Shown piece after piece: positions 1 to 64,000 of a stretch of DNA of 64,000 nt. Under the pieces are notes generated by a model. It did no database searches, was not told where the DNA came from, and saw only the letters and a program-made list of their open reading frames with translations. Numbering within the stretch: the first letter of the stretch is position 1; every line of letters begins with the position of its first letter. The stretch is from the NCBI GenBank assembly GCA_025094145.1, contig JALLLS010000001.1:310001-374000 (forward strand). The letters run 5' to 3'. Both the position numbers and the translations under genes were made by a program. This DNA is from Spinellus fusiger. Lineage: Eukaryota > Mucoromycota > Mucoromycetes > Mucorales > Phycomycetaceae.

Positions 1-739
1 GATTCATCAATAAAATTTCCCTGTCTATCTTTATATTCATTTTTTAGTTTATTGTTGAAGAAGTAATAGTTCGAAAAGTGTGCAAAAAATAATAATCTAT
101 GGAATTGTGTGAATTATAAAATTATAAACTGTGCAAAAAGTAAAATAAAAAAATAAAAAGTGTTCGGAAAATGAAAGAAAAAAGAATTCTGTGTAATCTC
201 TTTCTGAGGTTGTGTGAATAGTTTATGGAAATAGTATAAATCAAAACTATAAAAGGAAAGAGAAGGAAAAATAGTAAATTGAGATGAAAAATATGAACTT
301 TTTAATGGACTTGAATGGACTCATTTTCTTTCCTCTTTCTATTTTCCGCCTATCATTTGACAGCTCCTTCTGTACCACTGTGTGCTACTCACGCTTTTGT
401 CAAAACTTCATAACAATTTCTATAAAAGGAGATTGCCTAGGGAAAGGCAGAACAATTTATTATAATAGGTAAAGTATACATGTTGAGGGAGATATATAAA
501 AATAGAGATAAATGCATAGAACAATATATAATGACAACAGAGCAAAAAAAAGAATAAAATAAAATTAACTATAAATAATAAGAATAAGAATAATAAGTAT
601 AATAAATATAGGTAAAAAAAAAACAAGGCAAGGCAAGAATAAAAATAAATAAATAAAAAGTCCAAAAAGTAAGACTAAAGAAGAATAGAAAGAAAAAGGG
701 AAGAATAAAAAAGACATTAGGCTGTAGAAAAAGAAAAGC
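1..739. other. AT-rich 3' flank, no gene seen
   Basis: The stretch is A/T-rich and low in complexity, with A-runs and short direct repeats. I see no reading frame with protein-like composition and no RNA gene. It probably contains the 3' untranslated region of the leftward forkhead gene that ends at 740. Confidence 0.6.
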
Positions 740-2822
740 TTAGGAATATAATAACTCGGTCATAGAACAATAGTCTGCCAAAGGTTGTACAGAGGCAAGG
801 GTATTGGGTGATAATAAAGGAGGCTGATGTGAGTGAGCACAAGCATCAATAAAAGTGCCATCTAAAGGATGTGTCAGCAACGGAGTCCATTTCTGCTCTT
901 CGTCATCTTGAACACTGTCATTCTCAAAATGAAGATACTTGGCTGTAATCTCATCATTCAAATCCACAAATACAGGATACGATTTGTCCTTGTCCTCACC
1001 CACAGTGGTGCTCTGTTGCTGTTGCTGATAGTGGAACAATTCCTGGAGTACATCTGCATAGGCATTCTCGGATGGCTTTTGTCCTCTTTGCTCAGCACCA
1101 GGCTCATAGTGAGAGGCTAGTAATGTAGGGTACAAAGACTGAGCTCCGGGAAAGGCAGTCGTGTAGGGAAGTGGGTCGGCATAGAAAGAGGGAAACCAAT
1201 CACTGTGCTGGACTGCCCATGGAGGCTGTGACTGCAATGCGTAGTCAAGCAATGGATCCTGTTCAAGAGGATGGCAGGATCCACCCGAGGATTCAAAGGA
1301 ATTCACAGTTTCTACCGAGAGAGATGGACACCCTTGAGAAGACTCCTGTAGCTGTTCTATCCCCACATTCAGCAATTCCTGCCAGTCTTCTAATACCAGA
1401 CTGCCATCATTGTTGTCTTGGCTGCATGTGTCCACAGGCTGGGATTTCTTCTGGCGCTTATGCAAACCAGAAATGTACTCGTTGCTAACGTCCACCCCTG
1501 AATCATACTCAGAGTCGTCATAGGAACCAGGCTCCATTGTTCTTGACTGCTTTCTTCTTCGGGATCGCTTGTGCTTTTTACCAGTGTCTGGGGACTTTTT
1601 ACGTTCCTGCACATTAGATTGGTCTGTCATGCGGAAAGTGCTGTACATTGAAGCACGTGAAGATGACTTTTCAGGCAGAACAGAGAGTGGTGTGTCTTTG
1701 ATAGAACCATTCTGACGCCCACTGTCTTGTTGGGTACTGCCGTTGGTAGGGTGGTGCAAAGAGGAGGATTTGTTGGCTTTGGGGTTATTTTCATAATCTT
1801 CAGGTCGAGTGATAAACATGTGAGTGCTAGCAAAGTACGTATTGCACACCATCAGGGACGACTGTGCCACTGTGTCGGTGGTAGTGGTGGTAGTGGTAGG
1901 AGCATAGAAACAAGATCCACGACGATGGCTTGCCGACAGTTCGGCGGTAAGACCAATGTCATGGTGTTTTCTGCTGTGACCACCTGCTTGAGTGAGATTC
2001 TCAATGAATGTCTTTTCTGTGCCTGAGAGGAGAGTCCAGTAGCAGCCTTTTCCCGGATTTGCTTGGGTAGGGCGGCGATCCAATTTAACAAACCACTTTT
2101 TGTTGAGCGATAAGTTATGACGGATGGAGTTCTAACAAAGCAACGTCAGCTGAGATGAAATGACAGAATTGAGATAGTAAAATGGTAGAAATGAAAATGG
2201 CAGAATAGTAAAGAATTAAAAATAATAAAATTATAAATGTAAAAATGTAAAACAATTAAAAAAAAATTTGTTTTACCTGCCAACCCCGTCTTCCCAGTGT
2301 AAAATAAGGATAATGTGTTGAGATCCATCGGTAAATATCACTCAATGTAAGGCGACCATCTTTACTCGATAAAATTGCATGGGCAATCAGTGTAGCATAG
2401 GAGTAGGGTGGTTTCTCTCGTGGTTGACTAGGTTTCCACCATGTCACAATCGTGTCTGGCCAAGAAGGACGGATACGTGCTGGACAGAGCTCAATATCAT
2501 CGTCTTCTTCAGGCTGTGTTCCAATCGATTCAATTTTAAACTTTAGCTCAGAAGGCAATGTTCGCTTAGTGTCATTGCTGTGGCGGACCATGGTCTGGTG
2601 TTCTGTTGTTGTTGATGATAATTGTGATTTGAATGCACCCACTCTTTTGGGTGTTTCTTGGATAATAGGAAATGAGGAAAGTGTTCCCATGGAAAAGGTG
2701 GATTTGTGCTTTGAACTAGTGTCTGTACTGCGTCCTACCATAGAGGTGGATTCTATGGAGCTGATAGAGGTGAGTTGGAAGCACGATTCAGAAGAGGTGG
2801 ATTCTTTAGTGTTTTTGGACAT
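740..2822 (-). CDS. Forkhead (winged-helix) transcription factor
   Basis: Two exons, 2822-2277 and 2131-740, are separated by a 145-nt intron (2276-2132, GTAAAA...TTAG) and give a protein of about 645 residues. The intron splits the forkhead domain. Exon 1 ends with the first helices (REKPPYSYATLIAHAIL, then WISTHYPYF and GRRGWQ); exon 2 starts with [17 protein letters not shown], the DNA-recognition helix, followed by a wing with GKGCYW. The domain starts near residue 140. It is preceded by a Ser/Thr-rich region and followed by a long disordered tail with a basic cluster (KKHKRSRRRKQSR), a polyglutamine run and acidic patches, as in activators. Forkhead proteins bind DNA in the nucleus and in fungi control cell-cycle and developmental genes. 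There is no FHA domain, so it is closer in layout to the Hcm1/Sep1 kind than to Fkh2/FOXK; that subfamily is an inference. The target genes are unknown. Confidence 0.9.
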
Positions 2823-4423
2823 GTTTCTACGAGTCGAGTATGTACAAATAAAATAAAAAAGTAACTATAAACAAAGAGATAACACATTTACTCTTGAAAA
2901 AGACCCGTCTTTATATAACCATTTCTTTGGGCTTGGTGGTACTGCAGAAGTGTAACCTTGTTCTTTTTTTGATATCTATCTTTTTTAGGGCTGTCTTTGT
3001 TGGAAGAAGTGTATGAATGTCCGTCTTGTGATTTGCTCCAGAAATCCAACTCCCTAAGATGAGGCTATTATTACAAATGGTGCCATTGTCCAGTCATGCA
3101 GCGTGTCTCCTGGGACTGCATTGGATTCCTCTCCTCCTTGCTATTTTCTTATTTTCATGTGTGCTTGTTTTTGCTTTTATAGGTGGCATGTCCACAGCGC
3201 AGGATACGCCGTACAACCAAAACGAGTCATTCTTTAGTCTTTGATGTGAACCTGAAACACACTCACAGGTGGGCAGACTATCTCATCTTGTGCGTTACTC
3301 TCGCGGTTCTGGAATTTAAAGGACGATTGGCTTCATCGATCATTCAGTAAGCGAAAGAAAAAAAGGCATGACATGTTTGGGAAACGGCAGTAGTAAAATA
3401 GAGGTTACACACATACGCATATAAAGACCAACGGAGAATCATTACAGACTGATATAATAAGGCTCATTAGTTCTGTTAAGAATATCAAGTGATCAGGCAC
3501 AAGTAAAAGAAAAATTTTTCAGATGAGTTTCTATGGGAACAGACACTCTCCTTACTGTGGGTTGTCAAGGTGATAGATTAGAAAAAGGCATCTGTCGTTA
3601 TGGACACACTTTTTTGTACCTGTGCCTTTTTATTCTAGGGTGTTCATTCTGAATCTATCTGTTAATATACACGGCTTTGTATATCTCTCTAAATTACATT
3701 TCTTAGATGTAACGATAAATTACGCTTCTTTAAAATACACTCTCATAGTGTGTATAGTATTTAGATGACAAAGAGTAGAGAAGAAGAGCAGTGATTAAGA
3801 GTGGAGTTTGAAAACAGCTGAGGAATCCTCACACCGTTATTAGAAAGCACTCGACATGAATATGGCTCTGTTAAAAAAGGTCTTTTTTTTCTACTGTAAA
3901 AAAGGGTTGAATGGCCTAAGAATTAAGATTTATGCAACAACGACCATTTGACGTCATAAATATCCATGTTTCTTTTTTATTCTTCTTTATCATCCCCAAT
4001 GACTAATATTGCCTTGGTTACTATTATTATCTCATAGTGTAGAGTGAAAAATATAGAGAAAAGATGGCTGACAAGAGTAGTCTATCTTTTTTATTCTTTC
4101 ATTGATTTTCCCCATTGTATTTGAATAGTAACCAATAAAAAGACCGTATTCATCTCTCCTGTGAGATAAAAGCTACTTACACTATAAATAAATTCCTGAG
4201 CCTCCTCTGTCTTGGCTATTGCTCTTCTGTTGCTGTCCGATACCTTTCCTAAAGAGAAGGTGCGGATGTACATGTCGATAATAATAATAAAAATAAAAAT
4301 AAAGAGAAAACAGCCCCTCCCCCCCCTCCACGCCAAGGAGAAGAAAGACATGACACTCATTGGCATGAGAATAAATTTTCTTATTTTTTCCTTATTCGGA
4401 ACTCATACGAGAACAATGGACAG
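2823..4423. other. Intergenic region upstream of the forkhead gene
   Basis: This 1.6-kb stretch separates the start of the forkhead gene from the end of the dioxygenase gene. Short open frames (for example 3059-3244) have no recognisable domain and no conserved neighbours, so I do not call them. It probably holds the forkhead promoter and 5' leader. A perfect TGACGTCA palindrome lies at 3949-3956. Confidence 0.5.
3949..3956. promoter_or_regulatory. CRE-type palindrome TGACGTCA
   Basis: The eight bases are a perfect match to the palindrome bound by ATF/CREB-type bZIP factors, which fungi possess. It lies about 1.1 kb upstream of the forkhead start and downstream of the dioxygenase gene. The match is seen directly; function is inference, since an 8-mer can occur by chance. 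Confidence 0.3.
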
Positions 4424-5075
4424 CTAACCCACAATCACATCACTACGAAGAACCCATTTCACCCCTTGTGTGACTTCTTTTCCTTCATGAAGCAGACACT
4501 GATCTCCATGGGCATGCAGTAACGCCATTCCCTGCTGTGGCCTCACACTCACAGGATCGCTCTTGTGTTTCCTTGTCACCTTTTTATAAAAGACAGTCTC
4601 TCCTCCCTCGGTGACATTGTTTAAATACAGAAGCAGCGTCCATCCTGTCCATAGTCCGCTCTCTGCCATTTTTACACTGTCGTCATAGTGGGCTTGAAAC
4701 ATTTGACCAGGACGGTACCGATAAAGACGAATATTGGCATTGAGGCCTACAGGAAGATAAGGCTGAGATCCATCGGTAATTCCCTTTGTAGTCCGACACA
4801 CCTCGCTGAGTCCCATTGTCCATAATTGGTCAGCCAGCCCAGGGTCCTGGAGTGACTGTCGGTCATTGTTACGATAAGCTTCTCCACGCTGGGGACGAGA
4901 CGACACTTGCTCAAGGAAAAGATGGTTTTCTACATGGGCAATAATAGCATTGCACTCTTTGGCACTGAGAAAGTCCTCAATGACAGATTTGTTGTGGCAT
5001 CAGTTCTGTGACTGTGAGTGACTCTTTATTGCGTAGGAGAGGGAAGGAGGGGACTTTATTGTCATGACGAGGCAT
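4424..5075 (-). CDS. Prolyl-4-hydroxylase-like 2OG-Fe(II) dioxygenase, apparent frameshift
   Basis: The C-terminal 160 residues read like a P4H-type 2-oxoglutarate/Fe(II) dioxygenase. They contain the iron-binding HxD in QAHYDDS, a distal His in CLLHEGKEVTQG and a following KWVLRSDV with the basic residue that usually holds 2-oxoglutarate. The N-terminal part reads MPRHDNKVPSF from an ATG at 5075 to MPQQIC near 4985. The frame then shifts by one, and the next piece continues IEDFLSAKECNAII, typical of this family. Both halves look like one protein of about 217 residues, so 4977-5003 holds a one-base indel, a sequencing error or a very short intron (a 37-nt GT-AG option exists with weak signals). 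No signal peptide or ER retention signal is evident, so a cytosolic or nuclear substrate is likely. It starts only about 90 bp beyond the stop of the upstream desaturase gene on the same strand. Confidence 0.75.
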
Positions 5076-5166
5076 GCTGGAAGAAGAAAAAAAAAAGGGA
5101 GGACAAAGAGAAGGAATGGGTGGTGGTGGGTGTGACTGCGACCTGAGAAAATAAACATCCCTATGA

Positions 5167-6318
5167 CTATTTTACAAAGGGTTCAATCATGTCGTTCTGT
5201 TTATGCCAAGCACGCATAGCTCCCAGAAGAGACCGGCCCTGCTTGAATTCATTGTAGGTGCGCACCACCCGACTCTGTGGACCCAGAGTGGGTTGGAAGA
5301 TAAAGTGCCAGTGGACCATGACCCAGGATGTATGGTAGGCAAGACTGTCATAGTACTCATGAGCTAGTGTCTTGAGTTGAGGCAGTCGAGACCAGGGTAC
5401 TTTCTGGAAGTCATGGTGTTCGTTGTGGTAGCCGATATTCATCAAAGGAAAATTAAGCACGCCGTAGTATGAATAGGTCTCCTGTCCGTCCTTGAAGGTG
5501 TAGTGCTCTTGGATGAAGTGGGCTGCACCAGGATGGAGAGAGTAGCCCAGCCATAAAGACAGAAGAAGATAGCCCAGCCCAATCCAACCACACGTTCTCT
5601 GAACAATTAGATCGGTGACAATAGTGAATCCAAGGTTAATGAGCTCCCATTTGGAAGGTGTCAAATTGCGCTCCTGCTGCTGGATGGCGCCTCTCACCAC
5701 ATACATAACAGGGTAGATGAGAATCCAGAGGAGCTTGGTGGGTGTGCTGCCTTGGATCATCTTCTTCTCCCACTCCAAAGGCAGATCAGGGTCCATGCCT
5801 TTGACCCCCTGCCATGTGTGGTGTTCAATATGGTATCTTCGAAAGGACTGAGCAATAGGCACTGGTAGAGTGACATTGGCTAACAGACCCACATAGCGAT
5901 TGTGTATTTTGGTGGGCATGATCAGACAGTGGCATGCCTCGTGAATTACCACACCCAACATGCTGCTCAATGTTCCTCCCACAAAGTAGGCGACAAGGAA
6001 GAAGAGCCATAAGGGATCTTTGGAGACACGGCCAAAGTAGTAGGCTAGGGTGAGTTGGGTGATGGTGATAGCAACAGTCACATATAGCGTACGAATGTCA
6101 GTTCCATACAGCTTCTCTATTTCGGGGTGGTCGTGGAGGATAGTTTGTTTTCTCTTTAGGTGAGGTTCGTCCATAGTCTCATGAGCAAACCCATCGTCCA
6201 GGTAGGGAATAGAGCGTTTCCATTGGCCAAGGAAGAGAGGGTAGCGGTAGTCAGGATGTGGTGCAGGTACAGTGGGTGGTTTGTTGGCAGTCTCAACAAG
6301 CGGAGGCATGACTGACAA
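5167..6318 (-). CDS. Sphingolipid delta-4 (dihydroceramide) desaturase
   Basis: This intronless gene encodes 383 residues. The three histidine boxes of membrane di-iron desaturases are visible: HEACH at about 126-130, HIEHH at 163-167 and NEHHD at 299-303. The last lies in the YHNEHHDF context characteristic of the DES1/DEGS1 family. The N-terminal stretch (about 25-65) resembles the conserved lipid-desaturase N-domain, and hydrophobic segments lie around 75-95, 103-123, 195-212 and 240-265. The family introduces the 4,5 double bond into dihydroceramide in the ER membrane, feeding glucosylceramide synthesis in fungi. The start is the first ATG of the open frame. The gene is followed closely by the dioxygenase gene on the same strand. 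Confidence 0.95.
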   Translation of the reverse strand: MSVMPPLVETANKPPTVPAPHPDYRYPLFLGQWKRSIPYLDDGFAHETMDEPHLKRKQTILHDHPEIEKLYGTDIRTLYVTVAITITQLTLAYYFGRVSKDPLWLFFLVAYFVGGTLSSMLGVVIHEACHCLIMPTKIHNRYVGLLANVTLPVPIAQSFRRYHIEHHTWQGVKGMDPDLPLEWEKKMIQGSTPTKLLWILIYPVMYVVRGAIQQQERNLTPSKWELINLGFTIVTDLIVQRTCGWIGLGYLLLSLWLGYSLHPGAAHFIQEHYTFKDGQETYSYYGVLNFPLMNIGYHNEHHDFQKVPWSRLPQLKTLAHEYYDSLAYHTSWVMVHWHFIFQPTLGPQSRVVRTYNEFKQGRSLLGAMRAWHKQNDMIEPFVK

Positions 6319-7007
6319 GGAAGGCTGTTGTGCTAATTAGAAAAAATAAATAAAATAAATACAAGCCTGGATTATAAACACAGGATGAGTGACTTGTTTC
6401 AAAGGGAGCACAGATGGAGAGCGGGAGGAGGTTCTTTTTAGATAGTGAGTGAGAAGAATGAATCTGTCAGTAAAAGCACAGTCACAACACACCCTATTCT
6501 CTTTCTCATAAACCGAGATAGAGAAAGTCACATTTCCACAAGGATACAGACTGTGTGTGTATATTTATATATTTATATAAAGATATAGATGTAGATATAG
6601 ATGTAGATGTAGATGTAGATGTAGATGTAGATGTAGATTTAGATTTAGGGGTGTCCATGGCAACAGAGAATCACATCCACCCCTATCTATAGATAGAGAT
6701 AGAGATAGAGATACATGCCTTTTATCTTTTCATGACAAGCGACCTATAGTGAATTCAAGGCATTAAGTACTATCGTGTCGCTGTTTGTATCGGAAACCCA
6801 ACATCTGCCTTCTGTCTTTTGATTCGCCTATGGATGGGTTATTTCTTATCCCGTGTCTTTTGTCTTGATGACGAAACATTACGTTAAGAGAGGTTCACTT
6901 TCTTATTCTTTTACTTCTTTTCTACTCCACTTCTTACTGAAGACCCCATAGAAGATATATATATAAATCAATAAAAAGAAATTACACTTCTTGCTAAACA
7001 CAGAACA
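6319..7007. other. Divergent intergenic region between desaturase and YPT1
   Basis: These 0.69 kb lie between the 5' ends of two divergent genes and should hold both promoters. The middle contains a TAGATG repeat and a short GATAGA repeat. No additional gene is seen. Confidence 0.5.
6585..6646. repeat. TAGATG microsatellite
   Basis: About ten tandem copies of TAGATG, with TAGATA/TAGATT variants at the edges, are read directly from the sequence. It sits in the divergent promoter region of the desaturase and YPT1 genes. Confidence 0.9.
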
Positions 7008-7831
7008 ATGAACCCTGAATAGTAAGCAGTCACCTAAGAAGAACCCTCATTGTCTGTTCTTATAGCGACTATCTCTTTAAGCTGCTGTTGATTGGTGACT
7101 CTGGTGTGGGCAAGTCATGTCTGTTGTTGCGGTTTGCCGATGATACCTATACAGAGAGCTATATCTCTACGATTGGTGTTGATTTTGTAAGTACTTATTC
7201 TATGCAAGGTTGTTAATATGCCTAGAAAATCAGAACGATTGAACTCGAGGGCAAGACAGTGAAGCTCCAGATTGTAAGTAGCCTTTGTAAGAACAGAGCT
7301 CATCCCCTCTTTCTTTTCCATAGTGGGACACAGCAGGACAGGAGCGCTTCCGTACCATTACCTCTTCCTACTACAGAGGAGCCCACGGTATCATTGTTGT
7401 GTATGATGTCACTGAACAAGACTCGTTCAACAATGTGAAGCAGTGGTTGCAGGAGATTGATCGTTATGCTGCTGAGGGAGTGAACAAGCTCCTTGTGGGC
7501 AATAAGAGTGATTTGGTGGATAAGAAGGTGGTGGATACAGAACAGGCCAAGGTAAGGCCCAGTAGAGTGTGCTTCTTCTCTATTCTTTGTTCTCATCTAT
7601 TCTTTGTTTCTACCTTTCCATCTCTAGGCATTTGCAGAGCCCTTATCGATTTCTTTCTTGGAGACATCTGCCAAGAGTGCTACTAATGTAGAGCAGGCTT
7701 TCTTGACAATGGCCAAGCAAATCAAGGACAGAATGGGTTCTACAATGCAACAGCAGCAGCAGACAAAGCAGACTGTGAAAGTGGGCCAAGGTGCAGCAGT
7801 ACAACCCAAGCAGACGGGTGGTTGCTGTTAA
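7008..7831 (+). CDS. YPT1: Rab1/Ypt1 GTPase
   Basis: Five exons (7008-7021, 7066-7186, 7226-7273, 7324-7551, 7628-7831) encode 204 residues, the usual Rab1 length. The protein begins [22 protein letters not shown] (P-loop), followed by the Rab effector stretch [16 protein letters not shown], the switch II motif [19 protein letters not shown], the guanine-specificity motif GNKSDL and ETSAK. It ends in GGCC, the double-cysteine geranylgeranylation signal. The combination matches Ypt1/Rab1, which controls ER-to-Golgi vesicle transport and autophagosome initiation on cytosolic membrane faces. Introns are short (39-76 nt) with good GTAAGT donors. The first exon is only 14 nt and codes for four residues and part of a fifth, so automated gene finders could miss it. 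Confidence 0.96.
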
Positions 7832-8072
7832 TACTATTCTGATGTTTATAGTCTGTTTCTTTTGTTGATATACATTTATCTCTTCTTCTTTTCTATCTGG
7901 ACATGTGTGTGGATATGTGTGTGGATATGTGTGTGTAGAGGTGTGTGTAGTGTGTGTATAGGCCGCATGTCAAATCCGCTCTCTTAAACGCAGTCCACTG
8001 TCTATTCGGAGTGTGAACCATATACTGAGAACACAAGCCACGGACGTCTTGTCTACTTTTTCACCTTCCCTT

Positions 8073-8366
8073 ATGATGCAACACCGATCCTTCTCCACAA
8101 GCACATGTGCTGCTAAATACTTCAAAGTGACTCTCAAGCGTTCTACGATTGGTCTACCAAAGGAATACCGTGCAGCCACACTTACTCTTGGACTTGTACG
8201 TCTCCACCAGTCCAAATACCACCCAGTCAACCCCAGCACAGCAGGTCATATTCTCAAATTAAAAGAACTCGTCCACGTAGAACAAGTCGCTTCGATTCCT
8301 ACTGCCGAAGAAATCAAGGCAGCAAAACCTCCTCGTGGCTACAAAGTGGTTGGAAGCTTGCTTTAA
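8073..8366 (+). CDS. MRPL33: Mitochondrial ribosomal protein uL30m
   Basis: The open frame gives 97 residues from the first ATG (8073; 8076 is equally possible). The N-terminus (MMQHRSFSTSTCAA) looks like a mitochondrial presequence. The mature part begins KYFKVTLKRSTIGLPKEYR and continues LGLVRLHQ, then KLKELVHVEQV, the L30 fold of the large ribosomal subunit. Yeast MRPL33 is similarly small. The open frame extends upstream without an ATG to 8013, so a 5' exon is possible, but I cannot place one. The gene is convergent with NOC2. Confidence 0.85.
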   Translation: MMQHRSFSTSTCAAKYFKVTLKRSTIGLPKEYRAATLTLGLVRLHQSKYHPVNPSTAGHILKLKELVHVEQVASIPTAEEIKAAKPPRGYKVVGSLL

Positions 8367-8758
8367 ACAGACATAATAATAAACACTAGGGGTATTTATG
8401 AGAACAAGTATTCAATTGCAGTCCATTAGTAAAGTAAAATACAGTGCATCAGTGTCCTAAAGAAAGAGAAAGAGGGAAAAAGAGAAAGAACATCACCCCT
8501 AGTGCTCTTTTACTTAGTATTCAGCATAAGCATGGGTCTTATTTCATTGATATCCTCCCTTATAAATAGAGTATCTTCACTAAGAATAGCGTCAACAAGC
8601 ACGTAGACATTTCTTTTTCTTTCTTTCTTTTCTTCTTTTTTTTACTTTTATTAAGATTAAATGTGTGTATTTTCACTCAAAAGACCATGAGGCTATACAT
8701 ATTTATATAGATATAAAAGACGTGTATGAGATATACCAATGTCAAGTCATTTATAGAG
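8367..8758. other. Convergent intergenic region
   Basis: About 390 bp lie between the 3' ends of MRPL33 and NOC2. It is A/T- and pyrimidine-rich with T-runs near 8600-8650, consistent with two 3' untranslated regions. Nothing else is seen. Confidence 0.5.
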
Positions 8759-11694
8759 TCACCTTACCATATCTGCTGGACTAAGATCTATCTTGGAGCG
8801 TTGCATAATAATAAACTTGGATCTATTCTCCAACTATAGCCATAAAAAGAGGGAAATAAGCAAGATATTCCCGTCTTTAAATGAGAGAGCAGCATTACCT
8901 TTTGTGCAAGAGTGTGGAGCAATTTAGAACCCTTGGGGTTTTTTGACTTTTTAACAAAGCGCTTTATCTGTACACGCACACATCCTCCTGTCAGTGATCT
9001 TGTTACTTGCTAACAAACAGATAACTTACAGCAACAATACCAGGAATCACCATCTCAGCAAATGAAACATGCTGGAAGAATCCTTTATAGTAATTCGACA
9101 GACAGTCGCTTGTCTGCTCTAGAATACCGTCCTAAGAAGATAGAGTACAGTCAGTTTTATTCACATCAGTATGTATCCTTACTTGGTAAATGCGGGTGTG
9201 CAGATACTGTTTGGGTGCTTTGAGGTGAATTTCCCATTCCAAGGCCTTGAGAGTCGATGGATTTGACTTATTCTTTACATCTCCACTCTCAAACACCTCA
9301 AATAGATAAGGTGCAAGCGGAATAAACACACCTGTAGATTGGCCAAGAGAAATCATGCTTCGAAGGACATGGAAACGAAGAGGGAAGTACTGTGCTGTAG
9401 GAATAAGACTGATAAAAAAGAGTGAGTGTCTTGCGTGACACTGCTTTGAGGAGACCTACCGAACAGTACCCAAGGCTACCTGTACAAGTGGGAAGATGAG
9501 AGCTGTCAGGGGAGAGGCTTCTTCTCCTTCCTTGGGCTGACAGTGGGTAGACAGGACATTTGCCCAGAAATCAATACAGTGGACAAACTGCCAGTTGTAA
9601 ACTACTTTGTAGCTTTCCTGTAATGCATTCTCCATAAGATATCCCTGGCTAACATGCGTTGTTTAGTAAATACCTTTGTTTTCAATTGCATTCCTCCTCT
9701 CAGATTCACAGCAAGTTGACGAATGTAAGCAAATGCCTGCTGGTAACTCAGAGTCTGTTGAATTCCATAGAGTTCGACTGCCAAGTTACGCATTAAATTG
9801 ATAGCAGGAAGTGTGTGTATATTGGTAGTTTTGCAGCTTCTCACAAATGTAAGGTAGATGCTCTTCAAACACAGATCCAAGAAGTTCTCATTGCTGTTTT
9901 TGACTTTGATGGGACTCACAGCCAATGATCGAATAGCCAAGAAGCTCTGGATGCGTACATGGTCAGAAGAACTAGGACTGGACCATAGGTTTAATAGAGC
10001 CTAGTCATAAACACATGAGTCTCTTATCAAGTACAGTCTGATAAGGTCCTTGTACCTTTAAGTATTCTTTGGCAATCTTTCCAAAACATGCCCAGTATTT
10101 AGTACATTTCTCTGCCTCTCTAATAGCAACATAGTGCATGCTTGAGTCTGTCAGATTCCTTAACAGATAAAGCATGTTGTTCAAGTAGGATTTAACAAGA
10201 GACTTTAGGTAGTTCCATTTTGATGCTCCTGAAGGCAAACTACTATCCTTCTTGGATTTGAGGTTTGCAGTAAATACAATAGGGGCAAGACGCATGGTAG
10301 CAATAATAATCTTGTTAAGTACTATAAAACCCTTGTTGAATGGTCATTCTGTAGTCATCTCTATTGGCTTACCAGATGGATTAACAATCTTGTACTCAAA
10401 TGTAACATTTTCTTGCTGCTCTTCATCAGACATTCTTGCTGCAGATTTGAATCCAGAAAGCATTTTTTTGAATATTTTGATGTTGTTGGTTGATTCTACT
10501 TGTTGGATCCAGCTATTGACTGTTTCTTTGGTGAGGACAGTAGCATTGTCATTTTGTTCTTTAATAGACATCTTCTTTTTACGACCGCCTGTTTCTTCGT
10601 CTTCAGAGTCAATTTCATCAAAGTCAGCCATATCGCTATCTTCTTCCTCTTCTTCTCCTCCTTCTTCCTCTCCTTCTTCTTTTTCTTCTTCTTCCTCCTC
10701 TTCATCGTCAGACATATCAAAGTCCAAAAGATCGGCACCTTCTTTCTCCAAATAGCTGTAGAACTCAGGATCTCTCTTTTTCAACTCTTCTAATTCTTCT
10801 TTGTGCTTAATGGCGTCTTTTTTGATCTTTTTATCATTGTCCATATCATCGTCGGACTCTTCTTCAGATGCTTCTTCTTCAGATGCTTCTTCTTCAGGTT
10901 CCAATTCTATAAGCTCATCGCCACTATCTTCATCCTCGTCGTTTTCTAATTCCAGTAACTCATCCTCATCCTCATCTTCATCATCTTCAAGATCCAAAAC
11001 TTCATCTTCACTGTCTTCTTCCATCTTATTGGGTTCTTTGTTGGACTTCTTGGGAGTTGGTGCAGGCTTATTGACTGGCTTCTTTGGCTTTTCTACAATC
11101 TCTTCTTGTTCTGATTCTGAATCATCTTCCACAACATTGACTTGCTCAAGAGCTTCTAAATCCTACACATTCAATTCTATGAATATACTCTATACTATTA
11201 TAGCCAAAAAAAAGAAAAAAAAAGAAGCTTACTCTGTCAATGGCATCGTTCTCATTGTTTGTCATATGTTCATCTTCAGAATCGCCAATGTCACCAAACC
11301 CTCCTTTGAAAAAGTCATCTACGGATACCTTTGACAGATCACTTTATACAAAAATATATAATAACATAATATTAAATGAGTTGAATTCTCTATGAAATGT
11401 CCCAAAGATATAAAATAAAATAAAAACGAGATGTTTACCTTTTGGCCTTTGATTTGGGGTTTTTTTCTTTAGAAAGAGAATTGTCCCATAAGAGAAAAAA
11501 AAAGGTAATAATATCAGAATCCCACCCACAAAGAAAGAAGAGATAGAAATGTAAGTGAAGACATGCCAGTGAATTTGCTTTGGTTACAAGCAAAACACTC
11601 TACCTTGTGGTTTTTTGGAAATCTTTTTGGCAGGCTTTCCTCCTGTTTTCTTTCTCTTGTGGTTATTTTTTCCAAAGTTCTTTGATTTCGCCAT
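8759..11694 (-). CDS. NOC2: Nucleolar complex protein 2 (60S ribosome biogenesis)
   Basis: Eleven exons on the minus strand (11694-11604, 11466-11439, 11341-11233, 11162-10373, 10321-10056, 10000-9674, 9617-9460, 9408-9183, 9131-9030, 8967-8899, 8833-8759) total 2241 nt, giving 746 residues against about 710 in yeast Noc2. The N-terminus is a basic nucleolar-type segment ([16 protein letters not shown]). A motif [12 protein letters not shown] follows, then a very long Asp/Glu-rich region around residues 80-250. The C-terminal half carries the Noc2 helical-repeat domain, including [36 protein letters not shown] and [17 protein letters not shown]. Noc2 pairs with Noc1 or Noc3 in the nucleolus to move and mature pre-60S particles. 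Introns are 51-136 nt with canonical ends. The acidic region creates long serine-rich frames on the opposite strand that are not genes. Confidence 0.93.
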
Positions 11695-11989
11695 GGAAGT
11701 GTGGATCGCTTGGTAATAAAGAGACTCGTTATTTATCACACTTTTCGAAGGCCAACAAAAAAGGTGAAGCTCCAAGTGACTTGTTTGTGACCTACTCATG
11801 GAAAGCGAGAAAGAGGCTTAGAGCCAGCTCATCTGCCTTTGAAAAAAAATGAAAGTGTCTGTTCATGAAGAGGAGGGTTGATAAAGGTGCCTTTATGAAA
11901 AGGTATCAAGGGGTTTCTTCCACTACTAATGTATGTGTTATAGATTAGAGAATATATTTATTTCAGGGGTAGTACATTATAGTATATTA

Positions 11990-12034
<45 letters not shown>

Positions 12035-12804
12035 GTATCTTATAGAGATAGGTCTGTAGAGTACTTTTATAAGAAAATGGAATAGGTTATCTCCAACATT
12101 ATCAAAGGCAAAAGAGATATGGAGAAGGATATTTCCTATAGAAATTTACCCATTGGTCATTCAGTCTCTCCGTACACCATACTTATTAACAATAAAAGTA
12201 ACAATAAAAAGTTTTTTTTAAGAAAGATAAGACAATAGTAGACCAAAACAATTGAATCATTACAAAATAGCTAAAACATTAAGTTGTTAAATGAATAGAA
12301 AATATTGAATTATTAAACTATGATTATTCCCATAAACAATATAAAAATGAATCTATAAATATATGGGATTATTTTTCTGGTGGAGTTGTAGAGAGATGAT
12401 GTAAAATACAAATATATCTTGCAAGAAATACAATATTCCAAGTATACTCTTATTCAAAACTAAATTTAATAACAAACAACTTTATTATTAAAATAAAATT
12501 AAGTATAATACTGCCCATTAAGTAAAGATCTTCACTAAATAAGCTTATACATCACAGTATGTCTTTATATACATTTATATATTATTTAGGTTTTAAATCC
12601 CTGTTGGGTGTATTTTGTGTGTTGATCATACAAAAAGAAAAGATAGTACTTTATGAGTGGGCTATGTAATTTGTTATGATTTTCACAACTCACTCTACAG
12701 TGACTATCTAAATAGATAGAAAGAATTTTCATTCCGACTCTACTTTTATCTCCAAAAAACTTTTCTTTTTTTTCATATACTTCTTTTATTCTTCTTGTAA
12801 CATA
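11695..12804. other. AT-rich intergenic region
   Basis: 1.1 kb separate NOC2 from a broken Tc1 transposase. It should contain the NOC2 promoter. A long AAT microsatellite is the only clear structure. I could not find terminal inverted repeats for the transposase on this side. Confidence 0.5.
11990..12033. repeat. AAT microsatellite
   Basis: About 14 uninterrupted AAT units are read directly. Confidence 0.95.
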
Positions 12805-13760
12805 ATGTCTGACCCATCTAACACAAAGAAAAAAGAAAAGAAATCTACTGGAAACAAGAGAAAAAACATAGATGACTTTACTCGAAGACTCATTGTCCAC
12901 GAGGCCACTGTCAATGGCAGTAGCCAGGTGGAAATTGCCACCCTGTTTCGTATCAGTGAACCCACTATCAGCCGCATTATGAAGAGATACCGGGAAACTG
13001 GCTGCTTTATGGCGGCAAGGGGCACTGGGCGAAGGCCTATCCTTACTGAAAGAGATGAAAGAGAAGTAGCTCGTGAGGTGGCACGGGATTCCTTTCAGAC
13101 AATGGAAGAGATTCATCAACGCATGGCCACCAAAGTTTGCAGGAACACTTTTCGAACCATGATGAAGAAACTAGGACTGTCTTCTCGTACAGTGGTGAAG
13201 AAGCCTGATCCCATTGATAAAAAACATATTAAATTGAAGCAGGCATGGAGAAGAGCTTTTCTTTGCTGGACAGAGGAAGAGTGGCGGACAGTTGTTTTGT
13301 CCGATGAGTCAAAATACCAAATCATCTTCAGCAACAACAGTAATAAAGTAGTACGGAGAAGGGAGATAGAACTTCTCTGAAGAATGTGAAGCCAACAAGG
13401 AGGATTGGTGGCTGCGATGGGTAACATAGAAGGTGCCAAATATGTTAGTGTCTTGAAGGGGTTTGTCCTGAGATAGCCCTCTTTTACCACAGTGAATCTA
13501 TTCGTGAGCTATCTTCTTCAAGTAGATGACTTGAAGTGTTCTACTGGGAAAATGCCTAAGAAATGAAGAGAAGATACAGGAGTTGTTAGGAAAGACCATT
13601 CCTCACAAGGCCTTGACATGGACCCAACAGAATATCTATAGGATGTTCTGAACAGGGCAACCAGAAAAAGGACTCCGAAAAGGACTCTTAAAGATCTAAA
13701 GACTCTCTTGCTTGTGAAATAAATAAATAGAGCGAGATTTCTCAGAGATAACTAACAACT
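12805..13760 (+). pseudogene. Broken Tc1-family (DDE) transposase
   Basis: The first 191 residues are open (12805-13380). They contain a Tc1-type paired HTH region (SQVEIATLFRISEPTISRIMKRY and GTGRRPILTERDER) and the start of the DDE domain with the first catalytic Asp in VVLSDESKYQI. After the stop at 13380 the sequence decays: a later stretch reads LDMDPTEYL, stop, DVLNRATRKR, the remnant of the SPDLNPIE-xx-W motif with the last acidic residue, followed by PKRTLKDLKTLLL near 13690. The middle Asp motif is missing. Frameshifts and stops therefore rule out an active transposase. Its N-terminal sequence differs clearly from the two mariner relics at 21.9 and 39.3 kb, so it is a separate lineage. 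Confidence 0.85.
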
Positions 13761-14796
13761 GCATTCTATGTATTTGCCAATGGGTAGATTAGGCACTATT
13801 GAGACAAGAGATAGTAATATCAGTACCCGTTATTCATACTTGATAGAGATGTATGTGCTATTCCCATTGACCTTATCTATGGCCTATCTGTGGTTGAGAG
13901 TTTCTGTTATCTGTTGATGATAAATAAAAAAATAAAAAATGACATATCCTAACGAGTAAATCAGAGAATAAAGGTGGTTCCTATTTATTTCATGACTTAC
14001 TGTCTATCGATTCATTGGGTAACATCTATTTCAATGCTGTCCCTCTCTATCAAAGAGGTCTTTGTAATCATTTCCCAGAATAATACACGTGAGGAGCGAG
14101 TGGACATGAATATGAACACTTATCAGATAAGATAGCTTGTGAAGAGGAATCAACTGACGTCCACAGTGCATCTTACAGACATTAAATTCAATCCTACCCA
14201 ATGTACTCTAGTCACACACATTTGTTGATTATGTAGTTAGTGTTGTTTGAATACAACTGTATCCCCACACTCATCCTCTGTTGAAGCAAATAGCAGAGGA
14301 TGAACTGTAACTTAACCCTCTTTTGTGGCGTTTAAACCAACAAGCGTACAAAGACAAATGTAAAAAGCAGTGGTGGTTCGTGGCTGGCAAGTTGCAATTC
14401 CATTTGAAGTTCAAATAGTTCCTTCCGTTGAGTCTAAACTGACTAGCACAAAAGATGTTATTTTTTATATATACCATTTCCTTTAAGACGACTGAAGGGA
14501 TACCAAGAGTATCTATTCGTCCTTCAGTCAACTGAGTTTTTCAGCAGGTCTATGTGCTGATCCTCTAGTGGATGGAGAAATGGTATTGATTTCTCGGCTA
14601 ATTCTATCGATAAAGGACAGTCCATTGTCCACAAGAAGGTGCGTCTTTCTAAGCTTGTCATTGTGTTTTGGACTTATTCCACAATTCATTTTTCATGGTA
14701 AAATGATAAGAGTCAAAGAAGAAGAAAGATACCATGGGATCTATGATTGGGTTTCTTTCGTCAGTGAGTGTAAAGTACTTTACACTGTTCCTTAAT
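13761..14796. other. Gene-poor intergenic region
   Basis: No convincing gene is seen. A leftward open frame at 14531-14271 has ordinary composition but no recognisable domain, and a TGACGTCC motif lies near 14155. The region is probably old transposon debris. Confidence 0.45.
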
Positions 14797-15120
14797 ATAC
14801 ACCCAAAGAATTTTCTGGCTTTTAAGTGGTAGCACGACCTTCCTGTTACGTCTCCCCAAGAAATTCTCTTTTATAGAATAATGTTTAAAATCAAAAGATT
14901 TGCAAGTATCCAAATGATTATTCCGTTTTGTAGAATAACTCACTATCAAATTGTATTATTATTAAAATATATTGTTTATGAATAATATTGTTTATTATAA
15001 TAGTATAGCCAATGATATATTGACTATAGCTACTGCCCAAGTGCATTACCTTGCTCAGCTATGCTCATCTTGACGAGTATTTGAGTGTTAAGTTGTATGT
15101 GCAGTGTGAAAAATAACAAA
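14797..15120 (+). mobile_element. Internally deleted copy of the Fanzor-associated element
   Basis: The segment starts with ACACCCAAAGAATTTTCTGG and follows the 5' part of the elements at 24.6 kb (reverse), 30.4 kb and 37.3 kb through a shared stretch around TATTGTTTATGAATA and CTACTGCCCAAGTGCATT. It then jumps directly to ATGCTCATCTTGA and AAGTTGTATG, which in the Fanzor-bearing copies lie several hundred bases further on, just before the Fanzor coding fragment. The join occurs at CATTACCTT, a sequence nearly present at both deletion edges. It lacks the Fanzor zinc finger. Confidence 0.7.
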
Positions 15121-15583
15121 AGGAGGGGAATATCAAAACAAATAATAATCTTTCCTTCTCTATTCTGGTGATGTATACACTAGTCTCCACTCATAAAGTC
15201 TACGTCAAAAAAGTCACACACTATTTGCCTAGAGTCTAAAATCCAGTATTACAAACAATACCCTGTTATCATTAAGCACCACTGTTAATACCAGTTACAA
15301 TAAGATAATTAAGGTGATTATGAATATTGAGTCAATGAATGGTTATACAGTTCTTAATATAAGTAATTTCGGTTCTATTTTCTGGACAATGACCACTAGA
15401 GTTAATTCAGTGTGTTCTATAATACATCTTTCTTAAGCAGTGTTATACTGCAAATACTGTGGGCTTATAGTTAACACATTATGTTAAACAATAAATTCAG
15501 TGACTGAGTTTTAATATTGAGGTGATTCTTGTTCTATTTCTTGTCTTTACAGCCGATTCTATACTTTTAAATTACAAAGTCAG

Positions 15584-15745
15584 TAGCCATTGCTCAAACA
15601 GCCAAGTAAAGTTTGAAATTGTCCATTTAGACAGCGGAAAATCTTTTCAAAACACATTAGTCAATCATAAGAATATTGCAATTTTATTCTCAGAATATTT
15701 CCTTATATATATCCCAAAAATCTTTGGGTGTGTATTCTATAACAT
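15584..15745. repeat. Solo long terminal inverted repeat of the mariner/MITE family
   Basis: The sequence begins TAGCCATTGCTCAAACAG and continues through CATTTAGACAGCGGAAAATC and ATTAGTCAATCATAAG to CCCAAAAATCTTTGGGTG. The same order of motifs forms each arm of the MITE at 38757-39076 and the right end of the mariner at 23097. No partner arm was found nearby. Confidence 0.65.
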
Positions 15746-17526
15746 TGAATGCTATTCATTCTATAGGCACAAGGTGATTTCAATTCTTTATAGTTTAATG
15801 CTGATTATATGCCTATATAAAGTATATGGCATGAGACGGTGTCTCAGAAAGTGATTGCTAAATACAAAGGACAGCAGTTCATCTGGCATTAAAGATATTT
15901 TGAGAAACTAAGCAACAACTTGTCATTCAGTACTAATGTTGCACTAGAGATTCGCACCGGAGAGTATGCGGAAGTACATAATGGAGTATCACTATTGCCT
16001 TGATATTGACTATTGACAAGACACTGTGAAGATAGTAATGTTTTGATGGATGTAGTTTAATAGTGAAGTTCTTCCTACTGAATCAAATAGCAAGATTGAT
16101 ATGGCTCATTAGTATGTTTGGCAGAAATCTAAAACATAAAGTCACACGAGATGGGTAATGGTATTATGGATAAACTAATTCAAAGGCAAGATGGAGTGAA
16201 ATAGAGTGAAATAGAGTGAAATAAAGAGTTGACCAAGATATGCACTTATAAATCATACAAATACACCCCATACTACAATGATTTATCCATTACATTGTAG
16301 ATCCACCTAACATTATGGGTGATAATGACCTCAACAGCTAAGGATGTTCTATCTACCTTTTAAATACTAAGAATAACTCACTCTAACAATAAGGGATATC
16401 TAATTCATCTGCATGGTATTATCTAAGGTATTCAGCCCATTGACATTTCTTTCTCTCTCGATCTTTCCCCATAAAGACAGCTTCAGTGCCATAGATAGCA
16501 AGTTACCGATGTACATGACACAATAAGTACCTAATAAACCGTGGGTGTTGGTGCTGTGTCATGCTTTCTACTGTCATCAACTACCTAATTTGATCATTCA
16601 CAAGTGCTGTGCCTCTTCCAAGTCCGTGAACTAACACCTTGAAGTCTTTATGTTTGTCACAAGCAATAACAATCGTCTTTGGTGTATAGCAATGATGGAC
16701 TTGAATAATGCACACTAAGATCCACCTGGGAAACATCTGTAATAGTAGATATCACATTACCATTTAGTGTTTGTACACTCCATTACCCTACTTTATATTA
16801 GATCTATGACTAGACCGGTCTTTTACATCAGCCCAGGAACACAGGGTCCAGTACCAAACAATGTAAAAGAAAGTATTGATTTTTATTTACAAACTCTTCT
16901 CTTATTTATGTCCCATTAGAATATGTGTAAGCAACTTTTATTGATACGAACAAAGAAGATGTCTGTGCTTGGGACAGTCATAAACAGGGCATGGCCACAA
17001 GGCTTATTTCCTTCCATTTACCCGTGTCGTTCTTTCAAGTAAAGAAAGGACATGACTCCAGACAGGAAACCACAGAATCAGAAAACTAGCCAGCATTCAC
17101 GGATGAATAGTGCAACCCATGTATGACCGGAGCAGTTCCCTCGGCACTTACTGGGTGTGTTACTAACCGGATTTATTTTCTACTGCTTCTTTTGCTTCCT
17201 CTTGTACTGATCTCATTCTGGGAATACAATGCCAAATAGATTCAATGGTCCGGCGTAGGTTAATTTTATCCTATTTTATCTCATTCTATTTGTAATGCGT
17301 GAATAGACTTGTTTGTCACTGCCATATGTCAAGACTTCACGGACAGCGAAAGCCATTGAGCTACGAAAAATACCTAGCATCTTTTCTCATCTCAATAGTA
17401 ACACAGGTGAGTGTCAAATAATATTAATCCATCTCTTCATATAAATAGTGTAGTGGGTCTTGTTCAGTATTGCAAGGCTCTTTTTTTTCTTTTTCTTTTC
17501 TTCTTCTATTGTTATTATTAGAGAAC
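15746..17526. other. Gene-poor region with a possible decayed exon
   Basis: 1.8 kb upstream of the phospholipase D gene. On the minus strand, 16710-16582 reads as an exon-like stretch bounded by TTAG and AG/GTAGTT that contains TPKTIVIACDKHKDFKVLV; I do not recognise it. The last few hundred bases should be the phospholipase D promoter. Confidence 0.4.
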
Positions 17527-20500
17527 ATGGCCTTTCTACAAACCATCAGCAATACTGTGGCAGACAGCTTTAATAGTCTGTTTAACAATAAAAGCGGCTG
17601 TACTCTAAGTGAAGCAGACGCATTGTCCGAAGAAGAAGAAAAGCGTGAAGAAGAATATACCACTGCACACCACCGTATGGAGTCTTTTGCTCCTGTGCGT
17701 CATGATTCGCAGGTTAAATACTATGTAGATGGCCAAGACTACTGCTGGTAATATTATTATAATCCATAATGCCATGGCTTGACTCTTTTCTTACGCTCCT
17801 CTCTCTTCTAGGGCAGTTTCTGAGGCTATTTCAAAGGCAAAAGAAGTCATTTTCATTGAGGATTGGTGGTTGGTAAGTAGAGTTTGTCTTAATAGGAAGG
17901 GACATTGAATAAATAAGCTCGAAATACTCATGCAATCCAATGGAATAATAGACACCTGAATTGGTAAAGACTTAAATCCAAGCGAGGAAGGATAGTACGA
18001 GGGTTGCTTAGTAGTTTTGGTTTCTTGTTTCTTGTTTCTTTTTTTAGTATCTTCGTAGACCTCCTGTGAAATATCCCGAGTTTCGTGTTGATAATCTCTT
18101 GAAACGTAAAGCGGAAGAAGGTGTTAAGATCTACATTGTTATTTATAAGGTGGGCATACTATATCTATAAGCTTAAAATGAAATTGAAAACAAACAAACA
18201 AACATGGGGATAGAGACTGACCATGCTATTCTATTGTGACTATTAAACTATAGGAGGTGGAAGTTGCACTGACACTTGACAGTGACCATACAAAGAAGAC
18301 ATTGCAGGCTCTTCACGAGAATATTGTTGGTAGGTTGACCTACTCTCTTTACGATGTATTTATCTTTGGGAAGTATTGAGACATCCCGACCATGCTATTG
18401 GTGGTACTTTCTTCTGGTCTCACCATGAGAAGTTTGTGGTGGTGGACAATCATATTGCCTTCCTTGGCGGTATTGATCTCTGCTTTGGGTAAGTGTCGCC
18501 ATGGAGATCGATGGAACACCTAAAAAAACAAAACAAAACAAAAACATGGATATTCAACGCTTCTTCATAGTCGTTGGGATACACACACCCATCGCTTGGC
18601 TGACTTCCACTCCAAAGACCATGATCTTGAACTGTTTCCTGGTAAGTCAGCTATTCCCGTATGTGTTTTATCACTCAGACAACTACAGGCCAAGACTACA
18701 GTGACGCCAGAGTACGCGATTTCGAAAATGGTAAGTCAGTCCACTCTCCTACACCCTCACTCATCCACTTTGCATGCAGTCAAGAATTGGGATATCCGTT
18801 TAATTGATAAGACTGTCATCCCAAGAATGCCATGGCACGATATGTCATTGTGTGTTGTAAGTGATAGTAGAATTCTCACTCTTTCCTCCCTCCTCCTTCC
18901 TCCCTTCTCATTATACATCCATACATATAATTAGCTCGGTGGTCCCGTCTTGGATATCGTTCGTCACTTTTGTGAGAGATGGAACTTCATTAAGCATGAG
19001 AAAGGAATGAAAAAGGACTTTATTCCCTTCCTCCAGCCACCTGTGGGTGGTTTTGGTCACAACCAGCGCTTCTCTATCACAGGCGAAGAAGAGCATGCTA
19101 AACAAAAGAGACACAGATTCAAACACCATACCCGTGGTGTCGTAGGAACATGCCGTGCACAGGTGCTTCGTAGTGCAGGAGAATGGAGTCATGATACTGT
19201 TACAGAAGTGAGTAAAAAAATTTCCTAACACACACCTGCTTATCCATCTACTTGTACACTATAGCACTCTATCCAGAATGCCTATGTTGCTCTGATTAAA
19301 GCAGCTGAACACTATGTTTACATTGAGAATCAGTTCTTTATCACTTCCACTGAGGAAAACAATGAAAAGAACATGCTTAAGAATAAGATTGGTCATGCTA
19401 TTGTCAACAGAATCATCCGTGCTCATGAAGAACGCGAAAAATTCAAGGTGTTTGTTTTAATGCCTTTGATGCCTGCTTTCCCTGCAGATCTGATCACAAA
19501 GGAGGCCGCCACTGCAAGATTGGTCATGCACTACCAGTACATCTCCATCTGCCGTGGTAATAAGAGTATTGTCGAACGCCTCAAGACAGCTGGTATCGAT
19601 CCTGATCAGTACATTCGCTTCTACAGTCTGAGAAGTTATGATCGCATCAATCGCAACAAGGTGGAGAAACTATTGGCAGCTACTGCTGGATTCACCTCTG
19701 AAGACCAGCAAGTGGCAGATGCTGGACAGTCCAGTGAGCCCCAGACAGCACAATTTATTAAGCATGCTGGCAATCCTGATTTTGCTGAGGGCACTCCTGG
19801 TGCTACACATGTGACAGAGGATGTAGATTATGTCCGTGTTCCTGGTGAAGAAGAAGCTAAAAAGTTACGCCACAAATATCAGCAAGAAAGAGATGAGATT
19901 GAACAAGCCGAGAATGAGGAATACCTTGCCTCTGACTCTATTGCACATGATGCCATGAAGAACGGTGATATTGATTCTGAGCCATGGGTCAATGATACAG
20001 AGACCAGCAAGCCAAGAGATGACGATGCAGAGAAGGATGAAGTGGCTGACTATGTGTCTGAAGAACTCTACATTCACGCCAAACTTCTTATTGTGGATGA
20101 CCGCATTGTAGTGATGGGCTCTGCCAACTTGAATGATCGCTCTCAGTGTGGTGACCGCGATTCTGAGATTGCCTTGATGGTAGAGGACAAAGACATGATT
20201 CCTTCCAAGATGAACGGCAAAGAGGTAAGGCGAATGTCATAGGAGAGCCTGGAAGGTTTAATGGTGGTTTAGTTTGAGGCCAGCCGATTTGCTGCCACTC
20301 TCCGTCGTCAGTTGTGGAAGGAACATTTGGGATTGCTGCCTGATAGACCCACAGATGAAGTGACACCTGCCATGTTGCCATTGCCAGTGCCTCAGGAAGA
20401 CACTACTGGATCAGAAGATGACCTCAAGGTCATGGATCCCTTGGATGAGGAGACTCTTGCTTACTGGAACAGTACAGCTAGAACCAACACAGAAGCCTTT

Positions 20501-20793
20501 AGAGAGGTGTTCCACTGTGTGCCTGATGATAATGGTAAGCTTTCTTCATTGGTCCTGTACTCATTTTGTTAGTGACTTCATGGGACGAGTACAAAGCGTT
20601 CTATCCCGATCCTACCAAAGTAGACATTGGCCATGTTCAGGACCCCGAGATGTCAGTGGATGAAGTTCGTGGCCATCTTGGCAAGATCAACGGCCATCTG
20701 GTGGAGTTCCCTTACCACTTCTTGGAACAGGTGGATCTTAAGGGTGAATCCATTCCATTTGTTAGCAATGTTACCCAAGAACTTTACACCTAA
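17527..20793 (+). CDS. Phospholipase D (two HKD motifs)
   Basis: Twelve exons (17527-17747, 17812-17872, 18048-18149, 18254-18329, 18374-18488, 18571-18641, 18689-18730, 18780-18856, 18935-19207, 19265-20224, 20273-20534, 20573-20793) total 2481 nt and 826 residues. HKD motif 1 is [19 protein letters not shown] near residue 172 and motif 2 is [19 protein letters not shown] near residue 616; both have the catalytic His, Lys and Asp. The typical YIENQFF segment is also present. The protein starts only about 70 residues before the catalytic core and has no PX or PH domain, unlike yeast Spo14 or animal PLD1. An acidic, charged insertion (about 480-600) sits before motif 2. The enzyme hydrolyses phosphatidylcholine to phosphatidic acid; membrane attachment would need another route, perhaps the acidic N-terminus or partners. 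Introns run from 38 to 175 nt. Confidence 0.94.
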
Positions 20794-21918
20794 AGAATTT
20801 ATCCGATAGTTAGTGTGTTAGTTCAAAGTAGTAGAAACTTTTTTTTAGTGTGAAGAGGGTGTCGTCACAATCCATGAAACCTCAACTAGTTTTGCAGAGA
20901 GAAGGTTTTGCTTGTATAAATTTTTTTTAAATAAACCAATGAATCTTTCTTATGTCTCTGTGGGTGTTCTTTTTCGAAAACTAAAGGGTGGTAAGAGGCT
21001 ATCATAAGAAGAAGTAGAAGAGAGGTTGGAATTGATTTTAGCCATTTTCTATAATATAAAACCTGTTCAATTATAATATAAAAACAGTCCAAGTCTTTGC
21101 AATAAAAATACAATAAAACCTGAACTGTTCTCTCAAATGCAATAAAGAGAGAAAAGAGAGTAATAGAATTTCAGTGGCAATAGAATTGAATAATAAAGTA
21201 ACTCACTAAATTCTTTTATCCTTGGTTCTAAGTAGCCTTTCTCTTTAATCACAATATTACTCTTCATTGTAACTTTATGGACTCTATAGCTATAGACTTC
21301 AATCCTTAAGTTTAAATAAGATACTGCTTCTATTGGTAAATAGGGTTAATTTAAAAGCTCATTATAATCTGCATACTGGTTTTACTCTAAAATTAGACAA
21401 GGATAAAAATGAGCTGCACAGTTTAAAAGTTGAGATTGGATGATTGTGAATATTTTTGCATGATAAAATCCAAACCATACACACTTTGTCGCTCTTTAGA
21501 TGGTTTGCATGTATCATGAGTCTCCGTTAGTCATTCAGTTGAGGCTCCAGCTATAACTGAGGAGAAGGTGGATGAACCAGAAGGCCTGGAGAATGTATAC
21601 GTATAAAAGATTATAGTATTGATGTTATAAACTAGATCTTGCAAAGTATGTGGCTATTCATACTTTAAACTAGTATCACATAAACATATCTTGATTGGCA
21701 ATTTTCTGGTAGGATAAGCACCTGAAGAACTTTCTATAGTTTCCTATAAAAACCAATATATTTATAAGAACTATAGACTACTTCTACAATTATATTGTAT
21801 TCTCTTTATCTACAGTTACACAACATTAGAAAGTATACGACCCCATAATTTATACATTTTTAAACATGATTCTTCTTCTTTTTACCACAGAATCATATTC
21901 CAATAAGCAATCTCAAAT
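20794..21918. other. AT-rich intergenic region
   Basis: The first 150 bp are the probable 3' untranslated region of phospholipase D (poly-T runs and AATAAA-like AAATAAACC near 20925). The rest is AT-rich and should contain the left end of the following mariner, but I could not define its inverted repeat. Confidence 0.45.
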
Positions 21919-23097
21919 GTCAAACGCAGAATCCTCAACTAGAAACTCAAGAGTTTATGCTAGGCTTAAAGAAAGAGAGTAATAGGGTGTTTATTGGCTC
22001 TAAAAAATTACTCCATGAATAGCATTTCAAAAGTCATTGGCATTAGCAAGTCTACTGCCCAGAATATCATTAGTAGAATCAAGACTACTGGTACACCTCT
22101 ACCAGATCCTAGTTCTGGTGCACCAAAAAAATTCAATGAGAGAGACCTCAGACGACTTGAGGCTATTCTAAGAGGCAAACCATTTGCCTCCTATAACTAT
22201 ATAAATTTGGAACTTAAGGCACATGAGATAATCATCTGTAGAGCAATATTCATCAGATATATACATCAGATTGAGCTTGGTTCCTACTTAGTAGCACACA
22301 AGCCAAGGTTATCTGAATAAAACATGAAGAAAAATACTTTGTTGGTCAAAGGAACGGGTCAATTAGACCTCTGAGAGTTGAAAACGTGTCGTATTGTCTG
22401 ATGAGTCACAGTTTGAAGTAGAGGGTTACTAGGGAGGAGCTAGAGTGATTTGAAAAATCGGAGAGAGGTATAAGGCTACTCATAGTGTGCCTACAACCAA
22501 ATGAGGGGAAAAGTAGCATAATGATTTGGAGCTGTTTCTGGGCGGGTGGATTTGGGCCTTTGGTCTTTATTGATAGCACTGTTAATCAGGACATATATGT
22601 CAACATTTTGGCAGGAAAATTTCTGCCATGGTTCATTGAATTGAATGAGATAGAGAACAGGGACTTTATATTCCAAGAAGATGGGGCTAGCTGCCATACA
22701 GGTGGCTATACAACATGGTGGAAAAACACACATGCAATCAGGCGCTTTGATTACTGGCCTGCCCAAAGTCCTGATCTCAACCCCATTGAACATCTCTGGA
22801 GCTGTCTTGATAAGCTTATCAATAACAAGAGAGTCAGTATTAATAATATCAATGAGCCCAAGACAGCTTTAGAAGAAGCTTGGAGAAATATTTACGTCGA
22901 TCTTGCCGAACGTTTAGTTGGCTCAATGAAGGATCGCTGTCAGGCAGTTATTAATGCCAAAGGTGGACCAACAAAATATTAAATAAAAATAAATATACGG
23001 ACAATACAATCACACTATTTCTCTGATTGGCTAATATGTTTAAAAAGGTATTTTCGCTGTCTAAATAAACTATTTGAAACTTTGTGTCATAATACTA
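21919..23097 (+). pseudogene. Broken mariner/Tc1 transposase with right inverted repeat
   Basis: A reading frame starts MSNAESSTRNSR at 21919 and is interrupted by tandem stops near 21980. It resumes in another frame at ALKNYSMNSISKVIGISKST (HTH), running to 22320. After a damaged stretch with VVLSDESQFEV (first Asp), the third part (22485-22981) preserves WSCFWAGGFGPLVF, FQEDGASCHT (second Asp) and WPAQSPDLNPIEHLW (last Glu), and ends normally. The spacing of the last two acids is that of the DD34E group. Bases 23000-23097 contain GATTGGCTAATATG and GCTGTCTAAATAAACTATTTG, the same inverted-repeat motif as the MITE at 38757-39076. Multiple stops show it is inactive. Confidence 0.85.
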
Positions 23098-23383
23098 TTT
23101 CCAAAAATGGATGTTCATCATTTGTGTCGTAGAACAACCAAAAGAGGAAGGTTATTATATGTGTCAGGGACGCACAAGCAATACGACGCATTCTATCATC
23201 GACACTCTTGCATTACACCATCAAACTTATACTTCACACTATAGCTTATAGCTTATAGCAGTAGAAAATAATTATAAAAGAAATTTACAATTGAATGAAT
23301 AAAAAGCAGAGTTTAACCACACGTTGACTGACTGGATTCCTTTGATATTAAAACCAAAGACGGCATTTGTCTACCTATTCTAG

Positions 23384-24616
23384 CAATAACTACACTATTT
23401 TCAAAAAGTATTGACACATTTTTGGGAAATTATAGTATAGAAATGTATTATGGTTCCAAAAAAGACTTACATGTATCTTGGTTTAGTGTAGCGATAACTA
23501 CACCGGATTCTTTTTTGATGTTTTAGTGGATCGACTACTACTAGCTAAAGGTGACTCATTTCTTTTGGTACCAACAGACTGTACTGTCTTGGATCGACAA
23601 AAGCGTTTGGGTTGTTTGCCTTCTTCTCGTAGCTCAAAAGATGAACATGAAGAAAGTTCAATGTTACTGCCATGTCCCGATTCCAAAAGCGTTGAGAAGT
23701 AATCTCATCAGAAACTCCAGCAGTTTTGGTCATGATCTTCAAACATTATTGGTTTTTGCACCTAAATAAAAATAAATAATAAACTTATTAGCCTTTTCTT
23801 TGACTTTTATACATAAAAAAAGAATATTTTTACCTTAAAAGATCATGACATGTCACTGTGGGGTTCTTCTCTCTTCTGAAGGGTCTTGGGTTTTGTACTT
23901 TCTTGGATTTCTCAAGCTTGCCGTTCTCACAGGTAGGACAGAAACTCGATGTTTTGAACTCATCAATAAGAAGCACTTTGAACCCTTCTTTCTTCAACAT
24001 TCTTCTTATTCCAACATCTCTTACAGGTTCATACAACTTGACACTTAATTAATTATCAAGATGAGCATAAATAATTAAGGTAATGTACCATTATTAACAA
24101 AGCGAAACAATATAAAGAATTTGTAGACACCACCAAGGACTATTCTTGAGATAAAAGGGTAAGCAGTGTCTTCATCTCGCCTTGAGCTCATTGTATTCCA
24201 CAAGGCACTCATTGTATTGTTAATAGATAAAGACTCCTTTCAAGTCTGTCTTAGGTGGTCATCTACAAGGTCAATGCTGTCTAAGGTATACTCCTGAGCA
24301 TATTTATCTATCTCTCAAGGATAAATCACAAAGCTTTTAGGGTATAGATTCTATTGCTATGAGAGAATGCACTTGGGCAGTAGCTATAGCTATACTATAG
24401 TATTATCTATACCATTACAATAAACAATTTTATTCATAAACAATATATTTTACTGATAATACAATTTGATATTGAGTATCCACAAAAGGAAACAATAATT
24501 TGAATATCCACAAACCTTTACTTTTAAACACAGTTCCATAGAAGGAGCGTTTTTATTTTACGTAAAAGGAAGGAAATATCACCGCTTAAAGGCCAGAGAA
24601 ATCTTTGGGTGTGTAG
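23384..24616 (-). mobile_element. Fanzor-associated element, copy 1
   Basis: Read on the minus strand, the element starts with CTACACACCCAAAGATTTC at 24616. It runs through about 550 bp of repeat shared with copies at 14.8, 30.4 and 37.3 kb, carries a two-exon Fanzor C-terminal fragment and ends around TAGTTATTGCTAGAATAGG at 23384, a sequence like the tip of the local mariner/MITE inverted repeat. From about 24330 to 23384 it matches the copy at 37.8-38.77 kb with only a single difference noticed (24205 versus 37945). Both boundaries are set by loss of similarity, not by a target-site duplication. Confidence 0.75.
23545..24036 (-). pseudogene. Fanzor (TnpB-like nuclease) C-terminal fragment, copy 1
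   Basis: Exon A (24036-23834) and exon B (23761-23545) are joined by a 72-nt GTAAAA...TTTAG intron. Exon A encodes VRDVGIRRMLKKEGFKVLL then LIDEFKTSSFCPTC, NPRPFRREKNP and HDLLR. Exon B encodes CKNQQC and, after a short insert, RFWNRDMAVTLNF. In the Fanzor/TnpB family the DEF-TS-C-x-x-C and later C-x-x-x-x-C are the zinc ribbon, and W-NRD-x-x-x-x-x-N holds the last RuvC aspartate. The upstream nuclease core with the first two RuvC acids and the nucleic-acid-binding N-terminus are missing, and a stop precedes the fragment. It therefore cannot cut DNA alone. Family assignment is by motif reading and needs no single residue outside the pattern. Confidence 0.75.
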
Positions 24617-24739
24617 AAATGAAACAGAAGAGTCACACGAGCAGTGCACCACTTTCATTATGCAAACAAAGTGTGACGTCGTATACACAAACAACTGGAT
24701 GATCTGTTCACTTCTTTCTCATCTTTGTTTTGTTCTGCA

Positions 24740-27226
24740 ATGACACTCAAAATACCCCATAGCAAGTTGGAACATCATTTGATGGACGCCATGTTTGAAA
24801 AGTCACTCTTCTCAGACTTATCCCTAGAATTCATTCACCCTTTTCTTCCCTTTTCTATGCGTTTTGATGTTCATCGTGCTATTCTCTGCCAGTCTCCCTT
24901 TTTCAATCAACTCATGAAAAGCAAGACGTGCTATGGAAATACAATGTCACACCCAACAACACCTCTTGTCACTCATCTTACTATTGATCTCTTCAACGCC
25001 TTTTCTCAGCGCGGGTTTATCCTCAGTCCTTTCCAGCATATTGTCACTCGCAAGTCGCAAGACCCAACAGATACACATCCTTCCAACAAAACACCCAAAC
25101 TCGGTTCTTCTCCTCTTCTTGCCTCTCACCTCCGTTTTGCTCTTCAGTGGCTCTATGCCTACAACCCAGCCCAACTGCTTGACCACCTTAATGACACAGA
25201 CACCCTTCGTGTCTTGTCCATTGCCATTCTCTTTGACATGACGGACCTGGCCAACAACTGTGTCGATAAGTACTGCACTACCCAACTCAGTCTTGCCAAT
25301 ATCATCAATGACCTCGAGATTATTGGACAACTGCCACGCAACCACGACACTTATTTAAGACTACGTGATGCTGTCTTGCTTCTTCTCTTTCGCCAGGGCC
25401 CCAACCATCCCAGCTACTTGGCTTCTCTTCCTGTAGATTACATGGCAGATGTACTGAGTGCTGATCTACTATTTATTCCTAATGAATTTGCCCGGTACTG
25501 TTTGCTGAAAGAAGTCTTGGTGGCATTTATGCATTCAGTTGGAAAGATCACTTGGACACCGCGTGGGCCTGTAGACCAATATAACAAACGATTGTCTGGA
25601 TTTGTTCAGGTGCCTTTTGGACGGGACAAGAAGCAGGGACAAGGCTCTTTTTCTTCTTCAACAGCGCCTTTCCCAATGGAAAATCCACTGTCAGCTACTG
25701 TGGTACGATCTTTGAAACGTAAACGTATTCCTTCACAAGAACTTGTGGGTGCAGAAACCTTCAAACTGAATCGAGAAGTGAAGAAAGTATCTGAGCGTAT
25801 TAGTTTTTCAGCCTGTGTTCCGTTTGAAAAGCTAAAGGCAGACGCTTCTTCAGGAGGAGTGATTGATAAGGCCACCGTGCTTTCTTATTTGTTAAAAACA
25901 ACGATCAATTACAGCAATATGACATTTGATCAGTTAACAACTGTCCGTCATGATGGAATTGTTGAGGAAGGCGTCGTGTTTCGTGCTCTATGGCAGAGAG
26001 AGGCCTTGGAGCGTATTATATTCCCATTGCATTTCTTGTCTCCTTCAGTAGAAACAGTCGCAGGTCCTTTGGGAGATGAGGACGATCCAAGACACGAAAG
26101 AAGAGAAGCACTGGATGATTATTTTGATGTCGATAATACAGCAGACCAGGAGCATAGACGACGTATTCTGTTGGGTGTGCCTAGATTTAGATTTAGTGCT
26201 TCTGTGATGATTACGCCTGCTTCTACAGAACATGGGTGGGTATGCGTTGAACACAGTACTGAAACAGAGAAGAAAGAAGCATTGGCTGTTAATCGAGAGA
26301 AGGAGGAATTGGAAGAAATGTTGGCTAGTCTTGAAGAAGAGGAAAACGATAAAGAAGCATCTCTATTTGTAGCTGATACCACACACACGAATGAAGAGCA
26401 GGAAGCACTTTATACCACAACAGAGGATCATAGTGTGGGTAGACAGCCATTGTTGCAGCCATTGTCACAGCCATTGCCACAGCCATTGCCACAGCCATTG
26501 TTGCAGAAGGATATGACTTACAAGACCTATGCTTGTACTTTTTACTCACAGCCAGAAAAGGTCCTTGGTATATCTTATCGTATCTCCACCAAAGCACAAG
26601 TTATGCCACGCCATCATTGGCACTCTCTTTCTAACAGAGAAAAGGAGGGTGTAGAAAAAAACGAGGCAACTGACACTATACTTGTATGTCAATTTGAGTT
26701 GCAAAGGAGTGCAGTTTCTACAGAAGAACCCAAAGATGCTCTCTCTCGACGCCCTCACAAGGAAATACGTAGAGAAACCACTCAAGAAGAGGGTGAGGAG
26801 CCCACCGAATCCTTGTTTATACGTCGTAGTCTAGGTACTTCTCGTATTGCCCCCAAGAATGCACTGTTTTCTAGACGAGAGAGTAGCAGTGCTTGTGTAT
26901 TTGATACTGTATTTGCCACCAAGAGTCAACAGGAATTGGCCTCTTCATCACACACTTCAGCCACACCAGCTTCTCAATCTATCAGTTCTACACCCAATGT
27001 ACGCTATTCCATCTACTGTCTTGGTCGACATGCACCTCCTGTGATTAATAATGTAGATAAAGAAGATCGTGTGCTGGTGCCTGTGACAAACTCGGTGGGT
27101 ATGAATGGGGATCAGTCCTCTTCTGGTACTGGCTATGTTGAGCAAGTGGTGGTGGAGACAGATACAGAACAAGGGACCACCATTGATGTGACTGTGGCAT
27201 TGGAGATGTTCGGATTCCCTGTTTGA
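24740..27226 (+). CDS. BTB/POZ-domain protein, germ cell-less-like
   Basis: This intronless frame encodes 828 residues from the ATG at 24740. The N-terminal 50-60 residues (FSDLSLEF, then FDVHRAILCQSPFFNQLM) are a BTB/POZ domain. An insertion follows, then helical BACK-like sequence (LRFALQWLYAY, LSIAILFDMTDLANNCVDKY and LADVLSADLLF-like spacing) to about residue 260. This layout resembles the germ cell-less group of BTB proteins, possible substrate adaptors for Cullin-3 ubiquitin ligases; the link is inference. The C-terminal half has low complexity: a bipartite basic stretch (LKRKRIPSQE), an acidic coiled stretch near residue 530, and a five-fold QPLPQPL-type repeat from tandem CAGCCATTG units at 26455-26505. 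A separate conserved-looking block, YSIYCLGRHAPP, lies near the end. Substrate and location are unknown. Confidence 0.75.
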   Translation: MTLKIPHSKLEHHLMDAMFEKSLFSDLSLEFIHPFLPFSMRFDVHRAILCQSPFFNQLMKSKTCYGNTMSHPTTPLVTHLTIDLFNAFSQRGFILSPFQHIVTRKSQDPTDTHPSNKTPKLGSSPLLASHLRFALQWLYAYNPAQLLDHLNDTDTLRVLSIAILFDMTDLANNCVDKYCTTQLSLANIINDLEIIGQLPRNHDTYLRLRDAVLLLLFRQGPNHPSYLASLPVDYMADVLSADLLFIPNEFARYCLLKEVLVAFMHSVGKITWTPRGPVDQYNKRLSGFVQVPFGRDKKQGQGSFSSSTAPFPMENPLSATVVRSLKRKRIPSQELVGAETFKLNREVKKVSERISFSACVPFEKLKADASSGGVIDKATVLSYLLKTTINYSNMTFDQLTTVRHDGIVEEGVVFRALWQREALERIIFPLHFLSPSVETVAGPLGDEDDPRHERREALDDYFDVDNTADQEHRRRILLGVPRFRFSASVMITPASTEHGWVCVEHSTETEKKEALAVNREKEELEEMLASLEEEENDKEASLFVADTTHTNEEQEALYTTTEDHSVGRQPLLQPLSQPLPQPLPQPLLQKDMTYKTYACTFYSQPEKVLGISYRISTKAQVMPRHHWHSLSNREKEGVEKNEATDTILVCQFELQRSAVSTEEPKDALSRRPHKEIRRETTQEEGEEPTESLFIRRSLGTSRIAPKNALFSRRESSSACVFDTVFATKSQQELASSSHTSATPASQSISSTPNVRYSIYCLGRHAPPVINNVDKEDRVLVPVTNSVGMNGDQSSSGTGYVEQVVVETDTEQGTTIDVTVALEMFGFPV

Positions 27227-27344
27227 AGAATGAACGGTGTATTGTTCTTAATGTAAATAGCATTTTCAAGTGTATTTTTAAGTGTTTAGCCTCTCCTTTC
27301 TTTCTTTTGAATGATAAATTGTATATGACTTCAATGGTGTGTGT

Positions 27345-29225
27345 TTATTCGGTGGAATACTTATTCTTTAAATAATCACCAATTCTCTGATCAATTACTA
27401 GTTTGTTACTAAGGGGATGTAAATAAGGTGGATCTGTTGTGGTGGGGTTGACTAAAGCCTCGAGTTGATCTGTGGCTTTATTCAGTGTATTAGATTTGAC
27501 TGTTTTTGGATTCACAGGGTGCTCTTCTTTCTCTTTTTCTTCTGTTTGTTGTGGTTGTTGTGGTTGCTGAATTTTTATTTTTTCCTCTTGTTCCTCTTGT
27601 TCCTCTTCTTCATCCACCATGTCCATACTAGCACTGCTCTTTCTCCTTTGAGCAACATCAATACCTGATCCACTGCTACTGTAACTGATGGGCACAGAGT
27701 CCCCTGATATGGCTTGAGAATAAGGCCGAGCAGAAGCATGGCAATAACAATACCCTCCTGACATTCTGTTCTCATGGGTACACGCTCTGTGTCTTTCTCC
27801 TGCCCGAAAAGACATATCTGAATGCATCTGCTGGTGGCGATGGAGATCTTCTGAATTAAAAAAAGACGTCCGTGAAGCACGTACAAGATCATTTGTACCA
27901 AGTGCAGTTGGATGTCCGACTTTCAGACTGAGATTCCTCTTCTCGGTTGGAATGAGACCACAGGGAAGTTGTAGAATGGAGCCGAGGGGGGGCAGCCGGA
28001 CGGTCTTGCGGCCCGCGTCTTTCAAAGTCACTGTTGTATCTGGATCTTCGATGGGCAGGAACAGACGATGCTTGCTGTCCAAGCGTACTGTTGGAGATGG
28101 TCTGCATAGGCATCGGAGCTTGGTAGTCAAGAGCAATGCCCAATGGAGTGGCCAAGGTGGCCAAATGAGCAGCATTGGGAGGAGGTCGTAGAGCGGGTCC
28201 TATGGAAGAGTCGTACGAAATGGGTGAGTAATGAGCTCCTGCCGGATGTGGGGTAGTGTAGGACACAGTGTGCTCTCTTTTGTCATGTATTTGATCGATT
28301 CGTACCACTTCCTTCAAGGGAAGAGCGGTGTTTTCGGAAGCAGAAGACGGTAGTTGGACATCCAGCCGACCCAAACAAGGCAGTTTGTATCTCAGCTTAT
28401 AGGACACAGGCGTGGGTTGTGTTAATATCTTATTTGGCGGGTGCATCAATGGAAAGCACACTGTTGCTGCTCCTGCCACGGTCCACAGCAAGGCCCCCAG
28501 CGTACTAGAGACAATAGCAATGGCATAGAGAACAAACTCTCCCCGTGGTGTCGTCTCCGCACACTGTAGTTGAAGATCCGACAAACTGAGAAGAGTACAG
28601 CCCTGAGCCATGGCTTGTGTATAGGACCTGTAGGTGGAGCCGAGAGAAGCAGTCACGAGTGCAACACTCACCATCGTGAGGCCCGCCATAGCAAACGGAA
28701 CAAGGCGATGGAGAAGACGGCCACTCAATAACCCGGCACACCCTACTACCAGGAGAAGAAAGGTACTGGTGAGAAGCATGGCTATCCGTGACACCGAAAC
28801 AGCATCGGAAGAAGAGACGGGTGCTATACTGATAGACTGAGTGTCATTCTGGCTCACTAGAGATATCATATTGAAAGCATCTTTGCTACTCTTAAGCACT
28901 GTATCCTCCTACGTCAACCCCACCTACCAAACGCATAATTGATTCGAGTGGGTGTGCATATGCATTCTTGGGTGAACAGAGCACATACTCTCCATAGACC
29001 CACAGAAATCGTGTCGGGTGTGGGTGAGTGGGTGTCTGTGTGGGTGAATCCTAGCTCAATAAACGACATGTATTTGTGCAGGGAACAATTGTCTGTGGTG
29101 CTGGTTTCTATCCAGCTTCCACACAGCAAGGTGACGATTGACAGTCCTATAAAAAATGATCTTAGCCTTGGAAGTGTACGGTGAAGGGACTTTTTCCGTA
29201 AGCCATTTGAGTGAGCCATGGACAT
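27345..29225 (-). CDS. SUR7/claudin-like four-span membrane protein with long cytoplasmic tail
   Basis: Exon 1 (29225-28928) gives a basic N-terminus, a first membrane span (FFIGLSIVTLLCGSWI) and an outer loop with GLWRVC and further cysteines, the claudin/Sur7-type signature. Exon 2 (28898-27921) gives three more spans (IAMLLTSTFLLLVVGCAGLL, VPFAMAGLTMVSVALVTASL, FVLYAIAIVSSTLGALLWTV) and a serine-rich tail. Exon 3 (27850-27345) adds a low-complexity tail with Glu- and Gln-rich runs and ends YLKNKYSTE. The model is 593 residues. The intron between exons 1 and 2 would be only 29 nt, with good ends and correct phase. The second intron (27920-27851) has a weak GTCGGA donor, so that junction is uncertain, but a frame change in this area is required. 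Sur7-like proteins organise plasma-membrane domains and wall signalling in fungi; the exact role here is inferred. Confidence 0.65.
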
Positions 29226-29449
29226 GGAAGAACAAAAGGGAAAAATAATAATAAAAGTCAGTGTATCGATGAAAATAAAATAAAATAAAAAGGTGAATAT
29301 TTATTATTTACAAGTTCATCAAGTAGGGATTTGTTTCTCCATTTAAAAAAGAATAAATACGCTTTCAGGTACACAAGAAACTGTCTCTATTCTAGGCAGT
29401 TCTTTCTTTCTTCTTCTTCCAATGGCATTGTTTGTTGTTGATTTGCACT

Positions 29450-30068
29450 CTAGAAGTTTTCATGAGGCATCAGCTTTTTGAATTCATCAAAGTCAATGTA
29501 GCCGTCCTTGTTCAGATCAGCCTCATCCATCATGCTTCTTATATCACATGTGCGTGCATTCTCCCCGAGTTGGATCATCACCTGTGTTAATTCGTTCTCA
29601 CTAATGCGTCCATCTTGGTTCTTATCAAAGGCCTTGAAGACTTGTAAAAGTTCTTCTTCATCATGGAAACTGGTGCTTCTACTCTTGTTACTACTGTCTG
29701 TATTGGATGTGGTGCTATTCTGACGCTGGCTAGTGTTGGTCTTTGGAATATAACGTGTCATAGCCTCCACAAACTCATTAAAGTCAATCTTATCATCCTT
29801 GTTCTTATCCACAGAATGGACAATGGACTGGATTTGTTCGGGTTGAGTGGCAATACCAAGGCTCTTAAGAATGCTTGCAAATCCATCGATACTAATAGCA
29901 CCTGCATTACTGCTATCATAGAGTTGGAAGGCTGTTCATAGGTGTAAATAGAAGTATACAACACAACACAACACAACACACACACACACACACACAACAC
30001 TTCTTTATTCTCTCACCTTGCTTTAATTCCTCCAATTCTTCCTTTGAAATGTCTGCTGAGGAGGCCAT
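29450..30068 (-). CDS. Calmodulin-like EF-hand protein
   Basis: Two exons (30068-30017 and 29931-29450) encode 177 residues. The protein starts [19 protein letters not shown], as calmodulins do after the initiator region. Four EF-hand loops are visible. Loop 1 (YDSSNAGAISIDGF) lacks several acidic ligands and is probably silent; loops 2-4 (DKNKDDKIDFNEF, DKNQDGRISENEL and DLNKDGYIDFDEF) look able to bind calcium. The linker between lobes has about 30 extra residues rich in Ser, Thr, Asn and Gln, making the protein longer than calmodulin (about 148). This suggests a calmodulin-like regulator with its own targets, or a regulated flexible linker; it is not the canonical calmodulin. The intron contains an AACAC/CA repeat. 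Confidence 0.88.
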
Positions 30069-30419
30069 AGATGAATCTATACTTATACAAAAGAGGGAAA
30101 GAAAGAAAGAGGAGAGTTGATAGTTCTTTTTATATTGGCAAAGGCAAATAGAAATAATTTAATCTCCGTAAATCCATCAAGAAGAGATCGACTCAAGTCT
30201 TACGTCAACCTAGAAATGGAAAATACCTTTTATTTGCTTATAAAATAGGACAGTGGATTCGCAGTTTCTTTTGATTCTTTCTTTTGATTCTTTCTATTCT
30301 CTAGCCTTTTATGAATATAACTCAGTAGATTCCATACAAGAATAAAATTGCCTACTAAAAACATAGACACACGCACACATATTCCATTATTTCTCATAGC
30401 AACAGACTGGAATGATATC
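30069..30419. other. Intergenic, promoter side of the calmodulin-like gene
   Basis: 350 bp upstream of the calmodulin-like start. A TATATT motif lies near 30131 on the plus strand. No further gene is seen before the repeat element starting at 30420. Confidence 0.4.
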
Positions 30420-31130
30420 CTACACACCAGGAGATTTTTTTGGCCTTTAAGCGCTGATATCCCCTTCCTTTTACGTCTAAAAATTTCTTGCCGTTTTATG
30501 GAACTGTATTTAAAATCAAAGGTTTGTGGATATCCAAATAATTGTTTCTTTTTGTAGTATACCTCAATATCAAATTGTATTATCAATGGAATATATTGTT
30601 TATGAATAAAATTGTTTATTGTAATAGTATAGCTAATACTATAGTATGACTGTAGCTACTGCCCAAGTGCATTCCCTCATAGCAATAGAATCTATACCCT
30701 AAAAGCTTTGTACTTTATTTTCAGGAGATAGATAACTATGCTCAGGAGTATACTTTAGATACCCTAGACAGTATAGAAGACCACTTGGGACTGACTTGGG
30801 AAAGAGTCTTATCTAATAACAGAAGAGTGTATTAGTAATAATTCAATCAAGAGACATAGTATGCTTACCTTGTACTTAATACTTGTCTTGCTATTAATAA
30901 GCCATATATCATCTATTAGAAGAAGAGTCAGTACTATGTCTTGTGGATTACATTGAACTCAAGCCCAGATGAAAAGCTCTTCTAACAGTTACTCTTATTT
31001 TTGTTCTCAAGATCTGCCATACTTGCAACACAAATATCCTCACTGAGGTATTAGTGAATTTCAACACTATCCGCGCTTGCCAAAGTTGCGGAATTGTTTA
31101 GAACAGAGATGTGAATACATCAAAGGGTAT
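30420..31130 (+). mobile_element. Fanzor-associated element, copy 3 (diverged)
   Basis: It begins CTACACACCAGGAGATTTTT and follows the other copies through TTTAAAATCAAAGGTTTG, TATTGTTTATGAATA, GCTACTGCCCAAGTGCATT and ATGCTCAGGAGTATAC, then more loosely through CAGATGAA and TTCTCAAG near 31010. Where copies 1 and 2 continue with a non-coding spacer, this copy goes straight into a zinc-ribbon-like frame (separate entry). The 3' end could not be defined. Confidence 0.65.
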
Positions 31131-31380
31131 CTATACAGTCACATAAGAATAGATATTTGTATTCATATTATATTATATATCGCCACCGAAAGTGGTTTCC
31201 TTCGGGATTTAGATATTTACAGGTAAATTTACATAATAATCTTTATTTTAAAACTAACATGAATACATTTCACTTTTTTTGCTCCTTTTCAAATCTATGT
31301 CATTTTTTAAACAATTGTATTTCGACTATTTCTTTTTATATCCTAAAGACCTCTTGGTGTGTAAGGAGAGTCATAACAAC
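31010..31380 (+). pseudogene. Second, diverged Fanzor/TnpB-type C-terminal relic
   Basis: From 31010 the plus strand reads KICHTCNTNILTE, then NTIRACQSCGIV, an amber codon, and NRDVN. This is the pattern C-x-x-C ... R-x-C-x-x-C-G ... W-NRD-x-N of the TnpB/Fanzor zinc ribbon and final RuvC motif, with TGG (Trp) changed to TAG. After about 150 bp that may be a remnant intron, 31260-31350 reads NMNTFHF then CHFLNNCISTISF, resembling the helix and R-P-x-F tail that follow the NRD motif in fungal Fanzors. The cysteine spacing and insert are shorter than in copies 1 and 2, so it is a different subfamily. It is plainly inactive. Confidence 0.6.
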
Positions 31381-31604
31381 AGTGCCAAGTCTATGGATCC
31401 ACCCACAGGTGAAAGAGAGGTGGTGTAGCCACAGGTAGTACAGAGTCAATAGCAACCACCAACCTATACTGTAAGAGACCAGCAAGAAGACAACTAGCAC
31501 CAGGTAGACACACTAATAAAGCAAAGAAGAGTTCTGTCAATAACAGTGACCTTTTATATAAATATCTGTGGTGTTGTAGTGATCAATAGAATTTACTATA
31601 GTAA

Positions 31605-31699
31605 TAAAATGTATTAACAATAAAGTGTATTAACAGCAAAGTGTATTAACAGCAAAGTGTATTAACAGCAAAGTGTATTAACAACAAAGTGTATTAACA
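31605..31699. repeat. 16-bp minisatellite
   Basis: Six tandem copies of a unit close to AAAGTGTATTAACAGC, with AACAAT and AACAAC variants, are read directly. It lies downstream of the diverged Fanzor relic. Confidence 0.9.
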
Positions 31700-32025
31700 T
31701 AGACATCATTTCAATGACTTCACTCTAATGAAAACCAAGTTTCAAGTCAACAGGTACTCCTTGAGAAGGAACAAAGACTCATTTCTACTATGGTATATCT
31801 GTCTATTCCTGACAAAATAACTCATTCTGATACTGTACAATTTGCAATTTAATATATAATACAGTAAGAATACAATCTTGCATTAGTAGGCCCCACCTCT
31901 AATCTATAGAACAAGGGTAAAGAAGAGATCTTTCTTTGATCTTTCTTTGATCTTTTTTATTATTAGTATTAGTATTAAATTCATTTACATGGTGAATAGA
32001 TGTATCAACTCCATTGTGTATACTT

Positions 32026-33539
32026 CTAAGAGTCATCCTCTTCATAAAAGAAAGGATGTTTTACAGCCTATAGATGAGTAAAAATAACACACCCAACAGG
32101 ACTTACTCGTAGTGCTGAGATACGCAGAGAAGGATCGTAGTCTAAGAGAGACTGTAGGAAACAACTTAGTAACATCTCTCTCCTACAAATTCTACCTTTA
32201 ACAAGTCATGAGCTGCATCTGATGCGTAAACAGCACCTTTGATATCATTGATGGCTTTCTTGATATCGACTGTCTTCCATACTAGTTTCTTATTAGCAAT
32301 GTCTTTTAGCGTGTCCTTATCCTACCTGGAAAGGCATGTTTGAATGTCTTGAGTGAGGTCACTCCATTCCATAGCTCTTCATTGGGAGTGCCTAATACTC
32401 TGTTCTCATATCAGTATCCACCTTGCTATTCATATAAAAGGGAGATGAACTTACTGGAAGATACGAAAGAGTTGGTCGATTTGTGAATCACCTTAATCAC
32501 TGTGTCAGTTTCTTTTATTTTTGTTTGTTTGTTTGTGTAGACACATATAGAATCATTCGTATGATCCTCATCTTATAGTTTACCAGTAAAGAGAGGTGCC
32601 ATAATGAACATCTCTATCATAATACAACCAACACTCCACATATCCACAGCTGTTGAGTAGTGCTGGCACTCCATCAATATCTCTGGGGCTCTGTACCATA
32701 GAGTAATCACCTTGCCACAAGTAAGAAAGAGGTGTATCCTCTAAACCACTTACTTGCTGTGTATAGGATCTCATAGGAATACCAAAGGGACGGGAGAGTC
32801 CAAAGTCTGCAATAGTAAGTTTGCCTGTTCGATCAATGAGGATGTTTTGTGGTTTGAGATCTCTATGCAGTATTCGATGACTGTGGCAGTAGCAAAGTCC
32901 ACTGAGCAATTGATGAGAGAAGGATTTTATATGAGCAAGGGAGAGACCTGCTCTCCCTACTTCAAGCATATACTTTCTTAAATCCTGTACTATTAGTACA
33001 TACATGGGATAGATGGAGACTTACAATATCAAAGTACTCAAAGACAAGGTAGATGGTGGTGTCTTTTTGTATTAAATCCAATAGCCTATCCACAAGCATT
33101 GGTGTCCTGCTGCTGTCAACAACACTTACTTTATCACATTAGGATGTTTGAGTTCTTTGAGAATGGCAATCTCTCGGAGAGTGGTGGTAGATACACCCTG
33201 ACGAATGCTAAGGCGTATTCTTTTGATAGCAACAAGAGATCCACTGGTTGTAGCCTTTGCTTTGAATACAACGCCATAGACACCTTCCCCTATTTTGCAT
33301 ATCTTTTGATAGCCGTTGAGTTTATGGTCGTCTTCATGATCATCCTCTTCATTCTGGATGAGAGTGCCTCTTTGTTGCTGATCTCGTGCATCCTGTCTAT
33401 GAACAGCAGGTGCATGTTCTACTGGGACAGTTTCCGTGGGTCTATCTGTATGAGCATGCATTGCCATTCCATCTATAACGTCCAGCTTGTCAAATGAACG
33501 ACACAGACGAGAGCAGTCCAGTGGAGAAAAATCTGTCAT
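32026..33539 (-). CDS. Cyclin-dependent kinase-like protein kinase (variant PSTAIRE and Thr14)
   Basis: Nine minus-strand exons (33539-33130, 33085-33025, 32984-32754, 32710-32584, 32491-32455, 32399-32326, 32302-32196, 32151-32107, 32067-32026) give 377 residues. The kinase domain starts near residue 77 after an acidic N-terminal extension. It shows [49 protein letters not shown] and the T-loop continuation [12 protein letters not shown], all close to CDK1/CDK2. Two key positions differ: the glycine loop has GEGVYG instead of GEGTYG, removing the Thr14 inhibitory site but keeping Tyr, and the PSTAIRE helix reads STTTLRE. It also has about 30 extra residues after [15 protein letters not shown]. 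It is probably a divergent cyclin-dependent kinase, with an unknown cyclin partner. The sixth intron (32325-32303) would be 23 nt, so a frameshift there is an alternative. Confidence 0.82.
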
Positions 33540-35166
33540 TACGTAAAAAAAAAAAAAAAGTGCGCCTCTATTGGGATTTCTACTTGAAATTTTAAGTTGT
33601 AGACTAGTTTTTTTTTTCTTTCTTGGTGTGGATCTACTTTTCTCTTTTGGACTTTATTGAGTGTAAAAATAGGTTAAGTTGTTTTGATATAGAGTGCGAT
33701 TCTATTGACAATGGGTTTGTAGATTGGCCTATTTATGAGCAGACTCCTAGAATAAAGTGCATTAACAGACAGACACGTACTTTCTTTGTGTGTGGGTAAG
33801 AACACAGAAGCACAAGAATAAAACAGCATAGAACAATAGAAGCACTGAGGCATAGAAACATAAAAATACATTCAAGAATTGAGAAATTATAAAAATACAG
33901 GATTCTTCAACAAGAGAATAACAAGCGACACACAAAGAAGACGAGAAAGGAAACGAGAAAGGAAACGAGAAAGTGACTGTGACTATTATTATTGTTGGAA
34001 AACCCAGAAAACAAGAGGTGTTAAGTAGGTAAAAGTTATATTTCTCAAAGTTAAATAGTATGAATTTTAGTCTACTTGTATACATATTTTGGTCTATGCT
34101 ACAAAAATCCAAGTTATACACTAATAGCTTCTCAGTAAATTCAGGGATGTGTTTCCTTCTCTTGTCCTATGTGTGTTTCAAGGGGGAACCTTCAGATTTA
34201 CAACATTATTATTATTATAGAGAGAAATGAAAACATTACACAGGGAAGGAAAGAATCAACAGAGTATTTTACTATAAAAAGAGACAATTGTAAGTTGAAT
34301 TTATGACACTAGAGTATTCTGTAGATAAGTGTTAATATTATATACGAAATAAAGAGAGTATTTAGACAGTTTACCAGTATAAATCAACAAGAGCATGAGT
34401 GACATTGGTGTTATTCAGTTTACAAGTTCAAAATACATGCACATCCACTCGTAATAGCTCTCTATTCCTATGGTCATTTATTAAGAAACAGTATACTACA
34501 ATGGACAATCCAAAACGCACTCTCATATGTTTACAGTATTTTTTTCATCTCCTTCCTGTACCAATAGCCACCACAGGTAGATGGGGTGAGCTGGACTCGA
34601 ACCTTCTTTTTCTTTCAATACCAATGTTCTTTTATAGACTTATGATGGTGAGGATGAGGATGATGAGGACATACATGGGATTTGTGTGTCTTATGATTCA
34701 ATTTTCTATAGCTACTACATTGGACAGAGTCATTTTTCCTATTGTTCTATAACTGTCCTTTGTGCCAACCAAAATATAAATAATAGTACTACTCATTTAG
34801 AGCGACTACTACACTCCTCCAGAAATACCAATACAAGTCTTTGAACAATCGTATATTTTTGTCCATCGCCTTTATAAAGGTGTCTTATTCATTTACTGAA
34901 ATGTCTCATTTATTTATATTTAAAAACATTTTATTTTAGGTTAAAACGGTATATCTACAGTGTCACAGAACAGTAAAAGGTAATTATAGTAAAGATGATA
35001 TAGATGATATAAATGATAGAAACAAAAACAGAAACAGAAACAGAAATATATAAATAGGAATAGAAATAGGAATAGAAATATAGATAACAGACACAAGAAT
35101 AGAAATAACAGGCACAAGATTCATAATAACATGAATATTATCTATAGATATATACAAAGAAAATAT
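33540..35166. other. Intergenic region
   Basis: 1.6 kb upstream of the kinase gene. It contains T-runs, small tandem repeats (ACGAGAAAGGAA near 33940-33970 and AGAAACA near 35025-35045) and short open frames without domains. A tRNA-like T-arm motif near 34590 does not extend to a full tRNA. The part next to 33540 should be the kinase promoter. Confidence 0.45.
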
Positions 35167-35502
35167 TTAACAGGGGCAGAACTCAGTAGAGTGGGGGCCA
35201 GCACAATTGGTACACTTCTTTGCATAGAATGTGGCTTGAGGAGGTGAATTCTGTAGTCCAAACAGAGAAAAGTGCAAGGTGGGCATAAGGTTGGGACGAG
35301 GAAAATCGTTGAGAACCGAAATCTCTGTAACTACTTCTTGCGGTGAGTCGTGGGCAGACTTTTGAGTGAGAGGTCGAGAAGAGGGACTGAAAGGACTTTG
35401 ACGCTTAAGTACTGTCGATATTGGGACTATGCTCTTTCGAATGTGGTCGGTTTTAGAGGCGAGCATGGAGCCAATAAAAGGGATAGAAGTAAGAAAAGCC
35501 AT
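35167..35502 (-). CDS. Small hypothetical protein with a Cys/His C-terminus
   Basis: The frame from the ATG at 35502 encodes 111 residues. It starts MAFLTSIPFIGSM, has a Ser/Pro-rich basic middle (KRQSPFSPSSRPL) and ends KKCTNCAGPHSTEFCPC. The terminal C-x2-C-x4-H-x4-C-x-C pattern resembles a zinc knuckle, but I do not recognise a family. A TATA-like motif lies about 70-80 bp upstream at 35572-35583, which supports a real gene. It stands alone in a repeat-rich region. It could also be the last exon of a larger gene whose upstream part I cannot see. Confidence 0.45.
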   Translation of the reverse strand: MAFLTSIPFIGSMLASKTDHIRKSIVPISTVLKRQSPFSPSSRPLTQKSAHDSPQEVVTEISVLNDFPRPNLMPTLHFSLFGLQNSPPQATFYAKKCTNCAGPHSTEFCPC

Positions 35503-37279
35503 TGGTAAATAATAAGGCTGTGAATAGCAGTGAAAAAGAAACAATAACAAAATACTTCAGTAATATTTCCCCTTTTTATAAGGGCTCCGAAATCATCCGA
35601 ATGAACCAACAAATCACAACTAGCTTACTTAGTCCATGTTGGCGCAGTAGTAGATTACTGTAAAAGTCAATAAACCCTTGGGCTTATTGAATCTCCGGCA
35701 GGATAAAGAAGAAACGGCTCCTTAGATCCGTACAAATGACAAGTCTGCAAGAATTAAGCAATATGTACCACTATTATATTATAGATGGAGAACAATATCT
35801 CTAAAATAGAAGCATTGACACGTTATTCTTTAGAGATTCATCCATGTTATTAGATAAATCTGTGAAGATATGGGATATATATAATAATAATAAAAAGAGT
35901 ATTAGAATAGAATATGCTTTTTATTTATCAAGGTATTCTTTTCTTCTTTTCTTTTGTATAGCCTTCTATTTAAACATAAAGTTGATCTATCACGAACACT
36001 ACTGTATTCACATCGTGTTGATACTGCCATGGTTATAAATAGGCTTGGCATCTTTCTATGGTTGTTAGGGGTTAGTATAGTCTATACACACTGCAATAAC
36101 ACCTCATAGGATAAAACTGTATTTTCTTTTTTAATGAAGAGACAAAGCATTATTTCTCTTTAAAAGAAATGTCATTGGTTGTGCATGGATCAGAACACAC
36201 GTTTTACAATAATTTTAATACTATTTAATTATATTAATATTATCTCAGATAAATAAACAATAAATGGGGAAAAATTACTTCCATTCAACTAAAAGAGAAT
36301 GCGTTAAGTATTAATGATTTGGATGCCTCAAAACAGTGTTAGTAGAAAAGTGCATCATGGGAATATAAAGATACAGCTTAACAAATAAAGAGATCTGAGG
36401 CCTGTCAATACCAAGGAAATATAGCCAGACTTATTGTTTTCTTTCTTTCTTGGCAATCTATTGTTAGAAGAACAGCTAATAACATTAGAATAGTATACAT
36501 TCTAGTTTATTGAATTGAAGTATGGTTTAAACAAATAGTATTCCAACTCTGTTGAATGTAGTGAGCTATTTATGTAAAGAATTAGATGCTTAAAAGAATT
36601 GTATAGTTGTATCGAGTATTGCACCACCTGCATAATTGATCTATCCTCCGCATCTCATTTACAAGATTCTATCCGAGTGTTCCCATTGAACTCATGAGTC
36701 GACTGTTTTCTATTAGCCGACTGCTCGAGATTCATCTCACTAGAAGTTCCTTTATCAATCTTAATGCCCGACATTACACCACATTATCAGTAAGAGGGTG
36801 ATTTATGTTACATTGAATGGCTATTAATATTAAAAATAAGTCACTATCTGCTATTTCTGACCCCAATGAGATGAGAGACATTCTATTAAACGGTATAGAT
36901 TAATCTGGTTCTATAAAATTAAAAAAAAAAAAGATAGACGCATTATAAACAAGGTGATATTTCTATGTCTGTGAGTTTATTCTATCTATTCTTTATGAGA
37001 CTAAAATTCTATTGATCTATACAGAATATCATCTAAATAATTGTTTTATTCTTCAATATTAAGTACATTGAATTATCTTGAATAAAATTGGGAAATTATT
37101 AGACTAGACTATTCAACTTGAAAATCCTTCACAAGTGACCCAATGATTAGATCAATATCAAAAGGAGAAAGTCTAATTATTCTTAGTAGACCCTTAGCCA
37201 ACTTCTCTTTTTTTTCTTTTTTTTTTTAAAAAAAAAAGGCTGATATTTACTTATTTCTATTTCAGAGTTCATTCTATTA
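35503..37279. other. AT-rich gene desert
   Basis: I see no gene with support. There is a moderately GC-richer patch at 36620-36800 (TCCTCCGCATCTC..., GTCGACTG...) that may be eroded coding debris, and A- and T-runs near 36920 and 37210-37240. Confidence 0.45.
35572..35583 (-). promoter_or_regulatory. Possible TATA box of the small gene
   Basis: The minus strand reads CTTATAAAAAGG about 70-80 bp before the ATG at 35502. It is the clearest TATA-like element in this area; function is inferred. Confidence 0.35.
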
Positions 37280-38772
37280 CTACACACCAGGAGATTTTTC
37301 TGGCTTTCAAGAGATAACATACATTCCATTTAAAGAATATGAATATTTCCTTTTTATGAATTTGTGTTTAAAATCAAGGGTTTGCAAGTATCTAAATGAT
37401 TATTTCCTTTTGTAGTATACCTCAATATCAAATTGTATTATCAGTAAAATAGTGTTTATGAATAGCATTGTTAATATCATCTTTGGGTTTTTAGTCCAAA
37501 GGTATACGGAATAGTAGAACTTTTATTTATACTCTGATGTTTATTAAATAGAATTTTTATGTCTTTTATACTTTTATAATGATATAGATTCAGGGGTATT
37601 CTATCAAACTACTATGAACTATCGACATCCCTTGATATTCGATAGAGTTCTCTTCTTAGTTTGGTAATAAACGAGTTCCAATTCTTAAGAGAGTGATCCT
37701 TCCAAATATGGCGAAAAGTCTTCACGACAAATGGATAAAATTGTTTATTATAATAATATAGCTACTACTGTTCTGAGTGTATTCCCTCATGGCAATAGAA
37801 TCCACAACCTAAAAGCCTTGTGATTTATCCTTGAGAGATAGATAAATATGCTCAGGAGTATACCTTAGACAGCATTGACCTTGTAGATGACCACCTAAGA
37901 CAGACTTGAAAGGAGTCTTTATCTATTAACAATACAATGAGTGCTTTGTGGAATACAATGAGCTCAAGGCGAGATGAAGACACTGCTTACCCTTTTATCT
38001 CAAGAATAGTCCTTGGTGGTGTCTACAAATTCTTTATATTGTTTCGCTTTGTTAATAATGGTACATTACCTTAATTATTTATGCTCATCTTGATAATTAA
38101 TTAAGTGTCAAGTTGTATGAACCTGTAAGAGATGTTGGAATAAGAAGAATGTTGAAGAAAGAAGGGTTCAAAGTGCTTCTTATTGATGAGTTCAAAACAT
38201 CGAGTTTCTGTCCTACCTGTGAGAACGGCAAGCTTGAGAAATCCAAGAAAGTACAAAACCCAAGACCCTTCAGAAGAGAGAAGAACCCCACAGTGACATG
38301 TCATGATCTTTTAAGGTAAAAATATTCTTTTTTTATGTATAAAAGTCAAAGAAAAGGCTAATAAGTTTATTATTTATTTTTATTTAGGTGCAAAAACCAA
38401 CAATGTTTGAAGATCATGACCAAAACTGCTGGAGTTTCTGATGAGATTACTTCTCAACGCTTTTGGAATCGGGACATGGCAGTAACATTGAACTTTCTTC
38501 ATGTTCATCTTTTGAGCTACGAGAAGAAGGCAAACAACCCAAACGCTTTTGTCGATCCAAGACAGTACAGTCTGTTGGTACCAAAAGAAATGAGTCACCT
38601 TTAGCTAGTAGTAGTCGATCCACTAAAACATCAAAAAAGAATCCGGTGTAGTTATCGCTACACTAAACCAAGATACATGTAAGTCTTTTTTGGAACCATA
38701 ATACATTTCTATACTATAATTTCCCAAAAATGTGTCAATACTTTTTGAAAATAGTGTAGTTATTGCTAGGAT
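37280..38772 (+). mobile_element. Fanzor-associated element, copy 2
   Basis: It begins CTACACACCAGGAGATTTTT and has the same order as copy 1 but on the plus strand, so the two form an inverted pair about 14 kb apart. It ends at AGTGTAGTTATTGCTAGGAT, where the MITE at 38757 begins. About 270 bp at 37466-37735 are absent from the other copies and are flanked by ATTGTT on both sides, suggesting a later insertion. Downstream of about 37830 it matches copy 1 almost perfectly. Confidence 0.75.
38113..38604 (+). pseudogene. Fanzor (TnpB-like nuclease) C-terminal fragment, copy 2
   Basis: Exon A (38113-38315, open from about 38102) and exon B (38388-38604) are separated by a 72-nt intron 38316-38387. 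The encoded residues appear identical to copy 1 throughout: DEFKTSSFCPTC, NPRPFRREKNP, HDLLRCKNQQC and RFWNRDMAVTLNF, ending KEMSHL. The frame upstream is closed by a TAA, and no RuvC-I or RuvC-II sequence is present within the element. About 165 bp after the stop lead to the mariner-like terminus and contain a small hairpin, GTGTAGTTATCGCTACAC at 38647-38664. In characterised Fanzor loci the guide RNA overlaps this 3' region; whether any RNA is made here is unknown. Confidence 0.75.
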
Positions 38773-39076
38773 AGGCAGACAGAGTTTGAAATAGTTCATT
38801 TAGACAGCGAAAATACCCTTTTTTAAACACATTAGCCAATTATAGAAATTATGTTATTTTATTGTCCGTGTATTTACTTTTATATCCCAAAAATCTTTAG
38901 GTATATAGAAAGTTATGACCGTCAACCTACACCCCAGAAGATATTTGTGATATAGAAAGAAATATCCTGAGAATAAAATTGTATTACTCTTATGATTGGC
39001 TAATATGTTTGAAAATGACTATTTGCTGTCTAAATACACAATTTCAAACTCTACTTGCCTATCTTAGCAATGACTA
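38757..39076. mobile_element. Mariner-type MITE, almost fully palindromic
   Basis: The left arm starts TAGTTATTGCTAGGATAGGC and the right arm, read on the minus strand, starts TAGTCATTGCTAAGATAGGC. Similarity continues for about 150 bp through AGTTTGAAATAGT, TTTAGACAGC and ATTAGCCAAT, leaving only about 25 bp in the centre. TA lies at both tips, as expected for Tc1/mariner target sites. There is no coding sequence. The arms match the right end of the broken mariner at 23000-23097 and the solo arm at 15584-15745, so that family is the likely source of transposase. Confidence 0.8.
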
Positions 39077-39347
39077 TTGACTTTGCAATTAAACGCTATA
39101 AAGTTGGATATAAAACGAAGAAATAAAGCTAATATTACAACTCGGCCACTGCATTTATTGTTTAACTTTTTTTGTAGGAAGACAACATAGGCCTTGAAGG
39201 TTATATTGTTTAACATAAGGTGTTATCCTTAAGCCCACAGTGTTTGAAGTGCAGACACACTTAATTGAATTTAATACTTGCCGAAAATTGAATAAAAAAA
39301 AACATTCTTGTATAAAATTCTTCTAAATAGTGTTAAACCAACACAAC

Positions 39348-40309
39348 ATGTCAGATATATTTTCAGAAACTCACACTTGTGGAGAATATAATAAAACAGA
39401 AGATAAAAAGCTATGGGTCAATTATTACCTGTTGAAGACTGGATTAAAGTTGACTGTCATCGCAAACGTAGTTGAGATGGATAAGCCCACAGTTCAAAAT
39501 AATATTATAAAGATCAAAGAACATAGATTATTATTACGTTTAAAGAGTCATGGAAAACCCCAAAAAAGTAAATGAGAGGAATCTCAGACACTTGGCAAAG
39601 TTCATCAGAAAGGATCCATGTGCCTCATACGATCAGCTGAAATTAGAACTATCAAAGTTTGAGATTGATATATGTATAAACACCCTTATCAGCTACTGTA
39701 AGCAGTTAGTTTTCTGGATATTTCTCTCCAGCTTACAAGCTATCCTTAACTGCAAAACACAAGGAAAGATGGCTTTGTTAGGCTAAGGAACATTTCAATT
39801 AAACAAACAAACAAACAAACAAACAAACAAACAGTGGAGAAGTGTCATGCTTTGGAGCTGTTTCTGGGCTAATGGATTTGGTCCATTAGTCTTTGTTAAT
39901 GGCACTAAAAACTAAGACGGATACATCAAAATTATGGCTGGTGAGTTCCATCCTTGGTTCATGGAATTACATCAGAAATAGAACAAATAACTTCTGTTAT
40001 AATAAAAGAGTGCTAGCTGTCATACTGCGGCCTATAGTATATAGTGGAAAGAGACATATCAAATCAGGGTACTTTGATTACTGGCCCTCAAAAATACCAT
40101 ACTTGTACCCAGTTGAACATGTCTGGTGGGCCTTGGAAAAACGAATTGAAGAAAGAAGAGTATCTCTTACAAATATTGAAAGTTTAAAGACTCTAATTAC
40201 AGAAGAGTAGGAAGGAGTTGGTGTTGAACTTGTACAACAATTAGTTTAGAGTATGGCAGATAGATACTATACAGTCATTGATGCCAAAGAAGGCCATACA
40301 AAATACTAA
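39348..40309 (+). pseudogene. Broken mariner/Tc1 transposase, second copy
   Basis: It starts MSDIFSETHTCGEYNKTEDK at 39348, with an HTH-like stretch (LTVIANVVEMDKPTVQNNI). The frame changes at 39550 (ENPKKVNERNLRHLAKFIRK). Later parts retain CFWANGFGPLVFV, SASCHT, FDYW and PVEHVWWALEKRIEERR. The last fragment ends KYxx at 40309 like the copy at 21.9 kb, with which it shares many residues. Stops, frameshifts and a (AAAC)n run at 39801-39832 show heavy decay; the second catalytic Asp motif is damaged. Confidence 0.8.
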
Positions 40310-41113
40310 TTATATTATTATTTTATTCTTGATAATTAAAGATACCAAGCTTTATTGTTCTTAAGTTTGAACATATCCTTAATATTTCGTCCTGAAATCT
40401 ATCTTCAAAAGTATTAAATTCGATTGAGTGTGACTAATAGAGATAGAGTTGTAGAAAAGAAATAATCTAATAATCAGTCAATGGCTAGTTATGTTATCAC
40501 TGTGATTACAACAAAAACAAACATACTTAGTTACTACCTAAAAATCTTAAGAGTCTCCTCTACATTTGATTCAGTGTTTTTTCTAACATTTTCTTGCTCT
40601 GATATCGGTGTGTTTTGAAAGGATTTATTATTATTAATAATGGACCGCATACATAAAAAGATAGGCATAAGTGGGTCTTCCATATAGCAGATATCAACAT
40701 TTTTGATGCTGTCAATGACCTTGGTCGACTTGATAAAGCTCTCTTTGTATTATTATTTTTTTCAATAAAACATGTATATTGCCTGCTCTATTGTAACAAT
40801 AACCATAGCTTTACTGATGTAACAAAGTAGAGAAGGTAGAGAGAGAGAGAGAGAGAGAAAAGAACTGAGCATTACCCTTCCTATTAAATCTCTGAAAGGC
40901 ACCCACAAGCGACCACCATCGCCCACTAAAACCACCAGGATACTACCTATATCCTATGCTAGGACTGCTCAAAGAAGTGTCCCTACCACCTTCCTAACCA
41001 AGTTGCATGTGAGCACACTGCCTCTTCTTCTCACTATGGTCACCTCACTGTGGCCTAGTATCATTATCCTCCGACATTGCACTCATTGACTCTCTCTTTA
41101 GTCTCTGTGACCG
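40310..41113. other. Intergenic, mixed repeat debris
   Basis: AT-rich sequence followed from about 40880 by a more GC-rich stretch continuous with the LINE relic. A (GA)n run lies at 40839-40858. No gene is seen. Confidence 0.4.
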
Positions 41114-41760
41114 TTGTATTACTGCTACAGTAGTGCATGCCAACATACTCTCTCCTCCTATCCGCATTTGTGTGGTGTATGCACTCTTCACTTCACTCGC
41201 TTGTTTTTTATTTCTCTTTTCTCAACAATTTCATCTTGCTGGAGGATCTCAACTGTGCACATTCAGCTACAGCATGTTCAGGATCAACTCCTCGACAGCA
41301 TGATGCCCTGGGCTATGAAGGAAGCTATAGCTAGCATTCATGAGCAGCTGTTTACACTGAACCCAACAGATCTAGCAGTTATAAATTATCTTCCAAGCAA
41401 TCCACATGTGTCAGTCTGCTGCCAAAGAGAGAGAGTATTTGTCCTCATTAAAGAATTGGCGTCCAATGGCACTCATCAATACGGATGCTAAGGTGTTTAA
41501 TCGTCTCTTGAGCTCCTGTCTTCTCCCTGCTGCTGGTCCACTCCTATCGCCCTACCCAACTTGTTTTGTGAAGGGTTGCTTCATTGCTGATCTAAATGTT
41601 AACTAAGATGTCGATGGACACTTATTTTTCCCTTTTCCACAGTTAAGAGGCTTGTGTCAATGGGATCCATTGTCGCCTGCTCCACGACACCCAATATTCT
41701 GGCATCTGCCCTTTTTTTTGAGTGGAGTGTCATTGCCCACTTGGTTACCCATACTTTTAC
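41114..41760 (+). pseudogene. Non-LTR retrotransposon (LINE) reverse transcriptase relic
   Basis: Three frame-shifted pieces follow the order of a LINE reverse transcriptase: an upstream helical stretch (PWAMKEAIASIHEQLF), then LKNWRPMALINTDAKVFNRLL and FVKGCFIADLN (motifs 1-2, normally NWRPISLLN and GFIPGR), then near 41660 QWDPLSPAP (normally QGDPLSPLL). The catalytic FADD region is not recognisable. It is a short, decayed fragment probably of an L1/Tad-type element. Confidence 0.75.
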
Positions 41761-42320
41761 AGTATCAGATCACACATTGACATGATCATCGGTCGCCCTA
41801 TTCATTGATATACTTGGGCTTTCCTTTGTACTCTTCCCTGTCACCCTGATCTTCCTACTGTCTTTTTCTCTCTCTTTCTCTTTCTCTTTAGTTGTGTTAT
41901 GTTTGCTCTCTGTAGACACCCCTAGGCCTTTATTTTTTCAATGCCACCCCCCTTTAACCCTGTCCATGTTTTGATGAAAGCATATTGCTTAGTCTCCAAG
42001 CTGCAAGCTGAATTGGACTTTAAAGATTAACTTATAAAACACAAAAACACAAAAACACAAAAAATAGCTACAGAATAGAAAAACACAAAAACAAGAGTTA
42101 TGATATTTCCTTAGATGGTAGATTCACAATAAAAAGGAGCACTTCCTTTACAAAGAAATAGGAATCTGTAGTTGTGTCATCTATCTCTGAAAATGATGTA
42201 TGTATGTGTTCATTTGTATTCATCAGTGTAGATATGTATTTTTAAAGTGTAAATAAAACTCAAGTCATTGACATCCATACAAAAATAAATAAATAAAATA
42301 AATAAAATAAATAAATAAAA

Positions 42321-42355
<35 letters not shown>

Positions 42356-42379
42356 AATAAATAAAATAAATAAATAAAA

Positions 42380-42434
<55 letters not shown>

Positions 42435-44286
42435 AAAGGATTCTTTAGTGTAAAAGATACACAAAGACAAAAGAGGTATTTCAAAAAGGGTTTACAGTAA
42501 AGTTCATTCACAACCCTCCTATTGAGTATTACAAAATGAAGGACTCAACTCTCTTCTCTACCAAAAGTGGATTTCTATCTGTAGATAAGCATATACATTT
42601 ACGTATTTCCAGCTGCCCTTTGCATTTCTATAGATTGGTGATGCAATTATCTATTTGTGTTTGTCTTGCACCTGTTGCAGATAGAGAGATAACCCTTTGT
42701 AAGTGACTCTTTATTTACATCTCGTGTGCCTATTTCTAGTGTGTAGACTCAAGCGTAGTTGTTGAGGTTGTTGAGATTGTTGAGGTTGGAGGGGCAGATC
42801 GACAGATAAGCAAATTCATACACTTTTGTACACAAATAGATCAGTAGATACAAAAGTTTATTGACACAAGTTGATATATTTATATCACATGATCTAAACT
42901 ATAGTATAGATATTGAAATACCAAAGAACTCTACGCTTTTACTTTAAAGAAAACCTTTTTATTATTATTTTGCACTGTGTTCTTGTATCAAAAAGTGACT
43001 TTTAACAAAAAGACGATTCAAGTAGCACATGTTTTCTATTTATCTTTTCTATGTTTAAAAGACAGCTTTTTCCTTTTCCTTCTATTTCTATTTCTATTTA
43101 TACTCATCCACTGATTTACCTACATTTAATAAATTAATAAGCACTACATAAACTATAGAATGACACATCCACAGAGGGTTGTCCATTCTTAAAAGGCATT
43201 TCAACTTAACAAACCCTGCCTGTCTATCTACACTACCCTGTCCTAAAGAAGAATCAGCAAAAGAAGTGGCTGTTGTTTGTCTATTTTATGTATTCCTCCA
43301 CAAGACAGGTGGGGTTGCACTGACAGTATGAACGAAATGACATCATGTCTATCAAGGCACAATGCTAAAGAATAATATCTCATCTTGAGTACAATGCGTT
43401 TTTCATTATTATCGTGAGTTCAGTGGCCTCAGTAACCAAGGACTGAGTTCATCTCGTACAAACACTGTCTCCTGGACTGCAGACTACCCACACACCCACT
43501 CTTATGTATTAGAAAGAATAAGAAAAGAATAAGAAAAGAGACAGACAGGTACACACTCCTTCACAGAAGACTATGTACAAGACTTGGCTGACATATGAAG
43601 CATGGGCCTGGTTTTTTATTTAAAGAATAATATAGAATAGTATAGAATAATATAGAATAGACAGCAGAATAATATAGAATAGACACTGGATAACAAACAA
43701 CAACAACAACAAAATCTAACCAACCATATTCACCTAGAATACGCGGGTCTTTCTGTTCTTTCTTTTGAAGTCTGTGTTATGGTTGAGGTTGAATCAGCGG
43801 AATGTTGGGTTGATTGGTTATACGTCTTTACAACATGTGGTTCTGTATGACTTGTGATTAATATTTCCCTCATTTTTGTGATGGGAATCCCACTTTTTCA
43901 TCTCATGACATATGTCAGGATAGAAAGAGAAAAGTGTTAAAGGAGGCCCAATAAAGAGAGGGCAACACAGACAAGATTGTTGCTGACATCCTGTCCACCA
44001 ATCACACAAAGACAAATAAAGTAAAACAAGGGCAGGGAGTATGAATAAGCTAATTTTCTACTACAGTAGGAATGTACATCCAAACGAACAACGAATATAA
44101 ATTATTTTGTTGTATCTTATTTGTTGCCTTGTGTTGCTGCAGTGCAACATTTCCATTATAAAAAAGAAGTAAATTATTAAATACAGTCAATAACAGTCAA
44201 TAATAGTCAATAACAACTAATAATATAGTAAAGAATAAGAATAAGAATAAGAATAAGAATAAGAATAAAAAAAAGGGATGATTTTC
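41761..44286. other. Repeat-rich gene desert
   Basis: About 2.5 kb with no supported gene. It includes an ATAA microsatellite (separate entry), small repeats such as (AACACAAA) near 42035-42060, TATAGAATA repeats at 43630-43685, and an AAGAAT run at 44232-44268. Leftward open frames at 42210-42511 are only translations of the ATAA repeat. Confidence 0.5.
42282..42436. repeat. ATAA microsatellite
   Basis: About 155 bp of AAAT units with occasional extra A residues (AAATAAAAT) are read directly. Confidence 0.95.
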
Positions 44287-44850
44287 TTTTTTTCTACTAG
44301 TAGCAAAGTGGTTATTCTATCGAGCAACCCATACAAAGCAAGGATTTATTCTCCTTCTGTTACGCTATCATTCAGAGTGGATCCAAATAAGGAAGGATTC
44401 ATTTCCCTACGCCTAGCTCTCTTTAAAACGCAGTCCACCCTTTATGGCCTCAACCTGAAAGTGTGCCTTTTCATATCTTCATACAATATAATAGTAACTG
44501 TCTTGTCCTAATATGAAATAAATTGTTTTTTATTTCCTATTAAAAAGATATAAATTTAATCTATCAACTAAAAATAACTGAATCAGCTACAAAAAAATGT
44601 ATCCGTTACAAACAAATATATCTATTACAAACAAATGTATCTATTACAAACAAATGTATCTATTACAAACAACTGTAAGCTGAGACCATAAAGGGTGGAC
44701 TGCGTTTTAAAGAGAGCTAGGCGTAGGGAAATGAATCCTTCCTTATTTGGATCCACTCTGAATGATAGCGTAACAGAAGGAGAATAAATCCTTGCTTTGT
44801 ATGGGTTGCTCGATAGAATAACCACTTTGCTACTAGTAGAAAAAAAGAAA
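44287..44850. repeat. Foldback element with about 170-bp inverted arms
   Basis: The left arm (44287-44453) and right arm (44681-44850) are near-perfect reverse complements, from CTACTAGTAGCAAAGTGG at the outer ends to CCTTTATGG at the inner ends. The outer tip itself holds the palindrome CTACTAGTAG. The 227-bp centre contains four tandem copies of about 19 bp (CTATTACAAACAAATGTAT) at 44590-44672. The arms do not resemble the mariner/MITE family. Open frames in both arms are mirror images and not genes. Confidence 0.85.
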
Positions 44851-45154
44851 AAGAAATAGAGAAACTAAAATTAAATCTATAAAAGAGAGTGTGAAGTGTT
44901 TTTCTCTCTTTTTTTTTTTCTTTTTTTTTTTCTGATTCTCTTCATAGATAAAGCTAGTAGTTCATTCTCCAATTAGAATAGACTCTGCTGAATCCCCGAT
45001 GCTATTTCTAATCGTTATCATCATAAGCAAGTTTTAGCTGATAACTTATTTCCCATCAATTACCTAATTTAGTAAAATTTATATGTTCTGTGTTACAAAT
45101 ATAAATCAGACATAGAGTCACGCTTTTTACAGAATATCTCACAGAGGAGTTCAT
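44851..45154. other. Intergenic, low complexity
   Basis: Pyrimidine tract at 44903-44935 and otherwise featureless AT-rich sequence. No gene is seen. Confidence 0.4.
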
Positions 45155-45397
45155 AGTGTAGTGTGGTTAAGTATAATATAATATAGTATGATGTAGTATA
45201 GTGTAGTATAGTGTAGTATGATGTAGTATAGTGTAGTATGATGAAGTGTAGTATAATATAGTTTACTATAGCACAGTATGATATACACTATAACACAATA
45301 CAGTATAACACAATACACTACACTATACTACACTATACTACACTATACTACACTATACTACACTATACTACACTATACTACACTATAACACAATACA
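45155..45397. repeat. Palindromic minisatellite (GTAGTATAGT / ACTATACTAC)
   Basis: The left part repeats GTAGTATAGT-like units and the right part repeats ACTACACTAT-like units, its reverse complement. The two halves can therefore pair into a long imperfect hairpin centred near 45275. Read directly from the sequence. Confidence 0.85.
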
Positions 45398-46205
45398 GCA
45401 TGGTTTACAAGTCACTCCTCTTCCTCCCTTTTCTTCTCTCTCTTTCTCTTTTTCTATAACTATAGCCCCATCTACTGAAAATAGAGAACTACAAATGACT
45501 CATCATTAATACATTTTACCAATAAAAGGAACTCCTGGATGGTTTTGTCTAGGGTGCTGTATCCACACCCATCCAATACAGTAGATAATTGAGTAAGAAA
45601 GTCTCCTGCTTAGGATTTAAAGGAGAAAAAGTCCACCTTGTCCATTGCAGTACTATTCAGCAGACGCAGCCAATGACAAGGGCAATGGAAGAGAGTGAAG
45701 CAGAGTATGACGTAATACATAGGTAGCACCTATTTTTTTAGTAAATTTAGATATATTGTAGTGTGTTTTTGATATCGCGCTTTCTTGCCTTGTTTATTTC
45801 CGTGGGTCGCTCATTTGTGCACTGTGTTTGTGCTGTAGATTAAGAGTGAGTGGAGTGGAGTGGAGTGAGTGAGTGGAGTGAGTGGAATGGAGTGGAGTGA
45901 GTGAGTGGAGTGAGTGGAATGGAGTGGAGTGTAGTTTGTTTATTTTTATTACCCTTTTTTAATATATATATTTTACATTTTTTATATTTCTTATATTTCT
46001 TATATTTCTTATATTTCTTATATTTCTTATATTCTATTTTTCTGCCTTCTTATATTCTATTTTTCTGCCTTTCTGCCTTTCTATTATTTTATTTTTCTAT
46101 TATTATTATTATTTTATTTTGCCTTACTAATTATTCTCTTTCTTTGTGTATATAATTATTATATATTACCAGAGAAAGAATCCATAAAATTACTATCGCA
46201 ACCCC
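45398..46205. other. Promoter-side region of the Myb/SANT-like gene, with minisatellites
   Basis: Two tandem arrays dominate the second half: GAGTGAGTGGAGTGGAGT-type repeats at 45841-45935 and TATATTTCT repeats at about 45975-46030. A GATATCGCGC motif lies near 45771. The promoter of the gene starting at 46206 must be here. Confidence 0.5.
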
Positions 46206-47479
46206 ATGACTACCAACGACAAAGAAAGTGAAGGCTCTCAATCCCCCACCAGTGACAAAGAAGATATGGACACCAGTCTGATTGATGTTGACAGTGATGC
46301 AGGCCTGAGTTCAGTGACGACACCCAGCACCAGTCAAGGCTCCACCACACGCTCCCGCCGTCCTCGCTATCGGTTTGATAATGACGGCACGTGTCGTCGT
46401 AATGAATTGTTATTGCAGCAGGTGATGCATCTGTCGCCCTTTATGGCACCCCATGGAGGGGCCCTTCGATTATGGGAGCAGATTGCCGACCACTGCAATA
46501 GTGTGCAGGACCTGAGGGTGGCCAACCCTAAAGACCCCATTCTGACAGCACACAATGCCCGTGTTCACTTTAAAGACCTGATGACACGCTATGGGAAGGA
46601 AGGTCTGGTTGTGGGTGTGCATGACCAGGAGCCTCCCGACAGTTACCAGAAGCTACTTGCAGATGTCTATCATCAGGTAATTCATATAGACAGAATAGAC
46701 AGATAGATAGGTAGATAGATAGACAGACAGACAGACAGATATGAATATGTAGTGTTGCCAGAACACAACCACATCAGAGAGATACTCACTGTCCTTAGTG
46801 GAAGAATGTACAGAGCATGAAGAGCGAGAAACAAATGGTCCTCGGCAAACGGTCCTCGGGACAGCGCATGGAGGACATGGGGGCGCGTGTGCGTCAAAGA
46901 CCTATTGTGTCCAATGCAGTTCTGGACCGTCCTGCCCCTACACGAGAGGGACTTCCACTGGCCCATTCTCATACGCCTACAGTGATGCAGCCCATGCAGC
47001 CCATGCAGCCCCACCCTCAACCACGTACAAATGTGCGTATTGCCCCAGAGCCCATGCCATTGACGCATCCAGTGGCTCAGCCCACCCTGACTCGTCTCCA
47101 CCCATCATTACCCCGGGCAATAGAAGAACTGCCAAGATCCCGGTTGGAAGGCCATGAGAATGCGTCCACCACAGTAAGTTGAGAAGAAGAAAGAAGGAGA
47201 GAGAAGGAGAGACTGACAAAGAGGGTGCATTAGGAATTGCTTGAGGCTATTCTTAGTCATTTGCAGCAGACAGAAGATAAGAGAGCAAAACGGAATGAGG
47301 AGGCAGTACGGAAGGCTGCAGAAACAGAGCAAATGGCTGCTTCAAGAGAAGCTCAGAGGAGAGAAGATGCTGATGGACGGGAAAGACGGTTCCAGGAGCT
47401 CATGGTGCATATGCAGCAAAGTACATTGGCCGTACTCTCAAGACTAGCAGAACTCCAAACACAGTCCACACAGCGATAG
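46206..47479 (+). CDS. Myb/SANT-like putative DNA-binding protein with coiled coil
   Basis: Three exons (46206-46676, 46799-47173, 47234-47479) give 363 residues. The N-terminus is acidic and Ser/Thr-rich with a basic patch (TRSRRPRYRF). Residues about 60-145 contain LRLWEQIADHCNS and ARVHFKDLMTRYGKEG, a helical pattern with Trp and basic residues like the Myb/SANT-like modules of fungal hypothetical proteins and transposon-derived factors. The middle is Pro/Met/Gln-rich (MQPMQPMQP). The C-terminus (last 80 residues) is a predicted coiled coil (LLEAILSHLQQTEDKRAKRN, REAQRREDADGRERRFQEL), suggesting dimerisation. A nuclear DNA-binding role is inference. Intron 1 carries an AGAT/AGAC microsatellite at 46683-46741. 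The gene converges on the secreted-protein gene 130 bp away. Confidence 0.75.
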
Positions 47480-47608
47480 ATTGAATTCATTAAAAGAAGT
47501 CACTGTCATTTTTTATTCATTTCATTTGATTATATCACGCAACCTGCTGTAATTGAGATGTAAGCTAGTGGGAGAAGAAGAAGAGAAGAAGAGCAAAAGA
47601 AAAAGAAA

Positions 47609-48112
47609 CTACTGCTGGTAGGACTGGGAACGACACAGTGACTGTCCCACAACAGACCACGCCCCTTGGCCTTGGCCTTGTTCTTTAGCATTGGGGAATA
47701 GCTCTTTATAAGCTATAGGAGATATCTAAGCAGACAGAGAAAAGAGTAAGAAGGGCTTCTACACTGCCTTTAAGCGAGACTATAAGAGAGACTATAAGAG
47801 AGACTATAAGAGATGCTTCTTTACCTCAAGCAGGCCATACGCTGTACCATTGGCAGCACCATTCAGCTTCATTCTATCCACTGCCAATACATAGGTGTGG
47901 TGTGTATGAAGACTGTTGGTCACATTCATACACACATTGCACCCATTTCCATCACTAATCCCAGGAACAGCCGCCACATGTGTGTTGTGGAGAGAAGACA
48001 CACTGCAAACACTTCCATGATTGTCCACGGAGAAGTTGCCTTGAGTAATTAGAACAGGCCATTCAAACACAAGCGCATGAACTGCACCCACAAACAAAAG
48101 AAAGAAAAACAT
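47609..48112 (-). CDS. Small secreted protein, probable double-psi beta-barrel (expansin/barwin-like)
   Basis: Two exons (48112-47825 and 47725-47609) encode 134 residues. A signal peptide is evident (MFFFLLFVGAVHALVF). The mature part shows TQGNFSVDNHGSVCS, then VAAVPGISDGNGCNVCMNVT, VLAVDRMKLNG and LLEISPIAYKELFP. The order Gly-rich first strand with Cys, central C-x-x-C, valine strand with Asp, and final I-S-x-x-A-[FY]-x-x-L resembles the double-psi beta-barrel of expansin-, barwin- and RlpA-like secreted proteins. The usual Asp of the catalytic set lies in AVDRM, but other residues are not clearly conserved, so enzymatic activity is doubtful. A cell-wall-binding or loosening role is inferred. 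Confidence 0.65.
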
Positions 48113-48424
48113 ATATCAACAAAAAGAAGAAAAAAAAAGATAAAAAGACAAAAGAACAATTTTCCTTGTTTCTCCATGCTTTTGTGTGTGTTTGTGTGTA
48201 TATGTGTATAAATGTGTGTGTGTATGTGTGTGTTTTTTTTGCTTCTTTTGGCACTGAACTGGACTGATAAACTTCAATACACTCACGCCCTTTAGGATTC
48301 ATATAATTTCTCATTCAGGGTTTATTTGCATGCATTTCCCTCTCTTTCTCTTTTTAATATGTATATTTAGCTTTCTTTCTCTCTCTCTTTCTCTCTTTGG
48401 TCTGCGATTCTAGAGTGGATTGAG
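48113..48424. other. Intergenic between secreted-protein gene and COX4
   Basis: 312 bp with A-rich and TG-rich tracts (TGTGTG around 48183-48230). It holds the promoter of the secreted-protein gene and the COX4 3' end. Confidence 0.45.
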
Positions 48425-48989
48425 TTAGTGGTGGTGGTGGTCGTCTTCAGATCCAACAAAGTTCATGGTAAAGACAGAACCACACTCAGGACAACGGTCG
48501 TGTTCGTGTGACTTGTCCAAGTTGATCCAGATAACGTCATGAGCATCCACAGGGTAGCCTAACAAGCACCATGATCATTATTAGTTCTCTTCACATTAGG
48601 AAAAGGGAGAAGGGAGAAGGGAGAAAGAATGAGGGAAGGATGAGAGAAGGAATAGCCTTACCAGTGCAACCAACAAAGCGGATAGGATCATGGGAGTCCA
48701 CAACAATGGGGTTCTTCACAGTACCCAAGTGGGTCATATCAAGGGGCTCCATATCAAACAACTCTTTGCCCTGGAGCTTAGCCAACAACTCAAGACGCTC
48801 AAGACCAGTGGCCTGCTCCAAGTCAGTAGGCACTTCACCTGCCTTGCCACCAGGAGCTACACTGTTCTCACTGGGTTTGGCTACAGCAGAGTAGGAGCGC
48901 ACGGCAGAGAAGGTGCGCACAACAGAAGAAGAGGCGCGGAGAGGGGTGCGGAGAGGGGCACGGAGAGCAGCACGGCGAAGAGCAAACAT
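48425..48989 (-). CDS. COX4: Cytochrome c oxidase subunit 4 (animal COX5B homologue)
   Basis: Two exons (48989-48662 and 48558-48425) encode 153 residues. The N-terminus (MFALRRAALRAPLRTPLR) is an arginine-rich mitochondrial presequence. The mature part contains PTDLEQATGLERLELLAKL, LDMTHLGTVKNPI, RFVGCTGYPVD and the zinc site HDRCPECGSVFTMNFVG, as in yeast Cox4. It ends in four His residues, part of EDDHHHH. The protein is a nuclear-encoded structural subunit of complex IV in the inner mitochondrial membrane, on the matrix side. It is transcribed away from the ankyrin gene from a shared 308-bp region. Confidence 0.95.
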
Positions 48990-49109
48990 TGTCAAAGGAG
49001 AGAGAGAAAATACACAGTCGAGCTGCTAGTGTTTGTTGTGATTTCTTCATTCTCACGTGAGAAGATAGACACATACGTTGATCTGACTGGACATGGGCCA
49101 AAGACAAGG

Positions 49110-49117
49110 TGACGTCA
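49110..49117. promoter_or_regulatory. CRE-type palindrome in the COX4/ankyrin divergent promoter
   Basis: TGACGTCA is a perfect palindromic match for ATF/CREB bZIP factors. It lies 121 bp before the COX4 start and 181 bp before the ankyrin start. A further ATGACGTAG lies at about 49252-49260. A role in control of either gene is inferred. Confidence 0.4.
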
Positions 49118-49297
49118 CTCCCACTCCCACTGCCTTTCCCTTTCCTTTTCTTATTGTCCTCTTTTGGACATTCGGAGTAGAGAAGTGATCGACTGGGGAA
49201 TGAAGAAAGAGGCCCTCTTCCATTGCTCTATCCTATTTCTTTTGGCTTGATGATGACGTAGTCTCTTCCTATAACAACGGACACAGTTGTCTTTTCC

Positions 49298-50260
49298 ATG
49301 GCACTTGTTCTGTTCGTTGCCATGACACCTCATGTCTGTATTGATCTATTTCAGACTCCACTCACTGTATGGCAGGCAGCAGAAAAGGGTGACTGGCATT
49401 GTCTCTGCCACCACCTCCAATCCTCCCTCCATCCACAACACTTATTGAACAGCAGAGATCCCGTGACCGAGTGTACTCTGCTGCACAGTGTCCTGACTCA
49501 CCACAGCGAACCTTATTCTCTTGTCAAGCTGTTACTAGACTACGGCGTAGATCCCACCCTGTCCAATGTCTACAGTGTCCAGGCATTGCACGTGCTCTTC
49601 TTGCACTGTCCATCCCCCCTGCCATCCCTCCATCTGCTTCTCCAGCACTATGCTGATCCAAATGCAAGAGACGGCGATGATTGGACGCCGCTCCATTATG
49701 CTGCTCGTTTCTGCCCACAGCCACTCCCCGCCATTACCCTATTGACTCAGTATGGGGCGGATATTAATGCCACAGACAGTTGCTGCAAATCACCCATGTT
49801 TGCCCTTCTCGCCAACAAGGACTGTGGACAGAGCATGGCCTATTTCATTCGTCATGCCAATCTCACTCTCAAGGCCCCCATCACACTAAAGAACCATTCT
49901 TCTGTTGTAGGAACAGTTCTACTCCAAGCTGCCAAATATCAGTGCACAGCCTGTCTTTTGCTTCTTACGTCTCCCCCTGCCCAGTCCATCCTCACTGCAG
50001 TCATGACAGAGGAGGAGCTGACGTTGTGCACACAACTTGTGCTTGCTCATTCAATAAGCGAGGGCAAAAGAGACGAGGGCAAAAGAGACGCTGTGTCTGA
50101 TACCATTGTACAGCGACTAGAAGAGTGGCGTGCACGTCTTCCTCTTCCTCCCATCTCTCTTTATAGTAGTACTCTCCAATCCCTCTTTTATTACTACTCC
50201 TACTACTCCTCCTACTACTACTACTCCTCCTCCTCTTCCTCCTCCTCTTCTTATGCTTAG
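49298..50260 (+). CDS. Ankyrin-repeat protein with Tyr/Ser-rich tail
   Basis: This intronless frame encodes 320 residues. Ankyrin repeats are visible between about residues 20 and 190, for example TLLHSVLTHHSEPYSLVKLL, LLLDYGVDPTLSN, LLQHYADPNARDGDDWTPLH and LLTQYGADINATDS. The repeats probably mediate protein binding; no catalytic domain or SOCS box is obvious, so the role is unknown. The last 24 residues are almost only Tyr and Ser, encoded by TACTCC-type tandem repeats at 50190-50255, and so may vary between strains. A GKRDEGKRD direct repeat lies just upstream. The start is the first ATG after the divergent promoter. Confidence 0.85.
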   Translation: MALVLFVAMTPHVCIDLFQTPLTVWQAAEKGDWHCLCHHLQSSLHPQHLLNSRDPVTECTLLHSVLTHHSEPYSLVKLLLDYGVDPTLSNVYSVQALHVLFLHCPSPLPSLHLLLQHYADPNARDGDDWTPLHYAARFCPQPLPAITLLTQYGADINATDSCCKSPMFALLANKDCGQSMAYFIRHANLTLKAPITLKNHSSVVGTVLLQAAKYQCTACLLLLTSPPAQSILTAVMTEEELTLCTQLVLAHSISEGKRDEGKRDAVSDTIVQRLEEWRARLPLPPISLYSSTLQSLFYYYSYYSSYYYYSSSSSSSSSYA

Positions 50261-50541
50261 TTCCAACAGACCCATGTTTCTTATTCTTCACCAATAAACA
50301 CAGAGGGTGTGGTCCCTCATTTTTGAATCAGACAAGACTAGAAGCACTCCACACACACACACAGAGAAAAACCCCTTTTCTATTTCTATATTTCTATATT
50401 TCTGTATTTCTATATTTCTATATTTTTTATATTGAAGAAGAGTGTGTCAACAGGAATAAACCTCCATCACAAGGAAAAAGGACGGGTGTTGTAGAAGGGG
50501 AGTTCTGTCGGGAGATATCTGATCCTCCGACAACAACCCAG

Positions 50542-51666
50542 CTACCACTCTATCTCCGCAGTGGAGGTTGCCATGGTGACTGCAGATACGGCCTGAGTGG
50601 CCTTTGAAAAGGACAGCCATTCAATCCAAGAGATGCCTACATCCCATGTTCTCTTTTTGATGATGTAAAAGACAACACCACAGAAAAATAAAAGTCCCAG
50701 GAGTAGGGAGAATCTGTCCAACCAATCAGCAGACTCTAATTGAGTGACGAGACGTTTGGAGATGGACAGGAGGGAGCCAAGATTGCCATATTCAGTGCGG
50801 GTGGATGTCAGTGTCTTTGAGGAATCCGCTGTTGAATAAGGTGTAGGCGTGAGTGACTGCTTTCATGGGAGGAGAGGCATTGAAGGGTAAGGTAGGAGGT
50901 TGATTTTCCTTACCTAGCATAATGGCTGAGTAGGCACTCTTTTCCAATTCCTGCTGCATCAGTGTAGTGGTCTTTAAAAGTGCTTCTGTGACATCTGTAG
51001 ATGCCTTGAGGACAGAAGGATCTCTGTTCCATAGCCAAGGAAGAAAAGAAAAAGAAAAAAGAAAAACACAATCGCCAAATGTGCATGTTAGTGGGAGTTC
51101 TACTGACAGTAAGTATAAGATGGGTTGGGGTTACCTGTGACGTTGTTTGAGCTCATAGCGCTGTGCATAGCTGTCCTGGTCTTCTCCTTGTCGCCTGCCC
51201 AGTACTTCATGACGCTGACGTTTCTCTAGAGTGTCCAGGCGCTGTTTTGACTGGAGGATGGCCTGACGAGCAGCTACCTGTAGTCTATGGACAGTGAATA
51301 GGCATAAAAGAAAGAGAGAGAATGACACTTACTGTTTGAGTTGGCTCTGGTACTCTGTTACTCGTCCCATAATAGCAGCTGTCTCGGATTGACGGTCTTG
51401 TTGTTCAGCAAGGTGGAGGATGTTCTGTTTAATTATGAGTGTACTGATGAGTGTACTGATGAGTGTACTGATGAGCGAGTCATTGTACACTCTACACGGT
51501 CTATTCTTACTTCAATATCACGCTCTATACTGCGGAGGTCACTCTTCAGCAGTTGAACCACCTCCTGCTGCACTGCCACCGAGTCAACATGAGCAAGTCG
51601 TCGCATGTGGTGCTGACATTCTGCTGTAGACTGACGTATGTCTCGTAGCTTGTCTTTTGTTGACAT
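50542..51666 (-). CDS. SEC20: SNARE protein Sec20
   Basis: Five exons (51666-51511, 51424-51333, 51284-51135, 51023-50914, 50828-50542) total 795 nt and 264 residues. The Sec20 SNARE region reads LKASTDVTEALLKTTTLMQQ, ELEKSAYSAIML, DSSKTLTSTRTEYGNLGSLL and SISKRLVTQLE. It is followed by a single C-terminal membrane span (FSLLLGLLFFCGVVFYII) and a short lumenal tail. No HDEL-type signal is at the end (…EIEW). Sec20 works with Ufe1 and Use1 at the ER to receive retrograde COPI vesicles. N-terminal helices (about 1-120) are coiled. Intron 1 carries three copies of GAGTGTACTGAT. Confidence 0.9.
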
Positions 51667-51950
51667 GGTGACTGTGAAAGGGCTGTTTATTATTTCTAAT
51701 GCTTTACACAACAGGACTAAAATTAGGATTCCATCCAACCAACAACTCCACCAAAAAAAAGAGAGTGAGTGAGTGAAAGAAAGTGAAAGAGAGAGAAAGA
51801 ACAAAATAGAAGCGTAGTCTGATACGTTTGACTAGAAATAATAATAATAATAAACAAAAGGTTTTTGTTTTTGTGTTTTTTTTTTGTGTTTCTTTGTGTT
51901 TGTTTTTTGTGTGTTTTTTCTTTCTTTTTTTCTTTTCTTTGTGTGTTTGT

Positions 51951-52060
51951 TTATGGCTTAGAAGGAGCAGAAGAAGGAAGGCTAGGAGGAAGGCTAGGAG
52001 GAAGACTAGGAGGAAGACTAGGAGGAAGACTAGGAGGAGGTTGAGGTGTATCTGCTATTG

Positions 52061-52092
<32 letters not shown>

Positions 52093-53791
52093 GGTGGTAG
52101 TGTTGCTGTATTTGATGATAATGATGATGATGATAGTGGTGGTGGTGGTAGTGTTGCTGTAGGTGGTGGTGGTGTGAGAAGAGCAAGAGCAGTAGTAGCA
52201 GCAGGCACAGACACAGGCACAGCAGCAGCTACAGGCACATGCGGTGTAGGTGTGCCATGCGCTCTCAAGGCTGACTGAAGAGTACTCGACAATTGACTTG
52301 CCAACTGAGGAGGAAGCTGAGCAATAGCCTGTGGGAGGAGTTGAGCAATGGAAGCAGGAAGAGGATACTGCACAGGATTCAGTAAATGCTGTCGAATGGT
52401 ATTCTGGAGTTGCATTTGGAGATGGGCTTGCACTGGATTAGTGGGTCTTGGCTCTACCATAGGCCGAATCACCACCGGGACCTCTTCCTGAGGAGGCACA
52501 GGCACAGGCACAGCTACAGGCGGTGTAGGTGTGGGTGTAGGGTGGACAGGCATCTGCTTGGGTGGCGTTGGCTTGGGCTCCATCGGCACATCCTCCTCAC
52601 TGTCCGAGGTCTCTCTCTTGATCCGCTTCATTGGCTCGTTGGCTGGGCTTGTATAGCCACTCGGTCCCTTGGAGGCCACCCGCTTATTCCGCTTGTAGAT
52701 GCCATTGGTGAATTGTGGCTCTGCACTTGTATCAATGGTCCAAAAGGCTCCCTTGCCTGGTTCAGCATCCCCACGTGGCACCTTGACAAAGGCCTTGTTC
52801 AGTGACAGATTGTGACGGATAGAGTTCTGCCACCCATTCTGTGCCATTTGGTAGTAGGGGTAGTGTGTGGTGATGTAGGTGTAGATGCCATTCAGGGTCA
52901 TTCGTTTGTTATTGGTGGAGTTGATGGCCTGGGCTATTAACGAGGCATACGAGTACGGTGGTTTGGCGTCCTTGTTACCGTACGGATTGGGCTCGGGTGT
53001 TTCGTTGCCCTCTTCCACACTCAAATCCTCTCTTCCAACACTCTCCCGCAGATCCTCCTTTCTCTGCTGCTGTAGCGTTTGCTTCTCCAACTGCTGCGGT
53101 GCTGAAATGTACCCGTAGCTTTCATTGGGTGGTGCTTCCTCAATGTCCATGCGAGGAAGAAGGAAGATGAAGCACACCTCACCAATCTGTATTTTGGTTC
53201 TGTCTTTATTAGTCTGCTGGTTCATGGGGTTTACCTGTTCTCGAGTGGGACTGTGACTCCTTTTTCGATGAACTGCTCATTAACAAACGCACCGTTTTTT
53301 CCAAACACCATCATCTCAAAGCGCTGTGTGGTGAAGTTGTAAAACAGACGTGCGTGCTGACGAGACACTGACTTTGTGTTTCCTAGAGGAATATCAACGT
53401 TGTCTGGATTAGTGACTCTTCTTCCGAGTGTGACCTGGAGTGTGCGTATATAGTAGCAAAAGTCCTCTCCCTCTAATTTAGCATAGGCCTGAACTGGGCC
53501 TGCATCTACAGATGTGGCGTTGAGGGTGTTTTGTGGTGAGTGGGTGTGGTGAGATGAGTCGAGTGACGTGGTGGTCGTGGTGGTCGTAGTGGTAGCTGCT
53601 GCTGCTGTAGCAGTAGTAGTAGTAGTAGTAGTATGTGTAGTATGCGCAGTGCTATTTGTCCCTGCACCTGTTCCTGTGCTTTTACTTGGCATAGTGGCAC
53701 TAGCACTAGCACTCACAACCACACCACCTACACCCACGCCCACCATCACAGGCTCAGAAGGTGTGTCGGATGCTTCTTCAAAGGAAGCCAT
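51951..53791 (-). CDS. FHA-forkhead transcription factor (Fkh2/FOXK type)
   Basis: Two exons (53791-53235 and 53199-51951) encode 601 residues. The N-terminal 100 residues are Ala/Thr/Ser-rich. The FHA phosphopeptide-binding domain follows ([38 protein letters not shown]), then the forkhead domain near residues 245-335 ([51 protein letters not shown]). The C-terminus is Pro/Gln/Thr-rich, ending in repeated PPSLP units from a GGAAGACTA-type tandem repeat. FHA plus forkhead defines the Fkh1/Fkh2 and FOXK group, which in yeast drives G2/M gene clusters. The intron inside the FHA domain is only 35 nt but has a good branch site (ACTAAT) and is required, because the frame closes without it. Confidence 0.94.
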
Positions 53792-54503
53792 TTTAAACCA
53801 GCAATGAAGGCGAAATTCTCAGTTTACGGGGCCACTTTTGCACAGATTCACTGACAGCAAGAAGGGTGGAGAAAGAAAGAAAGAAAAATTAACTCATAGT
53901 GAACAAGAGCGGACACACAAATAGGGAAAATGTAAACAAACGCGCTTTCAACCCCTTCCACGCTACAGTGGCCTTATGGCAAGTCACTGCAGTGTTTAGA
54001 TTATTTTTATTATTTTTAATAGTCTTGCTATGAATATATTAATACTCCATGACTGTGTTTGAATATAAGTGGATCAGTGTAGGTAGAGAGTGTAGGTAGA
54101 GAGTGTAGGTAGAGAGTGTAGGTAGAGAGTGTAGGTCTAGAGTGAATGTACAGAGTGTAGGTAGAGAGTGCATGTAGAGAGTGCAGACAGACAACACAGA
54201 TAAAGAGTATAGATAAAGAGTATAGCTCATAATATAGATAGAAGTATAGATAGAAGTGTAGGTATATAGTAGAAATGGAAATGGAGGTAGAAGTATAGGT
54301 ATATACTAAGTCTCTCTGCTTAATAATGGCCTTGCCTAGGATGCCTCTTCTGTCCTAGTCATGACTGAAGAATAAAAAAGAAACATACTTTTCTTTATGG
54401 TCCCGGCTCTTAAATCCCTTGCAAGTGGCTTGGTTGTCTCCGCCTTCCCACAATGGCAGTAGCATCATAGGGAAAATAAATAAAAATATAACTTGCACGT
54501 CCT
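53792..54503. other. Divergent intergenic region between the forkhead gene and SAD1
   Basis: 0.7 kb holding both promoters. The middle has a 13-bp minisatellite (separate entry) and other short repeats to 54300. Nothing else is recognised. Confidence 0.5.
54077..54182. repeat. 13-bp minisatellite AGAGTGTAGGTAG
   Basis: About seven units close to AGAGTGTAGGTAG are read directly, the last ones degenerate. It lies between divergent genes. Confidence 0.9.
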
Positions 54504-56658
54504 ATGGAACCTCACACAAAACGACAGCGTCTGGACAAAGACACTCATGACACACTCGACACAGTTAGACCTTCTAGAGACCTGTACCTGGACACCATCA
54601 ACCGGCATATGCTGGACTTTGATTTTGAAAAGGTCTGCTCAGTCTCTCTTTCTCACTTGAACGTCTATGCCTGTCTTGTCTGTGGCAAATACTACCAAGG
54701 TAACGTCAGTCCTACTGGAATACCAGAAACACTTTCTTACTCTTATATATCTCTTATTATGCACAGGCAGAGGCAAGTCTTCTCATGCCTACTTCCACAG
54801 TATCCATAAAGACCACCACGTGTTTATCAACCTGCACACACTCAAAGTAAACCTCCTCCTTTACAGTCACAGCATACACCACAACTACCCTTTACTCACA
54901 GCACCTCTTCATTGACTAGGTCTATGTGCTTCCAGAAGGCTATGAGGTGGACGACCCTTCTCTCAGTGATATCAAGGTAAGCCATAGGCAGAGACGCGTG
55001 TCTGTGGACTCACATTAAATAGTATGTCCTGAATCCTGTTCTGACTAAATCCCAAGTATTGCAATTGGATAAGAACCTCAAGCCTTCTTATGATCTCAAC
55101 AATAAGAAGTATCTCCCAGGTAAGCACCTTGGCAGAAGATGGATACAACTCTCTTGTCACCATGATCAAACAACAGTAGCTCATCAACAAGCGTAGGATT
55201 TGTGGGACTGAACAATGTCAAGGCCAATGATTATGTCAATGTCATTCTTCAAGCCCTTGTACACATTCCTCCCATGCGTGATTACTTTATTCTTCAGGAC
55301 TTTGATAAGCTAGGACGTTCTCAACTAGGTAAACGTTCGAACAACACAGGCTTACACTGGGAAACGCCTTTTAAGAGTCCATTTGTTTATCTGCCTACAT
55401 CCACATACAGTAACCCGGTTTGGTGCCTTGGTAAGAAAGATATGGAACCCAAAGGCATTCAAAGGCCAGGTCAGTCCCCACGAACTGTTGCAAGTAAGTC
55501 TAGTGTAGCATCCTTTCTCTTTGGAATAAAAACAACCACTTTACTTATCTATTTACTTAGGAAATATCCAATGCTAGTGGGAAACGATTCAAACTGACAG
55601 AACAGAGCAATGCCATTGACTTTCTCTCTTGGTTCCTCAACACACTCCACAGGGATCTTGGTGGCAATAAGAAGAAAAAGAGCAGTAAGTCTGGCTGCTG
55701 TTCTAGGATGAATTGATCTGATACCAAAGGGACATGTCTTCTAGGCATTATCCACCAAATATTTCAAGGAGAAGTGGCCATGGACTCACAAAGAATTGGT
55801 GCTACAGGAGGACCAGGCAATAAAGAGGCCCTTTTGATATTTGATGAGGACAGAGGTAATTCTCTAAAGACAAAAAAAGAGAAAGAGAGAGAGAGAGAGA
55901 GAATAGCTGACATGGCCTATAGAAATCAAATCTGTACGTCTTCCCTTTCTTTTCCTTGCATTGGATCTTCCTCTGGCTCCTCTTTACCAGGATGAGACAG
56001 AAAAGAACATTATTCCTCAGGTCCCTCTTACCACCATTCTTGGGAAATACGACGGAAGAAAGGTCCAGGTAAACTACAGTCCACTGTCTATCCCCTGCAA
56101 GAACACATCCACCAATACTTTTATTAGGAAGTGGCCGATGAAAAGAAAAGATACCACATCACAGTTCTACCTGACTATCTTATCTTTCACATCAAACGGT
56201 TCAATAAGAACAATTGGACGACAGAGAAGAATCCTACCATTGTGAACTTTCCTATTAAAAATGTCGACATGTCCAACTGTAAGACAGAAGAACAAGAAAG
56301 AAAAAGAGATAATAACGCATAGGTGTTATTAGTCACCTGTGATCCAGAAGCACCCAATGTAGGCACACATTATGATCTGTTGGCCAACATCAGTCATGAA
56401 GGAAAGACGGATCCTGGTCAAGGCACTTACAAGGTCCATGTACGCCATCGTGGAACAGAACAGTGGTATCAGATTCAGGATTTGATTGTGGAGGAGATTG
56501 TTCCGCAGATGATCTTTTTATCAGAGAGTTATATACAGGTAAAGGAAAGAAGTACCAATACATATTGACATGGATATTAGATATGGGAGCGGAAACAGAG
56601 AGTGGATCCACTAGTGTCTGTTCAACAGGATAAACAAGGAGATGAAGTGAATAGATAA
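54504..56658 (+). CDS. SAD1: Tri-snRNP factor Sad1/USP39
   Basis: Twelve exons (54504-54699, 54767-54846, 54920-54976, 55023-55119, 55197-55328, 55411-55493, 55561-55684, 55745-55855, 55923-56068, 56128-56278, 56333-56538, 56581-56658) encode 486 residues. The N-terminal zinc-finger UBP region reads YACLVCGKYYQGRGKSSHAY and HHVFINLHTLKVYVLPEGYEV. The ubiquitin-hydrolase-like domain starts VGLNNVKANDYVNVILQAL, where the normal catalytic Cys is Asp, as in known USP39. It continues LTEQSNAIDFLSWFLNTLH, LIFHIKRFNKNNW and VRHRGTEQWYQIQDL. The protein is therefore an inactive deubiquitinase fold that holds the U4/U6.U5 tri-snRNP together for splicing. Introns are 38-110 nt; the acceptor before exon 11 is chosen by phase. 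SMG6 begins 150 bp downstream. Confidence 0.95.
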
Positions 56659-56808
56659 ATCTTGTTCTTCTTCCTCTTGTTCTTCTTCCTCCTTCTCTAG
56701 GGTGCTGTCATGGTAGAATCCATCCTTTTGACTCTCCTTCTAGTAGAATAGATGTCCACCTAGGCAGTGTGTAAGCTATAAAATAGGGTCAAGCAGAAAT
56801 CTATATCA

Positions 56809-59800
56809 ATGAACAGCCAATACAATGCAACGGTGCAAATAACAAGGGAAAAGGGTGGGGTGGGGTGTAAACAATTCAACAGCCATGACCTTTGTCACCA
56901 GTTTACCTGTTTGGACAGGATCATCATGATAACACCTGATGAAGAGGAGTGTCACTTGAATACCCCCGTTAATCTTCCTGGTTATGAAGGAACCAAAACA
57001 GAAAAGACACATAAGGAGTCTGCTCAAGGTTCTGTTTCTACAGAGAAGAACACCCACAGGAAAAAGGTCAAGCATCTTGTGGGTCATCTTCAGACCCTAG
57101 AGACGAGTATTGCACAGACAGCCAGCACTACTAGAAAGTTCACTCACCTCAATAACTCTTATGAAGACAACGACCGTTCTGACCGACGCTCTCTTCCGTC
57201 TCGCAGTAATAAAGCAGTTGTGCCTGTGTTGACGCCTACCTACCTACAGGAAGTAGCCGCTGTTTGGCAGCCCAAGATGAATCTTCATATTGAACTGGCA
57301 GACTGTTATCTTCAGCTGATTCAACTGGACTATTTCTATGCTGAGAAGAAAGGGCTCGAGAGTCTTTCTTGGAAGCGGGCTATTTACTCATTGATTGAAC
57401 AGTTTCGTTCTGCCCTCAGAATATGCACAGAAGCACTTGCCAAAACAGCCAAAACAGCCAAAACAGTCCATTATAACAGTGATATACCAGTAATAACAAG
57501 CACAGGTATGACATTTCCAAAGCAATTGGAAGATGATAATGATGACGACGACAACAAAGATCCTGTACATGCCATAAAAATCAAAGAAGTAGCAATCATT
57601 CAACAGTATGCCTGTGAGTTCTTGGAAAGAGCCGATGAGTATTACCAGCGTATGATACTTGTTTTGAGAGACATGGATCCGCCCATCCAAGTAGAAACAG
57701 ACACAAAGACACAAAGAGGCATGGAATATCAGACATGGACCCAGCCAAGACGGTATAAATGGCACAGATGCATTCCTATTCGAGGAGATTTGGCAAGATA
57801 CCAGTGGAGAATCACCTTGGGATTCAAAGGTGACAGCCAACATGCAAAGGAAGCCAGAGAAAGGGCCTGGTATTGGTATACACTTGGCTCAAGACTAGTC
57901 CCCTCCAATGGGAAGCTGTACTCCCATCTCTCCCTTCTGATGGAGGACACTGCCCAGGGATCTCTTCAGAATGTCAATATGCTCAGTGAAATGCACAAGT
58001 TTTACTTTAGTACACGTAGCTTAATGGTACGCCGCCATGGATTCCTGAGTGCTAGAGAGGGAATGGTCGTTCTGTTTGAGAATAATCGTCGGTGGCTGAC
58101 AAAGTATCTTGAGAAAACCCAGTCTGCTCAACGAAAGAACATCCGATCTCGTCGTAAAGAAAGATCTGGTGCTGTCAGTACACACACACACAGTCAAGCA
58201 TTACCTCTCACAGCAGATGGAATTGCTGGCATGTTGATTCGACTTCATGGCATGCTATTTACAAAGATCGGATTAGATCAGTTTGCACAGATCAAGCGAC
58301 GGTTCTTTGAAGGACTCTTTCCCAGTGGCTCTGCTAAAGAAGACAGCATCACCTCCAACCCTCGTCAGGAAGCATCTCATTCATGGCAAAGAGACACGAA
58401 TGGGGTGGAGGATAAAGAAAAAGATGGAAGCGAAAAGAAACTCCAGTCTATGGAGTTGAATGGAGAGGAAATGTTTTGGTTTGAAACAGCCATTCTCTGT
58501 ATCTCTTCGTTGTACGGCTACAATTACTCTTCTTCTAAACTATCTACGGTTATTCTGATGAACTCAAAACATCTCTATGGCCAAGACTACCCTCCACCAG
58601 ATAAACTGGGTGGCTTACCAGAAACATCTCCTGCTAATACCACAGAAAAAACCTATACTGCAATGGTAGATGATCTGAAAGAAGGTGTTACATTTATCAG
58701 CGGCATTGATTTCCTATGTCAGATTGGCATTGAGCTATTCAAGCGTTATATTGATTCTGGATTAGCAAGACCCAAAACACTCCTACTACCTCTTCTTCCA
58801 GGGTCCTATAAAGATGGGACACCAGCAGCAGAGAGTGTGGGTGAGTTTTATGCGCCCAACACATCCATAACCAACAAAGTCAGTGAGAAGGTCAGTGAAG
58901 CATGGCTTATTTACATTGAGCTACTGCTTCATTGGATGCTCTCCAACTGTTTATGCGCCACGACTGATCCTGCTTTTACACGCCATGACCCGCACACAAA
59001 GAGTCTATGGGAAAACATAGTGGGACCTGTAACAGAAGACACAGAAGAAGACACAGAAGAAGACACAAGCACTTTTCCTGAGACACCACAGACTGATGCT
59101 CGTGTCTCAAATATCTCCCCTGCGTTTTGGTCTCTTTTATTGCAGTTTTTGACCAGACTATTGCACTCTCTATCGGATAAAAACAAGTACGATGTGATCA
59201 ATGACTTTTACATCCATAGAGACACATGTGAAGCAAAGGACACGATACTCCAGCAGTCTTTAGGGGATGAACTGACGTTCCTATGGCCAATCATGAAAGT
59301 CATTGGGAAATATCCATTACTACCGGAGGAGGTCCATATGCTAGGTCTAGGATGGGTGGACAGTCTATCAAGTCGAATAGTAAAGATAGGGCCATTGACA
59401 AAGGAATTACCAGAACACACACAGGAAGACAAGGCGTGGTATATGCAAAATAGAAGTCTACAGCGAAAACTAAAGATTCTCAAGTATGGGTTTGTGCTTG
59501 TTCAGGTAATAGAGGATAGAAAGATAAGAGAGAGAGAGAGAGTAACTCTTGTTGTACTATAGCATATGCACCATGTACTGAAATTCAATCCTGTCGATGA
59601 GACATTTACGATAAAGAAACCCCACAGGAGGGAAGTGGAAAAGAAAGAGACTCTGGTAGACACAGAGACACTCCCCACTGTAGTTGAGAATCCAGTAATG
59701 GAAAAGAAATCAGCCTCTAGCTCTCGAGTACCTTTCCATGCCCCTGCCATGCCAAAGGACACCAAGATTCAAGAGGAGGAAGAGGAGGTGGATCCAACTG

Positions 59801-60497
59801 TCATGGAACTTAAGAAACGACGTGAGCAGTTGCAGTCCATGCTGGTTGTTGCCAATGAGGAACGTAGATTTGGCTATCGAAAGCTCTCTTCTCCAGCCAA
59901 AGACAGAGAATTACGCTTGAGCCGTCTGTCTGAACGTGTGCTTCCTGGAAAGACAGTGCTTATTCTGGACACTAATTGCTTTATTGGACAATTGGCAGAT
60001 ATTGTCACCCTGTTTGAAGCCAACAAATGGCTTATTGTTGTTCCTTTAGTTGGTAAGCCATAGCTAGTGTTATAGCAAGGAGAAGGATACTGACACTATA
60101 GTGTTGTATTCTTCCAGTGGTGACTGAATTGGATGGTATTGCTAACAATTCATCCACATTGGGCACCATGGCCTCGGGTGCTCTTAAATTGATTGAAGAG
60201 ACACTGGCCAAGAAGCAGCGTATGAACGGCCTTCGTATCCAAACCTCACGCAACAACTTCCTCTATGATATTTCTATTCGTTATGAGAAATTCATATTTG
60301 GTGAGTCAGATAAGAATCTGGATGATCTTGTTCTCTCTTCCTGTCTCTGGTGGTTGAAGGGACCTCACACTACACCAGTGCATAGTCATGTTCCTGCCTG
60401 CCTTGTGACAGGAGATCGTAACTTGAGTGTAAAAGCAAGAGCAAGAGAGGTGGAAGTAGTGCCTGTCTCTGTGCTTATGCAGCTGACGCTTAAATGA
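56809..60497 (+). CDS. SMG6: SMG6/EST1-like nonsense-mediated decay endonuclease
   Basis: Three exons (56809-59505, 59563-60052, 60118-60497) encode 1188 residues. The middle has the EST1-type 14-3-3-like/TPR region (LQLIQLDYFYAEKKGLESLS, RAWYWYTLGSRLVPSNGKLY with the HLSLL that follows). The C-terminal PIN nuclease domain starts near 1030 (TVLILDTNCFIGQLADI) and contains VTELDG, NLDDLVLSS and VTGDRNL. The three acidic residues of the SMG6 active site (in LDTN, LDDL and TGDRN) are all present, so it should cleave RNA, unlike SMG5. In animals SMG6 cuts mRNAs near premature stops; telomere roles are known for yeast Est1. The first ATG of the open frame is used; the first 40 residues are weakly supported and the Met near 56929 is an alternative start. 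Confidence 0.93.
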
Positions 60498-61553
60498 TAT
60501 GGCAAACAAGCAAGAAAGAGGGCAGGTGTAGAAACAAACGAATAAGCACCTGTCATTGAGTGAATGCATAGGGATGGAATGACGTTAATTTTTCACATTT
60601 CTTGTCAACAGTTGCTGCTTATTCAATGTTTGTAGACTGCACAAGTCTTATTTCATTTGCTGTCCATCAGTGTCCTGACTAGGAAACATCAAGACAGGAG
60701 TGCTCGTCGGATTTGTTTTATAAGCAATTGTGCTTTATGCATACAAGTAGTTTATAGGAAATAGTGACAATAGATATTAAACAGCATATGACTTTTTTTT
60801 TTATTTCCTTGTGCTAAACAATGATAAAGATGGGAGAGAATAGCTGGCATCTTTTGATATATATATATAAAGATAAATCATTAAGTGATATTATAGTAGT
60901 TATAGTCATACTATCAGTAATGCTATAGTAGTCATTACACTAATAATAAACAACTGCCTTTATTCTTCAATAGAGGGCCAGCACTTGAATACTATTTCTC
61001 AAGCCAAATCAACAACAAAAAGGCAAGATTTTTATCCTAAAAAAAAGGCTGCCTAATCTATTATATTCTATGCTTTCCACCCTATAAGATTAAGAATGGC
61101 TCCTATCCCTTTGTATCACTTGTATTCTTTTATCCAGATGAAGGCTGTCTTCTAAAGTGAATAAATATATATAGAAACATAGAAACATAGAAATATAGAA
61201 ATATAGAAATATATCACCATGACATTGCATTCAATTCTCATGTTTTATCAGTCTTTTGTCAGTGAATGAATAATCACTACTATTATAATTACTTGGCTAC
61301 TTTCTATGATCCATACTTGTCTATTGGTTGGATTCAATAAGGACTTGAGAATCATTCTTCTATGAAATTCAGGCTGTGAATAGCTATATTCTTAAACATG
61401 TTATCTTGATTTACTTTATTCAATGTCTTTGGCAGATACCAATCCACTCACTATTCTTCTCGATCTGTTAAGTCAGGTAAAATCACGTGCTGTGTTGATC
61501 GTTGGGAATGATTTATTCTTTTTTCTTACAAAAGTGCATGGATATCTCTTCCA
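60498..61553. other. Intergenic region
   Basis: 1.06 kb of AT-rich sequence between SMG6 and the Borealin-like gene. It has TATATATAT at about 60858-60868 and an ATAGAAAC/ATAGAAAT repeat at 61171-61213. An ATG at 61423 opens a short frame that ends at an apparent donor but cannot be joined in phase to the next gene, so I left it out. Confidence 0.45.
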
Positions 61554-62106
61554 ATGTCTCGCCGTATTTCTGACAATGAAGAACCACTGCCTCCCCTCAC
61601 TATACATCATGTGATTGATCATGAAAATGGTTCAAATGCCTCCAGTGATCAACAGAGCAAAGAAGGAAGAATCCGTACTATCAGAGAAGATGGTAAGGGT
61701 GATACATCCTCACTTTTTTCTTATGACCTACAAAGGCGAGCGTAGAGTTGAGTCTTTACGCCAGAGCGTTGACTTTATATGTGCCTCCATGCGTGCTCAT
61801 GGTCATATGCAGATAAATCAACTACTAACCTCTACAAGACATATGACTATGCGAGAGTTTTGCTATGGTAATGGAGCAGATATGACTGTCTATTTGAATG
61901 AACAGACACAGAAGCGGCAAAGAATGGACTCGAGCGCCCTTTTAAAGAAGTAAGTCCTGCCACTCTTTTGTGTGGATATTTACTTTCTTGGTAGATCTGT
62001 GAAGAAAGAACAACAGGACACTATTGCAACTCAAGAAGAGATATCCAACCAAAAGCGATACAAAACAAGAAGTTCTGTTTTGTATTCTCAAAAAGAACAT
62101 GTATAA
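61554..62106 (+). CDS. Small protein resembling Borealin/Nbl1 (chromosomal passenger complex)
   Basis: Three exons (61554-61692, 61736-61949, 61995-62106) encode 154 residues. The central helix reads RRVESLRQSVDFICASMRAH then INQLLTSTRHMTMREFCYG. In the Borealin/Nbl1 N-terminal family a long helix with regularly spaced hydrophobics ends in a basic M-x-[R/K]-x-M-x-[L/M]-x-[E/D]-F motif, which this recalls. That complex (Aurora, INCENP, Survivin, Borealin) acts at centromeres. The rest is charged and disordered (KSVKKEQQD, KQKRYKTRSS-like basic tail). The assignment is by pattern alone; it could be an unrelated coiled-coil protein. Size suits fungal Nbl1, which is smaller than animal Borealin. 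Confidence 0.5.
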
Positions 62107-63292
62107 GGTTCAAATGGAACTAGAATGACGGAATGCATGGTGAATATGGCAAATATAGAGTAAAAGACAAAACAATAAGACAGTGTAGATAGCAGGAGCG
62201 TTATATTATTTTCATTCCTTGTGTGTAATGAACGCATTCATCGCCCATAAGAAAGAAAGAAAGGCGGTAAGTATGCAATCCAATGCAATCCAATGGAAAT
62301 TAATAAGAAATTAAGGATGCCTGTTTTAATCTTATTCAAATGATAATGGAAGTTAGTTTTAATGAGTGGATGTTTTTGTGATTCTTAACTCAACCTTTAG
62401 CAGTAAATAGGACAAAAAGACATGAGTCTATACAATTAACCACCAATACACATTGTATTTTTATGTGAATAAATAAGAGAACTCCCCAAGATAGTAAATT
62501 TTAGCTACTGAATTCATTCATCAATAGTATATCTTTGTAAAAGGACAAAGAGACAGAACCAAAGCCATGCATTTTAATAGAATGAATAAATTCAAAGGTT
62601 GGATAGCACACATGTCTCCCAGGGGAATTCTGTTTCTTGGATCAGGAATTTAACTTTTTAATACACTAGGCCTGCCTTTTGCAGTCTATTTCATAGTCAG
62701 CACTGCCCTTTAGTTTTGTTCCTAGTAAGAAACATTATGGTTGTTTGTTAAGCTTAAGATTTCATTCCTTTTTTTTTTTTAAAAAAAATTTAATTTTCAC
62801 TTTCCTTTTTCTCCCCTTTCTCCCTGTATTTTCTGTTGTTATTGTTTATTCTTATTCAGAAGTATGCCACAAGTCCCAGGACACGCCACATCTTGTTGAA
62901 CATCAGCGGAAGAACAAAGATATCAAGTTACACCTATTGCTATAGGGTATGAGCCACCAATAAGAGGCAGTTCAAGGAGAAATGTGACAATTTTCATGCA
63001 TTGCCTTCCCCCATCCACTTCTCCCTAATGCATGAAGCAGAAAAGAAAAGAGAGAAAGAAGAAGAATAAGGTGGAATTAGTTGGACACAGTATGTACTCC
63101 TTGTCTTTTCACTATTTATTTTCCATTCTATTTATTTTTGTATTTTTATATTTCTATATTTCTACAGTTTTCAATTATTATACTTTATATTTCATAGTAC
63201 AGGCTTAAAAGTGTGGGTGTATATTTTATACTCTTTGTTATATACTTTATACCTATCTTTCTTATCTTTCTTATCTTTCACATCTTTATATA
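62107..63292. other. Intergenic, promoter side of SEC2
   Basis: 1.2 kb of AT-rich sequence. T-runs occur at 62767-62790. The 150 bp before 63293 are pyrimidine-rich (TTTCTTATCTTTC repeats), common near fungal transcription starts. No gene is seen. Confidence 0.45.
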
Positions 63293-64000
63293 ATGTCTGT
63301 TGAATCACCCCAAAATCAACCTTTATATTCTACACTTGCACAACAACAGGCAGCCGAAATTGCCCTTCTCAAAGCCGAGTTGGCTGCCAAAAATGAAGCC
63401 TTTGAACGACAACGCCTCGACCTCGAAACTTTAAATACAAAATACGTAGCCGAAATTGAGCATGTCGCAAATATCCAATATGAAAAAGATCTTGCTGAAC
63501 GTGAATTGGAAGAACTAAGCTGTCAGTTATTTGAAGAAGCCAATGATATGGTAGCCACTGAAAAGAGAGCAAAATGGACCATTGAGAATGAACTCAAGCA
63601 GACACAGGCAGATCTGGAGACAGAACGTAGTCAATGCAACACTCTGCAACGTGTACTACAGTACACTTTGGCCAACACACCTCAACCCATTGTGCCATCT
63701 CAATACTACCCACTCACAGGCCAACCACTACAGAACAAGACAAAGAATAGAGTCAATGACACCTTTTGCACCTTTCTATCCCAATTACCCACTTCTAATA
63801 AGAAACTATTCCAGAGTGCCTATGTGAGGCAGTGTCAGATGGAAGACATTGAGCCATGCTTAAGATTGAATCCACCACCACGAATATCAGTAAAGAAATT
63901 AATGGAGGCACTGGCAGATCCCAACTGGTCTATGGAAGCCATGCCAGAAGCACAAAAAATAAACGACACTGAGCCTATTTCAACAAAACCGCATCGATTT
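63293..64000 (+). CDS. SEC2: Rab guanine-nucleotide exchange factor Sec2 (5' part)
   Basis: The frame opens at the ATG at 63293 and is still open at the window end, giving 236 residues so far without an intron. A long coiled coil occupies about residues 15-120 (AEIALLKAELAAKNEAFE, ERELEELSCQLFEEANDMVA, ENELKQTQADLETERSQ). The LEELS-x-QLFEEAN-x-MVA motif is the signature of the Sec2p/Rabin GEF coiled coil, which opens Sec4/Rab8 on exocytic vesicles to drive polarised growth. After a Pro/Gln-rich link, a second region (FCTFLSQLP, MEDIEPCLRL, MEALADPNWSMEAM) follows, as in fungal Sec2 proteins. The 3' end lies outside the window. Confidence 0.9.
   Translation, partial: MSVESPQNQPLYSTLAQQQAAEIALLKAELAAKNEAFERQRLDLETLNTKYVAEIEHVANIQYEKDLAERELEELSCQLFEEANDMVATEKRAKWTIENELKQTQADLETERSQCNTLQRVLQYTLANTPQPIVPSQYYPLTGQPLQNKTKNRVNDTFCTFLSQLPTSNKKLFQSAYVRQCQMEDIEPCLRLNPPPRISVKKLMEALADPNWSMEAMPEAQKINDTEPISTKPHRF

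Follow-up and report, generated by a model that had tools for sequence, protein, structure and literature searches.

The analyzed window, a 64,000-nt stretch of the Spinellus fusiger genome (contig JALLLS010000001.1, positions 310,001 to 374,000, forward strand), contains two fragments of a gene for Fanzor, a eukaryotic relative of the CRISPR nucleases. Each fragment sits inside a larger element that is short, internally deleted, and has ACACACC-type terminal repeats (TIRs). The elements and their parts are as follows.

14796..15734, plus strand: 939-bp element, the third of the TIR family, in which no Fanzor ORF was seen.
21811..22989, plus strand: Tc1/mariner-like element, truncated on its right side and abutting the remnant at 22983..23085; DDE_3 ORF at 22485-22982 (Pfam, E=9.6e-09).
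22983..23085, minus strand: remnant of the right end of an element of the Fanzor family, with 87% identity to 38779-38883.
23086..23367, no strand: 282-bp spacer between the minus copy and this remnant.
23368..24615, minus strand: Fanzor-derived element (minus copy), from its left TIR at 24615 to the end of continuous homology.
23380..24331, minus strand: near-identical tract, counterpart of 37818..38769.
23545..23761, minus strand: Fanzor coding sequence after the intron.
23762..23833, minus strand: 72-nt intron.
23834..24039, minus strand: Fanzor coding sequence before the intron.
30421..31363, plus strand: 943-bp element, the fourth bounded by TIRs, containing the decayed trace of a zinc ribbon of another Fanzor-like type.
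37281..38907, plus strand: Fanzor-derived non-autonomous element (plus copy), 1627 bp from TIR to TIR, delimited by TIR matches and by comparing ends across loci.
37281..37299, plus strand: left TIR TACACACCAGGAGATTTTT, with TTAC directly before it at 37277-37280.
37476..37730, plus strand: 255-bp insertion, missing in the minus copy and in short relatives including L024, L025, L028, and L029, in which the alignment passes straight from q37475 to q37731.
37818..38769, plus strand: near-identical tract, 2 differences in 952 bp, read as a putative gene-conversion tract.
38110..38315, plus strand: Fanzor C-terminal coding sequence before the intron (first half of the TNB zinc ribbon; translation, phmmer).
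38316..38387, plus strand: 72-nt GT-AG intron.
38388..38604, plus strand: Fanzor C-terminal coding sequence from the intron to the stop codon (zinc ribbon, second half, and RuvC-III WNRD; translation, phmmer).
38889..38907, plus strand: right TIR AAAAATCTTTAGGTATATA.
38927..39071, minus strand: right end of another element, which meets the plus copy tail to tail; it matches 38757-38902 in inverted orientation, with 74% identity across the longer match.

Right ends of the family carry GGTGTGTA. The minus copy extends from 24615 down to at least 23368, and its right TIR was not found.

The spliced window fragment is the C-terminus of a Fanzor1 protein. It matches Parasitella parasitica Fanzor 1 (PpFz1, 9cf0) with E=5.3e-30 and the Spizellomyces Fanzor (8gkh) with E=5.2e-12, while its sole Pfam match, Cas12f1-like_TNB, lies under the cut-off. 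The Fanzor identity, originally proposed from the order of motifs together with a suggestion to run a profile search, is therefore upheld by the Parasitella match, and the translation does contain DEF-K-TS-SF-CPTC, NPRPFRR, CHDLLRCKNQQC, and FWNRD in that order. The Fanzor1 motif, given in the available excerpts of PMC3627910 as a C4 zinc ribbon plus RD, [TS][TS]xxC..C..C..C-X(5,50)-RD, corresponds here to TSSFCPTC..CKNQQC, 21 residues, and RD. The first RuvC aspartate is missing from the truncated window fragments. It is found in L051, a 3.9-kb relative whose Fanzor1 gene is mostly present but has one in-frame stop (E=6e-128); there it stands 178 residues ahead of the TS motif, within the 125-275 range for Fanzor1. 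PpFz1 is the best match both of the window fragment and of the 479-aa piece of L051 (E=6e-128), and an N-terminal piece also matches (E=3.9e-12). A protein search for relatives yielded four proteins of 90-200 aa. In the window there is no functional nuclease gene, as both copies retain C-terminal pieces only, and no other Fanzor match among the matches listed.

In both window copies and seven other short copies, the deletion has the same junction, located at an AAGTT microhomology. Most of the gene is lost through this deletion; the 5' end, the zinc-ribbon and RuvC-III exons, and the 3' end remain. From these alignments, the window fragments appear to be Fanzor1 gene remnants in two members of one TIR family that are old, separate from each other, and internally deleted (MITE-like).

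The two copies form a single inverted repeat pair, with arms at 23368-24373 (minus) and 37776-38781 (plus), 1006 nt long, 99% complementary, and separated by 13,402 nt. The predicted inverted pair of near-identical fragments is thus real, and both copies have the same ORF pieces and the same 72-nt GT-AG intron. Compared base by base, the arms differ at 11 of 1006 sites, with seven mismatches in the first 42 nt, two in the last 12 nt, and only two (37945 and 38401) between. Beyond the identical tract, similarity between the elements drops to 75-87% (75% over the left 200 bp, 87% in the right part), their flanks differ, and they have private insertions of 255 and 282 bp. The description of the fragments as recent copies does not survive this comparison, since the element ends are old and divergent and the middle alone is identical. 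Recent transposition, one fragment having arisen from the other by local hopping, would account for about 1 kb of near-identity between the arms, and the C110 pair of a control family (that of the Tc1/mariner-like element at 21811..22989), about 98% alike over the full length, fits such hopping in this genome. However, a hop would copy the ends too, and mutation cannot produce ends that diverge by 25% alongside two differences in the middle, so we regard this origin as very improbable.

Probably, neighboring copies of the family overwrite each other's middles, as suggested by a comparison of identity with distance for 42 copies (861 pairs, median identity 90.0%). Five of the seven pairs within 100 kb reach at least 97% identity, and a further pair at 127 kb is 100% identical. 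The nine same-contig pairs more than 180 kb apart are 87.6-91.4% identical, that is, around the genome median. The association of nearness with high identity has a Fisher p=2.5e-9, for pairs that are not independent. In the 14.7-kb pair of contig C1 and the 21-kb pair of C2, interiors that are 93-100% (mostly 100%) identical are flanked by 57-88% stretches at both ends. The other four of six cited pairs (C1 at 127 kb, C141 at 58 kb, C79 at 34 kb, and L066/L068 of C118) have a near-identical interior and a 57-88% stretch at one end only. Identity in the C176 pair continues as far as the right TIR, two C176 pairs at 69-74 kb are just 95.1% identical, and pairs with 100% or 99.8% identity also occur across contigs (C22/C47 and C110/C142).

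Such a pattern could also come from the assembly, if the middle of one element had been filled with its neighbor's sequence: anchored reads and a wrongly filled repeat would yield identical middles between divergent ends, the assembly consists of 197 contigs, and the C176 tract is identical at 703 of 703 positions. We consider this unlikely, given that the middles are not exact copies (two differences in 952 bp in the window, several in the C79, C2, and C141 pairs), that copies differing by about 10% are normally separable by assemblers, and that there is no N in the window or in the loci compared.

In the Tc1/mariner control family, which has no Fanzor, the two most similar pairs are likewise nearby (99.1% at 27 kb and 97.8% at 62 kb). 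This weaker local effect means that Fanzor need not cause the homogenization, which is not Fanzor-specific. Fanzor itself might drive the process by cutting inside or beside elements, as near pairs reach at least 97% in 5/7 cases in the Fanzor family versus 2/7 (pairs within 100 kb) in the control family. Seven pairs per family are nevertheless too few to distinguish the two, and an empty site would have no element sequence in common with an ectopic copy, which leaves a role for Fanzor most improbable.

Local gene conversion explains best the combination of divergent ends and identical interiors. Homology-directed repair would have replaced the middle of one copy with that of the other (interlocus gene conversion), and in the S. 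fusiger genome such conversion would act mostly between copies less than about 130 kb apart, in either orientation. Among the papers listed for Fanzor together with gene conversion, none appears from its listing to concern exchange between Fanzor elements.

The fragments were also said to bracket a four-gene block. Genes are indeed bracketed, and Pfam supports a BTB gene (exactly at the cut-off), an EF-hand gene, and a protein kinase gene. The SUR7-like gene is left without Pfam support, the ORFs at 27348-29300, its expected place, having no Pfam match at E 0.01. Inversion of the bracketed block by recombination between the fragments is possible; the sequence of the pair suggests a past exchange of information, not inversion.

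Genome-wide, the left-end pattern occurs at 909 places in 38 Mb. A TA is found at both element ends, the right T and A at 95% each and the left T at 99% beside the A of the pattern. Target-site duplications longer than TA were rejected: a perfect match of 4, 5, 6, 8, or 9 bp was seen in 0/22 elements with three left-end placements, and against mispaired flanks only one of 18 comparisons (6 bp, one placement) gave p about 0.03, with no perfect copy. A TCTA flank motif in the first logo (built on the first 100 places listed for each end, giving 98 distinct left flanks and 96 distinct right ones) came from ghosts and Fanzor copies mixed together and was superseded by the split analysis.

TTAC precedes 28 of the 440 exact left ends, against 2.4 expected; of 91 exact right ends, one is followed by the mirror motif. 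A Fanzor match lies downstream of 13/28 TTAC left ends versus 2/97 non-TTAC ones, where the Fanzor places are the matches listed minus second-exon rows plus two others, an incomplete list, and the 97 ends come from the first 100 of the 440 listed left ends, on the lowest-numbered contigs only. This is the comparison relied on, an earlier background of 1 WTAC in 91 having been counted by eye. Copies with the Fanzor C-terminus have TTAC in 11/22 cases and ATAC in three more, the other 8/22 being without WTAC. Over 47 flanks (30 of 37 fetched and 17 known; the seven dropped had the TIR start out of register, and at least two of them, L108 and L125, have TAC just outside the TIR), conservation is 81% for C at -1, 68% for A at -2, 68% for T at -3, and 72% for T at -4.

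A left-only enrichment linked to Fanzor fits a retention signal resembling a target-adjacent motif (TAM). Full-length members of the family would supply, or have supplied, a Fanzor nuclease with a TAM close to TTAC. If a copy 3' of TTAC was excised, RNA-guided cutting at the empty site and subsequent repair could then bring it back, and the proposed restoration would lead Fanzor-bearing copies next to TTAC to accumulate. That the TTAC flank is the footprint of Fanzor activity, with copies encoding or recently encoding Fanzor surviving best beside the TAM, is a tentative suggestion drawn from flanking bases, and a doubtful one. There is a serious possibility that TTAC forms part of the left terminus in the Fanzor-bearing lineage, or is a target of the transposase, and is thus uninformative on Fanzor. 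The motif goes with a lineage, and its four bases adjoin the TIR directly. Empty sites were sought with 12 joined flanks, one of which (the left flank of L053) is itself a repeat, and none was found: among the matches listed (40 scored candidates), the junction was crossed by a few bases at most. On the other hand, the conservation is uneven and below that of the TIR, unlike a fixed terminus. A transposase target is at odds with three ghosts that lack TTAC; their first 600 bp or so are 84-87% identical and their right ends are similar, so the transposase binding sites should be similar too.

An omega-RNA at the right end was considered, and neither the folding z-scores nor the consensus fold was accepted as evidence for one. 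Five right-end sequences had z from -1.07 to +1.0, with no significant fold, and the consensus fold of 21 sequences reached -1.45 kcal/mol; among its 18 pairs, one shows a pair-keeping change on both sides. A longer 3' alignment (32 of 35 sequences kept, three partial matches dropped) had z of +1.1 in the last 117 columns and, in the two most upstream windows, about -2.1. Rfam gave no match at the gathering threshold, and no tRNA was found.

Comparison with known systems relies on excerpts of the three papers cited. The 479-aa piece of L051 lacks roughly 100 residues between PpFz1 chain residues 989 and 1089 (PDB 9cf0-9cf3; PMC11423790), the expected place of the FRI insertion of PpFz1, and its family is flanked by TTAC, whereas the screened TAM of PpFz1 is ATN (PMC11423790). 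As in the SpuFz1/ghost Spu-1 elements of Spizellomyces punctatus (PMC10432273), the Fanzor gene lies in TIR-bounded elements, ghosts without an ORF keep the ends, and extra conserved bases stand just outside the left repeat. The left motif there is CA instead of TTAC, the deletion copies here retain zinc-ribbon exons unlike Spu-1 ghosts, the left-end pattern has 909 places here versus 134 ghosts, and right-end folding found no omega-RNA, unlike for SpuFz1. In the same excerpts, CA marks Fanzor and ghost loci alike, whereas three ghosts here are without TTAC, which counts against the retention reading of TTAC.

Fanzor1 elements of Rhizopus, Phycomyces, and Mucor are called MuDr-like, with 9-bp target-site duplications, in the excerpts of PMC3627910. 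The S. fusiger family resembles them in that its TIR elements carry Fanzor1 and no transposase gene, and differs in the duplication, found in 0/22 elements, with nothing beyond a possible TA. According to the same source, Fanzor1 is also found in Tc/mariner elements with TA duplications. TA at both ends and a weak HTH match in L051 (HTH_23 E=0.0064, HTH_SB E=0.061, both sub-threshold) are points of likeness to these, but no DDE domain was seen inside L051 and the TA may be duplicated or terminal. No DDE-like ORF was noticed by eye among the listed ORFs of at least 60 aa, the profile search of L051 returned the HTH alone, and the HTH ORF had no match in PDB.

Taken together, internally deleted Fanzor1 remnants, middles converted between neighbors, and, proposed separately, TAM-type retention of Fanzor-bearing copies at TTAC make up a joint reading that we consider likely. 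The homogenized pairs are a warning against reading near-identity between Fanzor copies as recent transposition. They also suggest local sequence exchange among dispersed elements, a point relevant to the risk of rearrangement near the bracketed gene block. The role of Fanzor for its eukaryotic transposon is not settled in the field, and TTAC-enriched Fanzor-bearing copies and sister ghosts that have similar ends but no such enrichment allow a direct comparison within one genome. If the TTAC footprint is true, it would be a natural-population test of Fanzor restoring its transposon after excision, and this test would concern a TIR element, not one of the IS200/605 or IS607 type.

The two Fanzor C-terminal fragments of the window form a real inverted pair, as originally predicted, and in the plus and minus copies alike the coding sequence is split in two by a 72-nt GT-AG intron. 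The arms (23368-24373 and 37776-38781, 1006 nt each, 13,402 nt between them) differ at 11 positions, and only two of these, 37945 and 38401, lie within the 952 bp of 37818-38769. The assignment to Fanzor was right as well, since the fragment, 140 residues long after splicing, is matched by Parasitella parasitica Fanzor 1 (PpFz1, PDB 9cf0; E=5.3e-30) and the Spizellomyces Fanzor (E=5.2e-12), and contains TSSF, then CPTC and CKNQQC, 21 residues, and RD, the C-terminal part of the Fanzor motif defined by Bao and Jurka (PMC3627910). The sole Pfam match, Cas12f1-like_TNB (E=7.8e-4), is below its cut-off. The fragments are ordinary Fanzor remnants, and belong to elements with terminal inverted repeats (TIRs) whose left ends (ACACACC...AGATTTTT) and right ends (AAAAATCTTTAGGTGTGTA) are common among 33 compared loci. 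The family is represented in the window by:

37281-38907, plus strand: plus element, with the common ends
38110-38315 and 38388-38604, plus strand: Fanzor coding pieces of the plus copy, from translation
24615, minus strand: start of the minus element, left TIR
22983-23085: right-end remnant, adjoining a Tc1/mariner-like element at 21811-22989
14796-15734: further TIR-bounded family member
30421-31363: further TIR-bounded family member

The right TIR of the minus element was looked for and not found. In the genome (38,076,753 bases, 197 contigs), the protein fragment has at least 182 matches at E 0.001, counted per exon among the best 150 of 331 candidates, and the DNA query at least 92, among the best 40 of 1635 candidates. 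The left TIR pattern with at most three mismatches occurs at 909 places (reversed control, 0), which is not an element count, as the pattern stands at both ends of some elements.

Several other arrangements were observed. Inside the 943-bp element at 30421-31363 (about 31010-31110), CHTC..CQSCG..NRD is still readable, with a stop; judged by eye, this is a vestige of another, distinct type of Fanzor-like gene within the TIR family. Another member's inverted right end (38927-39071) lies 20 bp past the plus copy, tail to tail, followed by apparent Tc1-like remnants (by eye). At C110:448300-451500, a Tc1-like element of the family adjoining the minus copy is nested in a Fanzor TIR family member, as the two ends of the long element L051 matched on either side. 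Four right ends (C94:5011, C94:10033, C189:16786, and C189:21763) share the outside sequence GGCTTCTGTGTAA and form inverted pairs about 5 kb apart, which suggests duplicated palindromic segments. The window also contains 171-nt inverted arms, 99% complementary and 228 nt apart (44282-44452 and 44681-44851), and a 13-bp tandem repeat of the AGTGTAGGTAGAG type (54050-54234).

The proposed history of the pair, recent copying, is wrong. Around the identical middle, the left 200 bp of the two elements are 75% identical and the 38779-38883 stretch is 87% identical to its minus-copy counterpart; private insertions are present in the plus (255 bp) and minus (282 bp) copies, and their flanks are unlike each other. 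Over the 64 aligned bases at its left end, the minus copy is 94% like another locus, L030; in this region it agrees with the plus copy at only 45 of 65 positions. Transposition is disfavored because it would have copied the ends too, and mutation because it could not confine divergence to the ends. Sequence copying between neighboring elements, that is, local gene conversion, is the probable cause of the near-identity. Other neighboring pairs are similarly built. The inverted C2 pair, 21 kb apart, has both ends divergent around a like interior; the inverted pair at 857 and 984 kb of C1 diverges at one end, where about 470 bp are 73-88% identical, and is 100% identical from there to the right end. 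One divergent end of about 120 bp is seen in the direct C141 pair (68-70%) and the inverted C79 pair (83-88%), and, at the single end compared, about 120 bp at 80-88% in the direct L066/L068 pair, which belongs to a related family on C118. In the C176 pair, identity extends over 703 bp as far as the right TIR and ends at an interruption on the other side. A live rival is that the assembler wrongly filled the element middles; the residual differences between pair members weaken it, as does the 10% divergence among copies.

Two further cases were noted. Four copies of another Fanzor subfamily (L066-L069, C118:140500-194300) are clustered in about 54 kb; two of them form an inverted pair 4 kb apart, with an identity of 99.95% along at least 1816 bp. 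L057 (C47) and L058 (C22) show 99.3% identity along 2.08 kb, as far as the compared sequence extends, and may represent either a segmental duplication or redundancy between contigs.

Across 42 copies (the best 40 of 1635 DNA candidates plus the C2 pair; 861 pairs, 651-bp block), median pair identity is 90.0%. Same-contig pairs 4.7-127 kb apart show 100, 100, 100, 100, 99.8, 97.1, 95.1, and 95.1%, versus 87.6-91.4% for the nine more than 180 kb apart. Identity of at least 97% was found in 5/7 pairs at up to 100 kb and 6/854 others (Fisher p=2.5e-9, a guide only, since pairs share members). Against a role of distance, pairs on different contigs reach 100% and 99.8% (C22/C47, C110/C142). In a Tc1/mariner-like control family without Fanzor (21 copies: the window copy plus 20 of 40 places, 18 of the 20 chosen for a shared contig), 2/7 near pairs reach 97%, the two highest among 210 pairs; therefore local homogenization is not peculiar to Fanzor elements. 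The numbers are too small to claim a difference between 5/7 and 2/7. One of the two control pairs, about 98% alike end to end, looks like a local hop.

The genome-wide search for full-length copies was answered in part by L051 (C110:203800-209500), which is 3.9 kb end to end, but its Fanzor1 gene, though mostly present, is incomplete, with one in-frame stop. A 479-residue piece (E=6.4e-128) and an N-terminal piece (E=3.9e-12) match PpFz1. One ORF of L051 has a sub-threshold helix-turn-helix match (HTH_23, E=0.0064; HTH_SB, E=0.061), and no DDE-like ORF was seen in L051 among ORFs inspected by eye. Two copies on C79, each 2.7 kb long, carry deletions of intermediate size, and both window copies are of the short form. 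Nine of 41 scanned loci (L021, L022, L024, L025, L026, L028, L030, L031, and L037) share a deletion junction, with AAGTT on both sides of the deletion, best explained by a single deletion followed by multiplication. The upstream coding sequence is uninterrupted at this position in 14 others and in L042 and L051 (which are one site); the pattern used did not match the remaining 16.

The predicted four-gene block between the copies was recovered by Pfam for three genes:

24677-27223: BTB protein, exactly at cut-off
29453-29935, minus strand: EF-hand protein
32583-33653, minus strand: protein kinase, in pieces

ORFs at 27348-29300 have no Pfam match. Inversion of the block by recombination between the copies is possible in principle; the present sequence data contain no sign of an actual inversion.

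Left and right flanks of the elements are not alike. An initial set of 98 distinct left flanks and 96 right ones has TA directly at both ends, and C at -1 in 65% of the left flanks; the right flank has nothing comparable, its strongest preference being for A (60%), four positions past TA. Among 47 left flanks, taken from left ends matched by the first 605 bp of L051 (best 40 places, 37 newly taken and three already in the set) and from 17 known copies, with seven flanks dropped for register, C occurs at -1 in 81%, A at -2 in 68%, T at -3 in 68%, and T at -4 in 72%. TTAC, also the target of bacterial IS608, stands directly before 28 of the 440 exact left ends in the genome, where base composition would predict 2.4; its mirror, GTAA, is found after one of 91 exact right ends. 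Of the TTAC ends, 13/28 have a Fanzor C-terminal match on the same strand no more than 4.5 kb downstream, versus 2/97 non-TTAC ends drawn from the first 100 left ends listed (Fisher p=2e-8). Elements on C154, C140, and C170, flanked by TTAC or ATAC, are derived from Fanzor copies by deletion; those on C154 and C140 belong to the 15 TTAC ends for which no Fanzor match was listed. Three further elements without either flank are ghosts, lacking the Fanzor ORF and sharing only about 600-680 bp of the left and 140-150 bp of the right end. Such a contrast between copies whose ends are similar speaks against a preference of the transposase alone. Among 22 copies with a Fanzor C-terminus, 11 have TTAC, three ATAC, and eight neither, three of these ending in AC. 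The motif might instead be an extension of the left end peculiar to one lineage.

Spizellomyces SpuFz1 elements have a conserved CA directly outside the left repeat, and their ghosts retain this CA and a right-end omega-RNA (PMC10432273); the target-adjacent motif (TAM) of PpFz1 is given as ATN (PMC11423790). By analogy, TTAC would mark the TAM side of the Fanzor element, with the guide coming from the right flank. Folding of the right-end sequences showed no omega-RNA fold, and a search with 12 joined flanks found no empty insertion site. Unlike the Spizellomyces ghosts, which keep the left-flank motif, the three examined here are without TTAC. These points count against the reading that TTAC reflects retention of the transposon by Fanzor, a reading we regard as rather doubtful. 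Both the local copying between neighboring elements and the Fanzor-linked TTAC flank are worth a second look.
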